Assembly (NCBI GenBank): GCA_039640505.1
Contig: CP046865.1
Span: 2,905,501 to 2,969,500, forward strand
Source of the DNA: Rhodobacteraceae bacterium Araon29
GTDB taxonomy: Bacteria; Pseudomonadota; Alphaproteobacteria; Rhodobacterales; Rhodobacteraceae
Reading direction: 5' to 3'
Length of the DNA stretch: 64,000 bases
Both the position numbers and the translations under genes were made by a program. Positions 1-64,000 of the stretch are shown in pieces. The notes beneath the pieces were generated by a model. It saw only the letters and a program-made list of their open reading frames with translations, was not told where the DNA came from and searched no databases. Position 1 is the first letter of the stretch. Each line of letters begins with the position of its first letter.

Positions 1-498
1 AAGTCATCCTTACCAGTAATTTTTCTGACTTCGAAAGATGACGAAATAGATGAAATATTAGGCTTGCGCATGGGGGCAGACGATTATGTGACCAAGCCAT
101 TTTCCCAGCGGCTTTTACTTGAGCGCATCCGCTCATTGTTGCGCCGCAAAGATGCAAATGAAGGAAACTTTGTCGGAGAAGAAACCGAAGACACCAAAGT
201 TTTGGTACGCGGCGAGCTTTCGATCGACCCCCTGCGCCATTCTGTGACATGGAAAGGCTTGAGTGTAACCTTGACAGTAACCGAGTTCTTGCTGCTGCAA
301 GCGCTGGCGCAACGCCCCGGATTTGTCAAAACCCGTGATCAGTTGATGGATGTAGCATATGACGAGCAGATTTATGTCGATGACCGCACGATTGACAGCC
401 ATATTAAACGCCTGCGCAAAAAAATGCGAAGCGTTGATAACAGTTTTTCCGCGATCGAAACCCTTTATGGGATTGGGTACCGTTACAACGAAGAATAA
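1..498 (+). CDS. chvI: Response regulator ChvI (5' end missing)
   Basis: C-terminal part of an OmpR-class response regulator. The reading frame is open from base 1, so the gene begins before the window and the phosphoacceptor aspartate is not seen. Visible are the end of the receiver domain (conserved Thr in FLTSKDD and Lys in DDYVTKPF) and a winged-helix DNA-binding domain ending [14 protein letters not shown]. The cognate kinase gene starts 5 bp downstream. ChvI/ChvG pairs in alphaproteobacteria respond to envelope or acid stress; the identity rests on the following ChvG-HprK-HPr gene order as well as the sequence. Confidence 0.9.
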
Positions 499-503
499 AA
501 GCT

Positions 504-2222
504 ATGTCCAGCATTGACCCAATCAAACATCGCGACGACCCAGCGCTTGAAAAATCTGCGAAAACAATACACCAGCAGCGTCGCAATCGTCCAAATAAGC
601 GAGAAACTGAAAGATCAACTTCGCGTTTAAATCATGGATTTTGGACATTTCGGCACTCTGCATTGACCCGTAGAATTGTTATTTTCAACCTCATTGCGCT
701 GAATTGTCTGATCGCAGCAGCGCTGTATTTTTCTTCCACGCGTGAGAGTTTAGTCTTCCAGCGGTCACAGGCGATGGTTGTTGAAGCTGAGCTTGCAGCA
801 AATATAATTTCTCTTCAGATGGCGCATGAGCAAGCAGAGCTGTCTGCACTTAGCGGGCTGAACAACATGCTCGCCCAGCTCAGGCTCAGTCATGGATCAT
901 CGCTTTATGTTTTTGCCGACAAAGGCACGTTGATTGGTGAAATAGAAAATATGAACCGGACAGAAATCGGAAACGTGCTTTTTAGCCAGCCGCCTCAAAC
1001 TCCGATCACTGACGGGCTAAGCGCCATTTGGTCTGCTTTGAAATTGCTGAACCCGCAATCCAGTTCAGCAGAAACCGGGTCCGATGACCAAGAGGCTCAG
1101 GCGCGCAACCTCATAGGTCCAACCCTATTAGGTCAAACACAATTGATCCACCATCAACCTGGCAAAAACAGCAGTAATGTCACTGCGCTTACACCTATAT
1201 ACCAGTTCAACGCCGTAGTTGGGGTTGTCGCTTTGGTTAGCCCTGGAAATCAAATTGATGCCTTGGTCAAATCTGAGCAAGAACGAACCTTGCAACTCAT
1301 GTTAATCGGAACCCTGTTTTCGATCTTTTTAAGCGTTATTCTTGCCTCCTCAATATCAAACCCGCTTCGAGATCTGGCGAACGCTGCTGAGTTAGGGCGC
1401 GAAAAAAATGCCAAAAATGTAAGCCGCGGGCGGATTCGTATCCCTGATCTATCTGATCGGACGGACGAGATTGGACGCCTATCCTCTGCCCTGCGCGGCA
1501 TGGTCGAGGCCCTTTATGATCGCATCGAGTCTAATGAACAGTTTGCAGCAGATGTAGCGCATGAGATAAAAAATCCGCTGGCCTCTTTGCGCTCTGCAGT
1601 CGGCACTTTGCAGCGCAGCAAACGCGAGGACCACCGCACCAAACTGCTTGAAGTGATTGACCATGATGTCCGGCGTTTGGATCGGTTGGTCAGCGATATA
1701 TCAAACGCATCACGGTTGGACAGTGAATTGGTCAAAGAGGATCAAGAAACGTTCGATTTATTGGCTTTGGTTCGAAACCTTGCAGAGTATCTAGGCGCGG
1801 AAGCTCAGGACAAAGGCATAGATTTCATTTCTGACTTTCCGGATAAAATCATTCATGTAAGAGGCCTAGAGGCTAGGTTGGCACAGGTTTTTGTAAACTT
1901 GATCAGCAACGCGATTAGTTTTTGCCAAGACGGCGATGCTATCCGCATCTGGGTTCGGGTACGCGAAAATCGAGTGTTGGTGGTGGTTGAGGATACTGGC
2001 CCAGGAATTCCGCAAGAAGCCTTGAGTAAAGTATTTAATCGGTTTTACTCAGAACGACCTGCTAGCGAATTTGGCAATAACTCAGGTCTTGGGTTGGCGA
2101 TTTCAAAGCAGATCATCGAAGCGCATGACGGTGTAATCTGGGCCGAGAATATTCACCCAACTTTGGCCGATGCTGACTCAGAGCCGCTTGGGGCCCGTTT
2201 TGTTGTGGGTTTGCCAATTTAA
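504..2222 (+). CDS. chvG: Sensor histidine kinase ChvG
   Basis: 572-aa membrane histidine kinase, partner of the preceding response regulator. A basic cytoplasmic N-terminus is followed by a first membrane segment (about residues 57-77), a periplasmic sensor region (about 80-260), a second membrane segment (about 263-283) and a HAMP linker. Next comes the dimerisation/phosphoacceptor box with His353 in VAHEIKNPLASLRSAV. The ATPase domain has an N box (NLISNAISF), a G1 box (VEDTGPGIP) and a G2 box (GLGLAISKQII). It is probably co-transcribed with chvI and hprK (spacings of 5 and 17 bp). Periplasmic domains of this family are poorly conserved, so the ligand cannot be read from sequence. Confidence 0.92.
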   Translation: MSSIDPIKHRDDPALEKSAKTIHQQRRNRPNKRETERSTSRLNHGFWTFRHSALTRRIVIFNLIALNCLIAAALYFSSTRESLVFQRSQAMVVEAELAANIISLQMAHEQAELSALSGLNNMLAQLRLSHGSSLYVFADKGTLIGEIENMNRTEIGNVLFSQPPQTPITDGLSAIWSALKLLNPQSSSAETGSDDQEAQARNLIGPTLLGQTQLIHHQPGKNSSNVTALTPIYQFNAVVGVVALVSPGNQIDALVKSEQERTLQLMLIGTLFSIFLSVILASSISNPLRDLANAAELGREKNAKNVSRGRIRIPDLSDRTDEIGRLSSALRGMVEALYDRIESNEQFAADVAHEIKNPLASLRSAVGTLQRSKREDHRTKLLEVIDHDVRRLDRLVSDISNASRLDSELVKEDQETFDLLALVRNLAEYLGAEAQDKGIDFISDFPDKIIHVRGLEARLAQVFVNLISNAISFCQDGDAIRIWVRVRENRVLVVVEDTGPGIPQEALSKVFNRFYSERPASEFGNNSGLGLAISKQIIEAHDGVIWAENIHPTLADADSEPLGARFVVGLPI

Positions 2223-2239
2223 ATTGGGGCGAGGTATCT

Positions 2240-2677
2240 GTGAAGCTGGATAAAGAAACTGTTTTACTCCATGCCAGCTGTGTTTCGGTGAACGGAAATG
2301 GCGTTTTGATCTGTGGCCCTGCGGGCAGTGGCAAATCCTCTTTGGCGCTCAACTTAATTGCACTCGGCGCTGAGCTGGTAGCAGACGACCAAACGCTTAT
2401 ACGGCGCGAAAATAAGAATTTGATTGCGCGCTGCCCGGAAACGATATCCCATCTTATCGAAGCGCGCGGCCTTGGGATTTTAACGCCACCGACCCGTTCG
2501 GATGTCGCGCTTACCCTTGTGGTTGATTTAGAGACAGTGCAAAGTCAAAGAGTACCACCCCCTGAAGCGTATGAGCTTTTCGGTATCACTTTGCCGCTAT
2601 TCCGCCGCGCCCCGCTGGACGCATTTCCAGCCGCCCTATATATCTTAGCAAGAGATGGGATGCGGTACGACGTGTGA
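2240..2677 (+). CDS. hprK: Short HPr kinase/phosphorylase
   Basis: 145-aa protein matching the short alphaproteobacterial HprK, which has only the C-terminal kinase domain and lacks the N-terminal half found in Firmicutes. The Walker A loop is GPAGSGKSS (about residues 26-34), and the family signature is recognisable in EARGLGIL. It should phosphorylate a serine of HPr, encoded 1.3 kb downstream. The start is a GTG preceded by the purine-rich GGGGCGAGG. The position between chvG and rapZ is typical and suggests coupling of envelope signalling to PTS phosphorylation state. Confidence 0.9.
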   Translation: MKLDKETVLLHASCVSVNGNGVLICGPAGSGKSSLALNLIALGAELVADDQTLIRRENKNLIARCPETISHLIEARGLGILTPPTRSDVALTLVVDLETVQSQRVPPPEAYELFGITLPLFRRAPLDAFPAALYILARDGMRYDV

Positions 2678-2687
2678 AAGCGGATCA

Positions 2688-3572
2688 ATGCAAGAAACTT
2701 CCACAACGAAATTAGTTTTGGTCACCGGTCCCTCGGGTGCTGGTCGCTCAACTGCAATCAACGCATTGGAAGATCTGGGGTATGAAGTCATTGACAACTT
2801 ACCGCTGACATTGCTCGAAAGGGTTATGGAACCAGCCGGCATGGCTAAACCGCTGGCCGTTGGGCTTGATACCAGAAACCGCGATTTTTCAGTTCATGGC
2901 ATGCTGGATATGCTGCATGCATTGAGCCAGAAGACAAATGTTGAAACCAGTTTGGTTTTTATCGGCTGTGAACGACATGTGCTTCTAAAGCGCTTTTCTG
3001 AAACCCGTCGCCGCCATCCAATGGCGCCGGCAGAAACCCCCGCGATCGGGATTGAGCGCGAGTTTGACCTTTTGCAGCCAATTCAAGCACGCGCAGATAT
3101 ATTGATCGACACATCAGAAATGACGCCCCATGAATTGCGGGCTGATATCGAACGCTGGTTTTCGACCTCCGCGTCCAAAGGGCTATCGATTTCGGTGCAG
3201 TCTTTTTCCTATAAACGCGGTTTGCCACGGGGGGTGGACACATTGTATGACTGCCGGTTTTTACAAAACCCCTATTGGGTTGAGGCCCTTCGCAGACAAA
3301 ATGGCACCCAGAAAGCCGTTCAAACCTATGTCGGAGAAGACCCGCGATTCGCAGAATTTTTTCAAAAACTTCTTGAATTTAGTTGTTTTTTGCTGCCAGC
3401 GTACAACGATGAAGGGAAAACACACTTTTCCATTGGCTTTGGCTGCACTGGCGGCCAACATAGATCGGTTGCCGTAGCGGAAACTTTGGCTGCAGCCCTT
3501 GCAGAGCGCGGTTGGCAAGTGTCAATTAGACATCGGGAGCTGGAAAGAAATTCTACCAACCATGACCCATAA
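2688..3572 (+). CDS. rapZ: RapZ-type nucleotide-binding protein
   Basis: 294-aa P-loop protein of the RapZ (YvcJ/YhbJ) family. In enterobacteria RapZ is an RNA-binding adaptor that controls glucosamine-6-phosphate synthase; the target in alphaproteobacteria is not established. The Walker A is GPSGAGRST with Arg in the usual Lys position, followed by the family sequence ALEDLGYEVIDNLPL. The C-terminal domain carries GFGCTGGQHRSVAVAE. An upstream in-frame ATG at 2655 would overlap hprK; ATG 2688, 10 bp after the hprK stop, gives the normal N-terminus and is preferred. Confidence 0.9.
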   Translation: MQETSTTKLVLVTGPSGAGRSTAINALEDLGYEVIDNLPLTLLERVMEPAGMAKPLAVGLDTRNRDFSVHGMLDMLHALSQKTNVETSLVFIGCERHVLLKRFSETRRRHPMAPAETPAIGIEREFDLLQPIQARADILIDTSEMTPHELRADIERWFSTSASKGLSISVQSFSYKRGLPRGVDTLYDCRFLQNPYWVEALRRQNGTQKAVQTYVGEDPRFAEFFQKLLEFSCFLLPAYNDEGKTHFSIGFGCTGGQHRSVAVAETLAAALAERGWQVSIRHRELERNSTNHDP

Positions 3573-3599
3573 ACAGTTTGGTCGCAGGGAGGCACGAGC

Positions 3600-3983
3600 G
3601 TGATTGGTATCGTAATCGTCGCGCATGGCGGATTGGCAAAAGAATACCTGCACGCGGTAGAACATGTTGTCGGCGGGCAAGCTGGCATTGTGGCCATTCC
3701 AATCGAGCCAGATCATGATCGGCAGAAAAAGCAAGATGAGATTTGTGATGCCGCAAATACGGTTGACACGGGGCACGGTGTGCTCGTGGTAACAGATATG
3801 TTTGGCAGCAGTCCCTCGAACTTGTCGCTGCGGGCCTGCCAACCGGAAAACCGCAAGATCATCTATGGTGCTAACTTGCCAATGCTGGTCAAATTGGCCA
3901 AATCAAGACATCTTTCGGTCAAAGACGCTGTTGCGACGGCGCTTTCAGCAGGCCGTAAATATATCGATAGCTGCGACGGCTGA
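3600..3983 (+). CDS. PTS EIIA component, mannose type
   Basis: 127-aa EIIA-Man domain protein. The N-terminal MIGIVIVAHGG contains the phosphorylatable His9. No membrane EIIB/EIIC gene is nearby, so this is a regulatory phosphocarrier of the incomplete alphaproteobacterial PTS rather than part of a sugar transporter. The start is GTG, with GGGAGG 12 bp upstream. It lies between rapZ and ptsH, 9 bp before ptsH, so the two should be translated from one message. The phosphate is expected to come from HPr; EI (ptsP/ptsI) is not in the window. Confidence 0.9.
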   Translation: MIGIVIVAHGGLAKEYLHAVEHVVGGQAGIVAIPIEPDHDRQKKQDEICDAANTVDTGHGVLVVTDMFGSSPSNLSLRACQPENRKIIYGANLPMLVKLAKSRHLSVKDAVATALSAGRKYIDSCDG

Positions 3984-3992
3984 GGGATTTAT

Positions 3993-4271
3993 ATGGACGA
4001 CAAAGTCATCCGCGTGTTTGAAATTGTGAATGTAAAAGGTCTTCACGCACGCGCCTCGGCAAAATTTGTAGAAACTGTTGAGGCCTACGACGCCTCTGCA
4101 GAGGTTGAAAAAGATGGCCTCAGCGCTTGCGGCGATAGCATCATGGGCCTTTTGATGCTTGCTGCGTCGAAAGGCAGTTCTATCAAAGTAACAGCCCAAG
4201 GGTCCGAGCGCTCTGATCTTGTAAACGCAATCGGTGATTTGATTGCAGACCGTTTTGGTGAGCCTGACTAA
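3993..4271 (+). CDS. ptsH: Phosphocarrier protein HPr
   Basis: 92-aa HPr. The active-site His18 lies in KGLHARASAKFVE, and the regulatory serine expected to be the HprK target is Ser49 in CGDSIMGLLMLAAS. Both sites are intact, so the sequence supports a working HprK-HPr-EIIA phosphorelay encoded in this cluster. Length and spacing are normal. It is the last gene of the chvI-chvG-hprK-rapZ-EIIA-ptsH run; the next gene starts 39 bp later with its own ribosome-binding site. Confidence 0.93.
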   Translation: MDDKVIRVFEIVNVKGLHARASAKFVETVEAYDASAEVEKDGLSACGDSIMGLLMLAASKGSSIKVTAQGSERSDLVNAIGDLIADRFGEPD

Positions 4272-4310
4272 GCTGGTTACCCGAAGCTTAAATGTTAAAG
4301 GACCCTGTAC

Positions 4311-5222
4311 GTGGTTGAAAGCACCAATAGTAAACCCTTTGAAGATCAGGCCCAGGGCGGGCAGGCGCTGCCTCAATTGACGTTGAATGACGAGCCGTAT
4401 GATCGCCGGCGACTATCTTATGCAGCGACCTTTACCGACCCTAATCAACGGATCACGATCCAAACTATTGAATATATAACCGGCAAGCTACGGCTGCTGC
4501 GGAAAATTCGCCAGTTTGAAGCCATGGGCGTACCCCATGGGCAGGCATTTTGGAAACAGGCGCTCGACGTCATGGGGATAGAGTTGCAGACCCCACAAGA
4601 ACAAATTGACAGTATTCCCAAGGACGGCCCTTTGGTCACAATATCAAATCATCCTCATGGGTTGGTCGACGGGATGATCCTTGGCGAATTGATCGGGCGG
4701 GTTAGAACAGACTATAAAATCCTCACCCGCTCTTTACTGACGGGCATCACCGAAATTGACGAATTTATGATCCCAGTCCCTTTTCCGCATGAAGAGGACG
4801 CACTAGAGAAAAACCTTGTGATGCGAAAAGAGGCGATGAACCACCTCAAAGACGGCGGCGCTGTGGTTTTATTTCCCTCTGGTGTGGTTGGAGCCTCAGA
4901 AACCATGTTTGGCCCAGTGATTGAAAAACAGTGGAACCCGTTTACCGCCAAGATGATCCAGCGATCGCAGGCCAAAGTTCTGCCGGTGTATTTTCAAGGG
5001 GGAAATTCAAGGTGGTATCAAATCGCCAATCAAATTTCACCAACCTTGCGCCAAAGCCTGCTGCTTTTTGAAGTTGTCAAAGCCTTGAACAAACCCCAAG
5101 CACCTGTGGTTGGCAGTTTGATCGACCGCCCAGAGATCAAGGGCTGGGCGGATAATCCACGTGGTTTTGTTTCTTGGCTGCGTGATGAAACGCTAAAGCT
5201 GGGCGCGGCGCCTAGCGCGTAG
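4311..5222 (+). CDS. Lysophospholipid acyltransferase family protein
   Basis: 303-aa acyltransferase of the PlsC-like superfamily. The motif I region reads ISNHPHGLVDGMILGE, i.e. His-x5-Asp, as in the NHPxGxxDG subgroup rather than the classic HX4D of PlsC. A second block is VVLFPSGVVGAS. No signal peptide or clear membrane segment is seen. The likely role is acylation of a lysolipid or ornithine-lipid-type acceptor; the substrate is not determined by sequence. GTG start with AAAGGA upstream. Its stop overlaps by 11 bp the stop of the convergent dehydrogenase gene. Confidence 0.75.
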   Translation: MVESTNSKPFEDQAQGGQALPQLTLNDEPYDRRRLSYAATFTDPNQRITIQTIEYITGKLRLLRKIRQFEAMGVPHGQAFWKQALDVMGIELQTPQEQIDSIPKDGPLVTISNHPHGLVDGMILGELIGRVRTDYKILTRSLLTGITEIDEFMIPVPFPHEEDALEKNLVMRKEAMNHLKDGGAVVLFPSGVVGASETMFGPVIEKQWNPFTAKMIQRSQAKVLPVYFQGGNSRWYQIANQISPTLRQSLLLFEVVKALNKPQAPVVGSLIDRPEIKGWADNPRGFVSWLRDETLKLGAAPSA

Positions 5223-6087
5223 GCACCGGCACATCGCCGCGATAATCGTAAAAACCGCGTTTTGTTTTGCGCCCAAGCCAGCCAGCCTCGACGTATTTTG
5301 TCATCAAAGGACAAGGCCGGTATTTGGTATCAGCCAGTCCTTCATGCAGCACATTCATGATCGCAAGGCAGGTATCAAGCCCGATGAAATCAGCCAGCTC
5401 TAGCGGCCCCATCGGATGATTGGCGCCCAGTTTCATGGACTGATCAATAGACTCGACCGATCCAACGCCCTCATATAGCGTATAAACCGCTTCATTAATC
5501 ATCGGCATTAAAATTCGGTTGACGATAAAGGCTGGAAAATCTTCGGCGCTGGCCGGGGTTTTGCCCAGATTTTCCACCACAGTGCGGCAGGTATCATAGG
5601 TTTCTTTATCCGTGGCGATACCGCGTATTAGTTCGACCAGCTGCATCACTGGAACCGGGTTCATAAAATGAAAGCCCATGAACTTTTCCGGCCGTCCAGT
5701 GCGGCTGGCAAGCCGCGTGATTGAAATCGACGAGGTGTTCGAGGTCAGGATCGTATGATCCTGAATATGCGGAACCAGCGCATCAAAGATAACCTGTTTG
5801 GTGGGCTCATCTTCGGTTGCGGCTTCAATCACCAAATCAGATTGCCCAATATCCGCAATCGAAAGCGTTGTTGTTATCCGGCTGAGCGCCGCGGCTTTAT
5901 CCGCGTCAGCAATTTTTCCGCTTTTGACTTGCCGCGTCATGTTTTTGTCAATCCGCGTGATGGCCTGAGACAGCACATCTTTGCTTATATCGTTCAAGCA
6001 CACCTGATATCCGGCCAATGCCATTACATGGGCGATACCGTTTCCCATTTGGCCTGCGCCAATCACCCCGATTTTAGTTACATCCAT
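5212..6087 (-). CDS. hbd: 3-hydroxybutyryl-CoA dehydrogenase
   Basis: 291-aa NAD(P)-dependent 3-hydroxyacyl-CoA dehydrogenase. The Rossmann motif is IGVIGAGQMGNGIAHV at the N-terminus. The catalytic region is GFHFMNPVPVMQLVELI, with SNTSSISIT before it, and the C-terminal domain has GANHPMGPLELADFIGLD. It oxidises 3-hydroxybutyryl-CoA to acetoacetyl-CoA or the reverse. The ORF extends upstream to 6144, but ATG 6087 places the Rossmann motif at the usual distance. It belongs to the etfB-etfA-hbd group common in Rhodobacterales, here separated from etfA by an oppositely oriented DUF6473 gene. Confidence 0.92.
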   Translation of the reverse strand: MDVTKIGVIGAGQMGNGIAHVMALAGYQVCLNDISKDVLSQAITRIDKNMTRQVKSGKIADADKAAALSRITTTLSIADIGQSDLVIEAATEDEPTKQVIFDALVPHIQDHTILTSNTSSISITRLASRTGRPEKFMGFHFMNPVPVMQLVELIRGIATDKETYDTCRTVVENLGKTPASAEDFPAFIVNRILMPMINEAVYTLYEGVGSVESIDQSMKLGANHPMGPLELADFIGLDTCLAIMNVLHEGLADTKYRPCPLMTKYVEAGWLGRKTKRGFYDYRGDVPVPTR

Positions 6088-6238
6088 GCCAAAGCCCCTT
6101 GCCGAATTTTCTGCACAATACGCCTCAGGGAAGCCAAGGTGCAAGAGCAGGTCGTGAAAACTCTAATCAAGTTTTCCATTTAGGACTTTCGCAAGGGAAT
6201 CAGTGCATTTTAAAGTTGGGATTAAATGGTGGTGAGAT

Positions 6239-7024
6239 ATGACCTACACAAAACTCGGCCCTCGGGCTTTGGACTACACGCTTTGTCAATATGGCGTCTC
6301 GCGAAATATCTTTCGCGGGCCGCGAAAATCTTTTTGCAAACCTTACATTGTCTGCCTCGGGGGCAGCGAAACATTCGGCCAATCGGTACCTGCACCGTTT
6401 CCAATTTTGACCGAGCGGTTGATCGGTCAAACTGTGGTCAATCTGGGTGTCACCCATGCCGGCCCTGATTTGTATTTAAAAGACGACGCGGTGATTGATA
6501 TCGCACGAAAAGCGGAACTTTGCGTTCTGCAAGTCATGGGGGCCAATAACATGTCCAACCCCTATTACAAAGTACATCCGCGCCGCAACGATAGGTTCAT
6601 CAAAGCCCTGCCGGCATTGGGTGAATTATTTCCAGAAGTGGATTTTACCGAATTCCACTATACCAAACATCTGCTGCACCATCTTAACCTGATGGATTGC
6701 GACCGATTTCAACTGATCAGCACTGCACTTAGGAAAACCTGGTGTGATAAAATGAAACGCTTGCTCAAAGTGATCAATAGACCGACGGTTTTGCTGTGGA
6801 TGCAAAATAAGTCGGCTTGCTTTTCATTCGACAGCGACCCATTGTTTGTGACCCAGAGCGACATTTCAGTGCTCAGCTCGCAGGTTCTTGCCATCAGCAA
6901 ATACCGTCGCTGTTCCACGCCGACGGCCTATTCAAAATATCAATTTTTTGATACCCTCGATCAAGATTGCCACGCTGAGATTAGCATGAGGTTGGCAACC
7001 GACATTCTTGCGCATGTGGCATAG
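6239..7024 (+). CDS. DUF6473-like protein
   Basis: 261-aa cytoplasmic protein without signal peptide or membrane segments. It starts MTYTKLGPRALDYTLCQYG and contains GGSETFGQ (about residues 40-47) and GANNMSNPYY; the latter parts are rich in His and Asp. I recognise it as resembling the Rhodobacteraceae family DUF6473, possibly linked to polysaccharide or capsule metabolism, but that function is inference. It is the only plus-strand gene inside the etfB-etfA-hbd group and ends 58 bp before the etfA stop, with a shared terminator between. ATG start preceded by GGTGGTGAG. Confidence 0.6.
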   Translation: MTYTKLGPRALDYTLCQYGVSRNIFRGPRKSFCKPYIVCLGGSETFGQSVPAPFPILTERLIGQTVVNLGVTHAGPDLYLKDDAVIDIARKAELCVLQVMGANNMSNPYYKVHPRRNDRFIKALPALGELFPEVDFTEFHYTKHLLHHLNLMDCDRFQLISTALRKTWCDKMKRLLKVINRPTVLLWMQNKSACFSFDSDPLFVTQSDISVLSSQVLAISKYRRCSTPTAYSKYQFFDTLDQDCHAEISMRLATDILAHVA

Positions 7025-7035
7025 GGTGGGCATAA

Positions 7036-7061
7036 AAAAGCCCCCGAAACCGAGGGCTTTT
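7036..7061. terminator. Bidirectional terminator, DUF6473 gene / etfA
   Basis: Inverted repeat AAAAGCCCCCG-AAAC-CGAGGGCTTTT with one mismatch, A-rich on the left and T-rich on the right. It can act for both converging genes. Confidence 0.85.
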
Positions 7062-7081
7062 CTACAAATATTGTCAAAGGT

Positions 7082-8011
7082 TTAAGCTAGTTTTTCCGTC
7101 AGCTCGGGCACAGCATCAAAAAGGTCTGCGACCAGTCCAAAGTCTGCAACCTGAAAAATCGGTGCCTCTTCGTCCTTATTGATCGCGACAATGATCTTGC
7201 TGTCCTTCATACCGGCCAAATGCTGAATGGCGCCGGAAATGCCAACCGCAACATAAAGATCAGGAGCCACCACTTTGCCGGTTTGACCCACTTGCCAGTC
7301 GTTTGGCGCATAGCCGCTGTCAACCGCTGCCCGCGATGCACCAACAGCTGCGTTCAACGCATCCGCCAGCTTTTCTATAAGCGCAAAATCATCTTCGCTA
7401 CCAACGCCGCGGCCACCAGAAACAACCACACCAGCAGAGGTCAACTCGGGCCGGTCGCTTGCCGCTACCTTATCTTCGACCCATTCCGACAGCCCAGGGT
7501 TACCTGCGGCGGCAATGTTTTCAATTGCTGCAGAGCCACCTGCGCCTGCTGCATCAAAGTTTGACGTCCGGATTGAGACAACTTTCGTAGCATCTGATGA
7601 TTGCACCGTTTGCAACGCATTGCCTGCATAGATCGGGCGCTCGAATGTGTTGCCGTCAATTACGGCTGTGATATCAGTAATTACCATCACATCCAGCAGG
7701 GCTGCCAAACGCGGCAGGATGTTCTTTGCCGAATTGGTGGCCGGAGCGACGATATGTTCATAATCCCCTGCCAGCGAAACAATCAGATTCGCCACAGGCT
7801 CGGCAAGACCATTGCCATAGGCCGCATCATCTGCGCAAAGCACTTTGCTCACGCCTTCAAGACCGGCCGCGGCCTCTGCCGCACCGCTGCATCCTGCAGC
7901 AGCGCAAAGCACTGTTACATCGCCCAGTTGCTTGGCTGCTGTTACCGCTTTGGCTGTGGCATCAACCGCCAGATCAGCACCTGAGATTTCCGCAATAAGA
8001 AGAACTGCCAT
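7082..8011 (-). CDS. etfA: Electron transfer flavoprotein subunit alpha
   Basis: 309-aa EtfA, the FAD-binding subunit of the soluble electron carrier that takes electrons from acyl-CoA and related dehydrogenases. The C-terminal FAD domain is clear: VVSGGRGVGSEDDF, then DSGYAPNDWQVGQTGKVV, VAVGISGAIQHLAGM and INKDEEAPIFQVADFGLV. The start codon overlaps the etfB stop (TAATG), so the subunits are translationally coupled. Its electron acceptor, ETF-ubiquinone oxidoreductase, is encoded at 60064-61716. Confidence 0.96.
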   Translation of the reverse strand: MAVLLIAEISGADLAVDATAKAVTAAKQLGDVTVLCAAAGCSGAAEAAAGLEGVSKVLCADDAAYGNGLAEPVANLIVSLAGDYEHIVAPATNSAKNILPRLAALLDVMVITDITAVIDGNTFERPIYAGNALQTVQSSDATKVVSIRTSNFDAAGAGGSAAIENIAAAGNPGLSEWVEDKVAASDRPELTSAGVVVSGGRGVGSEDDFALIEKLADALNAAVGASRAAVDSGYAPNDWQVGQTGKVVAPDLYVAVGISGAIQHLAGMKDSKIIVAINKDEEAPIFQVADFGLVADLFDAVPELTEKLA

Positions 8012-8769
8012 TAGACTGCCCCCGCTTCTTTGAGTTTTTCAACCAGCTCATCTACTGAGCCTACCTTTATGCCTGCTGCGCGGCTTTCAGGTTCGGTGGT
8101 TTTCACAATGCTCAAGCGCGCCGCTGGATCAACGCCGTAATCCGCGGCGGTTTTCTGATCAAGCGGCTTTTTCTTGGCTTTCATGATGTTTGGAAGAGAT
8201 GCGTAACGCGGCTCGTTCAACCGCAGATCAACGGTCACAATGGCCGGCATGTTGACCTTGATGGTTTGCAGCCCGCCATCCACTTCGCGCGTGACCACGG
8301 CGCTATCGCCGTCCACGTCAAGCTCTGAGGCAAAGGTCGCTTGCGACCAGCCCAGCAGACCGGCGAGCATCTGACCAGTGGCGTTCATGTCATTGTCGAT
8401 GGCTTGCTTTCCGCAAAGCACCAAACCGGGCGCTTCTTCATCCACCACTGCCTTGAGGATTTTGGCCACCGTCAAAGGTTCAATATCGGTGTGCACATCA
8501 TCGGCCGCAACCACTAAAATGGCGCGATCAGCCCCCATCGCCAGAGCAGTCCGTAGTGTTTCCTGTGCCTTTTCAACACCCACAGAAATGGCAACCACCT
8601 CATCGGCTTTGCCAGCCTCCTTCAAACGGATCGCTTCTTCTACTGCAATCTCGTCAAAGGGGTTCATCGACATTTTTACATTTGCCAGATCAACACCGGA
8701 TCCATCCGCTTTCACGCGAACCTTCACGTTATAGTCAATCACGCGCTTGACAGGCACCAATACCTTCAT
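8011..8769 (-). CDS. etfB: Electron transfer flavoprotein subunit beta
   Basis: 252-aa EtfB, the AMP-binding partner of EtfA. It starts [19 protein letters not shown], has the [14 protein letters not shown] motif and the family region [19 protein letters not shown]. It is first of the etfB-etfA pair. Upstream, 148 bp separate it from the adenosyltransferase gene; this gap should hold the promoter, but I see no strong consensus. Together with Hbd it serves fatty-acid, amino-acid or polyhydroxybutyrate metabolism. Confidence 0.96.
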
Positions 8770-8917
8770 GAGCGTAAGTCTCCTTTATTGCGCCGCACCT
8801 GCGACCATGAGTCGAATAATGCGTGATTGATATCTGCTTGTTTGGCCTCACAACAGTGTAAAATCGTCACGGTAGCGCTAAAGGACGTCGCGTTTGATGA
8901 AAATTACCCGCTTTTTT

Positions 8918-9490
8918 TCACCTATTATCGCCGGGCACCCATAAAACATCTTCTGAGCCATTGCTGTTGGCCACCCGTGCAGCAACAAAAAACCAGTCAC
9001 TAAGCCGGTTTAAATATTTCACCGCATCCGAATTGATGGTTTCCATTGTCGCCAGTTCGACGCAAAGCCGCTCTGCACGCCGCGCCACCGTGCGGCACAC
9101 ATGCAAATAAGCCGATAAAGGCGACCCGCCCGGCAAAATAAAACTGCGCAGCGGCTCAAGCACGCTGTTCATTTTATCAATCTCGTTTTCCAACCGCGAT
9201 ACTTGACTAGCAACCATGCGCAAAGGCGGGTACTCAGCATCGGCATCACGCTCTATATCGGGCCGGCACAGATCAGCGCCCAGATCAAAAAGATCGTTTT
9301 GAATACGTGCCAGCATTTCATCTATTTCGCCCGATGCATGCAAACGGGCCATTCCAACGGTAGCGTTTAATTCATCCGAGGTGCCGTAGGTCGTCACACG
9401 CAAGGAATGTTTGGCTACGCGAACCCCATTGCCCAGCGCGGTTTCTCCCGCATCGCCGGTTTTGGTGTAGATTTTATTTAAAACAACCAT
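8918..9490 (-). CDS. ATP:cob(I)alamin adenosyltransferase, PduO type
   Basis: 190-aa PduO-family enzyme that transfers adenosyl from ATP to cob(I)alamin to make coenzyme B12. The N-terminal ATP-binding region KIYTKTGDAGETALGNG is intact, and the C-terminal half has the family pattern FILPGGSPLSAYLHVCRTVARRAER and YLNRLSDWFFVAAR. ATG 9490, with GGGGGATAAG in front, is chosen over the upstream in-frame ATG at 9520, which would lie within the preceding gene. It begins 1 bp after the small membrane protein gene stop, so the two form one unit. Confidence 0.93.
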   Translation of the reverse strand: MVVLNKIYTKTGDAGETALGNGVRVAKHSLRVTTYGTSDELNATVGMARLHASGEIDEMLARIQNDLFDLGADLCRPDIERDADAEYPPLRMVASQVSRLENEIDKMNSVLEPLRSFILPGGSPLSAYLHVCRTVARRAERLCVELATMETINSDAVKYLNRLSDWFFVAARVANSNGSEDVLWVPGDNR

Positions 9491-9491
9491 C

Positions 9492-9695
9492 TTATCCCCC
9501 TTGCTGCGTGAAAAAGACAAAGAGCAAAATCAAAACCACGGCAACAAACTGCGCGGCAATTCGCAGCCGCATTATTTTATTGGCATATTTTCGGTTAAAC
9601 TCGCCACCACGGCCAAAGCCACCAATGCCAATCATCAAGATAATTGCCACCGCGCCAAGTGCCACAACGACAATTACAAATAGGGGATCTTCCAT
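9492..9695 (-). CDS. Twin-transmembrane HIG1-like small protein
   Basis: 67-aa membrane protein with two hydrophobic helices (about residues 5-24 and 43-63) joined by a glycine/arginine loop GFGRGGEFNRKYANK. This is the pattern of the bacterial twin-transmembrane HIG1-domain small proteins usually found next to the PduO-type adenosyltransferase in Rhodobacterales. HIG1 proteins in mitochondria associate with respiratory complexes; whether this one does is inference. It ends 1 bp before the adenosyltransferase start codon. Confidence 0.8.
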   Translation of the reverse strand: MEDPLFVIVVVALGAVAIILMIGIGGFGRGGEFNRKYANKIMRLRIAAQFVAVVLILLFVFFTQQGG

Positions 9696-9793
9696 AATTC
9701 TTTTGCCTTCTTTCCAGCCTAGTTTGGTATCTAGTCGGCTTCACAGCAAAAGCGAAGGGATTTCGTGTTTTGGGGCAGAAATTTACCCCGTTG

Positions 9794-10618
9794 TTAGCTG
9801 AGCAGCCTATCCTGCAGCCGTATCGGTAAAATGCGCCGTATCACGGCCGCGGCATAGGTCGGCACTGTAATATAATAGCAAGGCTTTGGCCGCTTGGCCT
9901 CTAGTGCATGCATTAATTTATCGCTGACCGCTTTGGCTGGTAATTCATAGCGGTCAGGCCCACGGCTCTCATATAGCCGCTTCATCAGCCGTTTGCGATA
10001 TTGATCCGCGCACGGCGACGCTTCCCAGTCAATCCATTTTTCAAAATGTGGGATCGAGTTTTGCCGGATTTTTGAGGTGATCGGCCCCGGCTGAATCAAA
10101 ACCACATCAATTGGCGTTTCGCGCATTTCCAACCGCAGCGTCTGGGTTAGCCCTTCAAGCGCGAATTTACTGGCCACATAAGCGCCGCGCCACGGGGCTG
10201 GCACAAACCCCAGAACCGACGAGCAATTTATAATCCGGCCATGCCCTTGTGCGCGCATAGCCGGAATGATTTGCCGTGTCAGATCGTGATAGCCAAACAC
10301 ATTGGTTTCAAACACTTCGCGCAGGGCACCGCGCGGCAAATCTTCCACTAAGCCGGGGCAGGCAAAAGCCCCATTGTTAAACAGTGCATCAATTCGTCCA
10401 TCAGTCGCATTCAGCACAAAGTTCACAGCAGCAGAAATACTCGCCTCATCTGCATAATCAAGCGTAAGGCTTTCAAACCCCTGCGCCTTTAATGTCTCGA
10501 CATCGTCTTGGGCGCGGCAACTGGCAAATACGCGCCATCCCTCTTCGCGCAAACGCAGCGCTGCATCATAGCCAATGCCAGAAGAACAACCGGTGATCAA
10601 AATTGTTTTTTGCGCCAT
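9794..10618 (-). CDS. Short-chain dehydrogenase/reductase
   Basis: 274-aa classical SDR. It has the cofactor motif TGCSSGIG near the N-terminus, the NNGAF motif (NNAG variant), Ser in NCSSVLG, and the catalytic pair in GAYVASKFALEG. The start ATG 10618 has GGAG upstream; an in-frame ATG at 10645 is less likely. Substrate is unknown. The length beyond the core (about 30 residues with a basic and hydrophobic tail) suggests membrane association like retinol-dehydrogenase-type SDRs, but this is inference. Confidence 0.85.
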   Translation of the reverse strand: MAQKTILITGCSSGIGYDAALRLREEGWRVFASCRAQDDVETLKAQGFESLTLDYADEASISAAVNFVLNATDGRIDALFNNGAFACPGLVEDLPRGALREVFETNVFGYHDLTRQIIPAMRAQGHGRIINCSSVLGFVPAPWRGAYVASKFALEGLTQTLRLEMRETPIDVVLIQPGPITSKIRQNSIPHFEKWIDWEASPCADQYRKRLMKRLYESRGPDRYELPAKAVSDKLMHALEAKRPKPCYYITVPTYAAAVIRRILPIRLQDRLLS

Positions 10619-10758
10619 CCAAAACTCCAATCGGCCAGCGTGCATTTATTAAACCGAAACCCAGTTTAGACGCTGCGCCACACAGCAACAACCGCCAAAG
10701 GTGAAATTAATCCGCTGGCCGCTTTACCTGTCTTGCTGCAACGAGTATCACATCATCT

Positions 10759-13062
10759 ATGACTGATTTGATTGACGACCCCAATATGAGCGGAATTTCC
10801 GCCGAACCCCTGCGGCGCGCCATAGGCGAGCGCTATCTAACCTATGCGCTTTCCACAATTATGCACCGCGCGCTGCCTGATGCCCGTGATGGGCTTAAGC
10901 CGGTGCACCGGCGCATCCTTTATGCCATGCGCGAGCTTAAGCTCAATGCCAACGGCGGATTTCGCAAATCAGCCAAGATTAGCGGCGATGTGATGGGCAA
11001 TTATCACCCCCATGGGGATGCGGCAATTTACGATGCCATGGCGCGCTTGGCACAGGATTTTAATGTGCGCTACCCGCTGGTCGACGGGCAGGGCAATTTT
11101 GGCAATATCGACGGCGATAACCCGGCCGCCAGCCGCTACACCGAGGCGCGTATGACCACCGTTGCCGAAGCGCTGCTGGAAGGGCTCAATGAAAATGCCG
11201 TCGACTTTCGTGACAATTATGACGGCACGCTCACCGAACCTGTGGTTTTGCCGGCCAGCTTTCCCAATCTGCTGGCCAATGGATCAAGCGGCATTGCCGT
11301 GGGTATGGCCACTAATATCCCGCCGCATAATATTGCCGAGCTCTGCGATGCCTGCTTGCATTTAATCAAAACCCCCGAAGCGCGCGACGACACGTTGCTG
11401 AATTTCATCCCAGGACCTGATTTTCCCACCGGCGGGGTGATCGTGGAAAGCCCCGAGGCCATCGCAAGTGCCTATCGCACGGGGCGCGGATCGTTTCGCT
11501 TGCGCTGCCAGTGGCGCGTCGAAGACCTAGGCCGCGGCCAATGGCAGATTGTGGTCACGGAAATTCCCTATCAGGTGCAAAAATCCAAGCTGATCGAAAA
11601 AATTGCCGAAGTGATCCAGCTGAAGAAAATTCCGATCCTTGCGGATGTGCGCGATGAAAGCGCTGATGATATCCGGCTTATTTTAGAGCCCCGCTCGAAA
11701 AATGTGGATCCCGAGGTGCTGATGGGCATGCTGTTTCGAAATTCGGACCTTGAGATCCGCTTTTCGATGAACATGAACGTGCTGATTGATGGCCTAACGC
11801 CCAAGGTCTGTAGCCTTAAAGAGGTTCTAAAAGCCTTCCTTGATCATCGCCGCGATGTGCTGCTGCGCCGCAGTCAGCACCGGATCGACAAAATTGATCA
11901 CCGGCTTGAAGTGCTCGAAGGCTTTCTGGTGGCGTTTCTTAATCTTGATCGGGTGATTGATATTATCCGCTATGACGACGACCCCAAAGCCGCGCTAATT
12001 GCCGAAGACTGGAGTTTATCGCATCCACGGGCAATAAACGAAGACGATTATGTCGGTCCGGACACTACTCAAGAAGGCGAATTAAGCGAGCTGCAGGTTG
12101 AGGCTATTTTAAACATGCGGCTGCGCTCGCTGCGCCGGCTCGAAGAGCTTGAACTGACCCGTGAACGCGATGCGCTAATGCTGGAACGGGCCGATCTGCA
12201 AGATTTACTCGATCACACTAATTTGCAATGGGATAAAATTTCCGAGCAACTGAGAGCGACCAAGAAAACCTTTGGAAAAGACTATGAAGGCGGCGCGCGG
12301 CGCACGATCTTTACCGAAGCTGGCGAAATAGAAGAGGTGCCGCTTGAGGCAATGATCGACCGCGAGCCGATCACCGTTGTCTGCAGCCAGATGGGCTGGA
12401 TAAGGGCTATGACGGGACATATCGACCTGGCCCGTGAGCTAAAGTTCAAAGACGGTGACGGGCCGCGGTTTATTTTCCATGCTGAAACCACTGATCGGTT
12501 GCTGGTGTTTGCCAGCAATGGGCGTTTCTACACCCTATCGGCGGCCAACCTACCCGGCGGGCGCGGCATGGGCGAGCCACTAAGGTTAATGGTGGATTTG
12601 CCCAATGAGGCCGAGATTATAGATATCTTCATCCACAAACCCGGGCGCAAGCTGCTTGTGGCTTCAACCTCGGGTGACGGGTTTGTTGTGCCTGAAGACG
12701 ATGTGCTGGCCCAGACCCGCAGCGGCAGACAGGTGCTGAACGTACGCGGCGATGTAAGCGCCAAAAGCTGTCGCCCGATCCAAGGCGATCATGTGGCTGT
12801 TGTGGGAGAAAACCGCAAAATGCTGGTGTTTGCGCTGTCCGAGCTGCCCGAAATGGGACGCGGTAAAGGTGTTCGGCTGCAAAAATACAAAGACGGCGGC
12901 ATGAGCGATGTCGCAACCTTTGATTTGGCTGCAGGGCTTAGCTGGCTTGACCCAGCGGGCCGCACCCGCACCGAAACCGAACTGGCCGAATGGACATCGA
13001 AACGCGCAAGCGCGGGTAAAATGGCGCCGCGCGGTTTCCCGCGCGATAACAGGTTTACTTAA
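10759..13062 (+). CDS. parC: DNA topoisomerase IV subunit A
   Basis: 767-aa ParC. The catalytic tyrosine is Tyr127 in [13 protein letters not shown], with the quinolone-resistance region around [19 protein letters not shown]. The N-terminal winged-helix/tower domain is followed by a coiled coil ([20 protein letters not shown]) and a shortened C-terminal beta-propeller. It decatenates daughter chromosomes together with ParE, which is not in the window. The ParC rather than GyrA assignment rests on length and on the reduced C-terminal domain. Confidence 0.93.
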
Positions 13063-13113
13063 ACGGGAAACTATGCACTAATTTCTCCATAAAGTGATCA
13101 ATGGAAATGAATT

Positions 13114-14283
13114 ATGCAGACGGATAAGATTTACTTTGCCTATGGCAGTCAAGATGGTGAGCTTTTTAAAATAGCGTTGAAAACCGGCATTTTAACGATG
13201 ATCACGCTCGGAATTTACCGGTTTTGGGCCAAAAGCAGAATACGGCGACATATCTGGTCTTCTGCCTCTATCGGTGAGGATAGGTTTGAGTATCATGGAA
13301 CCGGATTAGAAAAATTCCTAGGGTTTCTAATCGCGATTGTTGTTTTGGCAATCTACCTTGGGTTAGTGCAGTTAATCCTGATTTACTTTGGCCTAAACTT
13401 GTTCCAGATGACCGATGATCCCGCTCAGGTCTTTGCGCAAACCGCCGCCATTTACTTAAACCTGCTCGCAGTTTTGCCACTGGCAGCTTTCGCAACCTAC
13501 CGTGCTAGACGCTATAAATTGGCCCGCACATCATGGCGTGGTATCAGGTTCGGCATGGATAACGGTGCATGGGGATACGTGTGGCGATATCTTTTCTATA
13601 GCCTCCTTACGCTTGTCAGTTTGGGCGCTCTGATGCCGCTTGCAACCTTTAGACTTGAAAAATACATGGCTGACCGGAGTTTTGTTGGCGATGCACCCAT
13701 CGCGCAAAACGGCAAGTGGGCTGAACTTTACCCGTCAATGAAATATATCTTTTTTGGCGTACTGTGTGTCCTCGGAGCAGTTGTCATCGCATTCGGAGCA
13801 ATAAAAATTGGCATCATTGCCGGATTTTTGGGCTGCATTGTTCTTGTTTGCGGGCTCGTCCACTATAATGTTCAATCCTTTGCTTATCTAATGACGCATA
13901 AAACACTTAATAAAACCGTGGGGTTTAGCGCCACTCCGAGAACAAAGCGCATTTTAGCGACCTATATTCTTGGCGGCATCGTTGTTGGCCTGATAACAGG
14001 TATTTTTGGTGCTGTGTTTGGCGGAATATCATTTACACTTTTTTCGGTTGGAAACGCGAGTACTTTAGGTTTCTTGTTCACAGGTCTGACTTATCTAGGG
14101 TTTTTTGTGCTAGCAAACGCTCTGTCGCTCATCATGATCACCCAGCCTATTCTTGAGCACATGTTTTCCTCAATTACTGTTCACAATAGCTCTGATTTAG
14201 AGAAAATTTTCCAAACTGTTCGAAGATCGCCAGCAGATGCAGAGGGCTTTGCCGATGCGCTTGACATAGGGGGCGCTTTTTGA
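13114..14283 (+). CDS. DUF898 (YjgN-like) membrane protein
   Basis: 389-aa integral membrane protein of the DUF898/YjgN family, with about eight hydrophobic segments. Family signatures are LGIYRFWAKSRIRRHIWSS near the N-terminus and the Tyr/Arg-rich loops FATYRARRYKLARTSWRGI and QSFAYLMTHKT. Its function is unknown. The next gene, an M48 protease, starts inside its stop codon (TTGA overlap), so the two are co-translated; this pairing is recurrent in Rhodobacterales and suggests they act together on the membrane. Confidence 0.8.
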   Translation: MQTDKIYFAYGSQDGELFKIALKTGILTMITLGIYRFWAKSRIRRHIWSSASIGEDRFEYHGTGLEKFLGFLIAIVVLAIYLGLVQLILIYFGLNLFQMTDDPAQVFAQTAAIYLNLLAVLPLAAFATYRARRYKLARTSWRGIRFGMDNGAWGYVWRYLFYSLLTLVSLGALMPLATFRLEKYMADRSFVGDAPIAQNGKWAELYPSMKYIFFGVLCVLGAVVIAFGAIKIGIIAGFLGCIVLVCGLVHYNVQSFAYLMTHKTLNKTVGFSATPRTKRILATYILGGIVVGLITGIFGAVFGGISFTLFSVGNASTLGFLFTGLTYLGFFVLANALSLIMITQPILEHMFSSITVHNSSDLEKIFQTVRRSPADAEGFADALDIGGAF

Positions 14284-15416
14284 GCGATACGGTAAAGGGC
14301 CGCTTTCATGACGGTATTTCGGCAAAATCTCATCAGGTAAGCGTTACCCATAAAAGCAATGGACAAGAACTTAAGATCACCGGCCCAACTTTACAGGCGG
14401 CGATTTACTGGCCACTTGCCGATATACGCGCTGCGCAAAAGCAAGGCCGGGAAAAAACCACAATCCTGTTTTTGGACGCAACCGCAGACGCAGCAGCTCA
14501 AAATGACAGCGGACGGCTGATTATTGAGGGTACAGAGGCACAAAACCTGCTCAGCGAAATGCCCAATCTATATCTTAAAAAGACCAAAAGGTCAGATCTG
14601 CGCAAAGCGTTGGTCCGCAGTGTAATCGCACTTGGATCTCTTGCGGCGATTTTACTACTGATCCTGCCAAGTTTAGCTCTTATTCTTGCCGAGGCTCTGC
14701 CAATTAAGCGCGAGGCGGCGCTCGGTCAGACAGTAATGAAGCAAATTGAACTGCTATTTAGTATTGAAAGCGATGACCCGTTTATCTGCGAAACAGATAA
14801 AGGGCGGCGAGCTTTGGACAAAATGACGGCGAAAATACTGTCTGGAGAAAAGCTAGATTATGACTTGCGGGTGCTGGTCACACGTCACGATATGCTAAAT
14901 GCTTTTGCATTGCCCGGTGGTATTATTCTGCTAACCAACGAGCTTATCCAAAGCGCTGATACACCAGAGGAACTGGCTGGCGTTTTGGCCCATGAACTTG
15001 GGCATGTGGTGGCACGCGATCCGCTTCGGGCCTTGATATACTCTGCCAGTACCGCCGGAATTCTGTCGCTTGTGGTCGGCGATTTTAGTGGCGGTACACT
15101 GGTCTATATACTTGCAGACCAAGCTCTCAACGGGTCCTATTCTAGACGTGCTGAGCGGCACGCTGACGCATTTTCTATAGAAAAACTGCAACATGGAGAA
15201 ATTGATCTAAAAGGCTTTGAGCGGTTTTTTGAACGTGTTGAGGAATTAGCGCCAGATTTTCTTGAAAATTTTAGCTATATTTCAACCCATCCACCGACCG
15301 CCGAACGCCGCGTGGCAATTGCAACTGCGGCGCGGCACCAATCCACGGTCAAACCGGTTTTAAGCGCCGCTGAATGGCAATTGATCAAAGCTATGTGCAA
15401 AAAAAAAGACGGGTGA
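14280..15416 (+). CDS. M48 family zinc metalloprotease
   Basis: 378-aa membrane-anchored peptidase. The zinc site is HELGH (LAHELGHVVARDP), and the third ligand lies probably in RAERHADAFSIEKL. A hydrophobic segment (about residues 112-135) precedes the catalytic domain, and an N-terminal soluble domain of about 100 residues comes first. TTG start overlapping the upstream stop. Probable role in membrane-protein quality control as in HtpX/LoiP relatives (inference). Its stop abuts the convergent tauC stop at a 12-bp palindrome, GGGTGATCACCC. Confidence 0.85.
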   Translation: MSDTVKGRFHDGISAKSHQVSVTHKSNGQELKITGPTLQAAIYWPLADIRAAQKQGREKTTILFLDATADAAAQNDSGRLIIEGTEAQNLLSEMPNLYLKKTKRSDLRKALVRSVIALGSLAAILLLILPSLALILAEALPIKREAALGQTVMKQIELLFSIESDDPFICETDKGRRALDKMTAKILSGEKLDYDLRVLVTRHDMLNAFALPGGIILLTNELIQSADTPEELAGVLAHELGHVVARDPLRALIYSASTAGILSLVVGDFSGGTLVYILADQALNGSYSRRAERHADAFSIEKLQHGEIDLKGFERFFERVEELAPDFLENFSYISTHPPTAERRVAIATAARHQSTVKPVLSAAEWQLIKAMCKKKDG

Positions 15417-16751
15417 TCACCCCCGCCCTTTCCAAGGCACCATGATCCGCTCGGCCCAGCGCATCAGCATATCAATGCCAAAGCCGATGATCCCAATAAG
15501 GATAATGCCCAAGATAACGATATCCGTCTGCTGGAATTTTGAGGCCACCATGATCATCATACCAGCGCCTTTTTCCGCCGCCACAAGTTCTGCCGCCACC
15601 ACTGTGCCCCAGCACACGCCCATGGCCACCCGCGCGCCGGTAAAGATTTCCGGCAGGCTGTTGGGAATAATCACATAGCGCATAATCTGCCATTTGCTCG
15701 CGCCCAGAGAATAGGCCGCATGAACTTTCGAGATTTTGACCCCGGACACCCCAGCCCGGGATGCAATGGCCATAATCCAAAGTGCGGCGAGGAACAGCAA
15801 AATCACTTTGCCGACCTCGCCAATTCCGGCCCAAATAATCACCAGCGGGATCAGGGCAAGCGGCGGGACAGGCCGCATAAACTCTACAATCGGATCAAAC
15901 CACCCGCGAAACCAATCGGACAAGCCCATGGCATAGCCCAAAGGTATGCCCACCATGGCGCCAATTAAAAATCCGACCACAACCCGAAACAGAGAAAAGC
16001 CCAGATGTTCGAGCAGCGGGAAATTTTTGAACCCTCCGGTTGATATCTCGATGAGCCGTCTCCAGACCGCCTCGGGCGATGGCAACCAGATCGGCTCCAT
16101 TTGCCAGCCTTTGTTAGGCTCGATGTTCAACGTGCCTTTGGGCGTCACTGCAACCCGCAAATCATCAAGATAGACCGATTCGCCCTTTGCAATCGGTTGG
16201 CCGTTGATCGCAACAACCTTGGCCCCCGATTTGCGGGTTTCATCATCGTTTTTATCCCATTTTAGCAATTTTGTTCGATAGGCTTTGACCGCCATGACAT
16301 CATTTTTGGCAACGCCATCACCGAGGTCAATCTCGGGCAATTTCACATCTTCCCCGATGCCATGCACGATGACCTGAACAGTGGCATCATCGCGCAGGCC
16401 ACTATCGGTTTCCGCCGTATAGGTAAATTCGGTTTCGCCTTGAAAGGCACCGGGCATATGAAGAAAGGCAGGTATAATCTTTGATCCGGTGAATGACCCC
16501 CAGAAAATCAAAATCAGCACGATGGACACAATAGAGGCTGCAAAATTTGAACTTACAGCGCTTTCATCACCGAATGTCACGGTTTTCAAAGAGCCAAAAT
16601 CCTGCTTGGGCGTGAGAAGCCGTTTCACCACCCTCCAAACAAAGAGGGTAAGAAGAATTAAGCCTATATAACCGGCGATATAGGGCACCGCCGAGGCTAG
16701 AATAACCAGGATGGACCACAGTTCTTGGGAGAGTTTGACCAATACTTCCAT
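15417..16751 (-). CDS. tauC: Taurine ABC transporter permease with N-terminal extension
   Basis: 444-aa permease; ordinary TauC/SsuC proteins are near 260-290 aa. The C-terminal about 230 residues form the usual permease with the EAA-type loop (AAYSLGASKWQIMRYVIIPNS) that contacts the ATPase. The N-terminal about 190 residues add two membrane segments (about 18-45 and 68-90) enclosing or followed by a hydrophilic, probably periplasmic domain of beta-rich character (EFTYTAETDSGLRD onward). The gene overlaps tauB by 1 bp and is last in the tauABC unit. Taurine as substrate is inferred from tpa, tauR and xsc next door. Confidence 0.85.
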   Translation of the reverse strand: MEVLVKLSQELWSILVILASAVPYIAGYIGLILLTLFVWRVVKRLLTPKQDFGSLKTVTFGDESAVSSNFAASIVSIVLILIFWGSFTGSKIIPAFLHMPGAFQGETEFTYTAETDSGLRDDATVQVIVHGIGEDVKLPEIDLGDGVAKNDVMAVKAYRTKLLKWDKNDDETRKSGAKVVAINGQPIAKGESVYLDDLRVAVTPKGTLNIEPNKGWQMEPIWLPSPEAVWRRLIEISTGGFKNFPLLEHLGFSLFRVVVGFLIGAMVGIPLGYAMGLSDWFRGWFDPIVEFMRPVPPLALIPLVIIWAGIGEVGKVILLFLAALWIMAIASRAGVSGVKISKVHAAYSLGASKWQIMRYVIIPNSLPEIFTGARVAMGVCWGTVVAAELVAAEKGAGMMIMVASKFQQTDIVILGIILIGIIGFGIDMLMRWAERIMVPWKGRG

Positions 16752-17557
16752 CAGACCGCTGCCTCCGTACGTCCCATGATCTCTTCTTCCATATTCCAGA
16801 TCATTTCCAAAATCTCTTCGCGTTTTTCGCCATAGTCAGCGTGCTTTTTAATTTCGCGCAGGTCCGCATCGACGCCAAGGTCAGCAAACGGCAGACGATA
16901 TTCGCGGTGAATACGGCCCGGGCGCGGCGCCATCACCAAAAGCCGTTCGCCAAGCAGCAAAGCCTCTTCCACCGAATGGGTGATCAAAATGATGGTTTTG
17001 CCGGTCTCTTTCCACAGTTTCAAAACCAGTGACTGCATTTTTTCACGCGTCAGCGCATCGAGCGCGCCCAGCGGCTCATCCATCAAAATGACATCGGGGT
17101 CATTGGCCAGACAGCGGGCCAAAGCGACCCTTTGCTGCATGCCGCCAGAAAGTTCATATACAGCTTTATCCTTAAAATCCTGAAGCCCAACCACATCCAA
17201 CAGATGATCAACTTTTTCGCGGGCTTGCGCAGCGCTGATACCTTTCATCCGTGGGCCAAAGCCGACGTTTTCGCGCACGTTCATCCATTCAAACAGCGCA
17301 CCTTGTTGAAACACCATGCCGCGCTCGGCGCTAGGGCCAACAACCTTTTCACCATTGAGTAAAATTTCACCCTGAGTTGGCGCAAGAAAGCCGGCAACAA
17401 TATTAAGCAATGTGGTTTTGCCGCAGCCCGAGGGGCCCAAAACCGACATTAATTCACCCGCTTTTAGATCGAGTGTAACATCCTTAAGCGCTTGGACCCA
17501 ATCACCGTTTGGCAAATCAAAGCGCATGGATATATTTTGGATGGACAGTCCAGACAT
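16751..17557 (-). CDS. tauB: Taurine ABC transporter ATPase
   Basis: 268-aa ABC ATPase. Walker A GPSGCGKTTLLN, Q loop in FQQGALFEW, signature LSGGMQQRVALA, Walker B VILMDEPLGALD and switch His in LITHSVEEA are all intact. The family is that of nitrate/sulfonate/taurine importers. ATG 17557, with AAAGGCGG upstream, is chosen over the longer reading frame beginning at 17620, which would overlap the intergenic hairpin region. It couples ATP hydrolysis to TauC. Confidence 0.9.
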   Translation of the reverse strand: MSGLSIQNISMRFDLPNGDWVQALKDVTLDLKAGELMSVLGPSGCGKTTLLNIVAGFLAPTQGEILLNGEKVVGPSAERGMVFQQGALFEWMNVRENVGFGPRMKGISAAQAREKVDHLLDVVGLQDFKDKAVYELSGGMQQRVALARCLANDPDVILMDEPLGALDALTREKMQSLVLKLWKETGKTIILITHSVEEALLLGERLLVMAPRPGRIHREYRLPFADLGVDADLREIKKHADYGEKREEILEMIWNMEEEIMGRTEAAV

Positions 17558-17623
17558 GGCCGCCTTTCTCTTCCTACTTTTAGTGGAGACAATTTCAAAT
17601 GAAACGAAACATTGGCGCATCCC

Positions 17624-17645
17624 GCGGGCCGGCGAACCGGCCCGC
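17624..17645 (-). promoter_or_regulatory. Stable intergenic stem-loop between tauA and tauB
   Basis: Perfect 9-bp GC stem with a four-base loop that reads TTCG on the transcribed strand, located 11 bp after the tauA stop. There is no T run, so it is more likely a 3' stabiliser or partial attenuator that lets the binding-protein message accumulate over the membrane components than a full terminator. Confidence 0.7.
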
Positions 17646-17655
17646 AGTCGTTTAC

Positions 17656-18663
17656 TTACATACCGTGAGCGGTTTCCAGTGGGCCTGTGTTGACGTTGCC
17701 AACATAGCTATCCAGTGCTGAATCGATGCTGCCGGCGTTCACAAAGACGTCTGCAACGCCTTTCATGAATTCCTGCGCACCGCCGCCAAGCCATGTTGCA
17801 GACAATTGGCTGTCAACCGTTGGGAACACAAATGTTGCCATTGTATCCGCTGTTGCAGCCTCATCCATACCGGCGTCCTTGGCAATCGCAGGAAGCATCA
17901 TCGCATGGTTGGAAGAGTCTGCCCACATTGCGTTGGCATCGGCTGTAATCTTGAGGAATTTGGCAACCAGATCACTGTTTTCAGCAACCCAACCCGCAGG
18001 GCCAGAGGTTACGTCAAACACCAAAATACCAAGCTCGGTTTTTTCATCACCGGTCAGAAGGATGTTACCATACTCTTTGGCGCGGCGCAGCGAACCACCC
18101 CAGCCACAGAACATGTCAACAGCGCCATTGCCAATCGCCGCCGCACCATCCGGCGGATCCATGTCCACAACTTCCATGCTGCCAACATCAACGCCAAAAT
18201 GGCTCATTTGCTTGAGGAAGCCGTAGTGGGCCGCTGTGCCCAAAGGTACAGCCACTTTCTTGCCTGCCAGTTCGGCAGCGCTGTCTTTGTCAATTTCAAG
18301 ATCGCTTCTGACAACGCAGTTGTCGTTGTCCGCGTAGCTCACAGCAACATCCAGAATTTGCAAGTCTTGACCGGCTGATGTTGCAACCACGAAAGGTGGA
18401 ACACCTTGGCTAACGGATAGGTGCACATCACCCGAGGCCATCGCCGCCGACATTTTCACACCGGACTCAAAGCTGACCCAGTTCACTTTGACGCCAAGCT
18501 CTTCGTCATAAGTGCCCATTTGCTTTGCATATTCAAATGGCATTGGCCACTCAAGGAAATAGGCCACGGTGATTTCACCATGTCCACCGGCAAACGCAGC
18601 CTGCGCGCTGAGTGCCATGGTGGTGCCGGCAACAGCGCCCATTAGTTTCGATTTCATCGACAT
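17656..18663 (-). CDS. tauA: Taurine-binding periplasmic protein
   Basis: 335-aa solute-binding protein of the sulfonate/nitrate/taurine class. A signal peptide occupies about the first 25 residues (ending AQAAFAGG). The fold motifs include VSQGVPPFVVA, LAGKKVAVPLGTAAHYG and VDMFCGWGG. It delivers substrate to TauC. It is first in the tauABC transcript, read away from tpa across a 383-bp divergent control region. GGAG lies upstream of the ATG. Confidence 0.9.
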   Translation of the reverse strand: MSMKSKLMGAVAGTTMALSAQAAFAGGHGEITVAYFLEWPMPFEYAKQMGTYDEELGVKVNWVSFESGVKMSAAMASGDVHLSVSQGVPPFVVATSAGQDLQILDVAVSYADNDNCVVRSDLEIDKDSAAELAGKKVAVPLGTAAHYGFLKQMSHFGVDVGSMEVVDMDPPDGAAAIGNGAVDMFCGWGGSLRRAKEYGNILLTGDEKTELGILVFDVTSGPAGWVAENSDLVAKFLKITADANAMWADSSNHAMMLPAIAKDAGMDEAATADTMATFVFPTVDSQLSATWLGGGAQEFMKGVADVFVNAGSIDSALDSYVGNVNTGPLETAHGM

Positions 18664-19046
18664 TTATATACTCCCGTTGTTTGCCTCACAATTGAGGCGC
18701 CTTCCTTCTGCCAACAGGGCAGAATTTCTGTGCTCGCCACCATAGGGGCAAGCCTGCTTTGCAATCCGACCCGATAAGATGATTCCGATCAACGATTATT
18801 TTCAGCGTTGACCATTTTGAACATTCCCTTTTGAGTCATAATTGGAAATTAGTGTTTTATTTTTATTAATAGATTCCAAACAGTTAATCATATTTCCCAG
18901 CATAAATCATCGAAAATCTCAATATTTTGGACTTAAATCTAATATAAATCTGGACCTATCTGGAAGTGCAAATAATAGGCTTGACTGGATTCAAAGATTC
19001 TATGCGCAGGGGTATTGCACTCCCGCCACAACTTAAGGGTGAAAAA
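18664..19046. promoter_or_regulatory. Divergent tauA/tpa control region
   Basis: 383 bp with no gene, clearly AT-rich in 18780-18970. It must hold promoters for tauABC (minus) and tpa (plus). A TTGACT hexamer at 18981-18986 is a possible -35 for tpa, but no good -10 at the right distance was found. Confidence 0.6.
18927..18969 (+). promoter_or_regulatory. Probable TauR operator (direct repeats)
   Basis: Direct repeats TTGGACTTAA (18927) and CTGGACCTAT (18950), start to start 23 bp, followed at once by CTGGAAGTGC (18960). From memory these resemble the CTGGACYTAA boxes described for TauR at tpa promoters of related phototrophs. The cluster ends 11 bp before the TTGACT hexamer, as expected for a MocR-type activator. 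Confidence 0.6.
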
Positions 19047-20435
19047 ATGGACGGCAACATTCGTGAAAACGACCTGTCAAAAATTGTCGATGCAGACCGA
19101 GATCATATTTGGCATCACCTCATTCAGCACAAGCCGTTTGAAACCAGCGAGCCAAGGATCATTGTCGAAGGCAAAGGGATGCGGGTTTGGGACCAGAACG
19201 GCAAAGAGCATCTTGATGGGGTGTCCGGCGGTGTATGGACGGTAAATGTTGGCTATGGCCGCGAAAGCATTGCCAATGCAGTGCGCGACCAGCTGATAAA
19301 GCTGAATTACTTTGCCGGCTCGGCCGGCTCAATCCCCGGCGCCACTTTTGCCGAGCAGCTGATTGATAAAATGCCGGGAATGCACCGGGTTTATTATTGC
19401 AATTCGGGCTCTGAGGCGAATGAGAAAGCCTTTAAAATGGTCCGCCAGATCGCCCATAAACGCTATGGCGGCAAGAAACATAAAATTCTGTATCGCGACC
19501 GCGATTATCACGGCACGACCATTGGCACTCTGTCCGCCGGTGGTCAGGATGAACGCAATGCGCAATACGGGCCATTTGCGCCCGGGTTTATCCGCGTGCC
19601 GCATTGTTTAGAATATCGTGCCCAATGGGATTTAACCGGCGAAGCCTACGGCAAACGCGCCGCCGATGCGATCGAAGAGGTGATCTTGGCCGAGGGCCCC
19701 GATACGGTCGGCGCGCTCTGCCTTGAGCCGGTGACGGCAGGCGGCGGTGTCATCACCCCGCCCGAAGGCTATTGGGACAGGGTGCAAGAAATTTGCAAGA
19801 AATATGATATCCTGCTGCATATAGACGAAGTGGTCTGCGGCGTTGGCCGCACGGGCACTTGGTTCGGCTACCAAAATTATGGCGTCAAGCCGGACATGGT
19901 CACCATGGCCAAAGGCGTGGCTTCGGGCTATGCGGCGATTGCCTGTCTGGTCACCACAAATGATGTTTTTGACATGTTCAAAGACGATGCCAGTGATCCA
20001 ATGAATTATTTCCGCGATATATCCACCTTTGGTGGCTGTACAGCGGGGCCGGCGGCAGCAATTGAAAATATGCGCATCATCCAAGACGAAGGCCTGTTGG
20101 AAAACACACTGGCTATGGGCGACCGGATGATCGAAAACCTCAATGAACTCGCTGAAAAGCACGCCATCATCGGACAAGTGCGTGGTAAGGGGCTGTTCTG
20201 CGGCGCCGAACTGGTCAGTAACCGCGCCAGCAAAGAGCCAGCGCCAGAAAAACAAGTTCAGGCTGTGGTCGCGGACTGTATGGCGCAAGGTGTGATCATC
20301 GGTGCCACCAACCGTTCTTTGCCGGGGCTCAACAACACCCTTTGCTTTAGTCCAGCGCTGATCTCGAGCGCGGATGACATTGATCAGATCACCGATGCCG
20401 TGGACCAGGCGCTTACGCGCGTCTTTGGCGGTTAA
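19047..20435 (+). CDS. tpa: Taurine-pyruvate aminotransferase
   Basis: 462-aa class III PLP-dependent aminotransferase. The PLP lysine is Lys289 in DMVTMAKGVASGY, the phosphate-binding stretch is CNSGSEANEKAFKM, and the PLP-ring Asp lies in LLHIDEVVCGVGRTG. It converts taurine plus pyruvate to sulfoacetaldehyde plus alanine in the cytoplasm. The start ATG 19047 has TTAAGGG upstream; the frame is open from 18966, but that start would sit in the operator region. Specificity for taurine rather than another omega-amino acid follows from tauR, xsc and tauABC around it. Confidence 0.92.
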   Translation: MDGNIRENDLSKIVDADRDHIWHHLIQHKPFETSEPRIIVEGKGMRVWDQNGKEHLDGVSGGVWTVNVGYGRESIANAVRDQLIKLNYFAGSAGSIPGATFAEQLIDKMPGMHRVYYCNSGSEANEKAFKMVRQIAHKRYGGKKHKILYRDRDYHGTTIGTLSAGGQDERNAQYGPFAPGFIRVPHCLEYRAQWDLTGEAYGKRAADAIEEVILAEGPDTVGALCLEPVTAGGGVITPPEGYWDRVQEICKKYDILLHIDEVVCGVGRTGTWFGYQNYGVKPDMVTMAKGVASGYAAIACLVTTNDVFDMFKDDASDPMNYFRDISTFGGCTAGPAAAIENMRIIQDEGLLENTLAMGDRMIENLNELAEKHAIIGQVRGKGLFCGAELVSNRASKEPAPEKQVQAVVADCMAQGVIIGATNRSLPGLNNTLCFSPALISSADDIDQITDAVDQALTRVFGG

Positions 20436-20497
20436 ACCGCTAACTTTTTGGCGTATCCTTCCACGCCAGAAAATAGTCCGGACTTTTTCGGATGATC

Positions 20498-20544
20498 AAA
20501 GCCTCCGGTTTGTTGTAATCACAAATCGGGGGCTTTAATTTTCC
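20498..20544 (+). terminator. Rho-independent terminator after tpa
   Basis: 16-bp stem (two G-U pairs) with a TGTAATC loop between AAAGCCTCCGGTTTGT and ACAAATCGGGGGCTTT, followed by AATTTTCC. It separates tpa from tauR, so tauR needs its own promoter in 20545-20626. Confidence 0.8.
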
Positions 20545-20626
20545 TCTAGAGTATCGGAACAACTGTGCGCGCTTTTTGGAATAATACCAGTTTGCCAAAC
20601 CTATAGAGCCAGTTTAAACTACCGGT

Positions 20627-22080
20627 ATGGCTATTCCCATAGAAACATTTTTCCTTGAAGCAAACGAGCTGGGCACGCTGCAGGCCCGCATTCAGCAGAT
20701 GATCGCAAACGGGATTCTATCTGGTAGGTTTCTGCAGGGCGAAAAGCTGCCCTCGACACGAAGGCTCGCCATGCACCTCGGGGTTAGTAGAATTACAGTA
20801 ACACTGGCCTACACAGAACTGCTGGCAAATGATTATCTGATTTCAAAAGGCCGCTCGGGCTATTTTGTATCGCCGAACGCACCGGAACCGCCAAAATTTG
20901 AACACCGCCCGCAAACCGAAGACCGCGTGGATTGGAGCCGCGCAATCGGGCAGCGGTTTTATGACGACAGTTGGCTCGACAAACCGGAAGATTGGGCGCA
21001 GTATAAATACCCATTTATCTATGGCCAAACTGACCCCACGCTGTTTGACCATGCCAATTGGCGACTGTGTGCTTTACAAGCATTAGGGGCTAAGGATTTT
21101 CCGGCGCTGACAGCTGATTATTTTGATCGCGATGACCCGCAACTGCTTGAATTTATTGCCCGCCACACATTGCCCCGACGTGGAATTATAGCAGGCACAG
21201 ATGAAATCTTGGTCACGCTTGGAGCGCAAAATGCACTTTGGCTGGCCACTCAGGTGCTGCTTACACAGCGGCGTACTGCGGTTATAGAAAACCCATGCTA
21301 TCCGGCGCTGCGCGGTATTTTGCACCAGTCCCGCTGCCATATTACAGCAATTGATGTAGATGATTTTGGCCTGCCGCCAGATGATATCCCCCCGAAAGCA
21401 ATGTTATTTTTGCCACCCCAAGCCACCAATGCCCAACCACGGCCACGATGCCCTTGGCTCGGCGCAAAGATCTGCTGGACCGCGCCCGTGAGTTGGACGC
21501 GCTGATTATCGAAGATGACTACGAGTTTGAGATGTCCTTTTTAAAACCGCCCTCGCCTGCGCTCAAATCGCTCGATCAGGACGGGCGAGTGATTTATGTT
21601 GGCTCGTTTTCAAAATCTTTATTCCCTGGTCTAAGGCTTGGCTATCTTGTCGGGTCGGCTCCCTTCATCCGAGAAGCCCGAGCGCTGCGCGCCAGCGTGC
21701 TGCGCCACCCCCCCGGTCATATTCAGCGTACGGCGGCCTATTTTTTGAGCCTTGGGCATTACAATTCCCTGATCAAACGGATGGGCAAAACCTACCAAAA
21801 GCGCAGCACCGTCATGGAGCAAGCAATCCAAAACTGCGGCTTGAAAATCGCCGGAAAAGGCTCACACGGCGGCTCATCATTTTGGATGCAAGCGCCCAAA
21901 GGCACAGATACAGCGGAGCTTGCGATTCGGCTGCGCGACGAGAGTATTCTAATAGAATCGGGCCAGAAATTTTTTGCCGGTGGAACTGCGCCCCACGAAT
22001 TTTACCGGCTGGCTTATTCTTCAATTCCCACTGATCGCATTGCCCAAGGTATTGAGAAAATAGCCGCAGCAATAGGTTGA
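20627..22080 (+). pseudogene. tauR: TauR, MocR-type regulator, frameshifted
   Basis: GntR/MocR regulator: N-terminal winged helix (GEKLPSTRRLAMHLGVSRITVTLAY) plus a class I aminotransferase-like domain with the PLP lysine region YVGSFSKSLFPGLRLGY. In related bacteria TauR activates taurine genes. The frame running from 20627 leaves the family sequence near 21410 and stops at 21505. The next frame resumes at once with ATPSHQCPTTATMPL and continues to 22080. The break maps to the T5 run 21407-21411, as a one-base loss or two-base gain. Everything else is intact, so a recent mutation or a sequencing error are both possible. Confidence 0.85.
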
Positions 22081-22081
22081 T

Positions 22082-22131
22082 CTGGCTATATGCTGACTTG
22101 CGATCTGGCCCTAACGGTGCACTGGTCTAGC
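22082..22131 (+). promoter_or_regulatory. Possible TauR operator upstream of xsc
   Basis: CTGGCTATAT (22082), CTGGCCCTAA (22105) and CTGGTCTAGC (22122). The first two are 23 bp apart, the same spacing as at tpa, and the second matches the CTGGACYTAA-type box at 9 of 10 positions. It ends 72 bp before the xsc start. Confidence 0.45.
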
Positions 22132-22203
22132 GCTTAGAAACTTATCAAAATAACAGCGCTACGGGAGCGTTGTCTGATTTGTGCTTTCAGGAGACCTCAG
22201 CCA

Positions 22204-23979
22204 ATGAAAATGACCACAGAAGAAGCCTTTATCAAAACTCTTCAAATGCATGGCATTGAACATGCCTTTGGAATTATCGGTTCCGCTTTTATGCCGATTT
22301 CCGATCTTTTCCCCCAAGCCGGCATTACATTTTGGGACTGTGCACATGAGGGCTCTGGCGGCATGATGGCCGATGGCTACACACGGGCCTCTGGTAAAAT
22401 GAGCATGATGATTGCCCAAAACGGCCCCGGCATTACCAATTTCGTCACCGCAGTAAAAACCGCATATTGGAACCACACGCCGCTGCTGTTGGTCACCCCG
22501 CAGGCGGCCAATAAAACCATTGGCCAGGGCGGCTTTCAAGAGGTCGAGCAGATGGCCCTTTTCAAAGATATGGTCGCCTATCAAGAAGAGGTACGCGATC
22601 CATCACGTGTGGCAGAAGTTCTCAACCGTGTGATCGCCAATGCAAAGCGCGCCTCGGCGCCGGCGCAAATTAACATGCCGCGTGATTACTGGACCCAAGT
22701 GATTGATATCGATCTGCCCGAAATGATCGACTACGAGCGGCCAGCCGGTGGTGACAGCGCGCTGCAACAGGCTGCCGACCTGCTCAGCAGCGCAAAAAAC
22801 CCCGTAATCCTAAACGGCGCAGGTGTTGTGCTGGCCGATGCCATTGGCGACACCATGAAACTGGCCGAGCGTCTGGATGCACCGGTCTGTGTTGGCTATC
22901 AACACAATGATGCCTTCCCCGGATCGCATCCACTTTTTGCCGGACCATTGGGCTATAATGGCTCAAAAGCCGGTATGGAGCTAATATCGAAAGCGGATGT
23001 GGTACTGTGTCTGGGCACAAGGCTTAATCCGTTTTCCACCCTGCCCGGTTACGGCATTGATTACTGGCCCAAAGAGGCCAAGATCATTCAGGTTGATATC
23101 AACCCCGACCGCATTGGGCTGACCAAAAAAGTATCAGTTGGGATCATTGGCGACGCCAAACATGTGGCGAATTCACTGCTTGAGCGCCTTTCAGACAGTG
23201 CAGGCGACAGCAGCCGCACCGAGCGCAAGGCCGCCATTGCCCAGACCAAATCACAATGGGCGCAGCAACTGTCCAGCATGGATCACGAAGATGATGATCC
23301 CGGCACCTCTTGGAATCAGCGGGCGCGGGACGATAAACCCGAGTGGATGAGCCCACGCATGGCCTGGCGCGCCATTCAAAGCGCTCTGCCCAAAGAGGCT
23401 ATTATCAGCTCGGACATTGGCAACAACTGTGCGATCGGCAATGCTTATCCTACTTTTGAGACAGGGCGCAAATATCTTGCTCCCGGGCTTTTTGGTCCCT
23501 GTGGCTATGGTTTGCCAGCCATCATCGGTGCCAAAATTGGCTGCCCTGATACGCCTGTTGTCGGCTTTGCCGGCGATGGTGCCTTCGGCATCGCCGTGAC
23601 AGAATTGACGGCCATTGGCCGCTCAGAATGGCCGCCCATCACCATGATCGTGTTCCGCAATTACCAATGGGGCGCCGAAAAGCGTAACTCAACGCTGTGG
23701 TATGATGATAATTTTGTGGGCACAGAGCTAGATACCCAAGTCTCTTATGCCGGTATTGCCAATGCCTGCGGGTTGCAAGGGGTGCAGGCACACACAATGG
23801 AAGAATTGCGCGACGCGCTGAACACAGCAATCACGGATCAGATGAAAAACGGTAAAACCACCTTGATTGAAGCCTTGATCAACCAAGAACTGGGCGAGCC
23901 GTTCCGCCGTGATGCGATGAAAAAGCCTGTTGCAGTGGCGGGCATTTCAGCATCCGACATGCGTGTGCAACAGGCCTGA
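22204..23979 (+). CDS. xsc: Sulfoacetaldehyde acetyltransferase
   Basis: 591-aa thiamine-diphosphate enzyme that turns sulfoacetaldehyde plus phosphate into acetyl phosphate plus sulfite. The N-terminal pyrimidine-binding domain carries the catalytic Glu in CAHEGSGGMMADGYTRASG. The C-terminal pyrophosphate domain has GDGAFGIAVTELTAIGRSE and the ThDP-binding Asn near FRNYQWGAEKRNS. Length is normal for Xsc. GGAG is upstream of the ATG. The pta gene begins 4 bp after the stop, so the pair is one transcript. Confidence 0.95.
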   Translation: MKMTTEEAFIKTLQMHGIEHAFGIIGSAFMPISDLFPQAGITFWDCAHEGSGGMMADGYTRASGKMSMMIAQNGPGITNFVTAVKTAYWNHTPLLLVTPQAANKTIGQGGFQEVEQMALFKDMVAYQEEVRDPSRVAEVLNRVIANAKRASAPAQINMPRDYWTQVIDIDLPEMIDYERPAGGDSALQQAADLLSSAKNPVILNGAGVVLADAIGDTMKLAERLDAPVCVGYQHNDAFPGSHPLFAGPLGYNGSKAGMELISKADVVLCLGTRLNPFSTLPGYGIDYWPKEAKIIQVDINPDRIGLTKKVSVGIIGDAKHVANSLLERLSDSAGDSSRTERKAAIAQTKSQWAQQLSSMDHEDDDPGTSWNQRARDDKPEWMSPRMAWRAIQSALPKEAIISSDIGNNCAIGNAYPTFETGRKYLAPGLFGPCGYGLPAIIGAKIGCPDTPVVGFAGDGAFGIAVTELTAIGRSEWPPITMIVFRNYQWGAEKRNSTLWYDDNFVGTELDTQVSYAGIANACGLQGVQAHTMEELRDALNTAITDQMKNGKTTLIEALINQELGEPFRRDAMKKPVAVAGISASDMRVQQA

Positions 23980-23983
23980 TAAA

Positions 23984-25009
23984 ATGGGCACAGCAGACAT
24001 TAGTGGGTCTCTGCCTGCGGCTTCGGCCGCAGCGCAGGTGGTCAAGCTAGCTTCTGCTGCGCGCCCAATTATTGCCCTGAGCGAAGGCACAGACCCCCGC
24101 GTGGTTGCCGGCGCGGTTGCGGCTCAAAGCGCCGGAATAGCCGATATCGTTCTCATTGGTCCCCGCTCTGATGTGCACCGCGTCCTGTCTGCGGCGGGCG
24201 GCCAGGAAAGTGATAGCATGGCGATCCATGATCCAGTGGGATCTGAGCAAAAAGCCGAACTGGCCAAGACGTTTTACCAATTGCGCAAACATAAGGGCAT
24301 GACGCCTGAGGTAGCCACCAAGGCGGTGCAAGATCCTTTGATCTATGCAGCGCTATTGGTACATCTTGGGCAGGCCCATGGCACGGTGGGCGGCGCGGTT
24401 GCAACCACATCCAATGTGGTGCGCGCGGCGCTTCAAGTCATCGGAAAAGCCCAAAATGCCGCGATGGTTTCAAGCTGTTTTTTAATGTTTCCACCGCACA
24501 GCTATCCCATGGTGTATTCAGATTGCGGCCTAGTGATTGACCCTGATGCACATGAGCTTGCCGAGATTGCCATAATGGCCGCACAGTCCTGCCGTGATCT
24601 GCTTGGCGATACTCCAAAGGTGGCGATGCTGTCCTTTTCTACTAAGGGCAGCGCGGCGCATAAATCTGTTAGCAAAGTGCAGCAGGCAACCGAGATGGTT
24701 CAAGCCGCGCAGCCCTCTTTAAAAGTTGATGGGGAGCTCCAATTTGATGCGGCTTTCGACGCAGACGTCGGGGCGGCCAAAGCAGCCGGCTCAGCCGTTG
24801 CAGGACGCGCCAATGTGATGGTCTTTCCAAACTTGGACGCCGGAAATATCGGCTATAAAATCACCCAGCGGCTGGGCGGCGCAACCGCCATTGGCCCGAT
24901 TTTGCAAGGGCTGGCGAAACCGGCCAATGATCTGTCACGCGGCTGCACCGGCGAGGATGTGACGCAAATGATTGCGGTGACTGTATTGCAGCATCTGGGA
25001 TCGCTATAA
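23984..25009 (+). CDS. pta: Phosphate acetyltransferase
   Basis: 341-aa Pta of the short PTA_PTB type. It converts the acetyl phosphate made by Xsc to acetyl-CoA, linking taurine carbon to central metabolism. Family features are ALSEGTDPRVVAGA, VVGGAVATTSNVVRAALQVIG, MVYSDCGLVIDPDAHELAEIA, MLSFSTKGSA and FPNLDAGNIGYKITQRLGGA. ATG 23984 follows the xsc stop by 4 bp; the frame is open further upstream only inside xsc. No acetate kinase gene is nearby. Confidence 0.93.
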   Translation: MGTADISGSLPAASAAAQVVKLASAARPIIALSEGTDPRVVAGAVAAQSAGIADIVLIGPRSDVHRVLSAAGGQESDSMAIHDPVGSEQKAELAKTFYQLRKHKGMTPEVATKAVQDPLIYAALLVHLGQAHGTVGGAVATTSNVVRAALQVIGKAQNAAMVSSCFLMFPPHSYPMVYSDCGLVIDPDAHELAEIAIMAAQSCRDLLGDTPKVAMLSFSTKGSAAHKSVSKVQQATEMVQAAQPSLKVDGELQFDAAFDADVGAAKAAGSAVAGRANVMVFPNLDAGNIGYKITQRLGGATAIGPILQGLAKPANDLSRGCTGEDVTQMIAVTVLQHLGSL

Positions 25010-25034
25010 TGGCCTATTGCCCCAGTTCAATCCG

Positions 25035-25784
25035 ATGAGCACTTTGCTTAATCTGCCAGACCATCAATTCTGGCTTGTCATCCTGATTTGCTTATTGGCC
25101 GGGATTGTGCGCGGGTTTTCCGGATTTGCGCTCTCGGCGCTGGTGATGGCATCTGCGGCGCTGATTATTCCACCCATCGAGCTTATACCTGTGTGCTGGT
25201 GGCTTGAGCTATGCGCTGGATTGATGATGATCCGCGGCGGCTGGAAAGAAGCAGATCGGCGCTTGGCGATCACGCTTGTTGTTGGCTCCAGCCTTGGGAT
25301 GCCGCTCGGGCTTTATCTGACCACCCAAGTATCGGTTCCACTTTCTCAGACCCTTGCGCTAGGCTGTATCGCTACTTTGGCAGCCTTACTTTTAGGTAAG
25401 ATAAAGCTTGATTTTCTGGCCAATCCAAAAGGGCACTTGGGGGTTGGCGTGTGCGCTGGTATCGCCACCGGACTGGCCAGTGTTGGCGGTATGGTGGTTG
25501 CGCTATTTGTGCTGGTCAGCAATGTACCCGCGCGGCAAATGCGCGCGACATTAGTGGTTTTTCTTCTTTTGTCCGGGGTCTTATCTCTTATCATATTGAT
25601 TGCTTTTGGCGTGATGGATGAACGCGCTGCCCTACGCGGCGTCATTCTATCTATTCCCGCCACATTGGGGGTGTATTTGGGAACAAAATTCTTTATCCCA
25701 AGGCTGGAACCCTTCTACCGTCCCTTTTGCCTTCTGCTTTTGATTGGCTTGGCATTAATGGGACTTATACGAATTGGACTATAG
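25035..25784 (+). CDS. TauE/SafE family sulfite or sulfonate exporter
   Basis: 249-aa membrane protein with about seven or eight hydrophobic segments and the duplicated TauE/SafE pattern: GFSGFALSALVMASA in the first half, ATGLASVGGMVVALF in the second. Set between pta and soeA, it probably exports sulfite released by Xsc when oxidation is saturated. An in-frame TTG at 25017 is an alternative start. Direction and substrate are inferred from context and family. Confidence 0.8.
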   Translation: MSTLLNLPDHQFWLVILICLLAGIVRGFSGFALSALVMASAALIIPPIELIPVCWWLELCAGLMMIRGGWKEADRRLAITLVVGSSLGMPLGLYLTTQVSVPLSQTLALGCIATLAALLLGKIKLDFLANPKGHLGVGVCAGIATGLASVGGMVVALFVLVSNVPARQMRATLVVFLLLSGVLSLIILIAFGVMDERAALRGVILSIPATLGVYLGTKFFIPRLEPFYRPFCLLLLIGLALMGLIRIGL

Positions 25785-25814
25785 ATCCAGAAAGGACCGT
25801 GGGGGCTTAAACCG

Positions 25815-28619
25815 ATGAAATCACAGCCATCTTTAGACACCTCTCCAAAAGTGTCAGACGAGATACGCAAAACAACCTGTTATATGTGCGCCTGCCGGTG
25901 CGGCATAAATGTCCATATGAAAGAAGGACAAGTTGCCTATATCGAAGGCAACCGCGATCACCCGGTCAATCAAGGTGTTCTTTGCGCCAAAGGCAGCGCC
26001 GGCATCATGCAGGTCAATGCCCCCTCGCGGCTGCGCGCACCGCTCAAACGGGTGGGGCCTCGCGGCTCGGGCCAGTTTAAAGAAATCAGCTGGGATGAAG
26101 CGCTTGATATGGCTGTCGGCTTGCTAAGACCGGTGCGTGAGGAAAATCCCGAAAAGCTGGCGTTCTTTACAGGCCGTGATCAGTCACAGTCCTTTACCAG
26201 TTTCTGGGCGCAGAATTTTGGCACCCCGAATTATGCCGCACATGGCGGATTTTGTAGCGTGAATATGGCCGCTGCGGGCATTTACACAATGGGCGGGGCG
26301 TTTTGGGAATTTGGCCAGCCCGACTGGGATCACACCAAGCTGTTCATGCTGTTTGGCGTGGCAGAAGATCACGACAGTAATCCGATTAAAATGGGCATCG
26401 GTAAAATAAAAGCCCGCGGCGCAAAGGTGATCGGCGTTAATCCCATTCGCTCAGGGTATAATGCGGTGGCCGACGATTGGATAGGGATTACCCCGGGCAC
26501 CGATGGGCTGTTTATTCTGGCGCTGGTGCATGAGCTGCTGAAAGCTGGTAAAATTGATCTAGACTATCTGGCTCAATACACCAATGCACCCGTTTTAGTG
26601 GATGCAGAAACCGGTTTGTTGCTGCGTGACGGCGATGGCAAACAGCTGGTAGTTGACCGCGTGACCGGCGCGTTGACGGCCTTCGACCAAAAAGGCGTTC
26701 GCCCTGACCTTCGGGGCACGCATAGTGATGGCGCATTGACCCATCGCAGCGTCTTTCAACATATGATAGAGCGCTATCTCGACCCTGAATATGCCCCCGA
26801 AGCGGTTAGTGAAAAGACCGGCATTTCTGCTGGCAAAATCCGCGCGATTGCGGCCGAGCTTGCCCGTGTGGCCTTTGACGAAGCCTTTGAGCTGGATCAG
26901 CCCTGGACAGATTTTCGCGGTGAGCGGCATGAAAAAATGGTCGGCCGTCCGGTCAGCTTTCATTCCATGCGCGGCATCTCGGCCCATTCCAACGGGTTTC
27001 AAACCTGCCGCGCCCTGCATATTCTGCAAATTATACTTGGTACGGTCGAAGTGCCCGGCGGCTTTCGCTTTAAGCCGCCCTATCCCAAGCCATCAGAGAT
27101 CCATCCAAAGCCGCATTGCAAAGTAACCCCGGGGGCCCCGCTGGATGGCCCGCATTTAGGCTTTGTGCACGGACCCGAAGATCTGGCGCTGAAAGACGAT
27201 GGCAGCCCGGCCCGCATTGATAAAGCGTTCACCTGGGAAAACCCCATGTCGGCCCATGGGCTGATGCATATGGTGATCTCAAACGCACATGCCGGTGATC
27301 CCTATAAAATCGACACGCTGTTCATGTATATGGCCAATATGTCATGGAACAGCTCGATGAACACCAGCGGCGTGATCGAGATGCTCACCGATACGGATGA
27401 TAGCGGCAATTATGTGATCCCGAACATCATCTATTCGGATGCCTACTCGTCCGAAATGGTGGCCTATGCGGATCTGGTTCTGCCTGACACCACCTATCTT
27501 GAACGGCATGATTGTATCAGCCTGCTCGACCGGCCGATTTGCGAAGCTGATGCGGCCGCCGACGCCATCCGCTGGCCGGTGGTCGAGCCGGACCGCGATG
27601 TGCGCGGCTTTCAGTCGGTGCTATGCGATCTTGGAGCGCGGCTAAATTTGCCCGGCTTTGTGAATGAAGACGGCAGCCAGAAATATGATGATTATGCCGA
27701 TTATATCGTGAACCATATCCGCAAACCCGGCATCGGGCCACTGGCCGGATTTCGTGGCAATGGCAATAAAGCAGGGCGCGGGGATGTGAACCCTGATCAG
27801 CTTGATCGCTATATCCAAAATGGCGGGTTTTTTGTGGAACATATTCCAGCAGGGGCAAACTATTATAAACCCTGGAATATGGATTATCAAAACTGGGCCG
27901 TGGGCATGGGCCTTTATGACAGCCCGCAGCCCTATCTGTTTCAGCTTTATGTGGAACCGATGCGCAAATTCCAACGCGCTGCAGAAGGCCATGGCGACCG
28001 TCAGCCGCCCGATCATCTGCGCGCGCGCATCAAATCAACCCTTGACCCATTGCCGATCTGGTACCCGCCGTTTGAAGACAGTCATGTTGACCCCGATGAA
28101 TACCCTGTTCATGCGCTGACCCAGCGGCCAATGGCCATGTACCACAGCTGGGGCACGCAAAATGCATGGCTGCGCCAAATCCATGGGGTAAACCCGCTTT
28201 ATCTGCCCACCAAACTGATGCGCGCACATGATTTGCGCGATGGCGATTGGGCCAAAGTCAGCTCGGCGCATGGGGATATCACTGTGCCGGTGATGGAAAT
28301 GGCCGCTCTAAATGAAAATACCGTCTGGACATGGAACGCCATTGGCAAACGCAAAGGCGCGTGGGCGCTTGATGAAAAAGCCCCCGAGGCGACCAAAGGC
28401 TTTTTGCTCAACCATCTGATCCATGAGCTGTTGCCGGCCAAAGGCGACGGTTTGCGCTGGGCAAACTCAGATCCCATCACCGGTCAGGCCGCGTGGTTTG
28501 ACCTAAGGGTCAAGATTGAAAAATCCACTGCACCGCCGGAAAGCCAACCAAGCTTTGACGCTCTTATATCCCCTGTCGGGCAAGGCCCAGAAACATTAAG
28601 GTGGAAGGTAGGCAAATGA
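25815..28619 (+). CDS. soeA: Sulfite dehydrogenase (quinone) molybdopterin subunit SoeA
   Basis: 934-aa molybdopterin oxidoreductase. An N-terminal [4Fe-4S] site has Cys22-x2-Cys25-x3-Cys29-x27-Cys57. Cys147 in HGGFCSVNM is a candidate molybdenum ligand (inference). The C-terminal molydopterin-dinucleotide-binding domain carries LRDGDWAKVSSAHGDI. No Tat signal is present, so the enzyme faces the cytoplasm, as known for SoeABC. Next to xsc it oxidises the sulfite released from taurine to sulfate and passes electrons to quinone through SoeB and SoeC. A polysulfide or thiosulfate reductase of the same family is less likely in this context. Confidence 0.88.
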   Translation: MKSQPSLDTSPKVSDEIRKTTCYMCACRCGINVHMKEGQVAYIEGNRDHPVNQGVLCAKGSAGIMQVNAPSRLRAPLKRVGPRGSGQFKEISWDEALDMAVGLLRPVREENPEKLAFFTGRDQSQSFTSFWAQNFGTPNYAAHGGFCSVNMAAAGIYTMGGAFWEFGQPDWDHTKLFMLFGVAEDHDSNPIKMGIGKIKARGAKVIGVNPIRSGYNAVADDWIGITPGTDGLFILALVHELLKAGKIDLDYLAQYTNAPVLVDAETGLLLRDGDGKQLVVDRVTGALTAFDQKGVRPDLRGTHSDGALTHRSVFQHMIERYLDPEYAPEAVSEKTGISAGKIRAIAAELARVAFDEAFELDQPWTDFRGERHEKMVGRPVSFHSMRGISAHSNGFQTCRALHILQIILGTVEVPGGFRFKPPYPKPSEIHPKPHCKVTPGAPLDGPHLGFVHGPEDLALKDDGSPARIDKAFTWENPMSAHGLMHMVISNAHAGDPYKIDTLFMYMANMSWNSSMNTSGVIEMLTDTDDSGNYVIPNIIYSDAYSSEMVAYADLVLPDTTYLERHDCISLLDRPICEADAAADAIRWPVVEPDRDVRGFQSVLCDLGARLNLPGFVNEDGSQKYDDYADYIVNHIRKPGIGPLAGFRGNGNKAGRGDVNPDQLDRYIQNGGFFVEHIPAGANYYKPWNMDYQNWAVGMGLYDSPQPYLFQLYVEPMRKFQRAAEGHGDRQPPDHLRARIKSTLDPLPIWYPPFEDSHVDPDEYPVHALTQRPMAMYHSWGTQNAWLRQIHGVNPLYLPTKLMRAHDLRDGDWAKVSSAHGDITVPVMEMAALNENTVWTWNAIGKRKGAWALDEKAPEATKGFLLNHLIHELLPAKGDGLRWANSDPITGQAAWFDLRVKIEKSTAPPESQPSFDALISPVGQGPETLRWKVGK

Positions 28620-29362
28620 CCGAACTGCCAGCGACAACAAACCGCCAGCTAGGATTAGTAATTGATCTTGATACCTGTGTCGGCTGTCATGCCTGTGTGA
28701 TTAGCTGTAAAGGATGGAATACGGAAAACTATGGCGCGCCGCTGAGCGATCAAAGCGCCTATGGCGCTAATCCAAGCGGCACCTTTCTAAACCGCGTCCA
28801 TTCTTATGAGGTGCAGCCGCCAGAGGGCGCTGCACAGCTTGTGCATTTTCCGAAATCCTGCCTGCATTGCGAAGATGCCCCCTGCGTGACGGTCTGCCCG
28901 ACCGGCGCCAGTTACAAGCGGGTCGAGGACGGTATTGTTCTGGTCAATGAAAGCGACTGCATTGGCTGCGGACTTTGTGCTTGGGCCTGCCCCTACGGCG
29001 CACGCGAGCTTGATGCCGCAGAAGGGGTGATGAAGAAATGTACGCTTTGTGTGGACCGGATCTATAACGAAAACCTGCCCGAAGAAGACCGCGAGCCCGC
29101 CTGCGTGCGGACCTGCCCGGCCGGGGCGAGGCACTTTGGGGACTTTGCAGATCCTGAAAGTAACGTTAGCGTTCTAACAGCCGAGCGTGGGGGCATGGAC
29201 CTTATGCCGGAACAAGGAACAAAGCCGGTGAACAAATACCTGCCCCCTCGGCCCAAGGACCAACTCGGAGACATTGACATTCTTGCGCCACTGCTTAAGC
29301 CTGTGGCGGAAGAACCCAAAGGCTTTATGGCCTGGCTTGATAAAACCCTGGAGACCCGCTGA
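28616..29362 (+). CDS. soeB: Sulfite dehydrogenase iron-sulfur subunit SoeB
   Basis: 248-aa ferredoxin-type subunit with four cysteine clusters: CVGCHACVISC, CLHCEDAPCVTVC, CIGCGLCAWAC and CTLC plus CVRTC, enough for four [4Fe-4S] centres. It carries electrons from SoeA to the membrane subunit. Its ATG overlaps the soeA stop by 4 bp. No twin-arginine signal. Confidence 0.9.
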   Translation: MTELPATTNRQLGLVIDLDTCVGCHACVISCKGWNTENYGAPLSDQSAYGANPSGTFLNRVHSYEVQPPEGAAQLVHFPKSCLHCEDAPCVTVCPTGASYKRVEDGIVLVNESDCIGCGLCAWACPYGARELDAAEGVMKKCTLCVDRIYNENLPEEDREPACVRTCPAGARHFGDFADPESNVSVLTAERGGMDLMPEQGTKPVNKYLPPRPKDQLGDIDILAPLLKPVAEEPKGFMAWLDKTLETR

Positions 29363-30234
29363 TGCATCCCGCCCCATCCGTGATTATTTTCACCTCACTC
29401 TCCGGTCTTGGCTTTGGGCTTTTGACATTCCTAGGCTTCGGGATGCCGCCACCAACCGGATTTATGGCCTTTGGCTTTTTTACTGTTGCTTATCTGCTTG
29501 CGGTGGGCGGGCTATTGGCATCAACCTTTCACCTCGGTCATCCAGAGCGTGCGCTGAAAGCTTTCACCCAATGGAAAACCAGCTGGCTCAGCCGTGAGGC
29601 GTGGCTTTCCGTTGGCGCGCTGCTGGTGATGGCCGCCTACGGCGCAGGCCTTGTCTTTTTTGGTATTGCGGTTGCCCCTCTGGGCTGGCTCGGCGCGATT
29701 TTGTCACTGGCGACGGTGTTTGCCACCTCAATGATATATGGCCAGTTGAAAACAGTGCCGCGCTGGAACACGAGACTAACGCCGCTTTTGTTTCTAACGC
29801 TGTCTTTGGCCGGCGGCGGCCTGTTGTCTGGTCAGATCAGCTCAGCTTTGATGCTGCTGATGGCGGCCGGCATCGTACAGATTGCCTACTGGATTACCGG
29901 TGATCGGGCTTTGGCGCAAAGCGGCACATCGCTGGCCAGCGCCACCGGACTTGGTGAGATCGGCACTGTGCGCGCTTTTGAGCCGCCGCATACAGGCACC
30001 AACTATCTGCTGAAGGAATTTGTCCATGTGGTGGGACGCAAGCATGCCTCAAAGCTGCGGATCATTGCGCTTATTTTGATGATCGGAACGCCGGTGGCAC
30101 TGCTATCAATACCGTTCACCCATTGGATTGCACTGGTGGCCGTGATTGCCCATGTGGCGGGGCTTTTCGTCTCACGCTGGCTGTTCTTTGCCCAAGCCGA
30201 ACATGTGGTCGGGCTCTATTACGGCAAACGCTGA
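29362..30234 (+). CDS. soeC: Sulfite dehydrogenase membrane anchor SoeC
   Basis: 290-aa DmsC/NrfD-like membrane protein with about eight transmembrane helices; it should bind ubiquinone and anchor SoeAB to the inner membrane. Conserved points include STFHLGHPERALKAFTQWK near the N-terminus and the Lys/His-rich KEFVHVVGRKHASKLR before the last helices. Start overlaps the soeB stop (TGATG). Last gene of the taurine/sulfite block; a shared terminator follows. Confidence 0.87.
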   Translation: MHPAPSVIIFTSLSGLGFGLLTFLGFGMPPPTGFMAFGFFTVAYLLAVGGLLASTFHLGHPERALKAFTQWKTSWLSREAWLSVGALLVMAAYGAGLVFFGIAVAPLGWLGAILSLATVFATSMIYGQLKTVPRWNTRLTPLLFLTLSLAGGGLLSGQISSALMLLMAAGIVQIAYWITGDRALAQSGTSLASATGLGEIGTVRAFEPPHTGTNYLLKEFVHVVGRKHASKLRIIALILMIGTPVALLSIPFTHWIALVAVIAHVAGLFVSRWLFFAQAEHVVGLYYGKR

Positions 30235-30328
30235 GCGCAAAAAATTACAAGATAATCTGGTTAATGTTGAGCAGAAGGCCTAACGAAAACCAGCCGTATG
30301 AAGCCATCTAACCCCATCATTATAATGC

Positions 30329-30356
30329 AAAAACCCGAGGCAAGCCTCGGGTTTTT
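30329..30356. terminator. Bidirectional terminator, soeC / atpF
   Basis: Perfect 11-bp stem AAAACCCGAGG / CCTCGGGTTTT with CAAG loop; T run on both strands. Serves both converging operons. Confidence 0.92.
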
Positions 30357-30383
30357 ACACTGTGAGTAATAGTAAAGAACCGT

Positions 30384-30944
30384 TTAGTGCATCTTGGCGT
30401 CTACCTCAGTGATCGCGCCGTCGATCAACTTGTTGGCGCTAGCCGCTGTCATTTGTGCCGCGATCACGTTGCGGGCAGCCGCAATGGCCACACCTATCGC
30501 CTTGTCGCGCACTTCCCGTTCAACCGAGGCGTGGGCTGAGCTGATCTGCTCTTCTGCGGCGGCCAAGCGGCGCGCAACCGAAGCTCGCAGGTCTTCCTTG
30601 GCTTGTTCGGCCGCAGCCTGTGCATCTTTGCGGGCGCTTTCGACAATCCGGTCGGCTTGATCTTGCACTTCTTTTTGCTTGCGCTCGTAAGAGGCCAGAA
30701 TGCTCTGGGCTTCTTCGCGCAGTTCACGCGCCTGATCCAATTCGGATTTGATGCCTTCGGCGCGCTTATCAAGCATACTGCCCAGCACCGAAGGTACTTT
30801 GTAATAAAACAGTACCAGAATGAAAAGGATGAACGCCAAAAGAACAATAAAGTTGGTGTTTTTAAGCGATATGAAAGGGCCAGATGCCGCCAGCGCGGGG
30901 CTGGCCACCATCAGGGCAATAAAGGGAGCTAGAAAGCGCATCAA
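30384..30944 (-). CDS. atpF: ATP synthase F0 subunit b
   Basis: 186-aa subunit b of the F0 stator. One membrane helix (about residues 27-48, NTNFIVLLAFILFILVLFYY) is followed by a long charged coiled coil. A preceding hydrophobic stretch ending SPALAASG looks like a signal peptide, as often in alphaproteobacterial b subunits. It is the last gene of the atpI-B-E-b'-b unit, 1 bp after the b' stop. The F1 genes are not in this window, as expected for a split alphaproteobacterial ATP synthase. Confidence 0.93.
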   Translation of the reverse strand: MMRFLAPFIALMVASPALAASGPFISLKNTNFIVLLAFILFILVLFYYKVPSVLGSMLDKRAEGIKSELDQARELREEAQSILASYERKQKEVQDQADRIVESARKDAQAAAEQAKEDLRASVARRLAAAEEQISSAHASVEREVRDKAIGVAIAAARNVIAAQMTAASANKLIDGAITEVDAKMH

Positions 30945-30945
30945 T

Positions 30946-31485
30946 TTATCCTTTCAACTGCTCGGCCACAGCCGCATTGACCTTTTTGGCCTCGGCTTTG
31001 CCGCCCAGCGCACTGACCAATTCCGCAGCGGTCGCTTTGGCGACTTCGTCGACACTGTCCAAAGCACTGGCACGAATTTCTGCAATCGCTGCCTCGCTTG
31101 CGGCGGCTTTTTCAGCTATTTTCGCATCAGCTTCATCAATCGCCACCTGAAGTTCGGCTTTGATCTCGGCTTTGGTGGCCTCTGTGATCCGCGCGGCTTC
31201 CACACGGGCATCAGCAAGCGCTTTGTTATAAGCCTCTTCCGCAGCGGCTGCTTTGGACTTTAGCTCATCTGCAGCAGCAATATCATGCGATATTGTCCCC
31301 TGTCGTTCGGCCAGAACCGCAGCAATGCGCGGCAAGGCAATGCGCGACAGGATAAGGTAGATCACGACAAGCGTAACCACCAGCCAGAAAATCTGATTGC
31401 CAAAGGTCGAAAAGTCCAGCTGCGGCATACCTGGCGCAGAGGCGTCAGCTGCGTTTCCTGCGGCTTCTGTTGTATTCGATGCCAT
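30946..31485 (-). CDS. ATP synthase F0 subunit b'
   Basis: 179-aa b-like subunit. It has one membrane helix (about residues 28-46, [20 protein letters not shown]) and a long alanine-rich coiled coil; unlike subunit b it has a polar N-terminus (about 25 residues rich in Ala, Pro, Ser) instead of a signal-like stretch. The b and b' subunits form a heterodimeric stator stalk in photosynthetic and related alphaproteobacteria. Lies between atpE and atpF in the same direction. Confidence 0.9.
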
Positions 31486-31565
31486 CTTGTCCTCCGTCGG
31501 AACCTGAGGGATGCGGATAAGCCACTTTGCAGCTTACCCGACCATAGGATTGTTTCCGCGGTGAA

Positions 31566-31802
31566 TTATACGGCGAACATAAGCAGCAGAGCAACCAGGA
31601 ACGAAAAGATACCCAGTGCTTCTGCAAAAGCGATACCAATAAACATGGTCGCTGTTTGGCCCGCTGCAGCGGATGGGTTTCTCAGGGCACCTGAGAGGAA
31701 GTTGCCGACCACATGGCCCACACCGACGGCCGCGCCGCCCATTCCTGTACATGCCAGACCTGCACCTATATAGGCACCCATTTGTACGATATCGCCTTCC
31801 AT
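31566..31802 (-). CDS. atpE: ATP synthase F0 subunit c
   Basis: 78-aa hairpin of two membrane helices. A glycine-rich first helix ([19 protein letters not shown]), a polar loop with ALRNP and a second helix carrying the proton-binding Glu in [14 protein letters not shown]. It forms the rotor ring. AAAGGAGAAAG-like sequence before the ATG is a strong ribosome-binding site, in keeping with its high copy number. Confidence 0.96.
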
Positions 31803-31844
31803 TGGCTTTCTCCTTAGATAGTCGTTGATTCTTATTGGTTACAG

Positions 31845-32600
31845 TTAGTGATGAGGATGAAGCGCGTCTTTGAGATAGACGCACGTCAGAATTGCAAAAA
31901 CATAGGCCTGGATAAATGACACCAGAACCTCAAGCGCATAGATCGCCGTGATGGCAATCACCGACAGCGGCGCGATCACAGCAATACCGGCAAAGGCGGC
32001 AAACACTTTGATCACCGCGTGACCAGCCATCATGTTACCCGCCAGACGAATAGAGTGGCTGACCGGGCGCACGAAGTAGGAAATCACTTCGATCAGCGCG
32101 AGGATCGGCCGCAGCACCAAGGGCGCCGAGGAAATCCAAAACAGTGACAGAAACGACATGCCATGTTTGACAAAGCCCAATATCGTCACGGCGAGGAATA
32201 CCCCCATCGCCATCACCGCCGTTACTGCGATATGCGATGTTGTGGTAAAGGACATCGGCAGCAGACCAAGGAAATTGGCGCAGACGATAAACATAAACAG
32301 CGTCATGATATAAGGGAAATACCCAACCGCATCCTTACCGGCCACATCTTCGACCATTTTATAGACAAAACCATAAGCCAGCTCACCAATAGACTGGCTA
32401 CGGCTTGGGACAATCGCGCGGCGCGCCGTACCGACAACCAAAAGCGCAATGATGGCGACCACGGAAAGGGCCATCCACAAGGTGACGTTTGTAATGGTGT
32501 ACCATTCAATCGGACCGTCACCGAAAAGCGGTTTAACGATAAACTGATCCATTGGATGGAAAACCAGACCTGAGCCTTCTGATTGTGCTTCGCTTGCCAC
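31845..32600 (-). CDS. atpB: ATP synthase F0 subunit a
   Basis: 251-aa membrane subunit a with the proton half-channels. The essential Arg lies in [20 protein letters not shown], and the C-terminal helix region is [25 protein letters not shown]. Normal length for alphaproteobacteria. It starts 3 bp after the atpI stop. Confidence 0.96.
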
Positions 32601-32603
32601 GGT

Positions 32604-32930
32604 TCAACCCTCTTTATCTTCTTCGGCTTTCGCCGTTTCCTGACCTTGGACCTCTTGCGCCGTACGAAGCATGGTTTTCACGCCTGCGGCAAAGCCCAGT
32701 AAAACAAATATCACCAAAAACACCGGCAATGTATCAAACAAAGCATCTAGCCCGTATCCGATGCCGAAGCCAATTGCGATCCCCGCCACCAGTTCGATCA
32801 CCATGCGCCAAGCCAGCTGCGCGCCCGTGTAATGGTCGTCCACCTTTGGCTCTGGTGTCTTGGCCACCTTTACAGCCTTGATCCGCTCATCAAGCGATTT
32901 TAGCGGGTCAGGGTTGTTGGGGTCAGACAA
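32604..32930 (-). CDS. atpI: ATP synthase assembly protein AtpI
   Basis: 108-aa protein with two membrane helices (about residues 42-62 and 69-87), a charged N-terminus and an acidic C-terminus. AtpI proteins assist assembly of the c ring. First gene of the F0 operon; the operon promoter should lie in the 225-bp gap to the divergent ArsR gene, where I see only AT-rich sequence and no certain hexamers. Confidence 0.88.
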   Translation of the reverse strand: MSDPNNPDPLKSLDERIKAVKVAKTPEPKVDDHYTGAQLAWRMVIELVAGIAIGFGIGYGLDALFDTLPVFLVIFVLLGFAAGVKTMLRTAQEVQGQETAKAEEDKEG

Positions 32931-33155
32931 AGCAAAGCCTCGTTGAACAGTTGCGCTTTGTTAGGCCGCAGAGCAGGCAGAGTCAACAACCAGTTTAGTG
33001 CAGCTATAGTCACGTAAAATACTGATTAATATATGTTTTTTTCGACCCTCAAAATTCAAACACCTCCTCGATTGAGGCCTAAGGCACAAAATGCGCCCAA
33101 ATCGCATATTCAACCATTTGGTTGACGATCATGGGCAGGCAGGCTTAATAGCGCC

Positions 33156-33497
33156 ATGGATGACCCGCTTGATCTTGCCTTTGCCGCTTTGGCCGATCCC
33201 ACCCGGCGGCGGATTTTAATGCTGCTGCTGGAAGATGATATGGCGGTGACAGATGTGGCCGAACCGTTCGAGATGTCTTTGGCGGCAATATCCAAACACC
33301 TTGGCATACTGACCCGCGCCGGCCTGATCAGTCAGGAAAAACGCGGTCGAGTGAAATGGTGCAAGCTTGAGCCCGAAGCCCTGCGCGATGCCAGCATCTG
33401 GATGCAAAGCTTTGGCCAGTTTGAGGCCGTGAACCTTGATGCGCTTGAGCGGTTTTTAGAGCACGAGTTTGAACCAGAGGATCGCTCAAAGCCCTAA
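33156..33497 (+). CDS. ArsR-family transcriptional regulator
   Basis: 113-aa winged-helix regulator: LADPTRRRILMLLLEDDMAVTDV, recognition helix MSLAAISKHLGILTRAGLI and wing QEKRGRVKWCKLEP. No metal-binding cysteine motif (only one Cys), so it is not a typical metal sensor. It resembles ArsR regulators that pair with methyltransferases or SRPBCC proteins. It overlaps the convergent methyltransferase gene by 12 bp at the 3' ends. Confidence 0.85.
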   Translation: MDDPLDLAFAALADPTRRRILMLLLEDDMAVTDVAEPFEMSLAAISKHLGILTRAGLISQEKRGRVKWCKLEPEALRDASIWMQSFGQFEAVNLDALERFLEHEFEPEDRSKP

Positions 33498-34205
33498 CGG
33501 CTGCTTTTGCCAAAGCTGCATCCATAAATAGGGCGTGTGGTTATAACTTGCGCTGCGGGACCACCCTGCATCGGCAAGCGGCTCTTGGAAATCCACCAGT
33601 TGCAGCCCGGTCTGCAATGCCTCTTGCATATATTGCGCCAGCGGGCGGTGCCGGTTTTTAATCCGGACCCCGGCCCACTCTACCGTCACGGGATAGGCTT
33701 TGAGGTAATCCACAATGGTGACAGTTCCATGGCCCTGCGCATTGCGCTGAATTCCCAGCCCTTCGGTTTGCGCAGCGGTGACCCAACTGTTCAGATTTCC
33801 GATCAAGACATGCCCACCGGGCCGGACAACCCGCGCCATCTCGGAAATCGCCGCGCGGCTGTCGGCGATATCAATCAAGCTTAGATAACTGACCACAAGA
33901 TCGAAAGCGCCCTCCTCATAGGGCAGGTTTTCGCCAACCCCCTCATGATAAACCGCGCCGCCCAGCCGCCGCGCTTCGGCCAAAAGCCGCGCGGTTGGAT
34001 CAATCCCGACCACCTCGGGCACGGCCTCTGCCATCATCCGGCAAAACCGCCCTTCGCCGCAGCCCACATCCAGCGCCCGCTGCGCCCCGCTGCTGCGCAC
34101 TGCCGCCATCATCGGGCGATCCAGAACCGCAGCGCGGCTAAAATCGCCGCCCGCCCCCAAACTTTCAATCCATGCCTCAGCCGAAGCGTCCCAATCGCTT
34201 TGCAT
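33486..34205 (-). CDS. SAM-dependent class I methyltransferase
   Basis: 239-aa Methyltransf_11-type protein. SAM motif I LDVGCGEGRFCRMM, an acidic second-strand residue in GIDPTARLLAEARR, motif IV FDLVVSYLSLIDI and motif VI VRPGGHVLIGNL. Substrate unknown; the C-terminal region is rich in aromatic residues, suggesting a hydrophobic small-molecule acceptor (inference). ATG 34205 with AAAGGAT upstream is preferred to the frame opening at 34241. Confidence 0.8.
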   Translation of the reverse strand: MQSDWDASAEAWIESLGAGGDFSRAAVLDRPMMAAVRSSGAQRALDVGCGEGRFCRMMAEAVPEVVGIDPTARLLAEARRLGGAVYHEGVGENLPYEEGAFDLVVSYLSLIDIADSRAAISEMARVVRPGGHVLIGNLNSWVTAAQTEGLGIQRNAQGHGTVTIVDYLKAYPVTVEWAGVRIKNRHRPLAQYMQEALQTGLQLVDFQEPLADAGWSRSASYNHTPYLWMQLWQKQPLGL

Positions 34206-34314
34206 CCCCAATATCCTTTGCAAATAACCTTGACAGTCCAATGCCCAAGCATTAACTGGCCCTCAATCACAACGGAAGTGGAAAAGCTTCCGGTCCTATG
34301 CCAATGCAAGGATC

Positions 34315-34347
34315 GCCCCCCGTCAGCGAGGTTTCGCCCACGGGGGC
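34315..34347 (+). other. Hairpin in the ffh leader
   Basis: GC-rich inverted repeat (CCCCCGT / ACGGGGG) enclosing a 16-base loop, 80 bp before ffh; a second smaller one (GGAAG / CTTCC) lies at about 34276-34295. No T run follows. It could be an RNA leader structure or simply the end of an unannotated small RNA. The bacterial SRP RNA core motif is not present. Confidence 0.35.
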
Positions 34348-34425
34348 TGTCGCATTTTGGATCGGGCTTATCTATACTGGCGCCACCGTGGCAAAGCTGC
34401 GGCAAACGGGAAAAGGAACCGGGAT

Positions 34426-35952
34426 ATGTTTGAAAATCTTTCTCAACGCCTCTCAGGTGTATTTGACCGGCTGACCAAACAGGGTGCGCTGTCCGAAGAT
34501 GATGTCAAAACCGCCCTGCGCGAAGTGCGTGTTGCCCTGCTAGAAGCGGATGTCTCGCTGCCCGTGGCGCGCAGTTTCGTCAAAGCGATCCAAGAAAAAG
34601 CCACCGGCCAAGCGGTCACCAAATCGGTCACCCCCGGTCAGCAGGTGGTTAAGATTGTGCATGATGAGCTGGTGCATGTGCTCACCGGCGACGAAGATCC
34701 CGGCGCGCTGAAAATCGACAGCGCCCCCGCACCGATCCTGATGGTCGGCCTACAAGGCTCGGGCAAAACCACCACCACCGCAAAACTGGCAAAACGGCTG
34801 AGCGAGCGGGACGGCAAACGGGTGCTGATGGCCTCGCTGGATGTGAACCGCCCCGCCGCGATGGAACAGCTGCAAATTCTCGGCGCGCAAATCGGGGTTG
34901 ACACCTTGCCCATCGTCAAAGGCGAAGACCCGGTGGCCATTGCCAAACGCGCCAAAACCCAGGCCAGCCTTGGCGGCTATGACGTGTATATGCTCGACAC
35001 CGCCGGCCGGCTGCATATCGACCAAGAGCTGATCGCTCAGGCCGCCGCCGTGCGCGATGTAGCAAACCCGCGCGAAACCTTGCTGGTGGTGGACGGGCTC
35101 ACCGGTCAGGACGCGGTCAACGTGGCCACCGAATTTGACGATAAAATCGGCGTCAGCGGCGTGGTTCTAACCCGCATGGATGGCGATGGGCGCGGCGGCG
35201 CAGCGCTGTCGATGCGCGCGGTCACCGGCAAACCCATCCGCTTTGTCGGCCTTGGCGAAAAAATGGACGCTCTGGAAACCTTTGAGCCGGACCGGATTGC
35301 CGGCCGCATCCTTGGCATGGGCGATATTGTTGCACTGGTGGAAAAGGCCCAAGAAACCATCGAGGCCGAACAGGCCGAGCGGATGATGAAGCGCTTCCAG
35401 AAAGGTCAGTTCAATATGAACGACCTGAAAATGCAGCTCGAACAGATGATGAAAATGGGCGGCATGGAAAGCATCATGGGCATGATGCCCGGCATGGGCA
35501 AAATGGCCAAACAGGCCGCCGCCGCCGGCATGGACGACAAAGTGTTCAAACAGCAGATCGCGCTGATCCAGTCGATGACCAAGAAAGAGCGCGCCAACCC
35601 GCAAATCCTGCAGGCCAGCCGCAAAAAACGCATCGCCAAAGGCGCGGGCATGGAAGTGAGCGAGCTCAACAAGCTGCTCAAAATGCAGCGCCAGATGGGC
35701 GATATGATGAAAAAGATGGGTAAAATGGGCAAAGGCGGCATGCTCAAACAGGCCATGAGCGGCATGTTTGGCAAAGGCGGCATGCCCGGCGGAATGCCCG
35801 CCGGCATGGACCCCTCGCAAATGGACCCCAAAGCGCTTGAGGCCGCAGCCAAACAGCTTGGCGCCCAAGGCGGCATGCCCGGCGGATTGCCGGGTCTTGG
35901 CGGCGGTGCAGGCCTACCCCCGGGCCTTAGCGGATTTGGGAAAAAGAAATGA
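34426..35952 (+). CDS. ffh: Signal recognition particle protein Ffh
   Basis: 508-aa SRP GTPase. N domain, then G domain with G1 GLQGSGKTTTTAKLA, the DTAGRLHID motif, the TRMDGDGRGGAAL motif and GLGEKMDALETF. The C-terminal M domain is methionine-rich and unusually long, ending in a Gly/Met/Pro-rich tail (about residues 430-508). It targets nascent membrane proteins with 4.5S RNA and FtsY. ATG 34426 gives the standard MFENLSQRLSG start; the open frame further upstream has no family match. The following GNAT gene overlaps the stop by 4 bp. Confidence 0.96.
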   Translation: MFENLSQRLSGVFDRLTKQGALSEDDVKTALREVRVALLEADVSLPVARSFVKAIQEKATGQAVTKSVTPGQQVVKIVHDELVHVLTGDEDPGALKIDSAPAPILMVGLQGSGKTTTTAKLAKRLSERDGKRVLMASLDVNRPAAMEQLQILGAQIGVDTLPIVKGEDPVAIAKRAKTQASLGGYDVYMLDTAGRLHIDQELIAQAAAVRDVANPRETLLVVDGLTGQDAVNVATEFDDKIGVSGVVLTRMDGDGRGGAALSMRAVTGKPIRFVGLGEKMDALETFEPDRIAGRILGMGDIVALVEKAQETIEAEQAERMMKRFQKGQFNMNDLKMQLEQMMKMGGMESIMGMMPGMGKMAKQAAAAGMDDKVFKQQIALIQSMTKKERANPQILQASRKKRIAKGAGMEVSELNKLLKMQRQMGDMMKKMGKMGKGGMLKQAMSGMFGKGGMPGGMPAGMDPSQMDPKALEAAAKQLGAQGGMPGGLPGLGGGAGLPPGLSGFGKKK

Positions 35953-36479
35953 CCACGGCCCCCACCCTCACCACCGAGCGGCTGATTTTGCGCCATCATA
36001 AAATGGCGGATTTTGAACCGCTTTATGATCTGCTTGGCAGCGAACGGGCCAAATTCGTGGATGGGCCGCATTCACAGCGGCAAAGCTGGTACTGGATCGC
36101 ATCCGAAGTTGGCAGCTGGTCGCTCAAAGGCTTTGGCAGCTGGGGGGTTGAATTGCGCGACAGCAACGACTTCATCGGCCAGATTGGCATCAATCAGCCG
36201 GCCCATTTTCCAGAAACTGAAATTGGCTGGATTTTTCTTTCAAAGGGTGAAGGCAAAGGCTACGCATTCGAAGCTGCGCGCAAAGCGCTTGCTTGGGCGC
36301 AAGACACCCTCCAACGCAGTTCGATTGTAAGTTATATAGCAAAAGACAATCTTCGATCTATAAGCCTCGCAGAGCGCCTCGGTGCCATCCAAGATCCCAA
36401 TGCTGCCCGCCCTGAAGGCGATAGCAAAGACGACACGCTGGTCTATCGCCACGCTTTGACAAAAAGCCCTGCCTCATGA
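35949..36479 (+). CDS. GNAT N-acetyltransferase 1
   Basis: 176-aa RimJ/RimL-like acetyltransferase. It has the N-terminal LTTERLILRHH start, the acceptor-side stretch GFGSWGVELRD, the acetyl-CoA loop SKGEGKGYAFEAARKAL and C-terminal SISLAERLGAI. First of three tandem paralogues; its ATG overlaps the ffh stop (ATGA), so it is translated with ffh. Substrate unknown; ribosomal-protein N-termini or small molecules are both possible in this family. Confidence 0.82.
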   Translation: MTTAPTLTTERLILRHHKMADFEPLYDLLGSERAKFVDGPHSQRQSWYWIASEVGSWSLKGFGSWGVELRDSNDFIGQIGINQPAHFPETEIGWIFLSKGEGKGYAFEAARKALAWAQDTLQRSSIVSYIAKDNLRSISLAERLGAIQDPNAARPEGDSKDDTLVYRHALTKSPAS

Positions 36480-36564
36480 TTTTTTCTTTGTCCAAATACT
36501 CCTCTGTGCTTTGGTCAGAAGACGTGCACCCCGCTGCGGGCCCTGCCCCGAAAGGTCATCGCAT

Positions 36565-37089
36565 ATGCCTTTGACCAATGCCCCCCGTCTGCTCAGTGAG
36601 CGGCTTATCCTGCGCGGCCCCGAGCCGCGCGATATGGAGCCCGTGATCGCATTTATGCAGGATGAAACCCGCGCCAGCGGCTTTGGCCATATCCCCGAGC
36701 GCGGCGCGGCGTGGCGCTGGTTTGCGCTAAATGTGGGCCATTGGCACATCCATGGCTACGGTTATTTCACCATTGAAACAAAAACCGGCGAGATCGCCGG
36801 CATCAGCGGTATCTGGAACCCCGAAACATGGCCCGAACCAGAAGTGGGCTGGGTGGTCTTTGACGGCTTTGAAGGCCGCGGTATCGCCTATGAAGCCGCT
36901 TGCCGCGTCCGCCGCTGGGCCTATGAAGATCTTGGCTTTACCACTTTGACCAGCAATATCGTGCCCGGCAATGACCGCTCGATCGCTTTGGCCGAACGCA
37001 TGAGCGCAACTTACGAGCGCAGCTATCACAACACCAACATGGGCGAAAACATGCTTTTCCGGCATCCGGCACCCGAGGCTCTGTTATGA
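36565..37089 (+). CDS. GNAT N-acetyltransferase 2
   Basis: 174-aa paralogue of the flanking GNAT genes: LLSERLILRGPEPRD, HGYGYFTIETK, acetyl-CoA loop GFEGRGIAYEAACR and RSIALAERMSA. ATG 36565 has AAAGG upstream; the longer open frame from 36511 is not family-like. Overlaps the third GNAT gene by 4 bp. The 85-bp gap before it contains a CCAAATACTCC sequence that I remember as part of a dispersed Rhodobacteraceae intergenic element (not verified). Confidence 0.82.
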   Translation: MPLTNAPRLLSERLILRGPEPRDMEPVIAFMQDETRASGFGHIPERGAAWRWFALNVGHWHIHGYGYFTIETKTGEIAGISGIWNPETWPEPEVGWVVFDGFEGRGIAYEAACRVRRWAYEDLGFTTLTSNIVPGNDRSIALAERMSATYERSYHNTNMGENMLFRHPAPEALL

Positions 37090-37595
37090 CCAGCATACCA
37101 CAGCTTGAAACCGAGCAGCTGATCCTGCGTGCACCTCAAATTGAGGATCTGGATGCTATGGCGCAGTTTTTCGCCTCACCCAGATCCCACAGTGTCGGCG
37201 GACCGCTCGATCGCGGTCAGGTCTGGCGCGCGCTGCTACGCAGCGCTGGCCACTGGCAGTTGCGCGGCTATGGGCTTTGGCATGTGATAGAAAAATCCAG
37301 CGCAAGCATGTGTGGTTTCTGCGGATTTCTTGAGCATATAGAATGGCCCGAGGCGGAACTCGCCTGGGGGGTACATAACGGATATGAAGGCAAGAGCATT
37401 GCCTATGAAGCGGCATTGGCCGCTCGCACTGCCGGCGCCGCGCTCGGCGTGCCACAACCCATTAGCATGATTAATCCGCAAAATACCCGCTCACGCCGGC
37501 TCGCCGAGCGGCTTGGCGCTTGGGTAGAAAAAGAAACCGAATTGCTTGGTGAACCGGCGCTGATCTACCGCCATCCGAAACCAGAGGCCGCCTGA
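37086..37595 (+). CDS. GNAT N-acetyltransferase 3
   Basis: 169-aa third paralogue: LETEQLILRAPQIED, RGYGLWHVIEK, loop GYEGKSIAYEAALAAR and SRRLAERLGAW. The acetyl-CoA loop has Ser where copies 1 and 2 have Gly (GKS against GKG/GRG), so activity or cofactor affinity may differ. A copy of the 38-bp dispersed repeat lies 18 bp after the stop. Confidence 0.8.
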   Translation: MTSIPQLETEQLILRAPQIEDLDAMAQFFASPRSHSVGGPLDRGQVWRALLRSAGHWQLRGYGLWHVIEKSSASMCGFCGFLEHIEWPEAELAWGVHNGYEGKSIAYEAALAARTAGAALGVPQPISMINPQNTRSRRLAERLGAWVEKETELLGEPALIYRHPKPEAA

Positions 37596-37612
37596 TGTTT
37601 AATATGAAAAAT

Positions 37613-37650
37613 GCACCTGCGCAAAACAGCCGCAATACCGACGCGATACC
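37613..37650. repeat. 38-bp dispersed repeat, copy 1
   Basis: Identical over 38 bp to 51011-51048, same orientation. It contains two spaced near-repeats (CGCAATACC and CGCGATACC). Lies between GNAT 3 and chorismate mutase. See copies at 40211 and 51011. Confidence 0.9.
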
Positions 37651-37683
37651 GCGGTCTGTTTTCATCCAAAAAGGAGAGCTTTG

Positions 37684-37980
37684 ATGACTGACGCCAGCAC
37701 CCGCGCCGCGACACTTTTAAAAGGACACCGCGATAGCATTGACCGGCTTGATGCAATCCTTGTCTACACATTGGGCGAGCGGTTTAAACACACCCGCTCG
37801 GTGGGAAAGCTAAAAGCAGAGCACGATCTGCCACCCGCCGATCCGACCCGTGAAGCCGTGCAGATCGCACGCCTTGAAGAGCTTGCAGCTCAGGCCAATC
37901 TGGACCCTGAGTTTGCCAAGAAATTTCTGAATTTCATCATTCAGGAAGTCATCCAACACCACAAACAACATCAATCCTAG
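37684..37980 (+). CDS. Chorismate mutase
   Basis: 98-aa AroQ-class chorismate mutase, all helical: RDSIDRLDAILVYTLGERF, the TRSVGKLKAEHDLPPADP active-site helix with Arg and Lys, and the REAVQIARLEEL stretch. Converts chorismate to prephenate for Phe/Tyr synthesis. ATG 37684 preceded by AAGGAGA; a TTG directly before it is in frame but unneeded. Followed 39 bp later by rpsP. Confidence 0.9.
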   Translation: MTDASTRAATLLKGHRDSIDRLDAILVYTLGERFKHTRSVGKLKAEHDLPPADPTREAVQIARLEELAAQANLDPEFAKKFLNFIIQEVIQHHKQHQS

Positions 37981-38019
37981 GGGCCATGCCCCGACCGCCA
38001 TTCTAAAGGAGAATATACA

Positions 38020-38565
38020 ATGGCCATGAAAATCCGTCTTGCCCGTGGGGGCAGCAAAAAACGCCCATTTTACCGCATTGTTGCGGCCGACAGCCGCATG
38101 CCACGCGATGGCCGCTATGTGGAAAAGCTGGGCACTTACAACCCTTTGCTTGCCAAAGACAGCGAAGATCGGGTCAAGATGAACCTCGAGCGCATCCAGT
38201 ACTGGCTGGGCGAAGGCGCGCAGGTCAGCGACCGTGTAAGCCGGATGTTAGAGGCCGCCGGCGTGCTTGAGAAAAAGACCCGGAACAACCCGCAAAAAGC
38301 CGTGGCTGGCCAGAAAATGCAGGAACGCGCCGAAGAAAAGGCTGCTAAAGCCGCCGAAGCAGCTGAAGCGCCTGCAGAGCCCGTAGAAGAAGTGGCCGAA
38401 GCACCAGCAGAGGCAGAAGCAGAAGCACCTGCAGAGGCCGAAGCGGAAGCCCCGGCAGAAGCAGCGGAAGCCCCAGCAGAAGAAGTCCCAGCGGAGGCAG
38501 AAGCGGAAGCTCCAGCAGAAGAAGCTCCTGCAGAAGAAGCAGCCGCCGAAGACGCTGAAAAATAA
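38020..38565 (+). CDS. rpsP: Ribosomal protein S16 with long acidic tail
   Basis: 181-aa protein. The first about 85 residues are standard S16 ([36 protein letters not shown]). The remaining about 95 residues, after [12 protein letters not shown], are a low-complexity Ala/Glu/Pro tail built of EAPAEAEA-type units; ordinary S16 is 80-90 aa, and alphaproteobacterial forms carry shorter tails. The tail is underlain by tandem GCAGAAG-like codon repeats that could expand or contract. Strong AAAGGAG before the ATG. Confidence 0.94.
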
Positions 38566-38632
38566 AAGGAGTTTGGGCTCGGAATGGGCAGTTTTGCACC
38601 AGTTTTCAAGTCTAAATTCAACGTGCTGAACC

Positions 38633-38659
38633 CACAGCGGCGCGCCAAGCGCCGCTGTG
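38633..38659 (+). terminator. Hairpin after rpsP
   Basis: Perfect 10-bp stem CACAGCGGCG / CGCCGCTGTG, 7-base loop, no T run. Possibly an attenuator or RNA-processing site that lowers rimM/trmD expression relative to rpsP. Confidence 0.55.
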
Positions 38660-38705
38660 ACCTGCCCTCAACGGACCAAACCGAAACCCGTTGCGGAGTA
38701 TTTTG

Positions 38706-38843
38706 ATGCTATTCCGCCCAATAAGATTGTTAATTTTTCTTGGCATCGCCTTTGTGGCTGGGATTATATATGAACGGCAATCTGCAAGCGAACGCTGCGA
38801 AGAGACTGGCGGCCGCTACGTCAACGACCTATGCGAAAGGTAA
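38706..38843 (+). CDS. Small membrane protein between rpsP and rimM
   Basis: 45-aa reading frame: MLFRPIRLLIFLGIAFVAG then IIYERQSASERCEETGGRY and VNDLCER. One N-terminal membrane helix (about residues 7-23), a short exposed tail with two cysteines 14 residues apart. GGAG lies 9 bp upstream of the ATG, and the rimM ATG follows the stop by 3 bp, with the rimM ribosome-binding site inside this frame. I recall similar tiny proteins in other Rhodobacterales, but the function is unknown. Confidence 0.7.
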   Translation: MLFRPIRLLIFLGIAFVAGIIYERQSASERCEETGGRYVNDLCER

Positions 38844-38846
38844 CCG

Positions 38847-39365
38847 ATGAAAGATGATTTGATCTGTGTCGGTGCAATCGGCGGGGCCTTTGGGGTCCAC
38901 GGTGAGGTGCGGCTAAAAAGCTTTACCACTGAGCCCGAAGCCATCGCAGAATATGCGCCCGTTTTCACAGAAGATAGCACACGCGCATTTGATGTGGTGC
39001 TCACCGGCCGTGTCAAAAACGGTCTGAGCGCCCGTATGTCGGGGATTGTCACAAAAGAAGATGCTGACGCGTTGAAAGGCACGAATTTATTTGTGCCGCG
39101 CGACCGTTTGCCAAGCCTGCCGGATGACGAATTTTATCATGCCGATCTCGTGGGGCTGACAGTCTATGACACCGGCGGCGCCCTGCTAGGTGAAGTGCGC
39201 TCGGTGCAAAACCACGGTGCCTCGGATCTTTTGGAAATCGACGGCCCCGGGCTTAAAACCACAGCCCTGCTGCCCTTTACCCGCACAGCAGTACCAACCG
39301 TCGACCTTTCGGCGGGAAAAATTATTGCAGACCCGCCCGAAGGTTTGCTGCCGGATGCGCCATGA
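38847..39365 (+). CDS. rimM: Ribosome maturation factor RimM
   Basis: 172-aa two-domain protein that helps 30S head assembly with S19. N-terminal domain [20 protein letters not shown]; linker [21 protein letters not shown]-barrel part [15 protein letters not shown] and [13 protein letters not shown]. Overlaps trmD by 4 bp. Confidence 0.93.
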
Positions 39366-40144
39366 CCGGTCCAGCAAAATCCCATGGCCGTAAATCCATA
39401 TCCGCCAGTTTAAAGCCCCAAGAGCTGATGAGCGCAAATCCAAAGCTCGCTGGGGTTTGGACTGCGCAGGTGATCACGCTTTTCCCCCAGTGCTTTCCTG
39501 GAATACTGAGTGAAAGCCTGACCGGAAAAGCCCTAAAAGACGGCAAATGGGCGCTTGAGACAACGGATTTGCGCCGCTTTGGTGAGGGCAGGCATAAAAA
39601 TGTCGACGACACACCTGCAGGCGGCGGCGCCGGGATGGTGCTGCGCGCCGATATACTGGGCGCGGCGATTGATGACGCGCGCCGCTCTGCGCCCAAAGAC
39701 CGGCCAATGGTCTATCTGTCCCCGCGCGGGGTGCGCTTTGATCAGGCCATGGCGCGCGACTGGGCTGGGGCAAATGGCATTACGCTGCTGTGCGGCCGCT
39801 TTGAAGGCGTCGATCAGCGGGTGCTGGAGCATTACCAGATTGCCGAGGTCTCGCTGGGCGATTTTGTCATGACAGGGGGGGAAATAGCCGCTCAGGCCAT
39901 GCTGGATGCCACGGTCCGGCTGTTGCCGGATGTTTTGGGCAATGCCGCCTCGGTCGAGGACGAAAGCCATTCAAACGGGCTGCTTGAGCATCCCCAATAT
40001 ACCCGCCCCGCAACGTGGAACGGGCGGAGCATCCCCGAGGTTCTGCAATCCGGTCATCACGGCAATATCGAAAAATGGCGGCGCGAAATGGCCGAGCAGC
40101 TGACCCAATCCCGCCGGCCTGATCTTTGGGATAAAAAGCGCTAA
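39362..40144 (+). CDS. trmD: tRNA (guanine-37-N1)-methyltransferase
   Basis: 260-aa SPOUT enzyme. Knot motifs are [31 protein letters not shown] and [13 protein letters not shown]; the catalytic Asp region [17 protein letters not shown] is intact. The ATG overlapping the rimM stop gives a 22-residue N-terminal extension over the ATG at 39428 (MSANPKLAG). Normally rplS follows closely; here an AT-rich island intervenes. Confidence 0.93.
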
Positions 40145-40210
40145 AGCGCCGCCGCGACAAACAAGAGCGCGCCGCTTAAAACAGCGCAAAACCCATGTCG
40201 GTCTTGCATC

Positions 40211-40244
40211 TGTATCGCGGCAGTATCGCGATGGTGCGAAAATC
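40211..40244. repeat. 38-bp dispersed repeat, degenerate inverted copy 3
   Basis: The first 20 bases match the reverse complement of the 38-bp repeat at 16 positions. After an internal gap of about 10 bases, GGTGC and AAAA align again. Confidence 0.5.
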
Positions 40245-40402
40245 GAGCACATCAGGCGTTAAAATTGGATAAAACTTCGACCAAAGGTTGCTGCAAAAAC
40301 AGCGCGTGCAAGGCCTGCCTCGATCCTGTCAAAACGGCAAGTACCTTCTCAAAAACCTACAGTTTTTCCTTCGGTTTTTGCTATCGCAGAGCGAGACCCT
40401 TT

Positions 40403-40445
40403 TCACCTATAGATTGTGCGTGACAGAAACGACAGTTTCAAATAG
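40403..40445. repeat. Island repeat element, full copy A
   Basis: 43 bp. Its left 28 bases recur at 41070-41097 (25/28 identical) and its right 25 bases at 41221-41245 (22/25). The right half contains GAAAC-GACA-GTTTC, an inverted repeat. It lies 90 bp before the first island gene. Confidence 0.75.
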
Positions 40446-40534
40446 TTATTCCATTATCACTGCACCATATTTCCAAGCAGATAACCGAACATTTGACAAA
40501 GAGCGTTACAGATATTTCAAATGCTAACCACATA

Positions 40535-40978
40535 ATGCCTCGGCGCAAGTTAATCTTTTTGATTGCTATCGCCATATTTGTTTTGTTTTTTGTTTCTTTG
40601 AACAATAGTAGACCTGATCGTTTTCTGTCTACTCTAGATGCCCAAATTCCTATTGGGGAAGATTTTCAAACGGTTGTGCGCGAACTGGAAAAACATGGAT
40701 TCGACTATAGAATATACGGATACAGCCATGATAGGTTTCGGAGCCCTTCGGGAAATCTGACTATTTCTCCACTGATGACATTTCCAAGTGCACCTGTTGA
40801 ATTACTTGAAAATTGCAATGAAATTGAATGCTCTGTTATTAGATCAAGTAAACTGGAATCTGTTCACGTATTTGGGTTTCTGAGATTTCATCATACCTAT
40901 CGATATCTCTGGGTATTTCGCAGAGACCAACTTGCTGGTATTTCCCAAAACAACGGGTACTGGGGATTCATAATATAA
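40535..40978 (+). CDS. Hypothetical membrane-anchored protein
   Basis: 147 aa, not recognised. One N-terminal membrane helix (RKLIFLIAIAIFVLFFVSL, about residues 4-22) followed by a soluble domain, probably periplasmic, with a Cys pair in NCNEIEC and a Trp/Tyr-rich end. Codon use is AT-rich, unlike the trmD or rplS genes. ATG 40535 is chosen because the helix then starts at the N-terminus; an in-frame TTG at 40493 would add 14 polar residues. A short frame with its own ribosome-binding site follows 17 bp later. Confidence 0.55.
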   Translation: MPRRKLIFLIAIAIFVLFFVSLNNSRPDRFLSTLDAQIPIGEDFQTVVRELEKHGFDYRIYGYSHDRFRSPSGNLTISPLMTFPSAPVELLENCNEIECSVIRSSKLESVHVFGFLRFHHTYRYLWVFRRDQLAGISQNNGYWGFII

Positions 40979-40995
40979 TTGAAAGGAATTTTGAA

Positions 40996-41079
40996 ATGAC
41001 AGATTGGACAATTCGAGTAAAAACAGACGAAGTTGTAACAGCCGGCGTGGGTACAGGTTTCAACCATACTCACCCATAG
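40996..41079 (+). pseudogene. Truncated gene start (27 codons)
   Basis: MTDWTIRVKTDEVVTAGVG followed by TGFNHTHP and a stop. GAAAGGA precedes the ATG at normal spacing, so it looks like the true beginning of a gene whose body has been lost. The stop falls inside the island repeat copy B, which marks the deletion junction. Confidence 0.4.
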
Positions 41080-41097
41080 ATTGTGAGTGACAGAAAT
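41070..41097. repeat. Island repeat element, partial copy B
   Basis: 28 bp, 25 identical to the left part of copy A (40403-40430). Confidence 0.75.
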
Positions 41098-41220
41098 CGG
41101 TCTGAGTGGTAAAGTCTTTTTATATTAGAAGACCGAGATTAAAGCGCAAAAGATTATTGATTGTGAATATTCCAAGTTTCATACATGAGTTGAATAACTG
41201 CTCGGCGCTCAGATCGAGCC

Positions 41221-41245
41221 TGACAAAAACGATCGTTTCAAATAG
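41221..41245. repeat. Island repeat element, partial copy C
   Basis: 25 bp, 22 identical to the right part of copy A (40421-40445). Its core AAACGATCGTTT is a perfect palindrome. Lies 30 bp before the next island gene, as copy A does before its gene at 90 bp. Confidence 0.75.
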
Positions 41246-41275
41246 CGCTTTTCGCATCATTTTTATGCTGCAGTC

Positions 41276-42043
41276 ATGATAAAAATCCACCTTAAAACTC
41301 TTCTTGCTTTAGTTTTCTTCTTTAGCATTTCGGGCGCGGCATTTGCCAACTCAATAGCTCTAACATCCATTACAGGGGATAAAATTGACCTCAACCAACT
41401 AATCGATGTTATTCGAAAAGAGCATTCGGAGACGGATGAAACACGACAAAATTTCATTCTATCTATTCCAGACTTAGTCGGCGATATTGCTCCAACAATA
41501 GATCTGGCCTGCGGGCTTCCAAAGTCATATTTGGATGCCAGAAGTCGCATAGAAGAAAATAAATCTGCTTTCGGTGAGCAACTTTATCAGTGCACAGCAC
41601 AAGTTTTTAAAATTGTATTTGCTAAATTTGGCACTCCAAAGCGTTCGAGTGGTTACCTTGATAACACCGTTCTGTTGGCTCTCGAATGCGGCTACGTCTT
41701 AGAAGGTTCCTTTCAGTTCTTCGCACTTGGGGCGGCGATTCAGAGGCAAGAACGTTTAGAAAACAATCTTAGATTTGTATGTAATGACGATTACAGTGCA
41801 TCACATTTGCACGCGATCAAATTCGCTGTGGAAAAAATATCCAACGACTTGGTATTCTACCACCGCGTTTTGGGTAACTGGGAATTGGTGGATCAATATC
41901 TCAATTACCAAGCGAACGTCAGTGAAAATCGCGAGGATGAAATTTGTCAATACCTCAAAGATACGAAAATGCTTGCAATTTATCAGAACCAAGAAGGGGT
42001 GCTGCCTCTTGATTGCGCTCGTGTTCTAAGTAACCAAAATTGA
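41276..42043 (+). CDS. Hypothetical secreted protein
   Basis: 255 aa, not recognised. A clear signal peptide (MIKIHLKTLLALVFFFSIS, cleavage probably after AAFA) and a mature part with six cysteines (in ACGLP, YQCTA, ECGYV, FVCND, EICQY, LDCAR), consistent with disulfides in the periplasm or outside. Mostly helical, charged. AT-rich codon use. GAAGGAG overlapping its stop is the ribosome-binding site for the truncated frame at 42060, so this gene once headed a longer operon. Confidence 0.6.
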   Translation: MIKIHLKTLLALVFFFSISGAAFANSIALTSITGDKIDLNQLIDVIRKEHSETDETRQNFILSIPDLVGDIAPTIDLACGLPKSYLDARSRIEENKSAFGEQLYQCTAQVFKIVFAKFGTPKRSSGYLDNTVLLALECGYVLEGSFQFFALGAAIQRQERLENNLRFVCNDDYSASHLHAIKFAVEKISNDLVFYHRVLGNWELVDQYLNYQANVSENREDEICQYLKDTKMLAIYQNQEGVLPLDCARVLSNQN

Positions 42044-42059
42044 AGGAGTTTAAGATAAA

Positions 42060-42092
42060 ATGGCTGATCGAAACAAAGTCTGCTTAACATGA
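42060..42092 (+). pseudogene. Deleted gene remnant (10 codons)
   Basis: Frame MADRNKVCLT then stop, with GAAGGAG 10 bp upstream. Its last codons CTTAACATGA match the end of the HEAMH frame at 42420. In both places the stop overlaps the ATG of a small membrane-protein gene. It appears to be the fused start and end of a gene whose middle was deleted. Confidence 0.4.
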
Positions 42093-42241
42093 TGTTTTTC
42101 GATAGTCTTTTTGAATACCTTTCAAAGAAGTTTTTAGAAAAAAAATCGAAAAATCCTTTCATTGCTTTATTACAGAGTGTCGGCTCAATTATGATGTTTA
42201 TTATGGGCCTTTTCATAGTTTATCTACAAATCAAGGGGTAG
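42089..42241 (+). CDS. Small membrane protein, island copy 1
   Basis: 50 aa: MMFFDSLFEYLSKKFLEKKS, KNPFIALLQS, then helix VGSIMMFIMGLFIVYLQI. Amphipathic/basic N-terminal half (LSKKFLEKKSK) and a single C-terminal membrane helix (about residues 31-48). 38 of 48 positions identical to the frame at 42417-42581. The ATG overlaps the preceding stop (ATGA), suggesting coupled translation. Function unknown; the shape fits holin-like, toxin-type or immunity-type small proteins equally. Confidence 0.6.
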   Translation: MMFFDSLFEYLSKKFLEKKSKNPFIALLQSVGSIMMFIMGLFIVYLQIKG

Positions 42242-42247
42242 CTATAA

Positions 42248-42420
42248 ATGAATGAGAATATCAAATTGTAGGCAACCAATGAAGCGGCGCCAGTACTGCA
42301 ACCATCAAAACAGGTAACATAAAAATAGTGATTACATTACATACCAACGACCTCGACACTCAAGGTATGTTTGTCCATGAGGCAATGCACACCTTGCAGA
42401 CGCAAAGTCGCTTAACATGA
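42248..42420 (+). pseudogene. Broken gene with HEAMH zinc-site motif
   Basis: A start (ATG 42248, MNENIKL then stop at 42271) and, in other frames, an open stretch from 42283 to the stop at 42420 with LHTNDLDTQGMFVHEAMHTLQTQSRLT split as LHTNDLDTQG and MFVHEAMHTLQ. HExxH plus the FVHExxHTxQ context resembles the short zinc-peptidase-like region of eCIS/VgrG-associated and toxin proteins. No intact reading frame exists. Its end overlaps the ATG of membrane-protein copy 2. Confidence 0.45.
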
Positions 42421-42581
42421 CTTTCTTTGACTGGCTTTTCGAATACCTTTCAAAGAGGTTTCTAGAAAAAAAATCGAAAAATCCTTTCATCGCTTTTTTA
42501 CAGTATGTCGGCTCAATTATAATAATCATTATGGGTCTTTTCCTAATTTATCTACAAATTTGGAGTTTTATGAATGAATAA
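42417..42581 (+). CDS. Small membrane protein, island copy 2
   Basis: 54 aa: MTFFDWLFEYLSKRFLEKKS, KNPFIAFLQY, helix VGSIIIIIMGLFLIYLQI and a short tail WSFMNE. Near-duplicate of the 42089 gene at 328 bp distance, with the same ATGA overlap to the frame in front. Most differences are conservative (Met/Ile in the helix, Lys/Arg in the basic part), which suggests the protein has been under selection. Confidence 0.6.
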   Translation: MTFFDWLFEYLSKRFLEKKSKNPFIAFLQYVGSIIIIIMGLFLIYLQIWSFMNE

Positions 42582-42648
42582 AAATATCACAACGATTGAT
42601 GATAGAGCCATAGATATTCTAACGGGGGAAAAGGACCCACTTCTATAG
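42574..42648 (+). pseudogene. Truncated gene start after copy 2
   Basis: MNKNITTIDDRAIDILTGEK, DPLL and stop. Its beginning matches the ATGAATGAGAATATCA start after copy 1, so each small membrane-protein gene was followed by the same kind of gene (MNxNI...). Now 24 codons long. Confidence 0.4.
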
Positions 42649-43038
42649 ATATATGTGGATATGGCCTTGATGGACGAGGAAAGCTCAAAACGGTCTGCTA
42701 GAGTATCCCTAGTATACCCTGCTGGCAGCTTGGAACCGCCCAGAAAGGTAAAAGACCCCTAATTGGGCACTAAATGCCGATAAATAAGCAGTTTTACCCG
42801 TAAAACCTGCGAAAACCGCTTGATAAACAATCGCGGCCACTGTTATAGGCCGCCTAGATTGGTGTGTTGGGGATTTTCTTTGATCGCTCTTATAGACGCC
42901 AGTTGATCGCCATATGGCAACAGCAATGACGACCGAACCCTCTGGCGGGCTTATCAATTGGTAGGGACCCGATAAAAGACCAAGAGCTCTGGGGCGCGCA
43001 AAACTTTGCGGAACAACCGCAGGCAAAGGAGAAACGCG
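42649..43038. other. Gene-free region before rplS
   Basis: 390 bp. Composition returns to GC-rich towards the right. A GCGGCC / GGCCGC hairpin with a 9-base loop sits at 42833-42853, and TTTTACCCGTAAAA lies at about 42793-42806. It should contain the rplS promoter and leader; no clear hexamers were identified. Confidence 0.5.
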
Positions 43039-43425
43039 ATGGATTTAATCGCACAGCTCGAGGCGGAGCAAATCGCCTCACTTGGGAAAGAAATTCCCGA
43101 TTTCAAAGCCGGAGACACAGTGCGCGTCGGTTACAAAGTGACCGAAGGCACCCGCTCGCGGGTACAGAACTACGAAGGTGTTTGCATTGCACGCAACAAC
43201 GGTAAAGGGATTGCCGGATCGTTCACCGTGCGCAAAATCTCGTTTGGGGAAGGCGTGGAACGTGTGTTCCCGCTGTATTCAACCAATATCGAAAGCATCA
43301 CAGTAATGCGCCGCGGCCGTGTGCGCCGTGCGAAGCTTTACTATCTGCGCACCCGTCGCGGAAAATCTGCGCGGATCGCAGAGCAGACCAATTACCGGGC
43401 ACCCAAAGCCGGTGCGGAAAGCTAA
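43039..43425 (+). CDS. rplS: Ribosomal protein L19
   Basis: 128 aa. Family start [15 protein letters not shown], the [18 protein letters not shown] core and [27 protein letters not shown] before the ATG at 43039; the frame opening at 43006 is not used. First gene after the island, 12 bp before rpmE. Confidence 0.96.
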
Positions 43426-43436
43426 GGAGCGGCGAG

Positions 43437-43658
43437 ATGAAAAAAGAGATACACCCAGACTACCACTTCATCGACGTCAAAATGACCGATGGAACCATTG
43501 TCAAAATGCGCTCAACCTGGGGCAAGGATGGCGACACGCTATCGCTTGATATTGACCCGTCTGCGCACCCCGCCTGGACCGGCGGTAACACCCGTCTTTT
43601 GGACGCGGATGGTCGGGTCTCTAAGTTTAAGAAAAAATACGAAGGTCTGGGCTTCTAA
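43437..43658 (+). CDS. rpmE: Ribosomal protein L31
   Basis: 73 aa: [20 protein letters not shown] and [20 protein letters not shown] with FKKKY. It has no zinc-binding cysteines, as usual for alphaproteobacterial L31. Follows rplS in the same message. Confidence 0.94.
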
Positions 43659-43686
43659 AGCACATATCTTTCGCAATATGCCTATC

Positions 43687-43713
43687 AACGCCGCAGATCA
43701 CCTCTGCGGCGTT
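43687..43713 (+). terminator. Terminator after rpmE
   Basis: Perfect 10-bp stem AACGCCGCAG / CTGCGGCGTT with a 7-base loop, followed by only one more T and then GCAGTTT. Confidence 0.7.
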
Positions 43714-43836
43714 TGCAGTTTGGCGGCCAAGAATGCCGTGCAGACCCGCGGCTTGCTGACGGCAGACAACGTGTTAGGCTTTACCCGCATGCCCAATTCT
43801 TTTAGCATAGGCCTATCAGCATAAAAGGACCCTAAA

Positions 43837-44082
43837 ATGGCGCAAAGACTGCATTTGGTGTTTGGTGGCGAGTTGATTGACCCAGCCGAGACCGTTTTTA
43901 AAAATGTGGATGACCTACATGTTGTTGGCATTTTTCCCGATTACCAAACCGCATATGCTGCCTGGAAAGCCGAGGCACAGCGCACCGTAGACAATGCCCA
44001 TATGCGCTATTTTATCGCCCATCTGCACCGTTTGCGAGATGAAGAGATTGCCACATCGAAAACTGAGGAATTAGAGGTTTGA
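43837..44082 (+). CDS. DUF4170 protein
   Basis: 81-aa conserved alphaproteobacterial protein: MAQRLHLVFGGELIDP, VGIFPDYQTAYAAWKAEAQR and TVDNAHMRYFIAHLHRL. Function unknown. It normally precedes the Kdo transferase and lpxK genes, as here, so a link to lipid A synthesis is plausible (inference). AAAAGGACC before the ATG. Confidence 0.85.
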   Translation: MAQRLHLVFGGELIDPAETVFKNVDDLHVVGIFPDYQTAYAAWKAEAQRTVDNAHMRYFIAHLHRLRDEEIATSKTEELEV

Positions 44083-44117
44083 TAGATCATATCGGCCCAC
44101 CGGACTTATGGTAGACA

Positions 44118-45284
44118 ATGGTTTCGAGTGAGCCCAAAAATGACATCGATTTCGCTGTCGCGCCTGTGGTGTGGATTCATATAGCCGACTGCGCTAATTT
44201 TGCCGGTATCGAGTATCTGTCCCTGCGCATGCTGCAGGCTCACCCGGATCTCTATATTGTTCTGACCGGATCACAAGAGAGGTCGCAGAACCTAACGCGG
44301 CAAGCGCGCATCCTGGGGCTGCAAATGCCCTTTGATGCCCATTCCATTGATCGCTTTTTAAAAAAATTTACGCCAAACTATCTTTTGTGGGCCGGGGGTA
44401 ATTTGCACCCGCCCTTGCTTAAAATGGCTGCCGCGCGCGGCCTAGAAATGCTTTTGGTTGACGCAGTTAGCGAAGGCTTTAGCGCGCGCAAGTTCCGGTT
44501 TTTGCCAAATGTCAAAGCCCGGGCGCTACGATGGTTTTCCGATTTTTACGCAGTGGACACCCAAGCCGCTCAACATCTGGCAAAACTTGGTATCGCTGCC
44601 TCTCGTATTCAATTGAAAGGCGCATTGCAACAAGGCGTCCTGCCAACACGTGCAGGTGATGATAGGCCGGACAACCCGGCCTATGCGCATTTGGCAACCC
44701 GGCCTGTTTGGTTGGCTGCGGGGGTATCGAAGGGCGAAATCGAAACGGTTTTATCCGCCCACCGTTTGGTAATGCGCCATGCCCACCGAACCTTGCTAAT
44801 TTTGGCGCCACAGCAGCCTGAGGATAGCGCTGAGGCAATTCGCCAGTGCCAAGACACCGGATTGCATGCGCTAATTCCATCACAAGCCGAAGGCCCAGAT
44901 GCCAACACGCATGTGCTAGTGCCGACAGGCGCCGATCCATTAGATTTTTGGTATCACCTTGCTTCGGTTTGCTTTTTGGGTCAGTCGATGGTGGCCCAAG
45001 GCCCTGCACTTGACCCCTATTGCGCAGCATCACATGGCTGCGCAATTTTATATGGCCCCATGGTATCAGACTATTCAGACCGCTATCTTAAACTGGCCGA
45101 AGCAGGCGCGGCGCGCCAAATTCGTGACAGTGACACGCTTGCCGCTGCTGTGGGTCAGATTTCCGCCCCCGATGTGGCAGCGCAAATGGCCTTTGCCGCT
45201 TGGCAGGTGACCTCAGATGGGGCAGAATTAACCGATGCTGTGATTGACCGGGTGCTCAGCCATCTGGACGAGATTGGAGTTTAA
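44118..45284 (+). CDS. Kdo transferase (WaaA)-like glycosyltransferase
   Basis: 388-aa GT-B-fold protein similar in layout to WaaA: N-terminal domain with LTGSQERSQNLTRQARILG and a C-terminal domain with the TGADPLDFWYHLASVCFLGQSMV stretch. Placement beside lpxK supports a lipid A role. The usual catalytic SVGE near the N-terminus is replaced by WIHIADCANFAGIEYLS; the Glu may be that of GIE or may be missing. It is also shorter than typical WaaA (about 420 aa). Confidence 0.65.
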   Translation: MVSSEPKNDIDFAVAPVVWIHIADCANFAGIEYLSLRMLQAHPDLYIVLTGSQERSQNLTRQARILGLQMPFDAHSIDRFLKKFTPNYLLWAGGNLHPPLLKMAAARGLEMLLVDAVSEGFSARKFRFLPNVKARALRWFSDFYAVDTQAAQHLAKLGIAASRIQLKGALQQGVLPTRAGDDRPDNPAYAHLATRPVWLAAGVSKGEIETVLSAHRLVMRHAHRTLLILAPQQPEDSAEAIRQCQDTGLHALIPSQAEGPDANTHVLVPTGADPLDFWYHLASVCFLGQSMVAQGPALDPYCAASHGCAILYGPMVSDYSDRYLKLAEAGAARQIRDSDTLAAAVGQISAPDVAAQMAFAAWQVTSDGAELTDAVIDRVLSHLDEIGV

Positions 45285-45285
45285 G

Positions 45286-46290
45286 ATGCAAGCGCCACGG
45301 TTTTGGTTTACCCCGCCCGACAAGCTGCATATTGCAGCGCGCTTGCTGTCCCCAATTGGTCAGCTCTACGCTTATGCGACCGCGCAGCGAACAGCGCAGC
45401 ACTCTACGGTCACCGCGCAGTCTCCCGTGATTTGCGTTGGAAACCTAAATGCTGGCGGCACAGGCAAAACGCCAACCGTGATTGCGCTCGTGCAGCTGCT
45501 GCTCACTTTGGGCAAGCGTCCGCATGTTATCACCAAGGGCTATGGCGGCAATGTGCAGGGCCCGCTGGAGGTTAATCCACGGTACCACAACGCGGATCAA
45601 ACCGGTGATGAGCCGCTTTTACTGGCGGCTTTTGCGACCACATGGGTGGCCAAAGATCGGGTCAAAGCGCTCAGGGCGGCCGAAAAAGCCGGCGCTGATG
45701 TGATTATCATGGATGACGGCTTTCAAGATCCGACCATCCGAAAAGATCTGTCTTTGGTCATTGTGGATGCTGAGCGCGGTTTTGGAAATGCAAAGTGCAT
45801 TCCTGCAGGCCCGCTGCGCGAACCCGTTTCTGCTGGTCTGGCGCGGGCGGATGCAATTGTGTCCATCGGGCCACAAAAGGCGCAACACGCTTTTAAAAAC
45901 CAATGGGGCGGCGCCCTTCACCTACCGCATTTTGATGCAGAATTGCGGCCGCTGAGCATGGGTATGGATTGGTCAACCGGCCGCTATCTGGCGTTTGCCG
46001 GTATTGGCCATCCGGAGAAGTTTTTTGCAACGCTGCGCGGACTTGGCGCGCAGCTTGTGCATTGCGAAGCTTTGGCAGATCATCAAAGCCTGTCCCCGAC
46101 CCTTTTGGGCAGATTGCAAGCGCAGGCGCAGGCGCAGCAGGCACAGCTTGTAACCACCGAAAAAGATGCCGCGCGTCTGCCCGATGACTTTCAAGGTGAT
46201 GTAATTACGCTTCCCGTGCGTCTAGAGGTGCAAGATACCGATCAATTTACCGCGATGGTCAAAAAGGCAATCTCAGCCGATATATTATAG
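45286..46290 (+). CDS. lpxK: Tetraacyldisaccharide 4'-kinase
   Basis: 334-aa membrane-associated kinase that phosphorylates the lipid A disaccharide. Walker A-type loop GNLNAGGTGKTPTVIAL, KGYGGNVQGP, GDEPLLLAAF and the Walker B-like MDDGFQDPTIRKDL are all present. ATG 45286 lies 1 bp after the preceding stop; the longer frame from 45244 would overlap that gene. Convergent with the CoA-transferase gene, 6-bp overlap. Confidence 0.93.
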   Translation: MQAPRFWFTPPDKLHIAARLLSPIGQLYAYATAQRTAQHSTVTAQSPVICVGNLNAGGTGKTPTVIALVQLLLTLGKRPHVITKGYGGNVQGPLEVNPRYHNADQTGDEPLLLAAFATTWVAKDRVKALRAAEKAGADVIIMDDGFQDPTIRKDLSLVIVDAERGFGNAKCIPAGPLREPVSAGLARADAIVSIGPQKAQHAFKNQWGGALHLPHFDAELRPLSMGMDWSTGRYLAFAGIGHPEKFFATLRGLGAQLVHCEALADHQSLSPTLLGRLQAQAQAQQAQLVTTEKDAARLPDDFQGDVITLPVRLEVQDTDQFTAMVKKAISADIL

Positions 46291-47400
46291 GTTGTTATCG
46301 CCCAACTTTGGCGAGGGCTTCTGCAAGCTCAGCTCGGCATCCGAAAACGTAAAGGGTGATCTAACGCTTGGGATACCGTCCAATTCGACCTGCATCTGGC
46401 GGTGTATCACTTGCGGGTCGGCAAACACCTCATCCATGGCATTGATCGGACCGGCTGGCACACCTTTGTCTTCACATGCCTTTAAAAGCTGGTCTTTTGT
46501 CATGGTTTTTGTCTGCTCGCTCAGGGCAGAAACCATCTTTTCACGATTGGCAATACGGTCTGCATTGGTCAGAAACTGAGGATCCTGGGCCATGGATTCA
46601 AGATCCAAGATATTACACAGCCTTTGATATTGGGGGTCATTACCGGTTGCTATGATAATATGGCCATCGCGGCAGTCAAAGACCTGATAGGGCGTCAGGT
46701 TGGGATGATAATTGCCCGTGCGCGCCGGCGCGGTTCCGGTTACCAGATAATTCATCGCCTGATTGGCCATCACCGATACCGCACAGTCCAGCAGCGACAT
46801 ATCAATATGCTGGCCGCGTCCGGTGCTGCTGCGCATATGCAATGCCGACAGGATCGCGGTGCTGGCATATATGCCGGTAAAGAGATCGGTTATGGCCACA
46901 CCGGCGCGCTGCGGCGCGCCATCCGGCTCACCAGTGATCGACATAAATCCGGACATGCCTTGAATAATATAGTCATAGCCGGCCCGATGCGCATAAGGTC
47001 CTGTCTGCCCAAAACCGGTGATCGAGCAATAGATCAGCTTTGGATAGCGCGCTGATAAGCTTTGATAATCAAGCCCGTATTTTGCCAATCCGCCAACTTT
47101 GAAATTCTCAATCACAATATCTGCGTCTTTGAGCAGCCGGTGCAGTTCCTGCTGTCCCTCGGGGGTGCGAAAATCAATCGTAACACTGGCTTTGCCGCGG
47201 TTACAGGAATGGAAATACGCTGCGGTTTTATCATCTTCCCGCTCAATAAACGGCGGGCCCCATTGGCGGGTATCGTCGCCCCGAGGGGCTTCGACTTTGA
47301 TCACATCCGCGCCAAGATCGGCCAAGGTCTGCCCGGCCCACGGACCAGCGAGGATCCGCGCCAATTCAACAACTTTAAGACCGGTCAGCGGTGTGGTCAT
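46285..47400 (-). CDS. Family III CoA-transferase (CaiB/BaiF type)
   Basis: 371 aa. Starts MTTPLTGLKVVELARILAGP, the catalytic Asp is expected in the MSLLDCAVSVMANQAM stretch (DMSLLD), and RAGYDYIIQGMSGFMSITG is typical. It moves CoA between carboxylic acids; substrate unknown. Its ATG overlaps the stop of the DsbA-like gene by 4 bp on the minus strand. Confidence 0.88.
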   Translation of the reverse strand: MTTPLTGLKVVELARILAGPWAGQTLADLGADVIKVEAPRGDDTRQWGPPFIEREDDKTAAYFHSCNRGKASVTIDFRTPEGQQELHRLLKDADIVIENFKVGGLAKYGLDYQSLSARYPKLIYCSITGFGQTGPYAHRAGYDYIIQGMSGFMSITGEPDGAPQRAGVAITDLFTGIYASTAILSALHMRSSTGRGQHIDMSLLDCAVSVMANQAMNYLVTGTAPARTGNYHPNLTPYQVFDCRDGHIIIATGNDPQYQRLCNILDLESMAQDPQFLTNADRIANREKMVSALSEQTKTMTKDQLLKACEDKGVPAGPINAMDEVFADPQVIHRQMQVELDGIPSVRSPFTFSDAELSLQKPSPKLGDNNL

Positions 47401-48080
47401 TTTTCCGCCAGTTTTTCATCCAGCACCGCAGCAAAATCATCATAGTTCATATTTTTATAAACTTCGCCGTCGATCAAGAACGTCGGGGTGGAGCGAATTC
47501 CATCGCGGGTGGCGTTTTCTTGGTACCAAGCGACCAAAGCGCGCAGCTTATCTGCATCCTGCAAGCAGCTTTGCAATTGGTCATCTTGCAAACCAGCCAA
47601 GCGGCCAATTTTTCTAAGCTCGCCAATAATCGAAAGGTCATCACCAGCGCGCGCCCATGTGTTCTGCGTGTTCATCATCAGGTCAATCACACCGAAATAC
47701 CGGTCCGGACCAGTGCAGCGGGCAATCATCGAGGCCCAGATGCCATATTTATCGAAGTAAACTTCGCGAAACTCAAAGCGGATTTTACCACTGTCGATAT
47801 AGTTTGTTTTCAGGTCTTTATAGGCCTCAGTGTGGAAACTGGCACAATGCGGGCAGGTCAGTGACGCATATTCAACCACAGTGATCGGTGCGTTTTCATC
47901 ACCTTGAACCATATTGATAATCTCAACCGCCGCAGGTTCCGAGCTATCAGTCTCAGCGGTGGCGGCAAAGGGCAGTGAAAATTCGGCGTTTGTGGCCAAA
48001 GAAGAGGGCCATGAAAGCCATAAACCGGCGCCCATAAGCAGAGCGACAGCGCCAAGAGTAAACGACAGTTTGCGCAACAT
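47397..48080 (-). CDS. DsbA-family thiol-disulfide protein
   Basis: 227-aa periplasmic thioredoxin-fold protein. Hydrophobic N-terminal segment (about residues 5-24), then a spacer and the active site Cys76-Pro-His-Cys79 in YASLTCPHCASFH; a cis-Pro region follows in RSTPTFLIDGEVY. It resembles the DsbA/Com1 group that often pairs with DUF721 genes in Rhodobacterales. Probable role: disulfide formation in envelope proteins. Confidence 0.88.
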   Translation of the reverse strand: MLRKLSFTLGAVALLMGAGLWLSWPSSLATNAEFSLPFAATAETDSSEPAAVEIINMVQGDENAPITVVEYASLTCPHCASFHTEAYKDLKTNYIDSGKIRFEFREVYFDKYGIWASMIARCTGPDRYFGVIDLMMNTQNTWARAGDDLSIIGELRKIGRLAGLQDDQLQSCLQDADKLRALVAWYQENATRDGIRSTPTFLIDGEVYKNMNYDDFAAVLDEKLAEK

Positions 48081-48091
48081 CTAAATACCTT

Positions 48092-48619
48092 TCAAAGAGT
48101 GGTCTTTGGTTTTGAGCTAGTTAGAACGTTCTGACCCAATTGTTCAAGAGCACGCCGCAAATCTTGATCTTCCACCGGGCTCGCAGTTTTTCGCGCTTGC
48201 TCAGCAATCTTTTTGTCCACCCCCGGCGCCGCTGGCGCAGGGCGGGGGTCAAACGCGGTCTGCGCTTCGGCAAAGCCAGAGGCCGAAGTATGCGATATTT
48301 TAATCCGCGTGATGGCATTATAGCCGTATACGGCGTTGATCCGTTCGCGCAGCTTTTCTTTTTGCATTTCAAGTTCCGGCCCATGTCCGCTGCGGGCCAG
48401 CAGCGTCAAAGTGGCGCCCATCCCTTGCGCCGAATAGCTCACATTGGTGGGCTGGGCAATTTTGGCAATATCCGTACCAGCAATCTCTGACCAATGGGTC
48501 AGCACCCGCGACTGGGCAAAGCCACGGTTCTGGCTCACATCTTTAATGCGCCGCTCAAGCAACACCGAGGTGCGCTTAAATCCATTTGTTTTGCCTCGGT
48601 GCCCAGACATGCCTTGCAT
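48092..48619 (-). CDS. DUF721 (DciA-like) protein
   Basis: 175 aa with the DUF721 core: GFAQSRVLTHWSEIAGTDIAK, ATLTLLARSGHGPELEMQKEK and LRERINAVYGYNAITRIKI. Basic N-terminus, disordered C-terminal tail. DciA is the replicative-helicase loader of bacteria without DnaC; this is the likely role by family. The start is either 48619 or the ATG at 48610. Divergent from mutY with 60 bp between the chosen starts. Confidence 0.75.
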   Translation of the reverse strand: MQGMSGHRGKTNGFKRTSVLLERRIKDVSQNRGFAQSRVLTHWSEIAGTDIAKIAQPTNVSYSAQGMGATLTLLARSGHGPELEMQKEKLRERINAVYGYNAITRIKISHTSASGFAEAQTAFDPRPAPAAPGVDKKIAEQARKTASPVEDQDLRRALEQLGQNVLTSSKPKTTL

Positions 48620-48679
48620 CCTTGCGTTCGGCGCTATCTTACTGGTTTAACCACAGCATTCCAGACACTATGTGAAAAA

Positions 48680-49777
48680 GTGAGATCAAACTTGTGTGAC
48701 CAACCGCGATCAAATGATCTGCTGAACTGGTATGATCAAAACGCGCGCACCCTGCCCTGGCGGATCGCACCCGCGCTGAGCAAACGTGGTCAACGGCCCG
48801 ATCCCTATCGGGTCTGGCTGTCCGAGATTATGTTGCAGCAAACCACTGTCGCAGCCGTTAAACCCTATTTTTTGAAATTCACATCGCGCTGGCCTAACGT
48901 GCGCGCACTAGCTGCTGCGGTGGACGCGGATGTAATGGCCGCTTGGGCCGGGCTAGGCTATTATGCTAGGGCGCGAAATCTATTAAAATGCGCTCGCGCC
49001 GTGACCGATGAGCATAACGGCGTTTTTCCCCAAGAGCATTCAGCGCTGTTAAAATTGCCGGGTATAGGACCCTATACTGCCGCTGCAATTTCGGCCATTG
49101 CATTTCAGCAGGTCGCAACTGTAGTGGATGGCAATGTCGAACGGGTGATGGCACGGCTTTATGCAGTGCAGACCCCATTGCCCGATGCCAAACCAGAGCT
49201 GACCCAAAAAGCCGCCAGTTTGACCCCCAATGCGCGTCCCGGTGATTATGCACAAGCCGTGATGGATCTTGGTGCAACAGTTTGCACCCCCAAAAACCCA
49301 AGCTGCACTCTCTGCCCGTGGTGCGCCAGTTGCGTGGCGGTTTCCATCGGCAGCGCCGCAGAGCTGCCTAAAAAGCGCCCCAAGCCGCAAAAGCCAACCC
49401 GGTATGGCATAGTCTATTACGTTGAGCGCGTTGATGGCGCAGTTTTGCTTGAACGCCGGCCTGATCGCGGTTTGCTTGGCGGTATGCTTGGCTGGCCGGG
49501 CAGCGCATGGGATGACGCGCCAAAGGACGCGCCACCTGTGCGCGCAACCTGGACCACGCTGCCCCAAAAAGTGCGCCACACCTTTACCCATTTCCATCTC
49601 GAACTGACAATCAAAACAGCTCGGCTGACCACGGCAGAGCCGGTGGAGCAAGGCGCATTTATCGACCGGCACCAGTTTCGGCCTGCCGAGTTGCCAACAG
49701 TGATGCGCAAAGTGTTTGATCTAGCGAACGCGCCCGAATTGAGTTACGATCAGCCCATATTAAAAAACAGGACATGA
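48680..49777 (+). CDS. mutY: A/G-specific adenine glycosylase MutY
   Basis: 365 aa. Catalytic region EIMLQQTTVAAVKPYF, helix-hairpin-helix LPGIGPYTAAAISAI with catalytic Asp in VVDGNVERVMARL, and the [4Fe-4S] motif C-x6-C-x2-C-x5-C (CTPKNPSCTLCPWCASC). A C-terminal NUDIX-like 8-oxoG recognition domain follows. The frame is open from 48494, inside the divergent gene; GTG 48680 puts about 13 residues before LLNWYDQNARTLPW, the normal distance. TTG 48692 is an alternative. Confidence 0.92.
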   Translation: MRSNLCDQPRSNDLLNWYDQNARTLPWRIAPALSKRGQRPDPYRVWLSEIMLQQTTVAAVKPYFLKFTSRWPNVRALAAAVDADVMAAWAGLGYYARARNLLKCARAVTDEHNGVFPQEHSALLKLPGIGPYTAAAISAIAFQQVATVVDGNVERVMARLYAVQTPLPDAKPELTQKAASLTPNARPGDYAQAVMDLGATVCTPKNPSCTLCPWCASCVAVSIGSAAELPKKRPKPQKPTRYGIVYYVERVDGAVLLERRPDRGLLGGMLGWPGSAWDDAPKDAPPVRATWTTLPQKVRHTFTHFHLELTIKTARLTTAEPVEQGAFIDRHQFRPAELPTVMRKVFDLANAPELSYDQPILKNRT

Positions 49778-49783
49778 TATAGC

Positions 49784-50914
49784 ATGACCAAAAATTTGGG
49801 AAAATTTACATTTCAGAACGCGATGCCGTTTTGGTGTTCTGTTGGGATGATCCCACTGATTTGGATCGCCGCCAGCCTTGGCGGCTGGGGGTTTTTGCTG
49901 GTGTTCTTTACGGTGTGGTATCTGTTTTCCGCGTTAGACGTTTTCACCGGATTAAACCTTGGAAATGCCGATCCGGACACCGAAGATGATGATCTTTTCT
50001 GGTATCGGCTGGTCACTGTGATTTGGGCACCGTTGCAGTTTGTGACCCTATTCGGGTTGCTTTGGTATAGCGCTGGCTCAGAGCTGACCGGTTGGGAAAA
50101 AATCGGTTTGTTTTTTTCCATGGGAATCATCAGCGGTACCATAGGGATCAATTATTCGCATGAGTTGATGCACCAATCCGATCGCCGCGAGCGAATGTTG
50201 GCCGATACGCTGCTTGCCATGGTGCTGTATTCGCATTTTCGCAGTGAACATCTTTTGGTGCATCACCGCTACGTGGGCACGCCGCGCGATGCTGTGACGG
50301 CCCGATATGGCGAAGGCTTTTATCGTTTCTTTATCCGTGTTCTGGGTGAATGCTGGGCGTCAGCCTTTAAAGCAGAGCGTGCAAAGCTGGCGAAAAAAGA
50401 TCTGCCTTGGTATGATACCAGCAATCCGTTTTTCCTCTATTGGGGGCTGCAAGGCGCGATGTTAATTTTGGCCTTTGCGCTTGCAGGTTGGGTAGGCGTT
50501 GGACTGTTTATCTGGCAAGCGCTGATCGCCGTGTGGCATCTGGAGCTGGTAAATTATGTGGAGCATTACGGTCTGACGCGCAAACATCTGGGCGACGGCA
50601 AATATGAACATGTCAAACCGCACCATTCATGGAATGCCGCCCATCGGGCCACCAATTGGCTTTTGATCAACCTGCAACGCCATTCGGATCATCACTACAA
50701 ACCCAGCCGCCGCTATCCGCTGCTACAGAACTATTCTATCGGAGAAGCGCCGCAACTTCCCTATGGGTATGGGATCATGACCTTTGCCGCCATGGTGCCA
50801 CGTCTCTGGCGGGCCCGGATGAATCCACGGGTGCGAAAATGGCGTGAAATGTATTATCCGGAAATTCTTGACTGGTCAGATTACAACACCGGCCAAAACC
50901 CGCTTCCAAAATAA
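49784..50914 (+). CDS. alkB: Alkane 1-monooxygenase
   Basis: 376-aa membrane di-iron hydroxylase. Several membrane helices in the first 250 residues and the His boxes HELMHQ, HLLVHHRYVG and LQRHSDHHY, plus NYVEHYGLTR, are all intact. It converts medium-chain n-alkanes to 1-alkanols and needs rubredoxin, not encoded here. Starts 6 bp after mutY. A transcription terminator follows at once. Confidence 0.93.
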   Translation: MTKNLGKFTFQNAMPFWCSVGMIPLIWIAASLGGWGFLLVFFTVWYLFSALDVFTGLNLGNADPDTEDDDLFWYRLVTVIWAPLQFVTLFGLLWYSAGSELTGWEKIGLFFSMGIISGTIGINYSHELMHQSDRRERMLADTLLAMVLYSHFRSEHLLVHHRYVGTPRDAVTARYGEGFYRFFIRVLGECWASAFKAERAKLAKKDLPWYDTSNPFFLYWGLQGAMLILAFALAGWVGVGLFIWQALIAVWHLELVNYVEHYGLTRKHLGDGKYEHVKPHHSWNAAHRATNWLLINLQRHSDHHYKPSRRYPLLQNYSIGEAPQLPYGYGIMTFAAMVPRLWRARMNPRVRKWREMYYPEILDWSDYNTGQNPLPK

Positions 50915-50916
50915 AA

Positions 50917-50942
50917 AACCCCCACCAAGATTGGTGAGGGTT
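50917..50942 (+). terminator. Terminator after alkB
   Basis: AACCCCCACCAA / TTGGTGAGGGTT stem with one mismatch. An A run precedes it, but the 3' T run is weak (TTG), so it may act better for the minus strand. Confidence 0.7.
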
Positions 50943-51010
50943 GAGTGGCCTATGCGGGCAGCGCATAGACGGATATTTCCTAGAAATTGATGCGCGGTGG
51001 TGGAAATTTT

Positions 51011-51048
51011 GCACCTGCGCAAAACAGCCGCAATACCGACGCGATACC
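51011..51048. repeat. 38-bp dispersed repeat, copy 2
   Basis: Identical to 37613-37650 and in the same orientation, 15 bp beyond the ccrM stop. It lies between convergent alkB and ccrM. Confidence 0.9.
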
Positions 51049-51062
51049 GACCCGCCGTAATA

Positions 51063-52223
<1,161 letters not shown>

Positions 52224-52275
52224 CTAAAATGAGTCAAACATGATTCGGCGTCAATTTCTTTTTTGAATCAAAGGG

Positions 52276-52899
52276 TTATTTATTTTCTTGATACAAGATA
52301 TTGTGTACAGGCCGGAAAGAACGCCTATGGTGTGGGGTCACCCCTAACCGCTGCAGTGCCAAAATATGCTGCTTAGACGGGTAGCCGGCATTTTTTTCCC
52401 AGCCATATCCCGGATTTTGCAGGCTCAGTTCGACCATTAACCGGTCGCGAACCGTTTTTGCAACAATGGACGCCGCCGCAATCGAGAGCGATTTACCATC
52501 ACCTTTTACGATAGGTTGCGCTGGGATGTTGATAGGGTCAGGCACCCGATTGCCATCGATCAAAAGATGCGCAGGTTGCGGGTTAAGCGCGGCGACCGCG
52601 TTGCGCATTGCCAAAAGGCTTGCCTGTAAAATATTAATCCTGTCAATCTCTTCGACCGAGACATGCGCGACAGCAACTGTTGCGCTTTTGAGGATCAAAT
52701 CATAGAGATTTTCACGGCGTTTGGCGGATAACTTTTTGGAATCGTTTAACCCCTGCGGGATATTAGAGGGATCAAGAATAACCGCCGCTGCCGTAACGGG
52801 ACCAGCCAAAGGGCCACGGCCAACCTCATCCACCCCGGCGATCAGGGGATACCCCTGCCCCATTAAACTTGCTTCAAACGTAAAATCCGGGCCATCCAT
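52276..52899 (-). CDS. rnhB: Ribonuclease HII
   Basis: 207 aa. Conserved acidic active-site stretch AGVDEVGRGPLAGPV, LNDSKKLSAKRRENLY, HLLIDGNRVP and SIAAASIVAKTVRDRLM. It removes ribonucleotides from DNA. ATG 52899 is preferred; a TTG at 52911 would add four residues. About 100 bp downstream of it lies ccrM in the same direction, a conserved neighbour in Rhodobacterales. Confidence 0.93.
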   Translation of the reverse strand: MDGPDFTFEASLMGQGYPLIAGVDEVGRGPLAGPVTAAAVILDPSNIPQGLNDSKKLSAKRRENLYDLILKSATVAVAHVSVEEIDRINILQASLLAMRNAVAALNPQPAHLLIDGNRVPDPINIPAQPIVKGDGKSLSIAAASIVAKTVRDRLMVELSLQNPGYGWEKNAGYPSKQHILALQRLGVTPHHRRSFRPVHNILYQENK

Positions 52900-52985
52900 G
52901 GGCCAAAACAAACGCCATTAAAGGCTAGGTTGCAAGCTGCAAAATTTGGTTTTGGGAGCAGACGACATGAATAAAAGGCAAATGG

Positions 52986-53059
52986 CGATCCCGACAGGAT
53001 TCGAACCTGTAACCTGCCCCTTAGGAGGGGGCTGCTCTATCCAGTTGAGCCACGGGACC
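52986..53059 (-). tRNA. tRNA-Arg (CCU)
   Basis: 74-nt cloverleaf read on the minus strand: acceptor GGTCCCG pairs with CGGGATC, D arm GCTC / GAGC, anticodon loop CTCCTAA (anticodon CCT, reads AGG), T arm ACAGG-TTCGAAT-CCTGT. No encoded CCA. Located between rnhB and the LacI gene; no integrase or repeat at its 3' end. Confidence 0.95.
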
Positions 53060-53218
53060 TAAGAATTGATCTAGACCTAATTTTAGGATTTGTCATCTGA
53101 AAATACCCATCGCGCCCTTGCCTTTTTCATTAAATTAAGCGCGCTGCACGCAATATCTTGAAACTCTTTGGAACAATGGGATAACGTGGGGTAACAAGCC
53201 TTTTAAGGAGCGTTTCTT

Positions 53219-54241
53219 TTGCGCGAAATACCGCCCCGCACTTTGACACTGCGAGATGTTTCAGAAGCCTCAGGGGTTTCGGACATGACGGTGAGCCGTG
53301 TTCTGCGAGGGCGGGGGGATGTATCGCAGGCAACCCGGGAAAAAGTTTTGCTTGCCGCCAAAGAGCTAGGCTATGTGCCCAATAAAATTGCCGGCGCTCT
53401 GGCCAGTCAACGGGTTAATCTGGTGGCTGTTATTATCCCTTCGATGTCCAATATGGTATTTCCCGAAGTGATGATGGGGATAAACGAGGTTCTGGGCAGT
53501 ACGGATTTACAGGCTGTTGTTGGCATTACCAATTATCTGCCGGAGCAGGAAGAAAAGGTGCTCTATCAGATGCTGTCATGGCGGCCCTCTGGCGTTATTA
53601 TTGCCGGACTAGAGCATACCGATGCCAGTTCAAAGATGTTGCAAGCGGCTGGCATTCCAATTGTTGAGATTATGGATACGGATGGCAGCCCGGTTGATTG
53701 CGCGGTCGGCATTTCGCACCGCCGAGCGGGACGGCAAATGGCGCAGGAGATTATTTCTGCAGGCTACCGGAAAATTGGATTTCTTGGCACAAAAATGCCG
53801 CTGGACCACCGGGCACGCAAGCGCTTCGAAGGCTTTACCGAAGCCTTGGCAAAATCTGGCATCGAAATCAGCGATCAAGAATTTTACTCAGGTGGATCAG
53901 CGCTGGCCAAGGGCCGGGATATGACAATTGAAATTTTAAGCCGCTCTCCAGATTTGGATTTTTTATATTATTCAAATGATATGATCGGCGCCGGAGGCCT
54001 TTTACATCTATTGGGTAAAGGCATTGATATCCCAAAAAGCATTGGCTTGGCCGGCTTTAATGGCGTCGAACTGCTAGAAGGTTTACCTATGCAATTGGCA
54101 ACCATGGATGCTTGCCGCAGTGAAATTGGCCGGCGCGCTGCCGAAATAATCTGTGCCCGTATCGATGGGACGTTTAATGAAACCCAAAAAATTGTTGAAT
54201 TGGCGCCAACACTAAACCGCGGGGCTACTCTTAGAAGCTGA
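53219..54241 (+). CDS. LacI-family regulator, GntR-like (gluconate type)
   Basis: 340 aa. The helix-turn-helix is TLRDVSEASGVSDMTVSRVL with the hinge GYVPNKIAGALASQR. The periplasmic-binding-like effector domain contains AVIIPSMSNMVFPEV and the LAGFNGVELLEGLP end. This closely follows the gluconate-repressor subgroup. TTG start with AAGGAGCG upstream. No sugar-acid genes are next to it in the window, so the target is elsewhere. Confidence 0.85.
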   Translation: MREIPPRTLTLRDVSEASGVSDMTVSRVLRGRGDVSQATREKVLLAAKELGYVPNKIAGALASQRVNLVAVIIPSMSNMVFPEVMMGINEVLGSTDLQAVVGITNYLPEQEEKVLYQMLSWRPSGVIIAGLEHTDASSKMLQAAGIPIVEIMDTDGSPVDCAVGISHRRAGRQMAQEIISAGYRKIGFLGTKMPLDHRARKRFEGFTEALAKSGIEISDQEFYSGGSALAKGRDMTIEILSRSPDLDFLYYSNDMIGAGGLLHLLGKGIDIPKSIGLAGFNGVELLEGLPMQLATMDACRSEIGRRAAEIICARIDGTFNETQKIVELAPTLNRGATLRS

Positions 54242-54320
54242 CGGGTCGAAAACAGAGCAGGGTTTTCAGGAAACTGTCATCTAACCAACCTACAGCTAGG
54301 CGAAACCTTTAGGAACCGCG

Positions 54321-55004
54321 ATGTCGTATTCCCGCTATGCAATTTACTATATGCCTCATGGCGCTTTTGCTGAGTTCGGCGCGCATTGGTTGGGATGGGA
54401 CCCACAAACCGGGACCGAAACAAAGGGAATTGCCTTAGAAGGTTTGCCACGCCCACGGGAAATACTCACCAAATCCCCAAAGAAATACGGGCTGCATGCA
54501 ACTTTGAAAGCTCCTTTCCGTCTTGCACAGGGAAAAACTGAGGCCGGGCTTATGTCAGCGTTCAAGGCGTTTTGCAAAACTCAAAAATCGGCCTGCGCAG
54601 GGCAGCTTCAGTTTAGCAATAAGGGGGGATTTTTATCGCTACGGCCATCAAGCCCGCTTAAACAGCTGAACCAGCTGGCCGCAGACTGTGTGACTGCTTT
54701 TGACAGATTTCGCAGTCCTGCAACGCCCCAAGACCTCATGCGCCGCCGCAAAGCGAATTTGACCGCTGCTCAGGACGAATTATTGCGAACTTGGGGATAT
54801 CCCTATGTTATGGACGAATTTCGATTTCACATTACCTTAATGGGGCGCGTTGATGGCTCAGAAGCTGAGCAGGTTACCACCGCGCTTGAACCGGTGCTAA
54901 ATCCTCTGCTTACAAATCCATTCACCATCAACGACCTTGTTCTTGCCGCGGAAAGACAAGATGGACGCTTTTGCATTTTGAAACGGGCAAAACTGCTAGA
55001 CTAG
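54321..55004 (+). CDS. DUF1045 2H-phosphoesterase-like protein
   Basis: 227 aa. Two HxT motifs, YGLHATLKAPF (about residues 56-66) and FRFHITLMGRV, spaced as in the two-histidine phosphoesterase fold. DUF1045 proteins usually sit in phosphonate operons (phn); here none is present, so the gene is a stand-alone copy. The substrate is unknown. Confidence 0.75.
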   Translation: MSYSRYAIYYMPHGAFAEFGAHWLGWDPQTGTETKGIALEGLPRPREILTKSPKKYGLHATLKAPFRLAQGKTEAGLMSAFKAFCKTQKSACAGQLQFSNKGGFLSLRPSSPLKQLNQLAADCVTAFDRFRSPATPQDLMRRRKANLTAAQDELLRTWGYPYVMDEFRFHITLMGRVDGSEAEQVTTALEPVLNPLLTNPFTINDLVLAAERQDGRFCILKRAKLLD

Positions 55005-55060
55005 ACAGGCTCGTGCATGTCTTTGATATAAGTGTTCTGGCACCTGTTACTTTTGCGAAT

Positions 55061-55225
55061 TTAGGAAGAGAGTTTGACGATCTCTTCTTTTATTCGGAGC
55101 TTTTGCTTTTTCAAATCGACGATGTGCAATGTGTCTGCACCTGTATTTTTTTGGGCCTGCTCAACAGCCTGTGATAACGCTTCATGTTTCTTTCTGAGTT
55201 CTTGAACATGCGCAACAACGCTCAT
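55061..55225 (-). CDS. DUF465 (YdcH-like) small protein
   Basis: 54-aa reading frame MSVVAHVQELRKKHEALSQA, then VEQAQKNTGADTLHIVDLKK and QKLRIKEEIVKLSS. Coiled-coil with the DUF465 end LKKQKLRIKEEI. A perfect AGGAGG lies upstream of the ATG. Function unknown. It is easily missed because of its size. Confidence 0.85.
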   Translation of the reverse strand: MSVVAHVQELRKKHEALSQAVEQAQKNTGADTLHIVDLKKQKLRIKEEIVKLSS

Positions 55226-55362
55226 TTTTAACCTCCTTTTTTTTTAATATCTTCATGTCAGCACAATTTCCCCCACCTGTCACGCTGCAGATGCAAAATA
55301 GACAGAAAATGGTGAAAACTTGCTTACTTTTGAAGAGAGAGACGCCAGATTATAGAATTACT

Positions 55363-56118
55363 TCACTCAATTTGCGCTCCATGCCGTAGAACTTGGTTGA
55401 TTAAATCTGTGTAACTTTCGCCATCTGTGGTGTGTTCCGTGCCTTTGTGCATTACAATCGGTGCCTCAAGGCAAAATCCTGCTCGGCCTGATTTGCGTGC
55501 GCGCAAAATCAATAATTCGCTGGCGCGGCCTACCCGCGCGCTAAAGGGCAGGATACGCAGGCTACCAAGCTCTTTTGGAAGGGCATTCAGCAATTCTGGC
55601 AAGCGCTCACTGCGAAAAATAAAATGAACATAGCCTTTCGGTTTAACGCGTTTTGCCGCAACCGAGGCCCAGCTTTTAAGCGGGGTTTGTTCGCCCATGG
55701 ACCGTTCGCGGGATGGATCGGGCGCGGGGGTTGTTTTTAACCGATCAAAATAGGGCGGGTTGGCAATCACATGATCAAATTGGCTGCTTTTCAAACCCTG
55801 AGGTAAAACAGCCAAATCGCCGATCACCACATCCATTGTTAACTGGTTGTGGGCGGCATTTTCCTGCGCCAACTGAGCCAGATCAGATTGGATTTCTATT
55901 CCAGTGAGCTGCAAATCGGGCACGCGGCGGCCCAAGCATAACGATGCCACACCTACACCGCATCCCAATTCCAAAACGCTCTGCATTGGTTTGGCATTCA
56001 CTGACGCGGCAAGCAAAACGGGGTCGACACCAGCCCGATAGCCATTTCTGGGTTGTTTAATCAACAATTTGCCGCCCAGAAATTCGTCTTCTGTGATGTG
56101 TGAGGAAATAACAGTCAT
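55363..56118 (-). CDS. tRNA1(Val) N6-adenine methyltransferase-like (TrmN6 type)
   Basis: 251-aa class I methyltransferase. SAM motif I LELGCGVGVASLCLG and the N6-adenine motif IANPPYFDR are intact; VDPVLLAASVN precedes. By family it methylates A37 of tRNA1(Val) or a similar target. Its ATG overlaps the stop of the DUF2007 gene by 4 bp. Confidence 0.82.
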   Translation of the reverse strand: MTVISSHITEDEFLGGKLLIKQPRNGYRAGVDPVLLAASVNAKPMQSVLELGCGVGVASLCLGRRVPDLQLTGIEIQSDLAQLAQENAAHNQLTMDVVIGDLAVLPQGLKSSQFDHVIANPPYFDRLKTTPAPDPSRERSMGEQTPLKSWASVAAKRVKPKGYVHFIFRSERLPELLNALPKELGSLRILPFSARVGRASELLILRARKSGRAGFCLEAPIVMHKGTEHTTDGESYTDLINQVLRHGAQIE

Positions 56119-56327
56119 GCGCAGGGAATTTTATGATCTTGCATAAGGTCAACGGCTTCTTGCAAATCAAGATCAATAACCATTAAACGGCGCGGCAATA
56201 TGCCCAAGGACCCCTCTAGAACACTTGTATTTACGTCTAGCTCAAAACTTTCTATACCTGCGTCATCAAGAACAGCCCGCGCATAGGCGATCACGGTGAT
56301 ATCATTGGTGCGCAGCAACTCTTTCAT
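56115..56327 (-). CDS. DUF2007 protein
   Basis: 70 aa: MKELLRTNDITVIAYARAVL, GIESFELDVNTSVLEG and PRRLMVIDLDLQEAVDL. The ferredoxin-like DUF2007 domain is common next to TrmN6-type genes in Rhodobacterales. Function unknown. The divergent ispB starts 60 bp away. Confidence 0.8.
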   Translation of the reverse strand: MKELLRTNDITVIAYARAVLDDAGIESFELDVNTSVLEGSLGILPRRLMVIDLDLQEAVDLMQDHKIPCA

Positions 56328-56387
56328 AAGCCCAAGAATAGTCAGGCAGAACCATATTGTCGAGACAGACGGAAAAAAGAGCCTAGA

Positions 56388-57386
56388 ATGTCAGCCACAG
56401 TCATGACACAGCCAAATGATAGTCTCGCCGCGCTTTTGGCGCCGAAGCTCGCAGCTGTAAACACTCTTATTTCCAAGCGCATGGCCTCTAAACATGCGCC
56501 CCGAATTCCTGAGCTTACCGCGCATCTTGTTGCCGCCGGAGGCAAACGTTTGCGGCCCATGCTCACTTTGGCCAGCGCAATGATGTGCGGGTACAAAGGC
56601 CCCTATGACATTCATCTGGCTGCAACCGTTGAATTTATCCACACAGCAACACTTTTGCATGATGACGTAGTTGACGAAAGCACACAGCGCCGGGGCCGGC
56701 CGACCGCCAATTTGCTGTGGGATAATAAATCATCCATCCTCGTGGGCGATTATTTATTTTCACGCGCTTTTCAGCTGATGGTCGAAACTGGATCCCTGCA
56801 GGTGCTGGATATTTTGTCAAACGCGTCGGCGACCATTGCAGAAGGCGAAGTACTGCAATTAACCGCAGCGCGTGATTTAAGCACAACCGAAGCCATTTAC
56901 ATGCAAGTGGTGCGCGGCAAAACGGCAGCACTTTTTTCGGCATCCACAGAAGTGGGCGGCGTTATTGCGGGCGCGCCGCAAGCGCATTGTAAGGCGCTTT
57001 ATGACTATGGTGATGCATTGGGAATTGCGTTTCAAATTGTCGACGACCTGCTTGATGTCACCGGTGATAGTAACGCCACAGGAAAAAACATTGGGGACGA
57101 CTTTCGCGAAAGAAAACTGACGCTTCCCTTCATCAAAGCCATTTCGAAAGCCAATCCAGAAGAGCGTGAATTTTGGTCAAGAACAATTGCAACGGGCGCA
57201 CAAAAGGATGGTGATTTAGAACACGCTCTTGATCTTCTTTCCCTTCATGGTGCGATTGATGAAACGCGCCAAGATGCACTATATTGGGCAAACCGTGCAC
57301 AGCAGTCTATTTCACTGCTACCTAAGCATGATATTCGTGACATCCTACATTCTTTGGCACTTTATGTGGTGGATAGGATCAATTAA
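56388..57386 (+). CDS. ispB: Polyprenyl diphosphate synthase
   Basis: 332-aa trans-isoprenyl diphosphate synthase. GGKRLRPMLTL, first Asp-rich motif LLHDDVVDES (DDxxD) and second motif QIVDDLLDVTGD. It makes the side chain of ubiquinone; length and flanking residues suggest a long-chain (octa- or decaprenyl) product. Its stop overlaps that of the convergent ispE by 4 bp. Confidence 0.9.
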   Translation: MSATVMTQPNDSLAALLAPKLAAVNTLISKRMASKHAPRIPELTAHLVAAGGKRLRPMLTLASAMMCGYKGPYDIHLAATVEFIHTATLLHDDVVDESTQRRGRPTANLLWDNKSSILVGDYLFSRAFQLMVETGSLQVLDILSNASATIAEGEVLQLTAARDLSTTEAIYMQVVRGKTAALFSASTEVGGVIAGAPQAHCKALYDYGDALGIAFQIVDDLLDVTGDSNATGKNIGDDFRERKLTLPFIKAISKANPEEREFWSRTIATGAQKDGDLEHALDLLSLHGAIDETRQDALYWANRAQQSISLLPKHDIRDILHSLALYVVDRIN

Positions 57387-58231
57387 ACCACGCTGCGCGT
57401 AAGGCTTTGAGTGGCCACGACCCACCAGTCTGGATAGCTCTGTTTCAGCAAGGCCGCCAAAGTTTCACACTGCTCGGCGGTTTCGGTGATGGCAAAACAG
57501 GTCGCTCCAGACCCGGACATTCGTGCTAATTTAGTGCCTGAAAAATCATTTAAAGCCGCTAAAACCGCCCCAATGACTGGGCGTAATTTGATCGCTGGCC
57601 GCTCAAGGTCATTGCGCCGCGCATTGAGCCAGTTCAGCCAATTGGATAAGTCCTTAGGGCTGGGCATATCATCGGGAAGTGCCGGGTTTTCTTTTTGCTC
57701 CAGGGCCTGAAAAACGTCAGCGGTGTTTAATGAAACCCCGGGATTTACCAACACAATAGGAAGCGAAGGTGGCGCCCCCATGCGAACGAGCTTTTCACCA
57801 ATCCCGCGCATACGGGTCAGTTCAGTAGTCATGCACAGAGGTACATCTGCGCCCAAATCCATAAGATCCAGTTCAAGGCGCTCTGCATTGGGATATAGTT
57901 GCGACAGGGCTCGAATAACTGCAGCCGCATCACTAGAGCCGCCTCCAATTCCCGCAGCTGGCGGAAGGTTTTTTTCCAATTGAATAGAAGCGCCATCACC
58001 TGGGTTTGTCATTTCAGCCGCACGCCAGACCAAGTTTTCAGCACCTTTTGGAACATTCTGACCGTAAGGCCCCGAGAGCTTTAATCCCCAATCTGCATCA
58101 GGGGACACGGAAATCCGATCCCCAAACTTTGTAAAAAGCACCAAGGAGTCCAGCGCATGATAGCCATCCTTATTTTGTCCTGTCACATGCAAACACAAAT
58201 TAATTTTTGCCGGCGCAAATTCATTAATCAT
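57383..58231 (-). CDS. ispE: 4-(cytidine 5'-diphospho)-2-C-methyl-D-erythritol kinase
   Basis: 282-aa GHMP kinase of the MEP isoprenoid pathway. FAPAKINLCLHVTG at the N-terminus, ATP motif PPAAGIGGGSSDAAAV, and KLARMSGSGATCFAI near the C-terminus. ATG 58231 overlaps the end of the upstream TPR gene by 8 bp. Together with the facing ispB it supplies isoprenoid precursors. Confidence 0.92.
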   Translation of the reverse strand: MINEFAPAKINLCLHVTGQNKDGYHALDSLVLFTKFGDRISVSPDADWGLKLSGPYGQNVPKGAENLVWRAAEMTNPGDGASIQLEKNLPPAAGIGGGSSDAAAVIRALSQLYPNAERLELDLMDLGADVPLCMTTELTRMRGIGEKLVRMGAPPSLPIVLVNPGVSLNTADVFQALEQKENPALPDDMPSPKDLSNWLNWLNARRNDLERPAIKLRPVIGAVLAALNDFSGTKLARMSGSGATCFAITETAEQCETLAALLKQSYPDWWVVATQSLTRSVV

Positions 58232-59921
58232 CACTTTGCGCAACGGTCAGTGGATCCGCGCCTTCTTCTTGCAGCACCACATCCAAACCCACATCAAGCT
58301 TACGTCTAATCCGGTCGGCTTCAGCTTCTTCCGGATCAAATGACAACGCTCTTTGCCATTGGAAATAAGCTTCGCGTTTGCGCCCGACAGCCCAGTAAAC
58401 ATCACCAAGATGATCGTTTACAATTGGATCGACGGGCTCTAACTCGGCAGCCCGCTCTAAATGTGGAACTGCCTCTTTATACTTCTGCATGCGAAACAAC
58501 ACCCAGCCAAGACTATCTACGATGAAACCGCTGCTCGGCCTAAGATCAACAGCTTTTTCGATCATCGCCAAAGCCTCGTCGAGCTGAATTTTCTTTTCAA
58601 CAAGCGAATACCCCAGATAATTCAAGACCAAGGGTTGGTCGGGGTTAAGCTGCAGTGCTTTACGAAAGTCACGATCCGCTTTGGGCCATTTGTTCAAGCG
58701 CTCATAGGCTATCCCACGGGCATAAAAAAGCCGCCAAGCCGATTGGTCTTTGGGGTCTGTCAGTTCGATGGCATCATTGAAAACCTCGATGGCTTCCTGA
58801 TATCGCTCATCATATCGCAAAATATTGCCAAGCGTGCGGTACGCGCGCACCATCAATGGATGGCTGCGTGTCAGGTTTTCCAACGCCTCTATCGCGGCCT
58901 CGACATTTCCACTGTCGCGAAGCGCTTCAGCGCGCCCCAATTCCGCAAGATGAAAAATCGGGTTATCAGGTGAAATTTCTTGATAGACTTTCGTTGCCAA
59001 TTCATATTGGCCCATATTTTCCAACACATTCGCTGCCAATAAGATAGCTTCAACATGTTCAGATGATAACAATTCTGCCACTCGAGCATGCATCAAAGAA
59101 TATTCATCCTGAGCTTCAGAGCTTAGCGCTTTTGCGATGGCAAAGAACACCTCTGCTATGCCATCGGCTACAGACCCGATTAGGCGTTCGTTTGGCATTC
59201 GACTGGCTTTAATGTCATCCTGCAATTCCAACAATTCAGGATCTAAATTTTCTCCAAAATATTTCTCAAGAACCGCTTCTGCCTGATTAAATTCGCCCTG
59301 CGCCATCAAGGATTGCAATCTTACAATAACCGCTCGCCGCGATAGGGCACCTGCCTGTTGCCCAATATCTTTAAAAATGGCCTCAGCAAGTTCAAAATCC
59401 CCCATTACATGGTGCATCAATGCCCTATGGTAACTGACCAGTCCCTGAGAAGGCTCTTGATCTTTTAACCCGTCCATTATTGCAAAAGCGGTTTGGGCAT
59501 CACCTGCGCCCACATTGGCCCACGCCAATAGCAAACCATCCACAACTTGGTGACCAATGCCTTTTTGGGCATCCAGTTGCGCAACAAGCGCTTTAAAGTC
59601 CTGTACGCGAACAGCCCTTGTGATCAAAGCCACATGGGCAACTTGACTGTCAACGCCATCATCAACGATCCGATCAGCAATAGGGTAGACATCCTCAAAA
59701 ACGCCAAGTGCGATTTTCGACAGAATTAGCGTTTCCATTGCATCTATGTTGCTAGAGTCTTCGCCAACAACTTGTTCCAAATACTTAGAAGCTGTTTGAA
59801 ATTCCCGAGCAAAACTTGCATGTCGAGCAGCCAGATATGGCCCCGCAAGACCTTCTTGTGCGGCTGCTGGTTCCAACAGTCCAAGCGTAAGCGCAAGTAA
59901 AAGCGATTTTTTGATCAACAA
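58224..59921 (-). CDS. Secreted TPR-repeat protein
   Basis: 565 aa with an N-terminal signal peptide (about residues 1-21, ending AAAQEG). The rest is a solenoid of tetratricopeptide repeats; clear ones include AYRTLGNILRYDERYQEAIE, DRDFRKALQLNPDQPLVLNY and NDHLGDVYWAVGRKREAYFQ. Upstream of ispE in Rhodobacterales, hence probably an envelope scaffold; the function is unknown. Its end overlaps ispE by 8 bp. Confidence 0.82.
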   Translation of the reverse strand: MLIKKSLLLALTLGLLEPAAAQEGLAGPYLAARHASFAREFQTASKYLEQVVGEDSSNIDAMETLILSKIALGVFEDVYPIADRIVDDGVDSQVAHVALITRAVRVQDFKALVAQLDAQKGIGHQVVDGLLLAWANVGAGDAQTAFAIMDGLKDQEPSQGLVSYHRALMHHVMGDFELAEAIFKDIGQQAGALSRRAVIVRLQSLMAQGEFNQAEAVLEKYFGENLDPELLELQDDIKASRMPNERLIGSVADGIAEVFFAIAKALSSEAQDEYSLMHARVAELLSSEHVEAILLAANVLENMGQYELATKVYQEISPDNPIFHLAELGRAEALRDSGNVEAAIEALENLTRSHPLMVRAYRTLGNILRYDERYQEAIEVFNDAIELTDPKDQSAWRLFYARGIAYERLNKWPKADRDFRKALQLNPDQPLVLNYLGYSLVEKKIQLDEALAMIEKAVDLRPSSGFIVDSLGWVLFRMQKYKEAVPHLERAAELEPVDPIVNDHLGDVYWAVGRKREAYFQWQRALSFDPEEAEADRIRRKLDVGLDVVLQEEGADPLTVAQSDD

Positions 59922-60063
59922 ACCAGTCTCATGAATTATTTTATGTCTATTAACTAGGGCTTACAACTGGCCATGGCAATGCCGAGCATGCCTAACAAGT
60001 GTTAAAACCGTTCTATTTCTTGGTCATGAACACGCTCAACGGCGCCAATAACGTCACCGCCCA

Positions 60064-61716
60064 TCACATATTGGGATAGTTCGGTCCATCCCCACCTTGC
60101 GGCGTGACCCAATTAATATTCTGGCTCGGGTCTTTGATATCGCACGTTTTGCAATGCACACAGTTCTGAAAATTGATCACAAACCGATCCTCTTTTCCTT
60201 CTTCGGACACAACCTCATAGACGCCCGCCGGACAATAGCGCTGTGCAGGCTCCGCATAGGTCGGTAGGTTGACCGCCAAAGGCACAGATGCATCGGAAAG
60301 CTGCAAATGCACCGGCTGTTGCTCTTCATGGTTTGTCATGGAAAATGACACATTGGTCAAACGATCAAAGCTCAGCTTTCCATCCGGTTTCGGGTAATCA
60401 ATTTCACAGTGCTTAGATGCAGGTTCTGTGGCCTCTGCATCGGTTTTCCCGTGCTTTAACGTGCCGAACAGCGAAACGCCAAAGATCGTTTGAAACCACA
60501 TGTCAAATCCGCCGAGCGCAAGCCCACCAAGTGGCCCAAAACGGCTATTTAGTGGCGCTACATTGCGCACCTTTTTCAAATCCTTGCCAACGGGTCCTTT
60601 GCGCAACGAAGCATCATACTCTTCCAGTACATCCCCGGACCGGCCGGCTTGAATTGCCTTATACGCTGCCTCAGCCGCCTCAATACCTGAATGCATTGCA
60701 TTGTGATTACCTTTGATCCGCGGCAAGTTAACAAGTCCAACAGAACACCCCAATAAAGCACCCCCTGGAAAAGCTGACTGCGGAATTGACTGAAAGCCGC
60801 CCTTGGTCACCGCGCGGGCGCCATAAGCCACGCGTTTTCCACCCTCAAGCAGTGCAGCAATCTTTGGGTGGTGTTTGAAGCGCTGAAATTCCATGTAGGG
60901 AAACAGATGCGGGTTTTTATAATTCAAATCGACGATATAGCCGACGTAAACCTGATTATTATCCAGATGATAGACGAAAGAGCCGCCGGAGTTTTTGAAC
61001 CCCAAAGGCCAGCCCATGGTATGGGTGACTTCGCCTTCATTATGGTTTTCTGGCTTCACTTCCCAGATTTCTTTCATGCCAATGCCAAATTTTGGCACAT
61101 CACATTGGGCCGCTAGGTCGTATTTTTCCAGCACTTGCTTGGACAGTGACCCACGCACGCCTTCGGATAAAAATACATATTTGCCGTGCAATTCCATGCC
61201 GGGTTCATATCCATCTGAGGGCGTGCCATCGGGGTTCTTGCCAAACTCACCAGCCACCACGCCTTTGACTTCGCCGTTCTCGCCAAACACCAATTCCGAA
61301 CAGGCCATTCCCGGGAAAACTTCTACCCCTAATTCTTCGGCCTGCTCTGCCATCCAGCGGCATACATTGCCCATTGAAACAATATAGTTGCCGTGGTTGT
61401 TCATCAAAGGCGGCATGACCAAATTTGGAAGCCGAAGTTGACCGCCCTCCCCCAGAACGTAGAAATTGTCTTCTTTAACGGGCACAGTGAGCGGGGCGCC
61501 ACGTTCTTTCCAATCTGGCATCAAACGGGTGAGGCCAGAGGGGTCCAAAACCGCGCCCGAAAGAATATGCGCGCCCACCTCGGACCCTTTTTCCAACACC
61601 ACAACATCAAGATCAGAATCGAGTTGTTTAAGCCGTATGGCCGCCGAAAGACCCGACGGACCCGCTCCGACTATTACCACATCATATTCCATTGCTTCCC
61701 GTTCGGTATTAGACAT
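60064..61716 (-). CDS. Electron transfer flavoprotein-ubiquinone oxidoreductase
   Basis: 550-aa membrane-bound flavoprotein passing electrons from EtfAB to ubiquinone. N-terminal FAD motif VVIVGAGPSGLSAAI, LEKGSEVGAHILSG, SVGLVNLPRIKGNHNAMHSG in the middle and the [4Fe-4S] cysteines FQNCVHCKTCDIKDPSQN at the C-terminus. Complete. No neighbours in the same operon; EtfAB lie 50 kb away in this window. Confidence 0.95.
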   Translation of the reverse strand: MSNTEREAMEYDVVIVGAGPSGLSAAIRLKQLDSDLDVVVLEKGSEVGAHILSGAVLDPSGLTRLMPDWKERGAPLTVPVKEDNFYVLGEGGQLRLPNLVMPPLMNNHGNYIVSMGNVCRWMAEQAEELGVEVFPGMACSELVFGENGEVKGVVAGEFGKNPDGTPSDGYEPGMELHGKYVFLSEGVRGSLSKQVLEKYDLAAQCDVPKFGIGMKEIWEVKPENHNEGEVTHTMGWPLGFKNSGGSFVYHLDNNQVYVGYIVDLNYKNPHLFPYMEFQRFKHHPKIAALLEGGKRVAYGARAVTKGGFQSIPQSAFPGGALLGCSVGLVNLPRIKGNHNAMHSGIEAAEAAYKAIQAGRSGDVLEEYDASLRKGPVGKDLKKVRNVAPLNSRFGPLGGLALGGFDMWFQTIFGVSLFGTLKHGKTDAEATEPASKHCEIDYPKPDGKLSFDRLTNVSFSMTNHEEQQPVHLQLSDASVPLAVNLPTYAEPAQRYCPAGVYEVVSEEGKEDRFVINFQNCVHCKTCDIKDPSQNINWVTPQGGDGPNYPNM

Positions 61717-61957
61717 TTGTTTTCCTCATTGGGGTGTGCACATAATATTGTTGCGCATGAATATCCTGCCGTAAAGGCTAACGTCAATCTAAACGCGGCG
61801 GTAATTTAGCCTTTTGCGGCTCAGTTTTGGGCAGAAGGTGGCAAACCGCTTTAAACTTTGACATGTTTTACTTGCATTCTCAGGTAGCCTTTGTCCAAAT
61901 AAGCATTATAACCGAGCAAATCGTCGTTTTTGCGACCCATGACAAAGCGGACTTGAT

Positions 61958-62428
61958 ATGGAAAAAATCCCAATGACACGCGCGGGATACACTGCGCTTG
62001 AGGTCGAGCTAAAACAGCTAAAGTCGGTCGAGAGACCCGCAATTATTAAAGCCATTGCCGAAGCGCGCGAGCATGGCGATCTGTCAGAAAATGCAGAATA
62101 CCACTCAGCCCGCGAAAAACATAGCTTCATTGAAGGCCGTGTCAAAGAGCTTGAAAGTGTTTTATCGCTCGCAGAGGTAATCGATCCCTCGCAAATGTCG
62201 GGTTCGATTAAATTTGGGGCAACTGTTGGTCTGGTGGATGAAGACACCGACGAAGAAAAAACCTGGCAGATTGTCGGCGAACACGAGGCCAGTATCGAGC
62301 GCGGCTTATTAAATATTAAATCACCTTTGGCACGGGCACTGATTGGCAAAGAAGAAGGCGACAGCGTGGAAGTAAAAACCCCAGGTGGGCAAAAATCTTA
62401 CGAAATCTTGAGCGTTCATTACGCGTGA
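61958..62428 (+). CDS. greA: Transcription elongation factor GreA
   Basis: 156 aa. N-terminal coiled-coil with the acidic tip [15 protein letters not shown] and C-terminal FKBP-like domain [20 protein letters not shown], ending [12 protein letters not shown]. It rescues backtracked RNA polymerase by transcript cleavage. The 241-bp gap before it holds nothing recognisable apart from the expected promoter region. Confidence 0.95.
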
Positions 62429-62454
62429 CATCAGTTCTAAATAAATTGTATTAA

Positions 62455-63462
62455 ATGAGTGAACATAAAAACCTGCAGACGCCGTCTGATGGATTATCAG
62501 CGCCAGCCAACCGTCAATCCCAAAACGTGATCGTTACGGTTACGATTGGTCTGGCGGTCATCTGGGTTATTTTTAGCGGTTTTGTATTCTGGAATAATCC
62601 ACCTATGAGCCCAGAGGTTACTTTGGTTTTTATCGGCGCGGCCATTTTACCAGCATCAATCCTTTTGATTTGTGCCCTAATGGTTAAGAAATCTCAAATT
62701 CTACAACAAGATGCTCAAAGGTTGCATACGGTCGTAGAGGCCCTGCGCCATTCATTTATTGAACAAAACAAAACAGATTCTCAGACAAGTTTGAACGCCT
62801 CTGTAAATCGCAAGCTGGCCGAAATAGCCGAAGAACAACGTAAAATCCATAGCCTGATCAGCCAATTTCCCGCCTTACAAACCGATGGTGCGGCAGGACA
62901 ATCAAGATCGGAAAGCCATCTAAGTTCCCAAGAGGAGCCCAATGACCAAACCGTATTGGAACTTGGAACGCCGCTCGAAGTTTTTACAGCGCCTCTATCA
63001 AACGCAGATTATATCCGTGCTTTGAACTTTCCTGAAACCCCAGATGATACGGTAGGCTTTGCGGTCATGAACCGCGCCATGAAGGATCACCTAACATCAC
63101 AAATGATCCGCGCTGCTCAGGATATTTTAACATTGCTCAGCCAGGATGGCATTTACATGGATGATCTGCGGCCAGACATGGCTCGGCCGGATATCTGGCG
63201 GCAATTTGCAAAAGGCGATAGAGGCAGATCCATTGCTGCTTTGGGCGGCATACAAGATCGTTCTTCTTTGGCTTTAAGCAACGGGCGAATGAAACAAGAC
63301 GCTGTTTTCCGTGATACTGCGCATCATTTCCTTCGCGTTTTTGACACTTGTTTTTCGAAATTCGAACCAACCGCAAGCGATGCAGAAATATCTGCCTTTT
63401 CTGAAACGCGCACAGCGCGGGCCTTTATGCTTTTGGGGCGGGTGGCCGGCACCTTTAGCTAA
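62455..63462 (+). CDS. Hypothetical membrane protein with coiled coil
   Basis: 335 aa, not assigned to a family. Two membrane helices (about residues 25-47 and 57-77), then a coiled coil (QQDAQRLHTVVEALRHS to EEQRKIHSLISQF), a polar linker and a C-terminal globular part (from about 180) with FPETPDDTVGFAVMNRAMKD and LRPDMARPDIWRQFAKGDRG. Architecture suggests a membrane-bound scaffold or regulator. 26 bp after greA, so possibly co-transcribed. Convergent with moeA; a weak inverted repeat lies in between. Confidence 0.6.
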   Translation: MSEHKNLQTPSDGLSAPANRQSQNVIVTVTIGLAVIWVIFSGFVFWNNPPMSPEVTLVFIGAAILPASILLICALMVKKSQILQQDAQRLHTVVEALRHSFIEQNKTDSQTSLNASVNRKLAEIAEEQRKIHSLISQFPALQTDGAAGQSRSESHLSSQEEPNDQTVLELGTPLEVFTAPLSNADYIRALNFPETPDDTVGFAVMNRAMKDHLTSQMIRAAQDILTLLSQDGIYMDDLRPDMARPDIWRQFAKGDRGRSIAALGGIQDRSSLALSNGRMKQDAVFRDTAHHFLRVFDTCFSKFEPTASDAEISAFSETRTARAFMLLGRVAGTFS

Positions 63463-63487
63463 AGAGACCAAGCTTGCAGGCTTTGGT

Positions 63488-64000
63488 TCAAAGACCTAGT
63501 GCGTTAAAGGGGATAAATCGAACCTTATCTCCGGGCTTTATTATTGCGGCTTCTTCGCCAAGCTCGACCAAACCTTCGGCCCAACTCAACCCGCTAATAC
63601 GGCCAGATCCTTCAGAACCAAAGGCCTCTACACGGCCCTCTCTTATGCGCGCGCGTAAAAATTCACTTCGGCCCGGCTTTTTGGATTTATGGAATGCAGC
63701 TGGCACGCTAAAACCTTGCGGGACTGGCCAGTCTCCTCCAGCCATCTGCTGCAAAGCCGGCGCTGCAAAAATGGCCGTGCATACGAATGCCGCAACTGGG
63801 TTTCCAGGCAGTCCGAAAACCGGCACCCCTTGCCAAAGCCCCATAGCCAATGGCCGTCCCGGCTTCACCGCGACGCGCCAAAGCGCCATTGATCCGGTGC
63901 TGGTTAGCAGAGCCGACATATGGTCTTCTGCGCCTGCTGAAGCGCCTCCTGAGGTCAAAATCACATCACATCGACTGGCCGCACTGTTCAGTTGCGCGCG
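63488..64000 (-). CDS. moeA: Molybdopterin molybdenumtransferase MoeA (5' end missing)
   Basis: Last 170 residues of MoeA; the frame stays open to the right edge. Seen are CDVILTSGGASAGAEDH (molybdopterin-binding domain), KPGRPLAMGLWQGVPVFGLPGNPVAAF and the C-terminal beta domain. It inserts molybdate into molybdopterin, the cofactor also needed by SoeA. Confidence 0.93.
   Translation of the reverse strand, partial: RAQLNSAASRCDVILTSGGASAGAEDHMSALLTSTGSMALWRVAVKPGRPLAMGLWQGVPVFGLPGNPVAAFVCTAIFAAPALQQMAGGDWPVPQGFSVPAAFHKSKKPGRSEFLRARIREGRVEAFGSEGSGRISGLSWAEGLVELGEEAAIIKPGDKVRFIPFNALGL

Follow-up and report, generated by a model that had tools for sequence, protein, structure and literature searches.

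In the window (the whole 64,000-nucleotide stretch of DNA analysed), a normal taurine locus has a single gene for a MocR-type activator, tauR, and this gene changes reading frame at a run of C residues (21388-21393). We consider the chances about even that this reflects a very recent loss of one base, private to this genome, which shortened the run from C7 to C6. The site and its surroundings are listed in Table 1. Be it an ordinary regulator lost very recently or an error left in the sequence, the break is unremarkable.

Table 1. Features of the taurine locus and of the tauR frame break, in window coordinates.
Feature	Coordinates	Strand	Remarks
tauABC, taurine transporter genes	15417-18663	-	tauC 15417-16751, tauB 16751-17620, tauA 17656-18663; intact
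TauR operator upstream of tpa	18927-18959	+	TTGGACTTAA-N13-CTGGACCTAT; two direct boxes 23 bp apart
tpa, taurine-pyruvate aminotransferase	19048-20435	+	likely start ATG 19048
Candidate TauR operator upstream of tauR	20587-20612	-	CTGG-N18-CTGG; arrangement shared by 68 of 80 relatives
tauR, first frame	20627-21505	+	292 aa; GntR-type winged helix (residues 19-81) and start of aminotransferase-like domain
C6 run, site of frame change	21388-21393	+	C7 in same-species MAG, CCTCCC in same-genus genome
tauR, second frame, read from C run	21394-22080	+	228 codons; most of aminotransferase-like domain
T5 run	21407-21411	+	named in the preliminary description; not the switch site; same in same-species copy, within true frame (ESNVIFATPSHQ)
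tauR, second frame, first-ATG version	21448-22080	+	210 aa
Candidate TauR operator upstream of xsc	22082-22114	+	CTGGCTATAT-N13-CTGGCCCTAA; arrangement shared by 45 of 78 relatives
xsc, pta and TauE-family exporter	22204-25784	+	xsc 22204-23979, pta to 25009, exporter 25017-25784; all open frames
Window indels against same-species MAG			tauR C run; T run at 55245; 42892 (outside listed long ORFs); 38421 (in-frame)

The open reading frame list gives tauR (20627-22080) as two overlapping open frames. An N-terminal GntR winged helix was recognized in the first (PF00392, E 3e-13, residues 19-81) and an aminotransferase class I/II-like domain in the second (PF00155, E 1.4e-12), while the first frame carries out-of-frame sequence from about residue 257 to its end at 21505. 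The predicted PLP lysine codon, placed by its SFSKS motif, lies at 21613 and corresponds to K330 of the intact relative. The best NCBIfam scores of both halves were to MocR-type regulators, and the PdxR profile was covered in complementary parts (2-222 by the first frame, 226-447 by the second); one MocR-type gene is therefore split. The preliminary description, made from the letters alone, had proposed just such a division: it assigned the winged helix to the first frame and the aminotransferase domain to the other, took the rest of the taurine locus to be intact, and gave 484 residues for the continuous product. These points are confirmed by the domain matches, by the open frames of all surrounding genes and by the two closest relatives, both of which have 484 aa. 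TauR belongs to the MocR subfamily of GntR regulators and carries its two domains in one continuous frame; here the frame changes at 21388-21393. The locus is tauR by descent but, as sequenced, encodes no complete TauR.

Two-frame overlap alone cannot fix the switch point, as any point in the overlap fits, and relatives alone locate it. The two frames do overlap across the T5 run, which makes that run one possible place by sequence alone, and it was there that the preliminary description had set the switch. However, when the DNA was aligned with the same-species copy (L007) and the same-genus copy (L008), the window was one column short at the C run, 14-19 bases upstream of the T5, and showed no gap at the T run. 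The same-species copy reads DDIPPESNVIFATPSHQ, and its T5 is identical to that of the window. The single-column gap at the C run means that the KAMLFL segment, read in the first frame from the C run to the T run, is already out of frame. A T6 or T3 at the T run would also give a single frame, but with the wrong residues: KAMLF, which matches no relative, in place of the xxVIF-type motif. We thus accord a switch at the T5 practically no credence, and the read check over 21400-21420 that had been suggested, with its expectation of six T or three, was aimed at the wrong bases. More generally, a frame switch is not placeable by eye.

The relatives also show how restricted the break is. We found and examined 80 loci encoding relatives, a count that includes two (L043 and L057) which run off contig ends without a stop. 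All 80 have one frame through the site, with residues of the xxVIF(T/A)TPSHQ type, and the break is therefore private to this genome. The exact site was also sought in viral contigs, with no match. The same-species copy, with DNA 99% identical, lies on PBSX01000111.1, contig C77 of the Marinovum sp. NP76 MAG (G001), where the tauC-to-pta gene order and the operator upstream of tpa are identical to those of the window; the MAG differs in having C7, and with it a single 484-aa tauR frame, where the window has C6. Once joined, the two halves match the same-species protein at all but 2 of 484 residues, and dN/dS, although calculated from few changes, is 0.054 for the first part and 0.106 for the second, like that of neighbouring genes. 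These low values and the two differences imply that the break, if real, is very recent, and on the same evidence we rejected an old pseudogene.

Even with the base missing, some full-length TauR might be made through -1 ribosome slippage or RNA polymerase slippage on the C6, a possibility we hold to be improbable. The heptamer C CCC CCG stands in frame at 21388-21394, and a -1 slip there would bring the codons that follow back to ESNVIFATPSHQ, as in relatives, restoring the ancestral residues. The tract is, however, unconserved, being CCTCCC in the same-genus genome and no run at all in most relatives; every relative is read in a single ordinary frame; and folding of the RNA downstream is no stronger than in shuffled sequence (z = -0.11). 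These same three features led us to reject a gene with programmed ribosomal frameshifting, and a search of the literature on C CCC CCG as a slippery heptamer returned nothing specific. Slippage there, if any, would be a by-product, perhaps amounting to low-level leakage, as opposed to a programmed device. More improbable still is that the C6/C7 tract serves as a slip-prone switch within the species, through phase variation at replication or through -1 slippage in translation, which would make the taurine activator heterogeneous or leaky.

A far stronger alternative is an isolated consensus error, in which the strain has C7, as does its same-species relative, and an intact 484-aa TauR, and the assembly dropped one C; we put this at somewhat less than an even chance. 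Two points count for it and against a true mutation. Firstly, the only decay is a single base at a homopolymer, with purifying selection in both halves and with operators and targets intact, which is also what a consensus error would look like. Secondly, among the five G/C7 runs that could be aligned with the same-species MAG, two are shorter in this genome and none is longer. These two are the tauR run and a run at L118:13576 (about 1,489,576 in the genome), which is G6 here and G/C7 in the MAG and lies outside long frames.

The wider comparison with the MAG weighs in the other direction. The genome is a single contig of 3,659,197 bases with an estimated completeness of 99.98%. The alignment of the window with the MAG spans 49.3 kb, is about 98.5% identical and contains only four indels (Table 1). 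From a sample of about 0.86 Mb from each of the two genomes, forty 20-kb stretches of this genome compared with 60 MAG contig stretches contributed a further 154 kb, bringing the total alignment to 203.7 kb. Each indel in the 154 kb was judged individually from the open frame on each side. Those in long frames were few, and either the MAG frame was the shorter, or the indels formed local compensating sets, were in-frame or summing to in-frame, or lay beside N's in the MAG. Across the 203.7 kb, no other gene was clearly broken in this genome alone. Nor was there a general excess of coding indels over this length, which tells against an error. None of 143 G/C5 runs and none of 17 G/C6 runs differed, which likewise tells against it. 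G/C7 runs occur at 25 per Mb here and at 24 per Mb in the MAG, and homopolymer-linked swaps between two long frames, mostly ordinary gene junctions, number 44 per Mb against 51. Equal G/C7 density and the lack of excess homopolymer frame breaks argue against a systematically poor assembly. The broader candidate, a generally indel-ridden assembly, is unsupported across the 203.7 kb. As a separate observation, the indel at 38421 is an in-frame 12-base change of repeat unit (GAAGCA/CCTGCA repeats).

The setting of the gene is that of a known system. Like TauR of Rhodobacter capsulatus and Sinorhizobium meliloti, the two halves combine a wHTH with a fold-type I aminotransferase-like domain, and the gene adjoins tpa and xsc; unlike them, it loses its frame within the aminotransferase-like domain. 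The neighbours tauABC, tpa, xsc, pta and tauE are those of reported TauR regulons, and the operator is of the direct-repeat type described for R. capsulatus. R. capsulatus TauR binds direct repeats of CTGGACYTAA (PMC5320631), and such repeats are present at the taurine genes of the window, upstream of tpa, where they are conserved in both nearest genomes and constitute the sole strict-pattern match genome-wide. The longest tpa frame begins at the listed GTG 18966, 7 bases past this operator; the ATG at 19048 is the likelier start. Upstream of tauR and xsc, looser CTGG pairs recur among relatives (Table 1) far above the shuffle expectation of fewer than one relative, which makes both probable TauR sites; the xsc-upstream boxes are unchanged in the two nearest genomes. 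The pairs are probably additional TauR operators, conserved in many Rhodobacteraceae. Whatever befell the regulator, its target sites survive. A second TauR copy was sought in the 3.66-Mb genome and none was found. The one other MocR-type relative, at G000:C1:767032-768312, shares 25-36% identity, and its gene points away from a neighbouring class III aminotransferase gene of its own.

If the C was truly lost, as in the reading we prefer, slipped-strand replication would most likely have converted the C7 tract to C6. The product would be a 292-aa protein that retains the DNA-binding domain but under half of the aminotransferase-like one. In MocR proteins, the domain binding the effector also makes the head-to-tail dimer (PMC5320631), and a TauR truncated in this way, with neither the PLP lysine (codon 21613) nor most of the effector/dimer domain, should not respond to taurine. 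tauABC, tpa and xsc-pta would then be uninducible or nearly so. The frame break, its position, its restriction to this genome, the intact surroundings and the operators are shown, but we infer both that the base is missing from the chromosome and that activation is lost. TauR acts as an activator (PMC4254191, PMC5320631), and in S. meliloti neither induction nor growth on taurine survives an in-frame deletion of tauR (PMC4254191). For an activator, a silent pathway is thus to be expected if the break is real. The preliminary description had posed the alternatives of an inactivated activator or a faulty sequence, which our results uphold, and had allowed for a constitutive, silent or newly controlled pathway. 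By analogy with the characterized activator (PMC4254191), silence is favoured among these outcomes and constitutive expression appears unlikely.

Beyond this genome, the break has little import. If real, it would make the strain a natural tauR null with intact targets and operators, handy for gauging the TauR dependence of taurine use in marine Rhodobacteraceae. Were it an error, it would caution against calling the regulator a pseudogene from this assembly.

Two neighbouring segments may be mentioned. Downstream, 25815-30234 holds three ORFs: a putative molybdopterin-type oxidoreductase of 934 aa, a putative ferredoxin-type protein of 253 aa and a further one of 290 aa. With names read from translations, they resemble the bisC/hybA/dmsC set of TauR regulons in some Rhodobacterales (PMC5320631). 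On the other side, tauC is separated from a gyrase/topoisomerase A gene by about 2.35 kb (13062-15416) with two plus-strand ORFs, for a DUF898 protein of 389 aa and an M48 peptidase with DUF7092 of 378 aa. Only some 70 bases occupy this position in G001 and G002, and the segment is either an insertion here or a loss in those two genomes.
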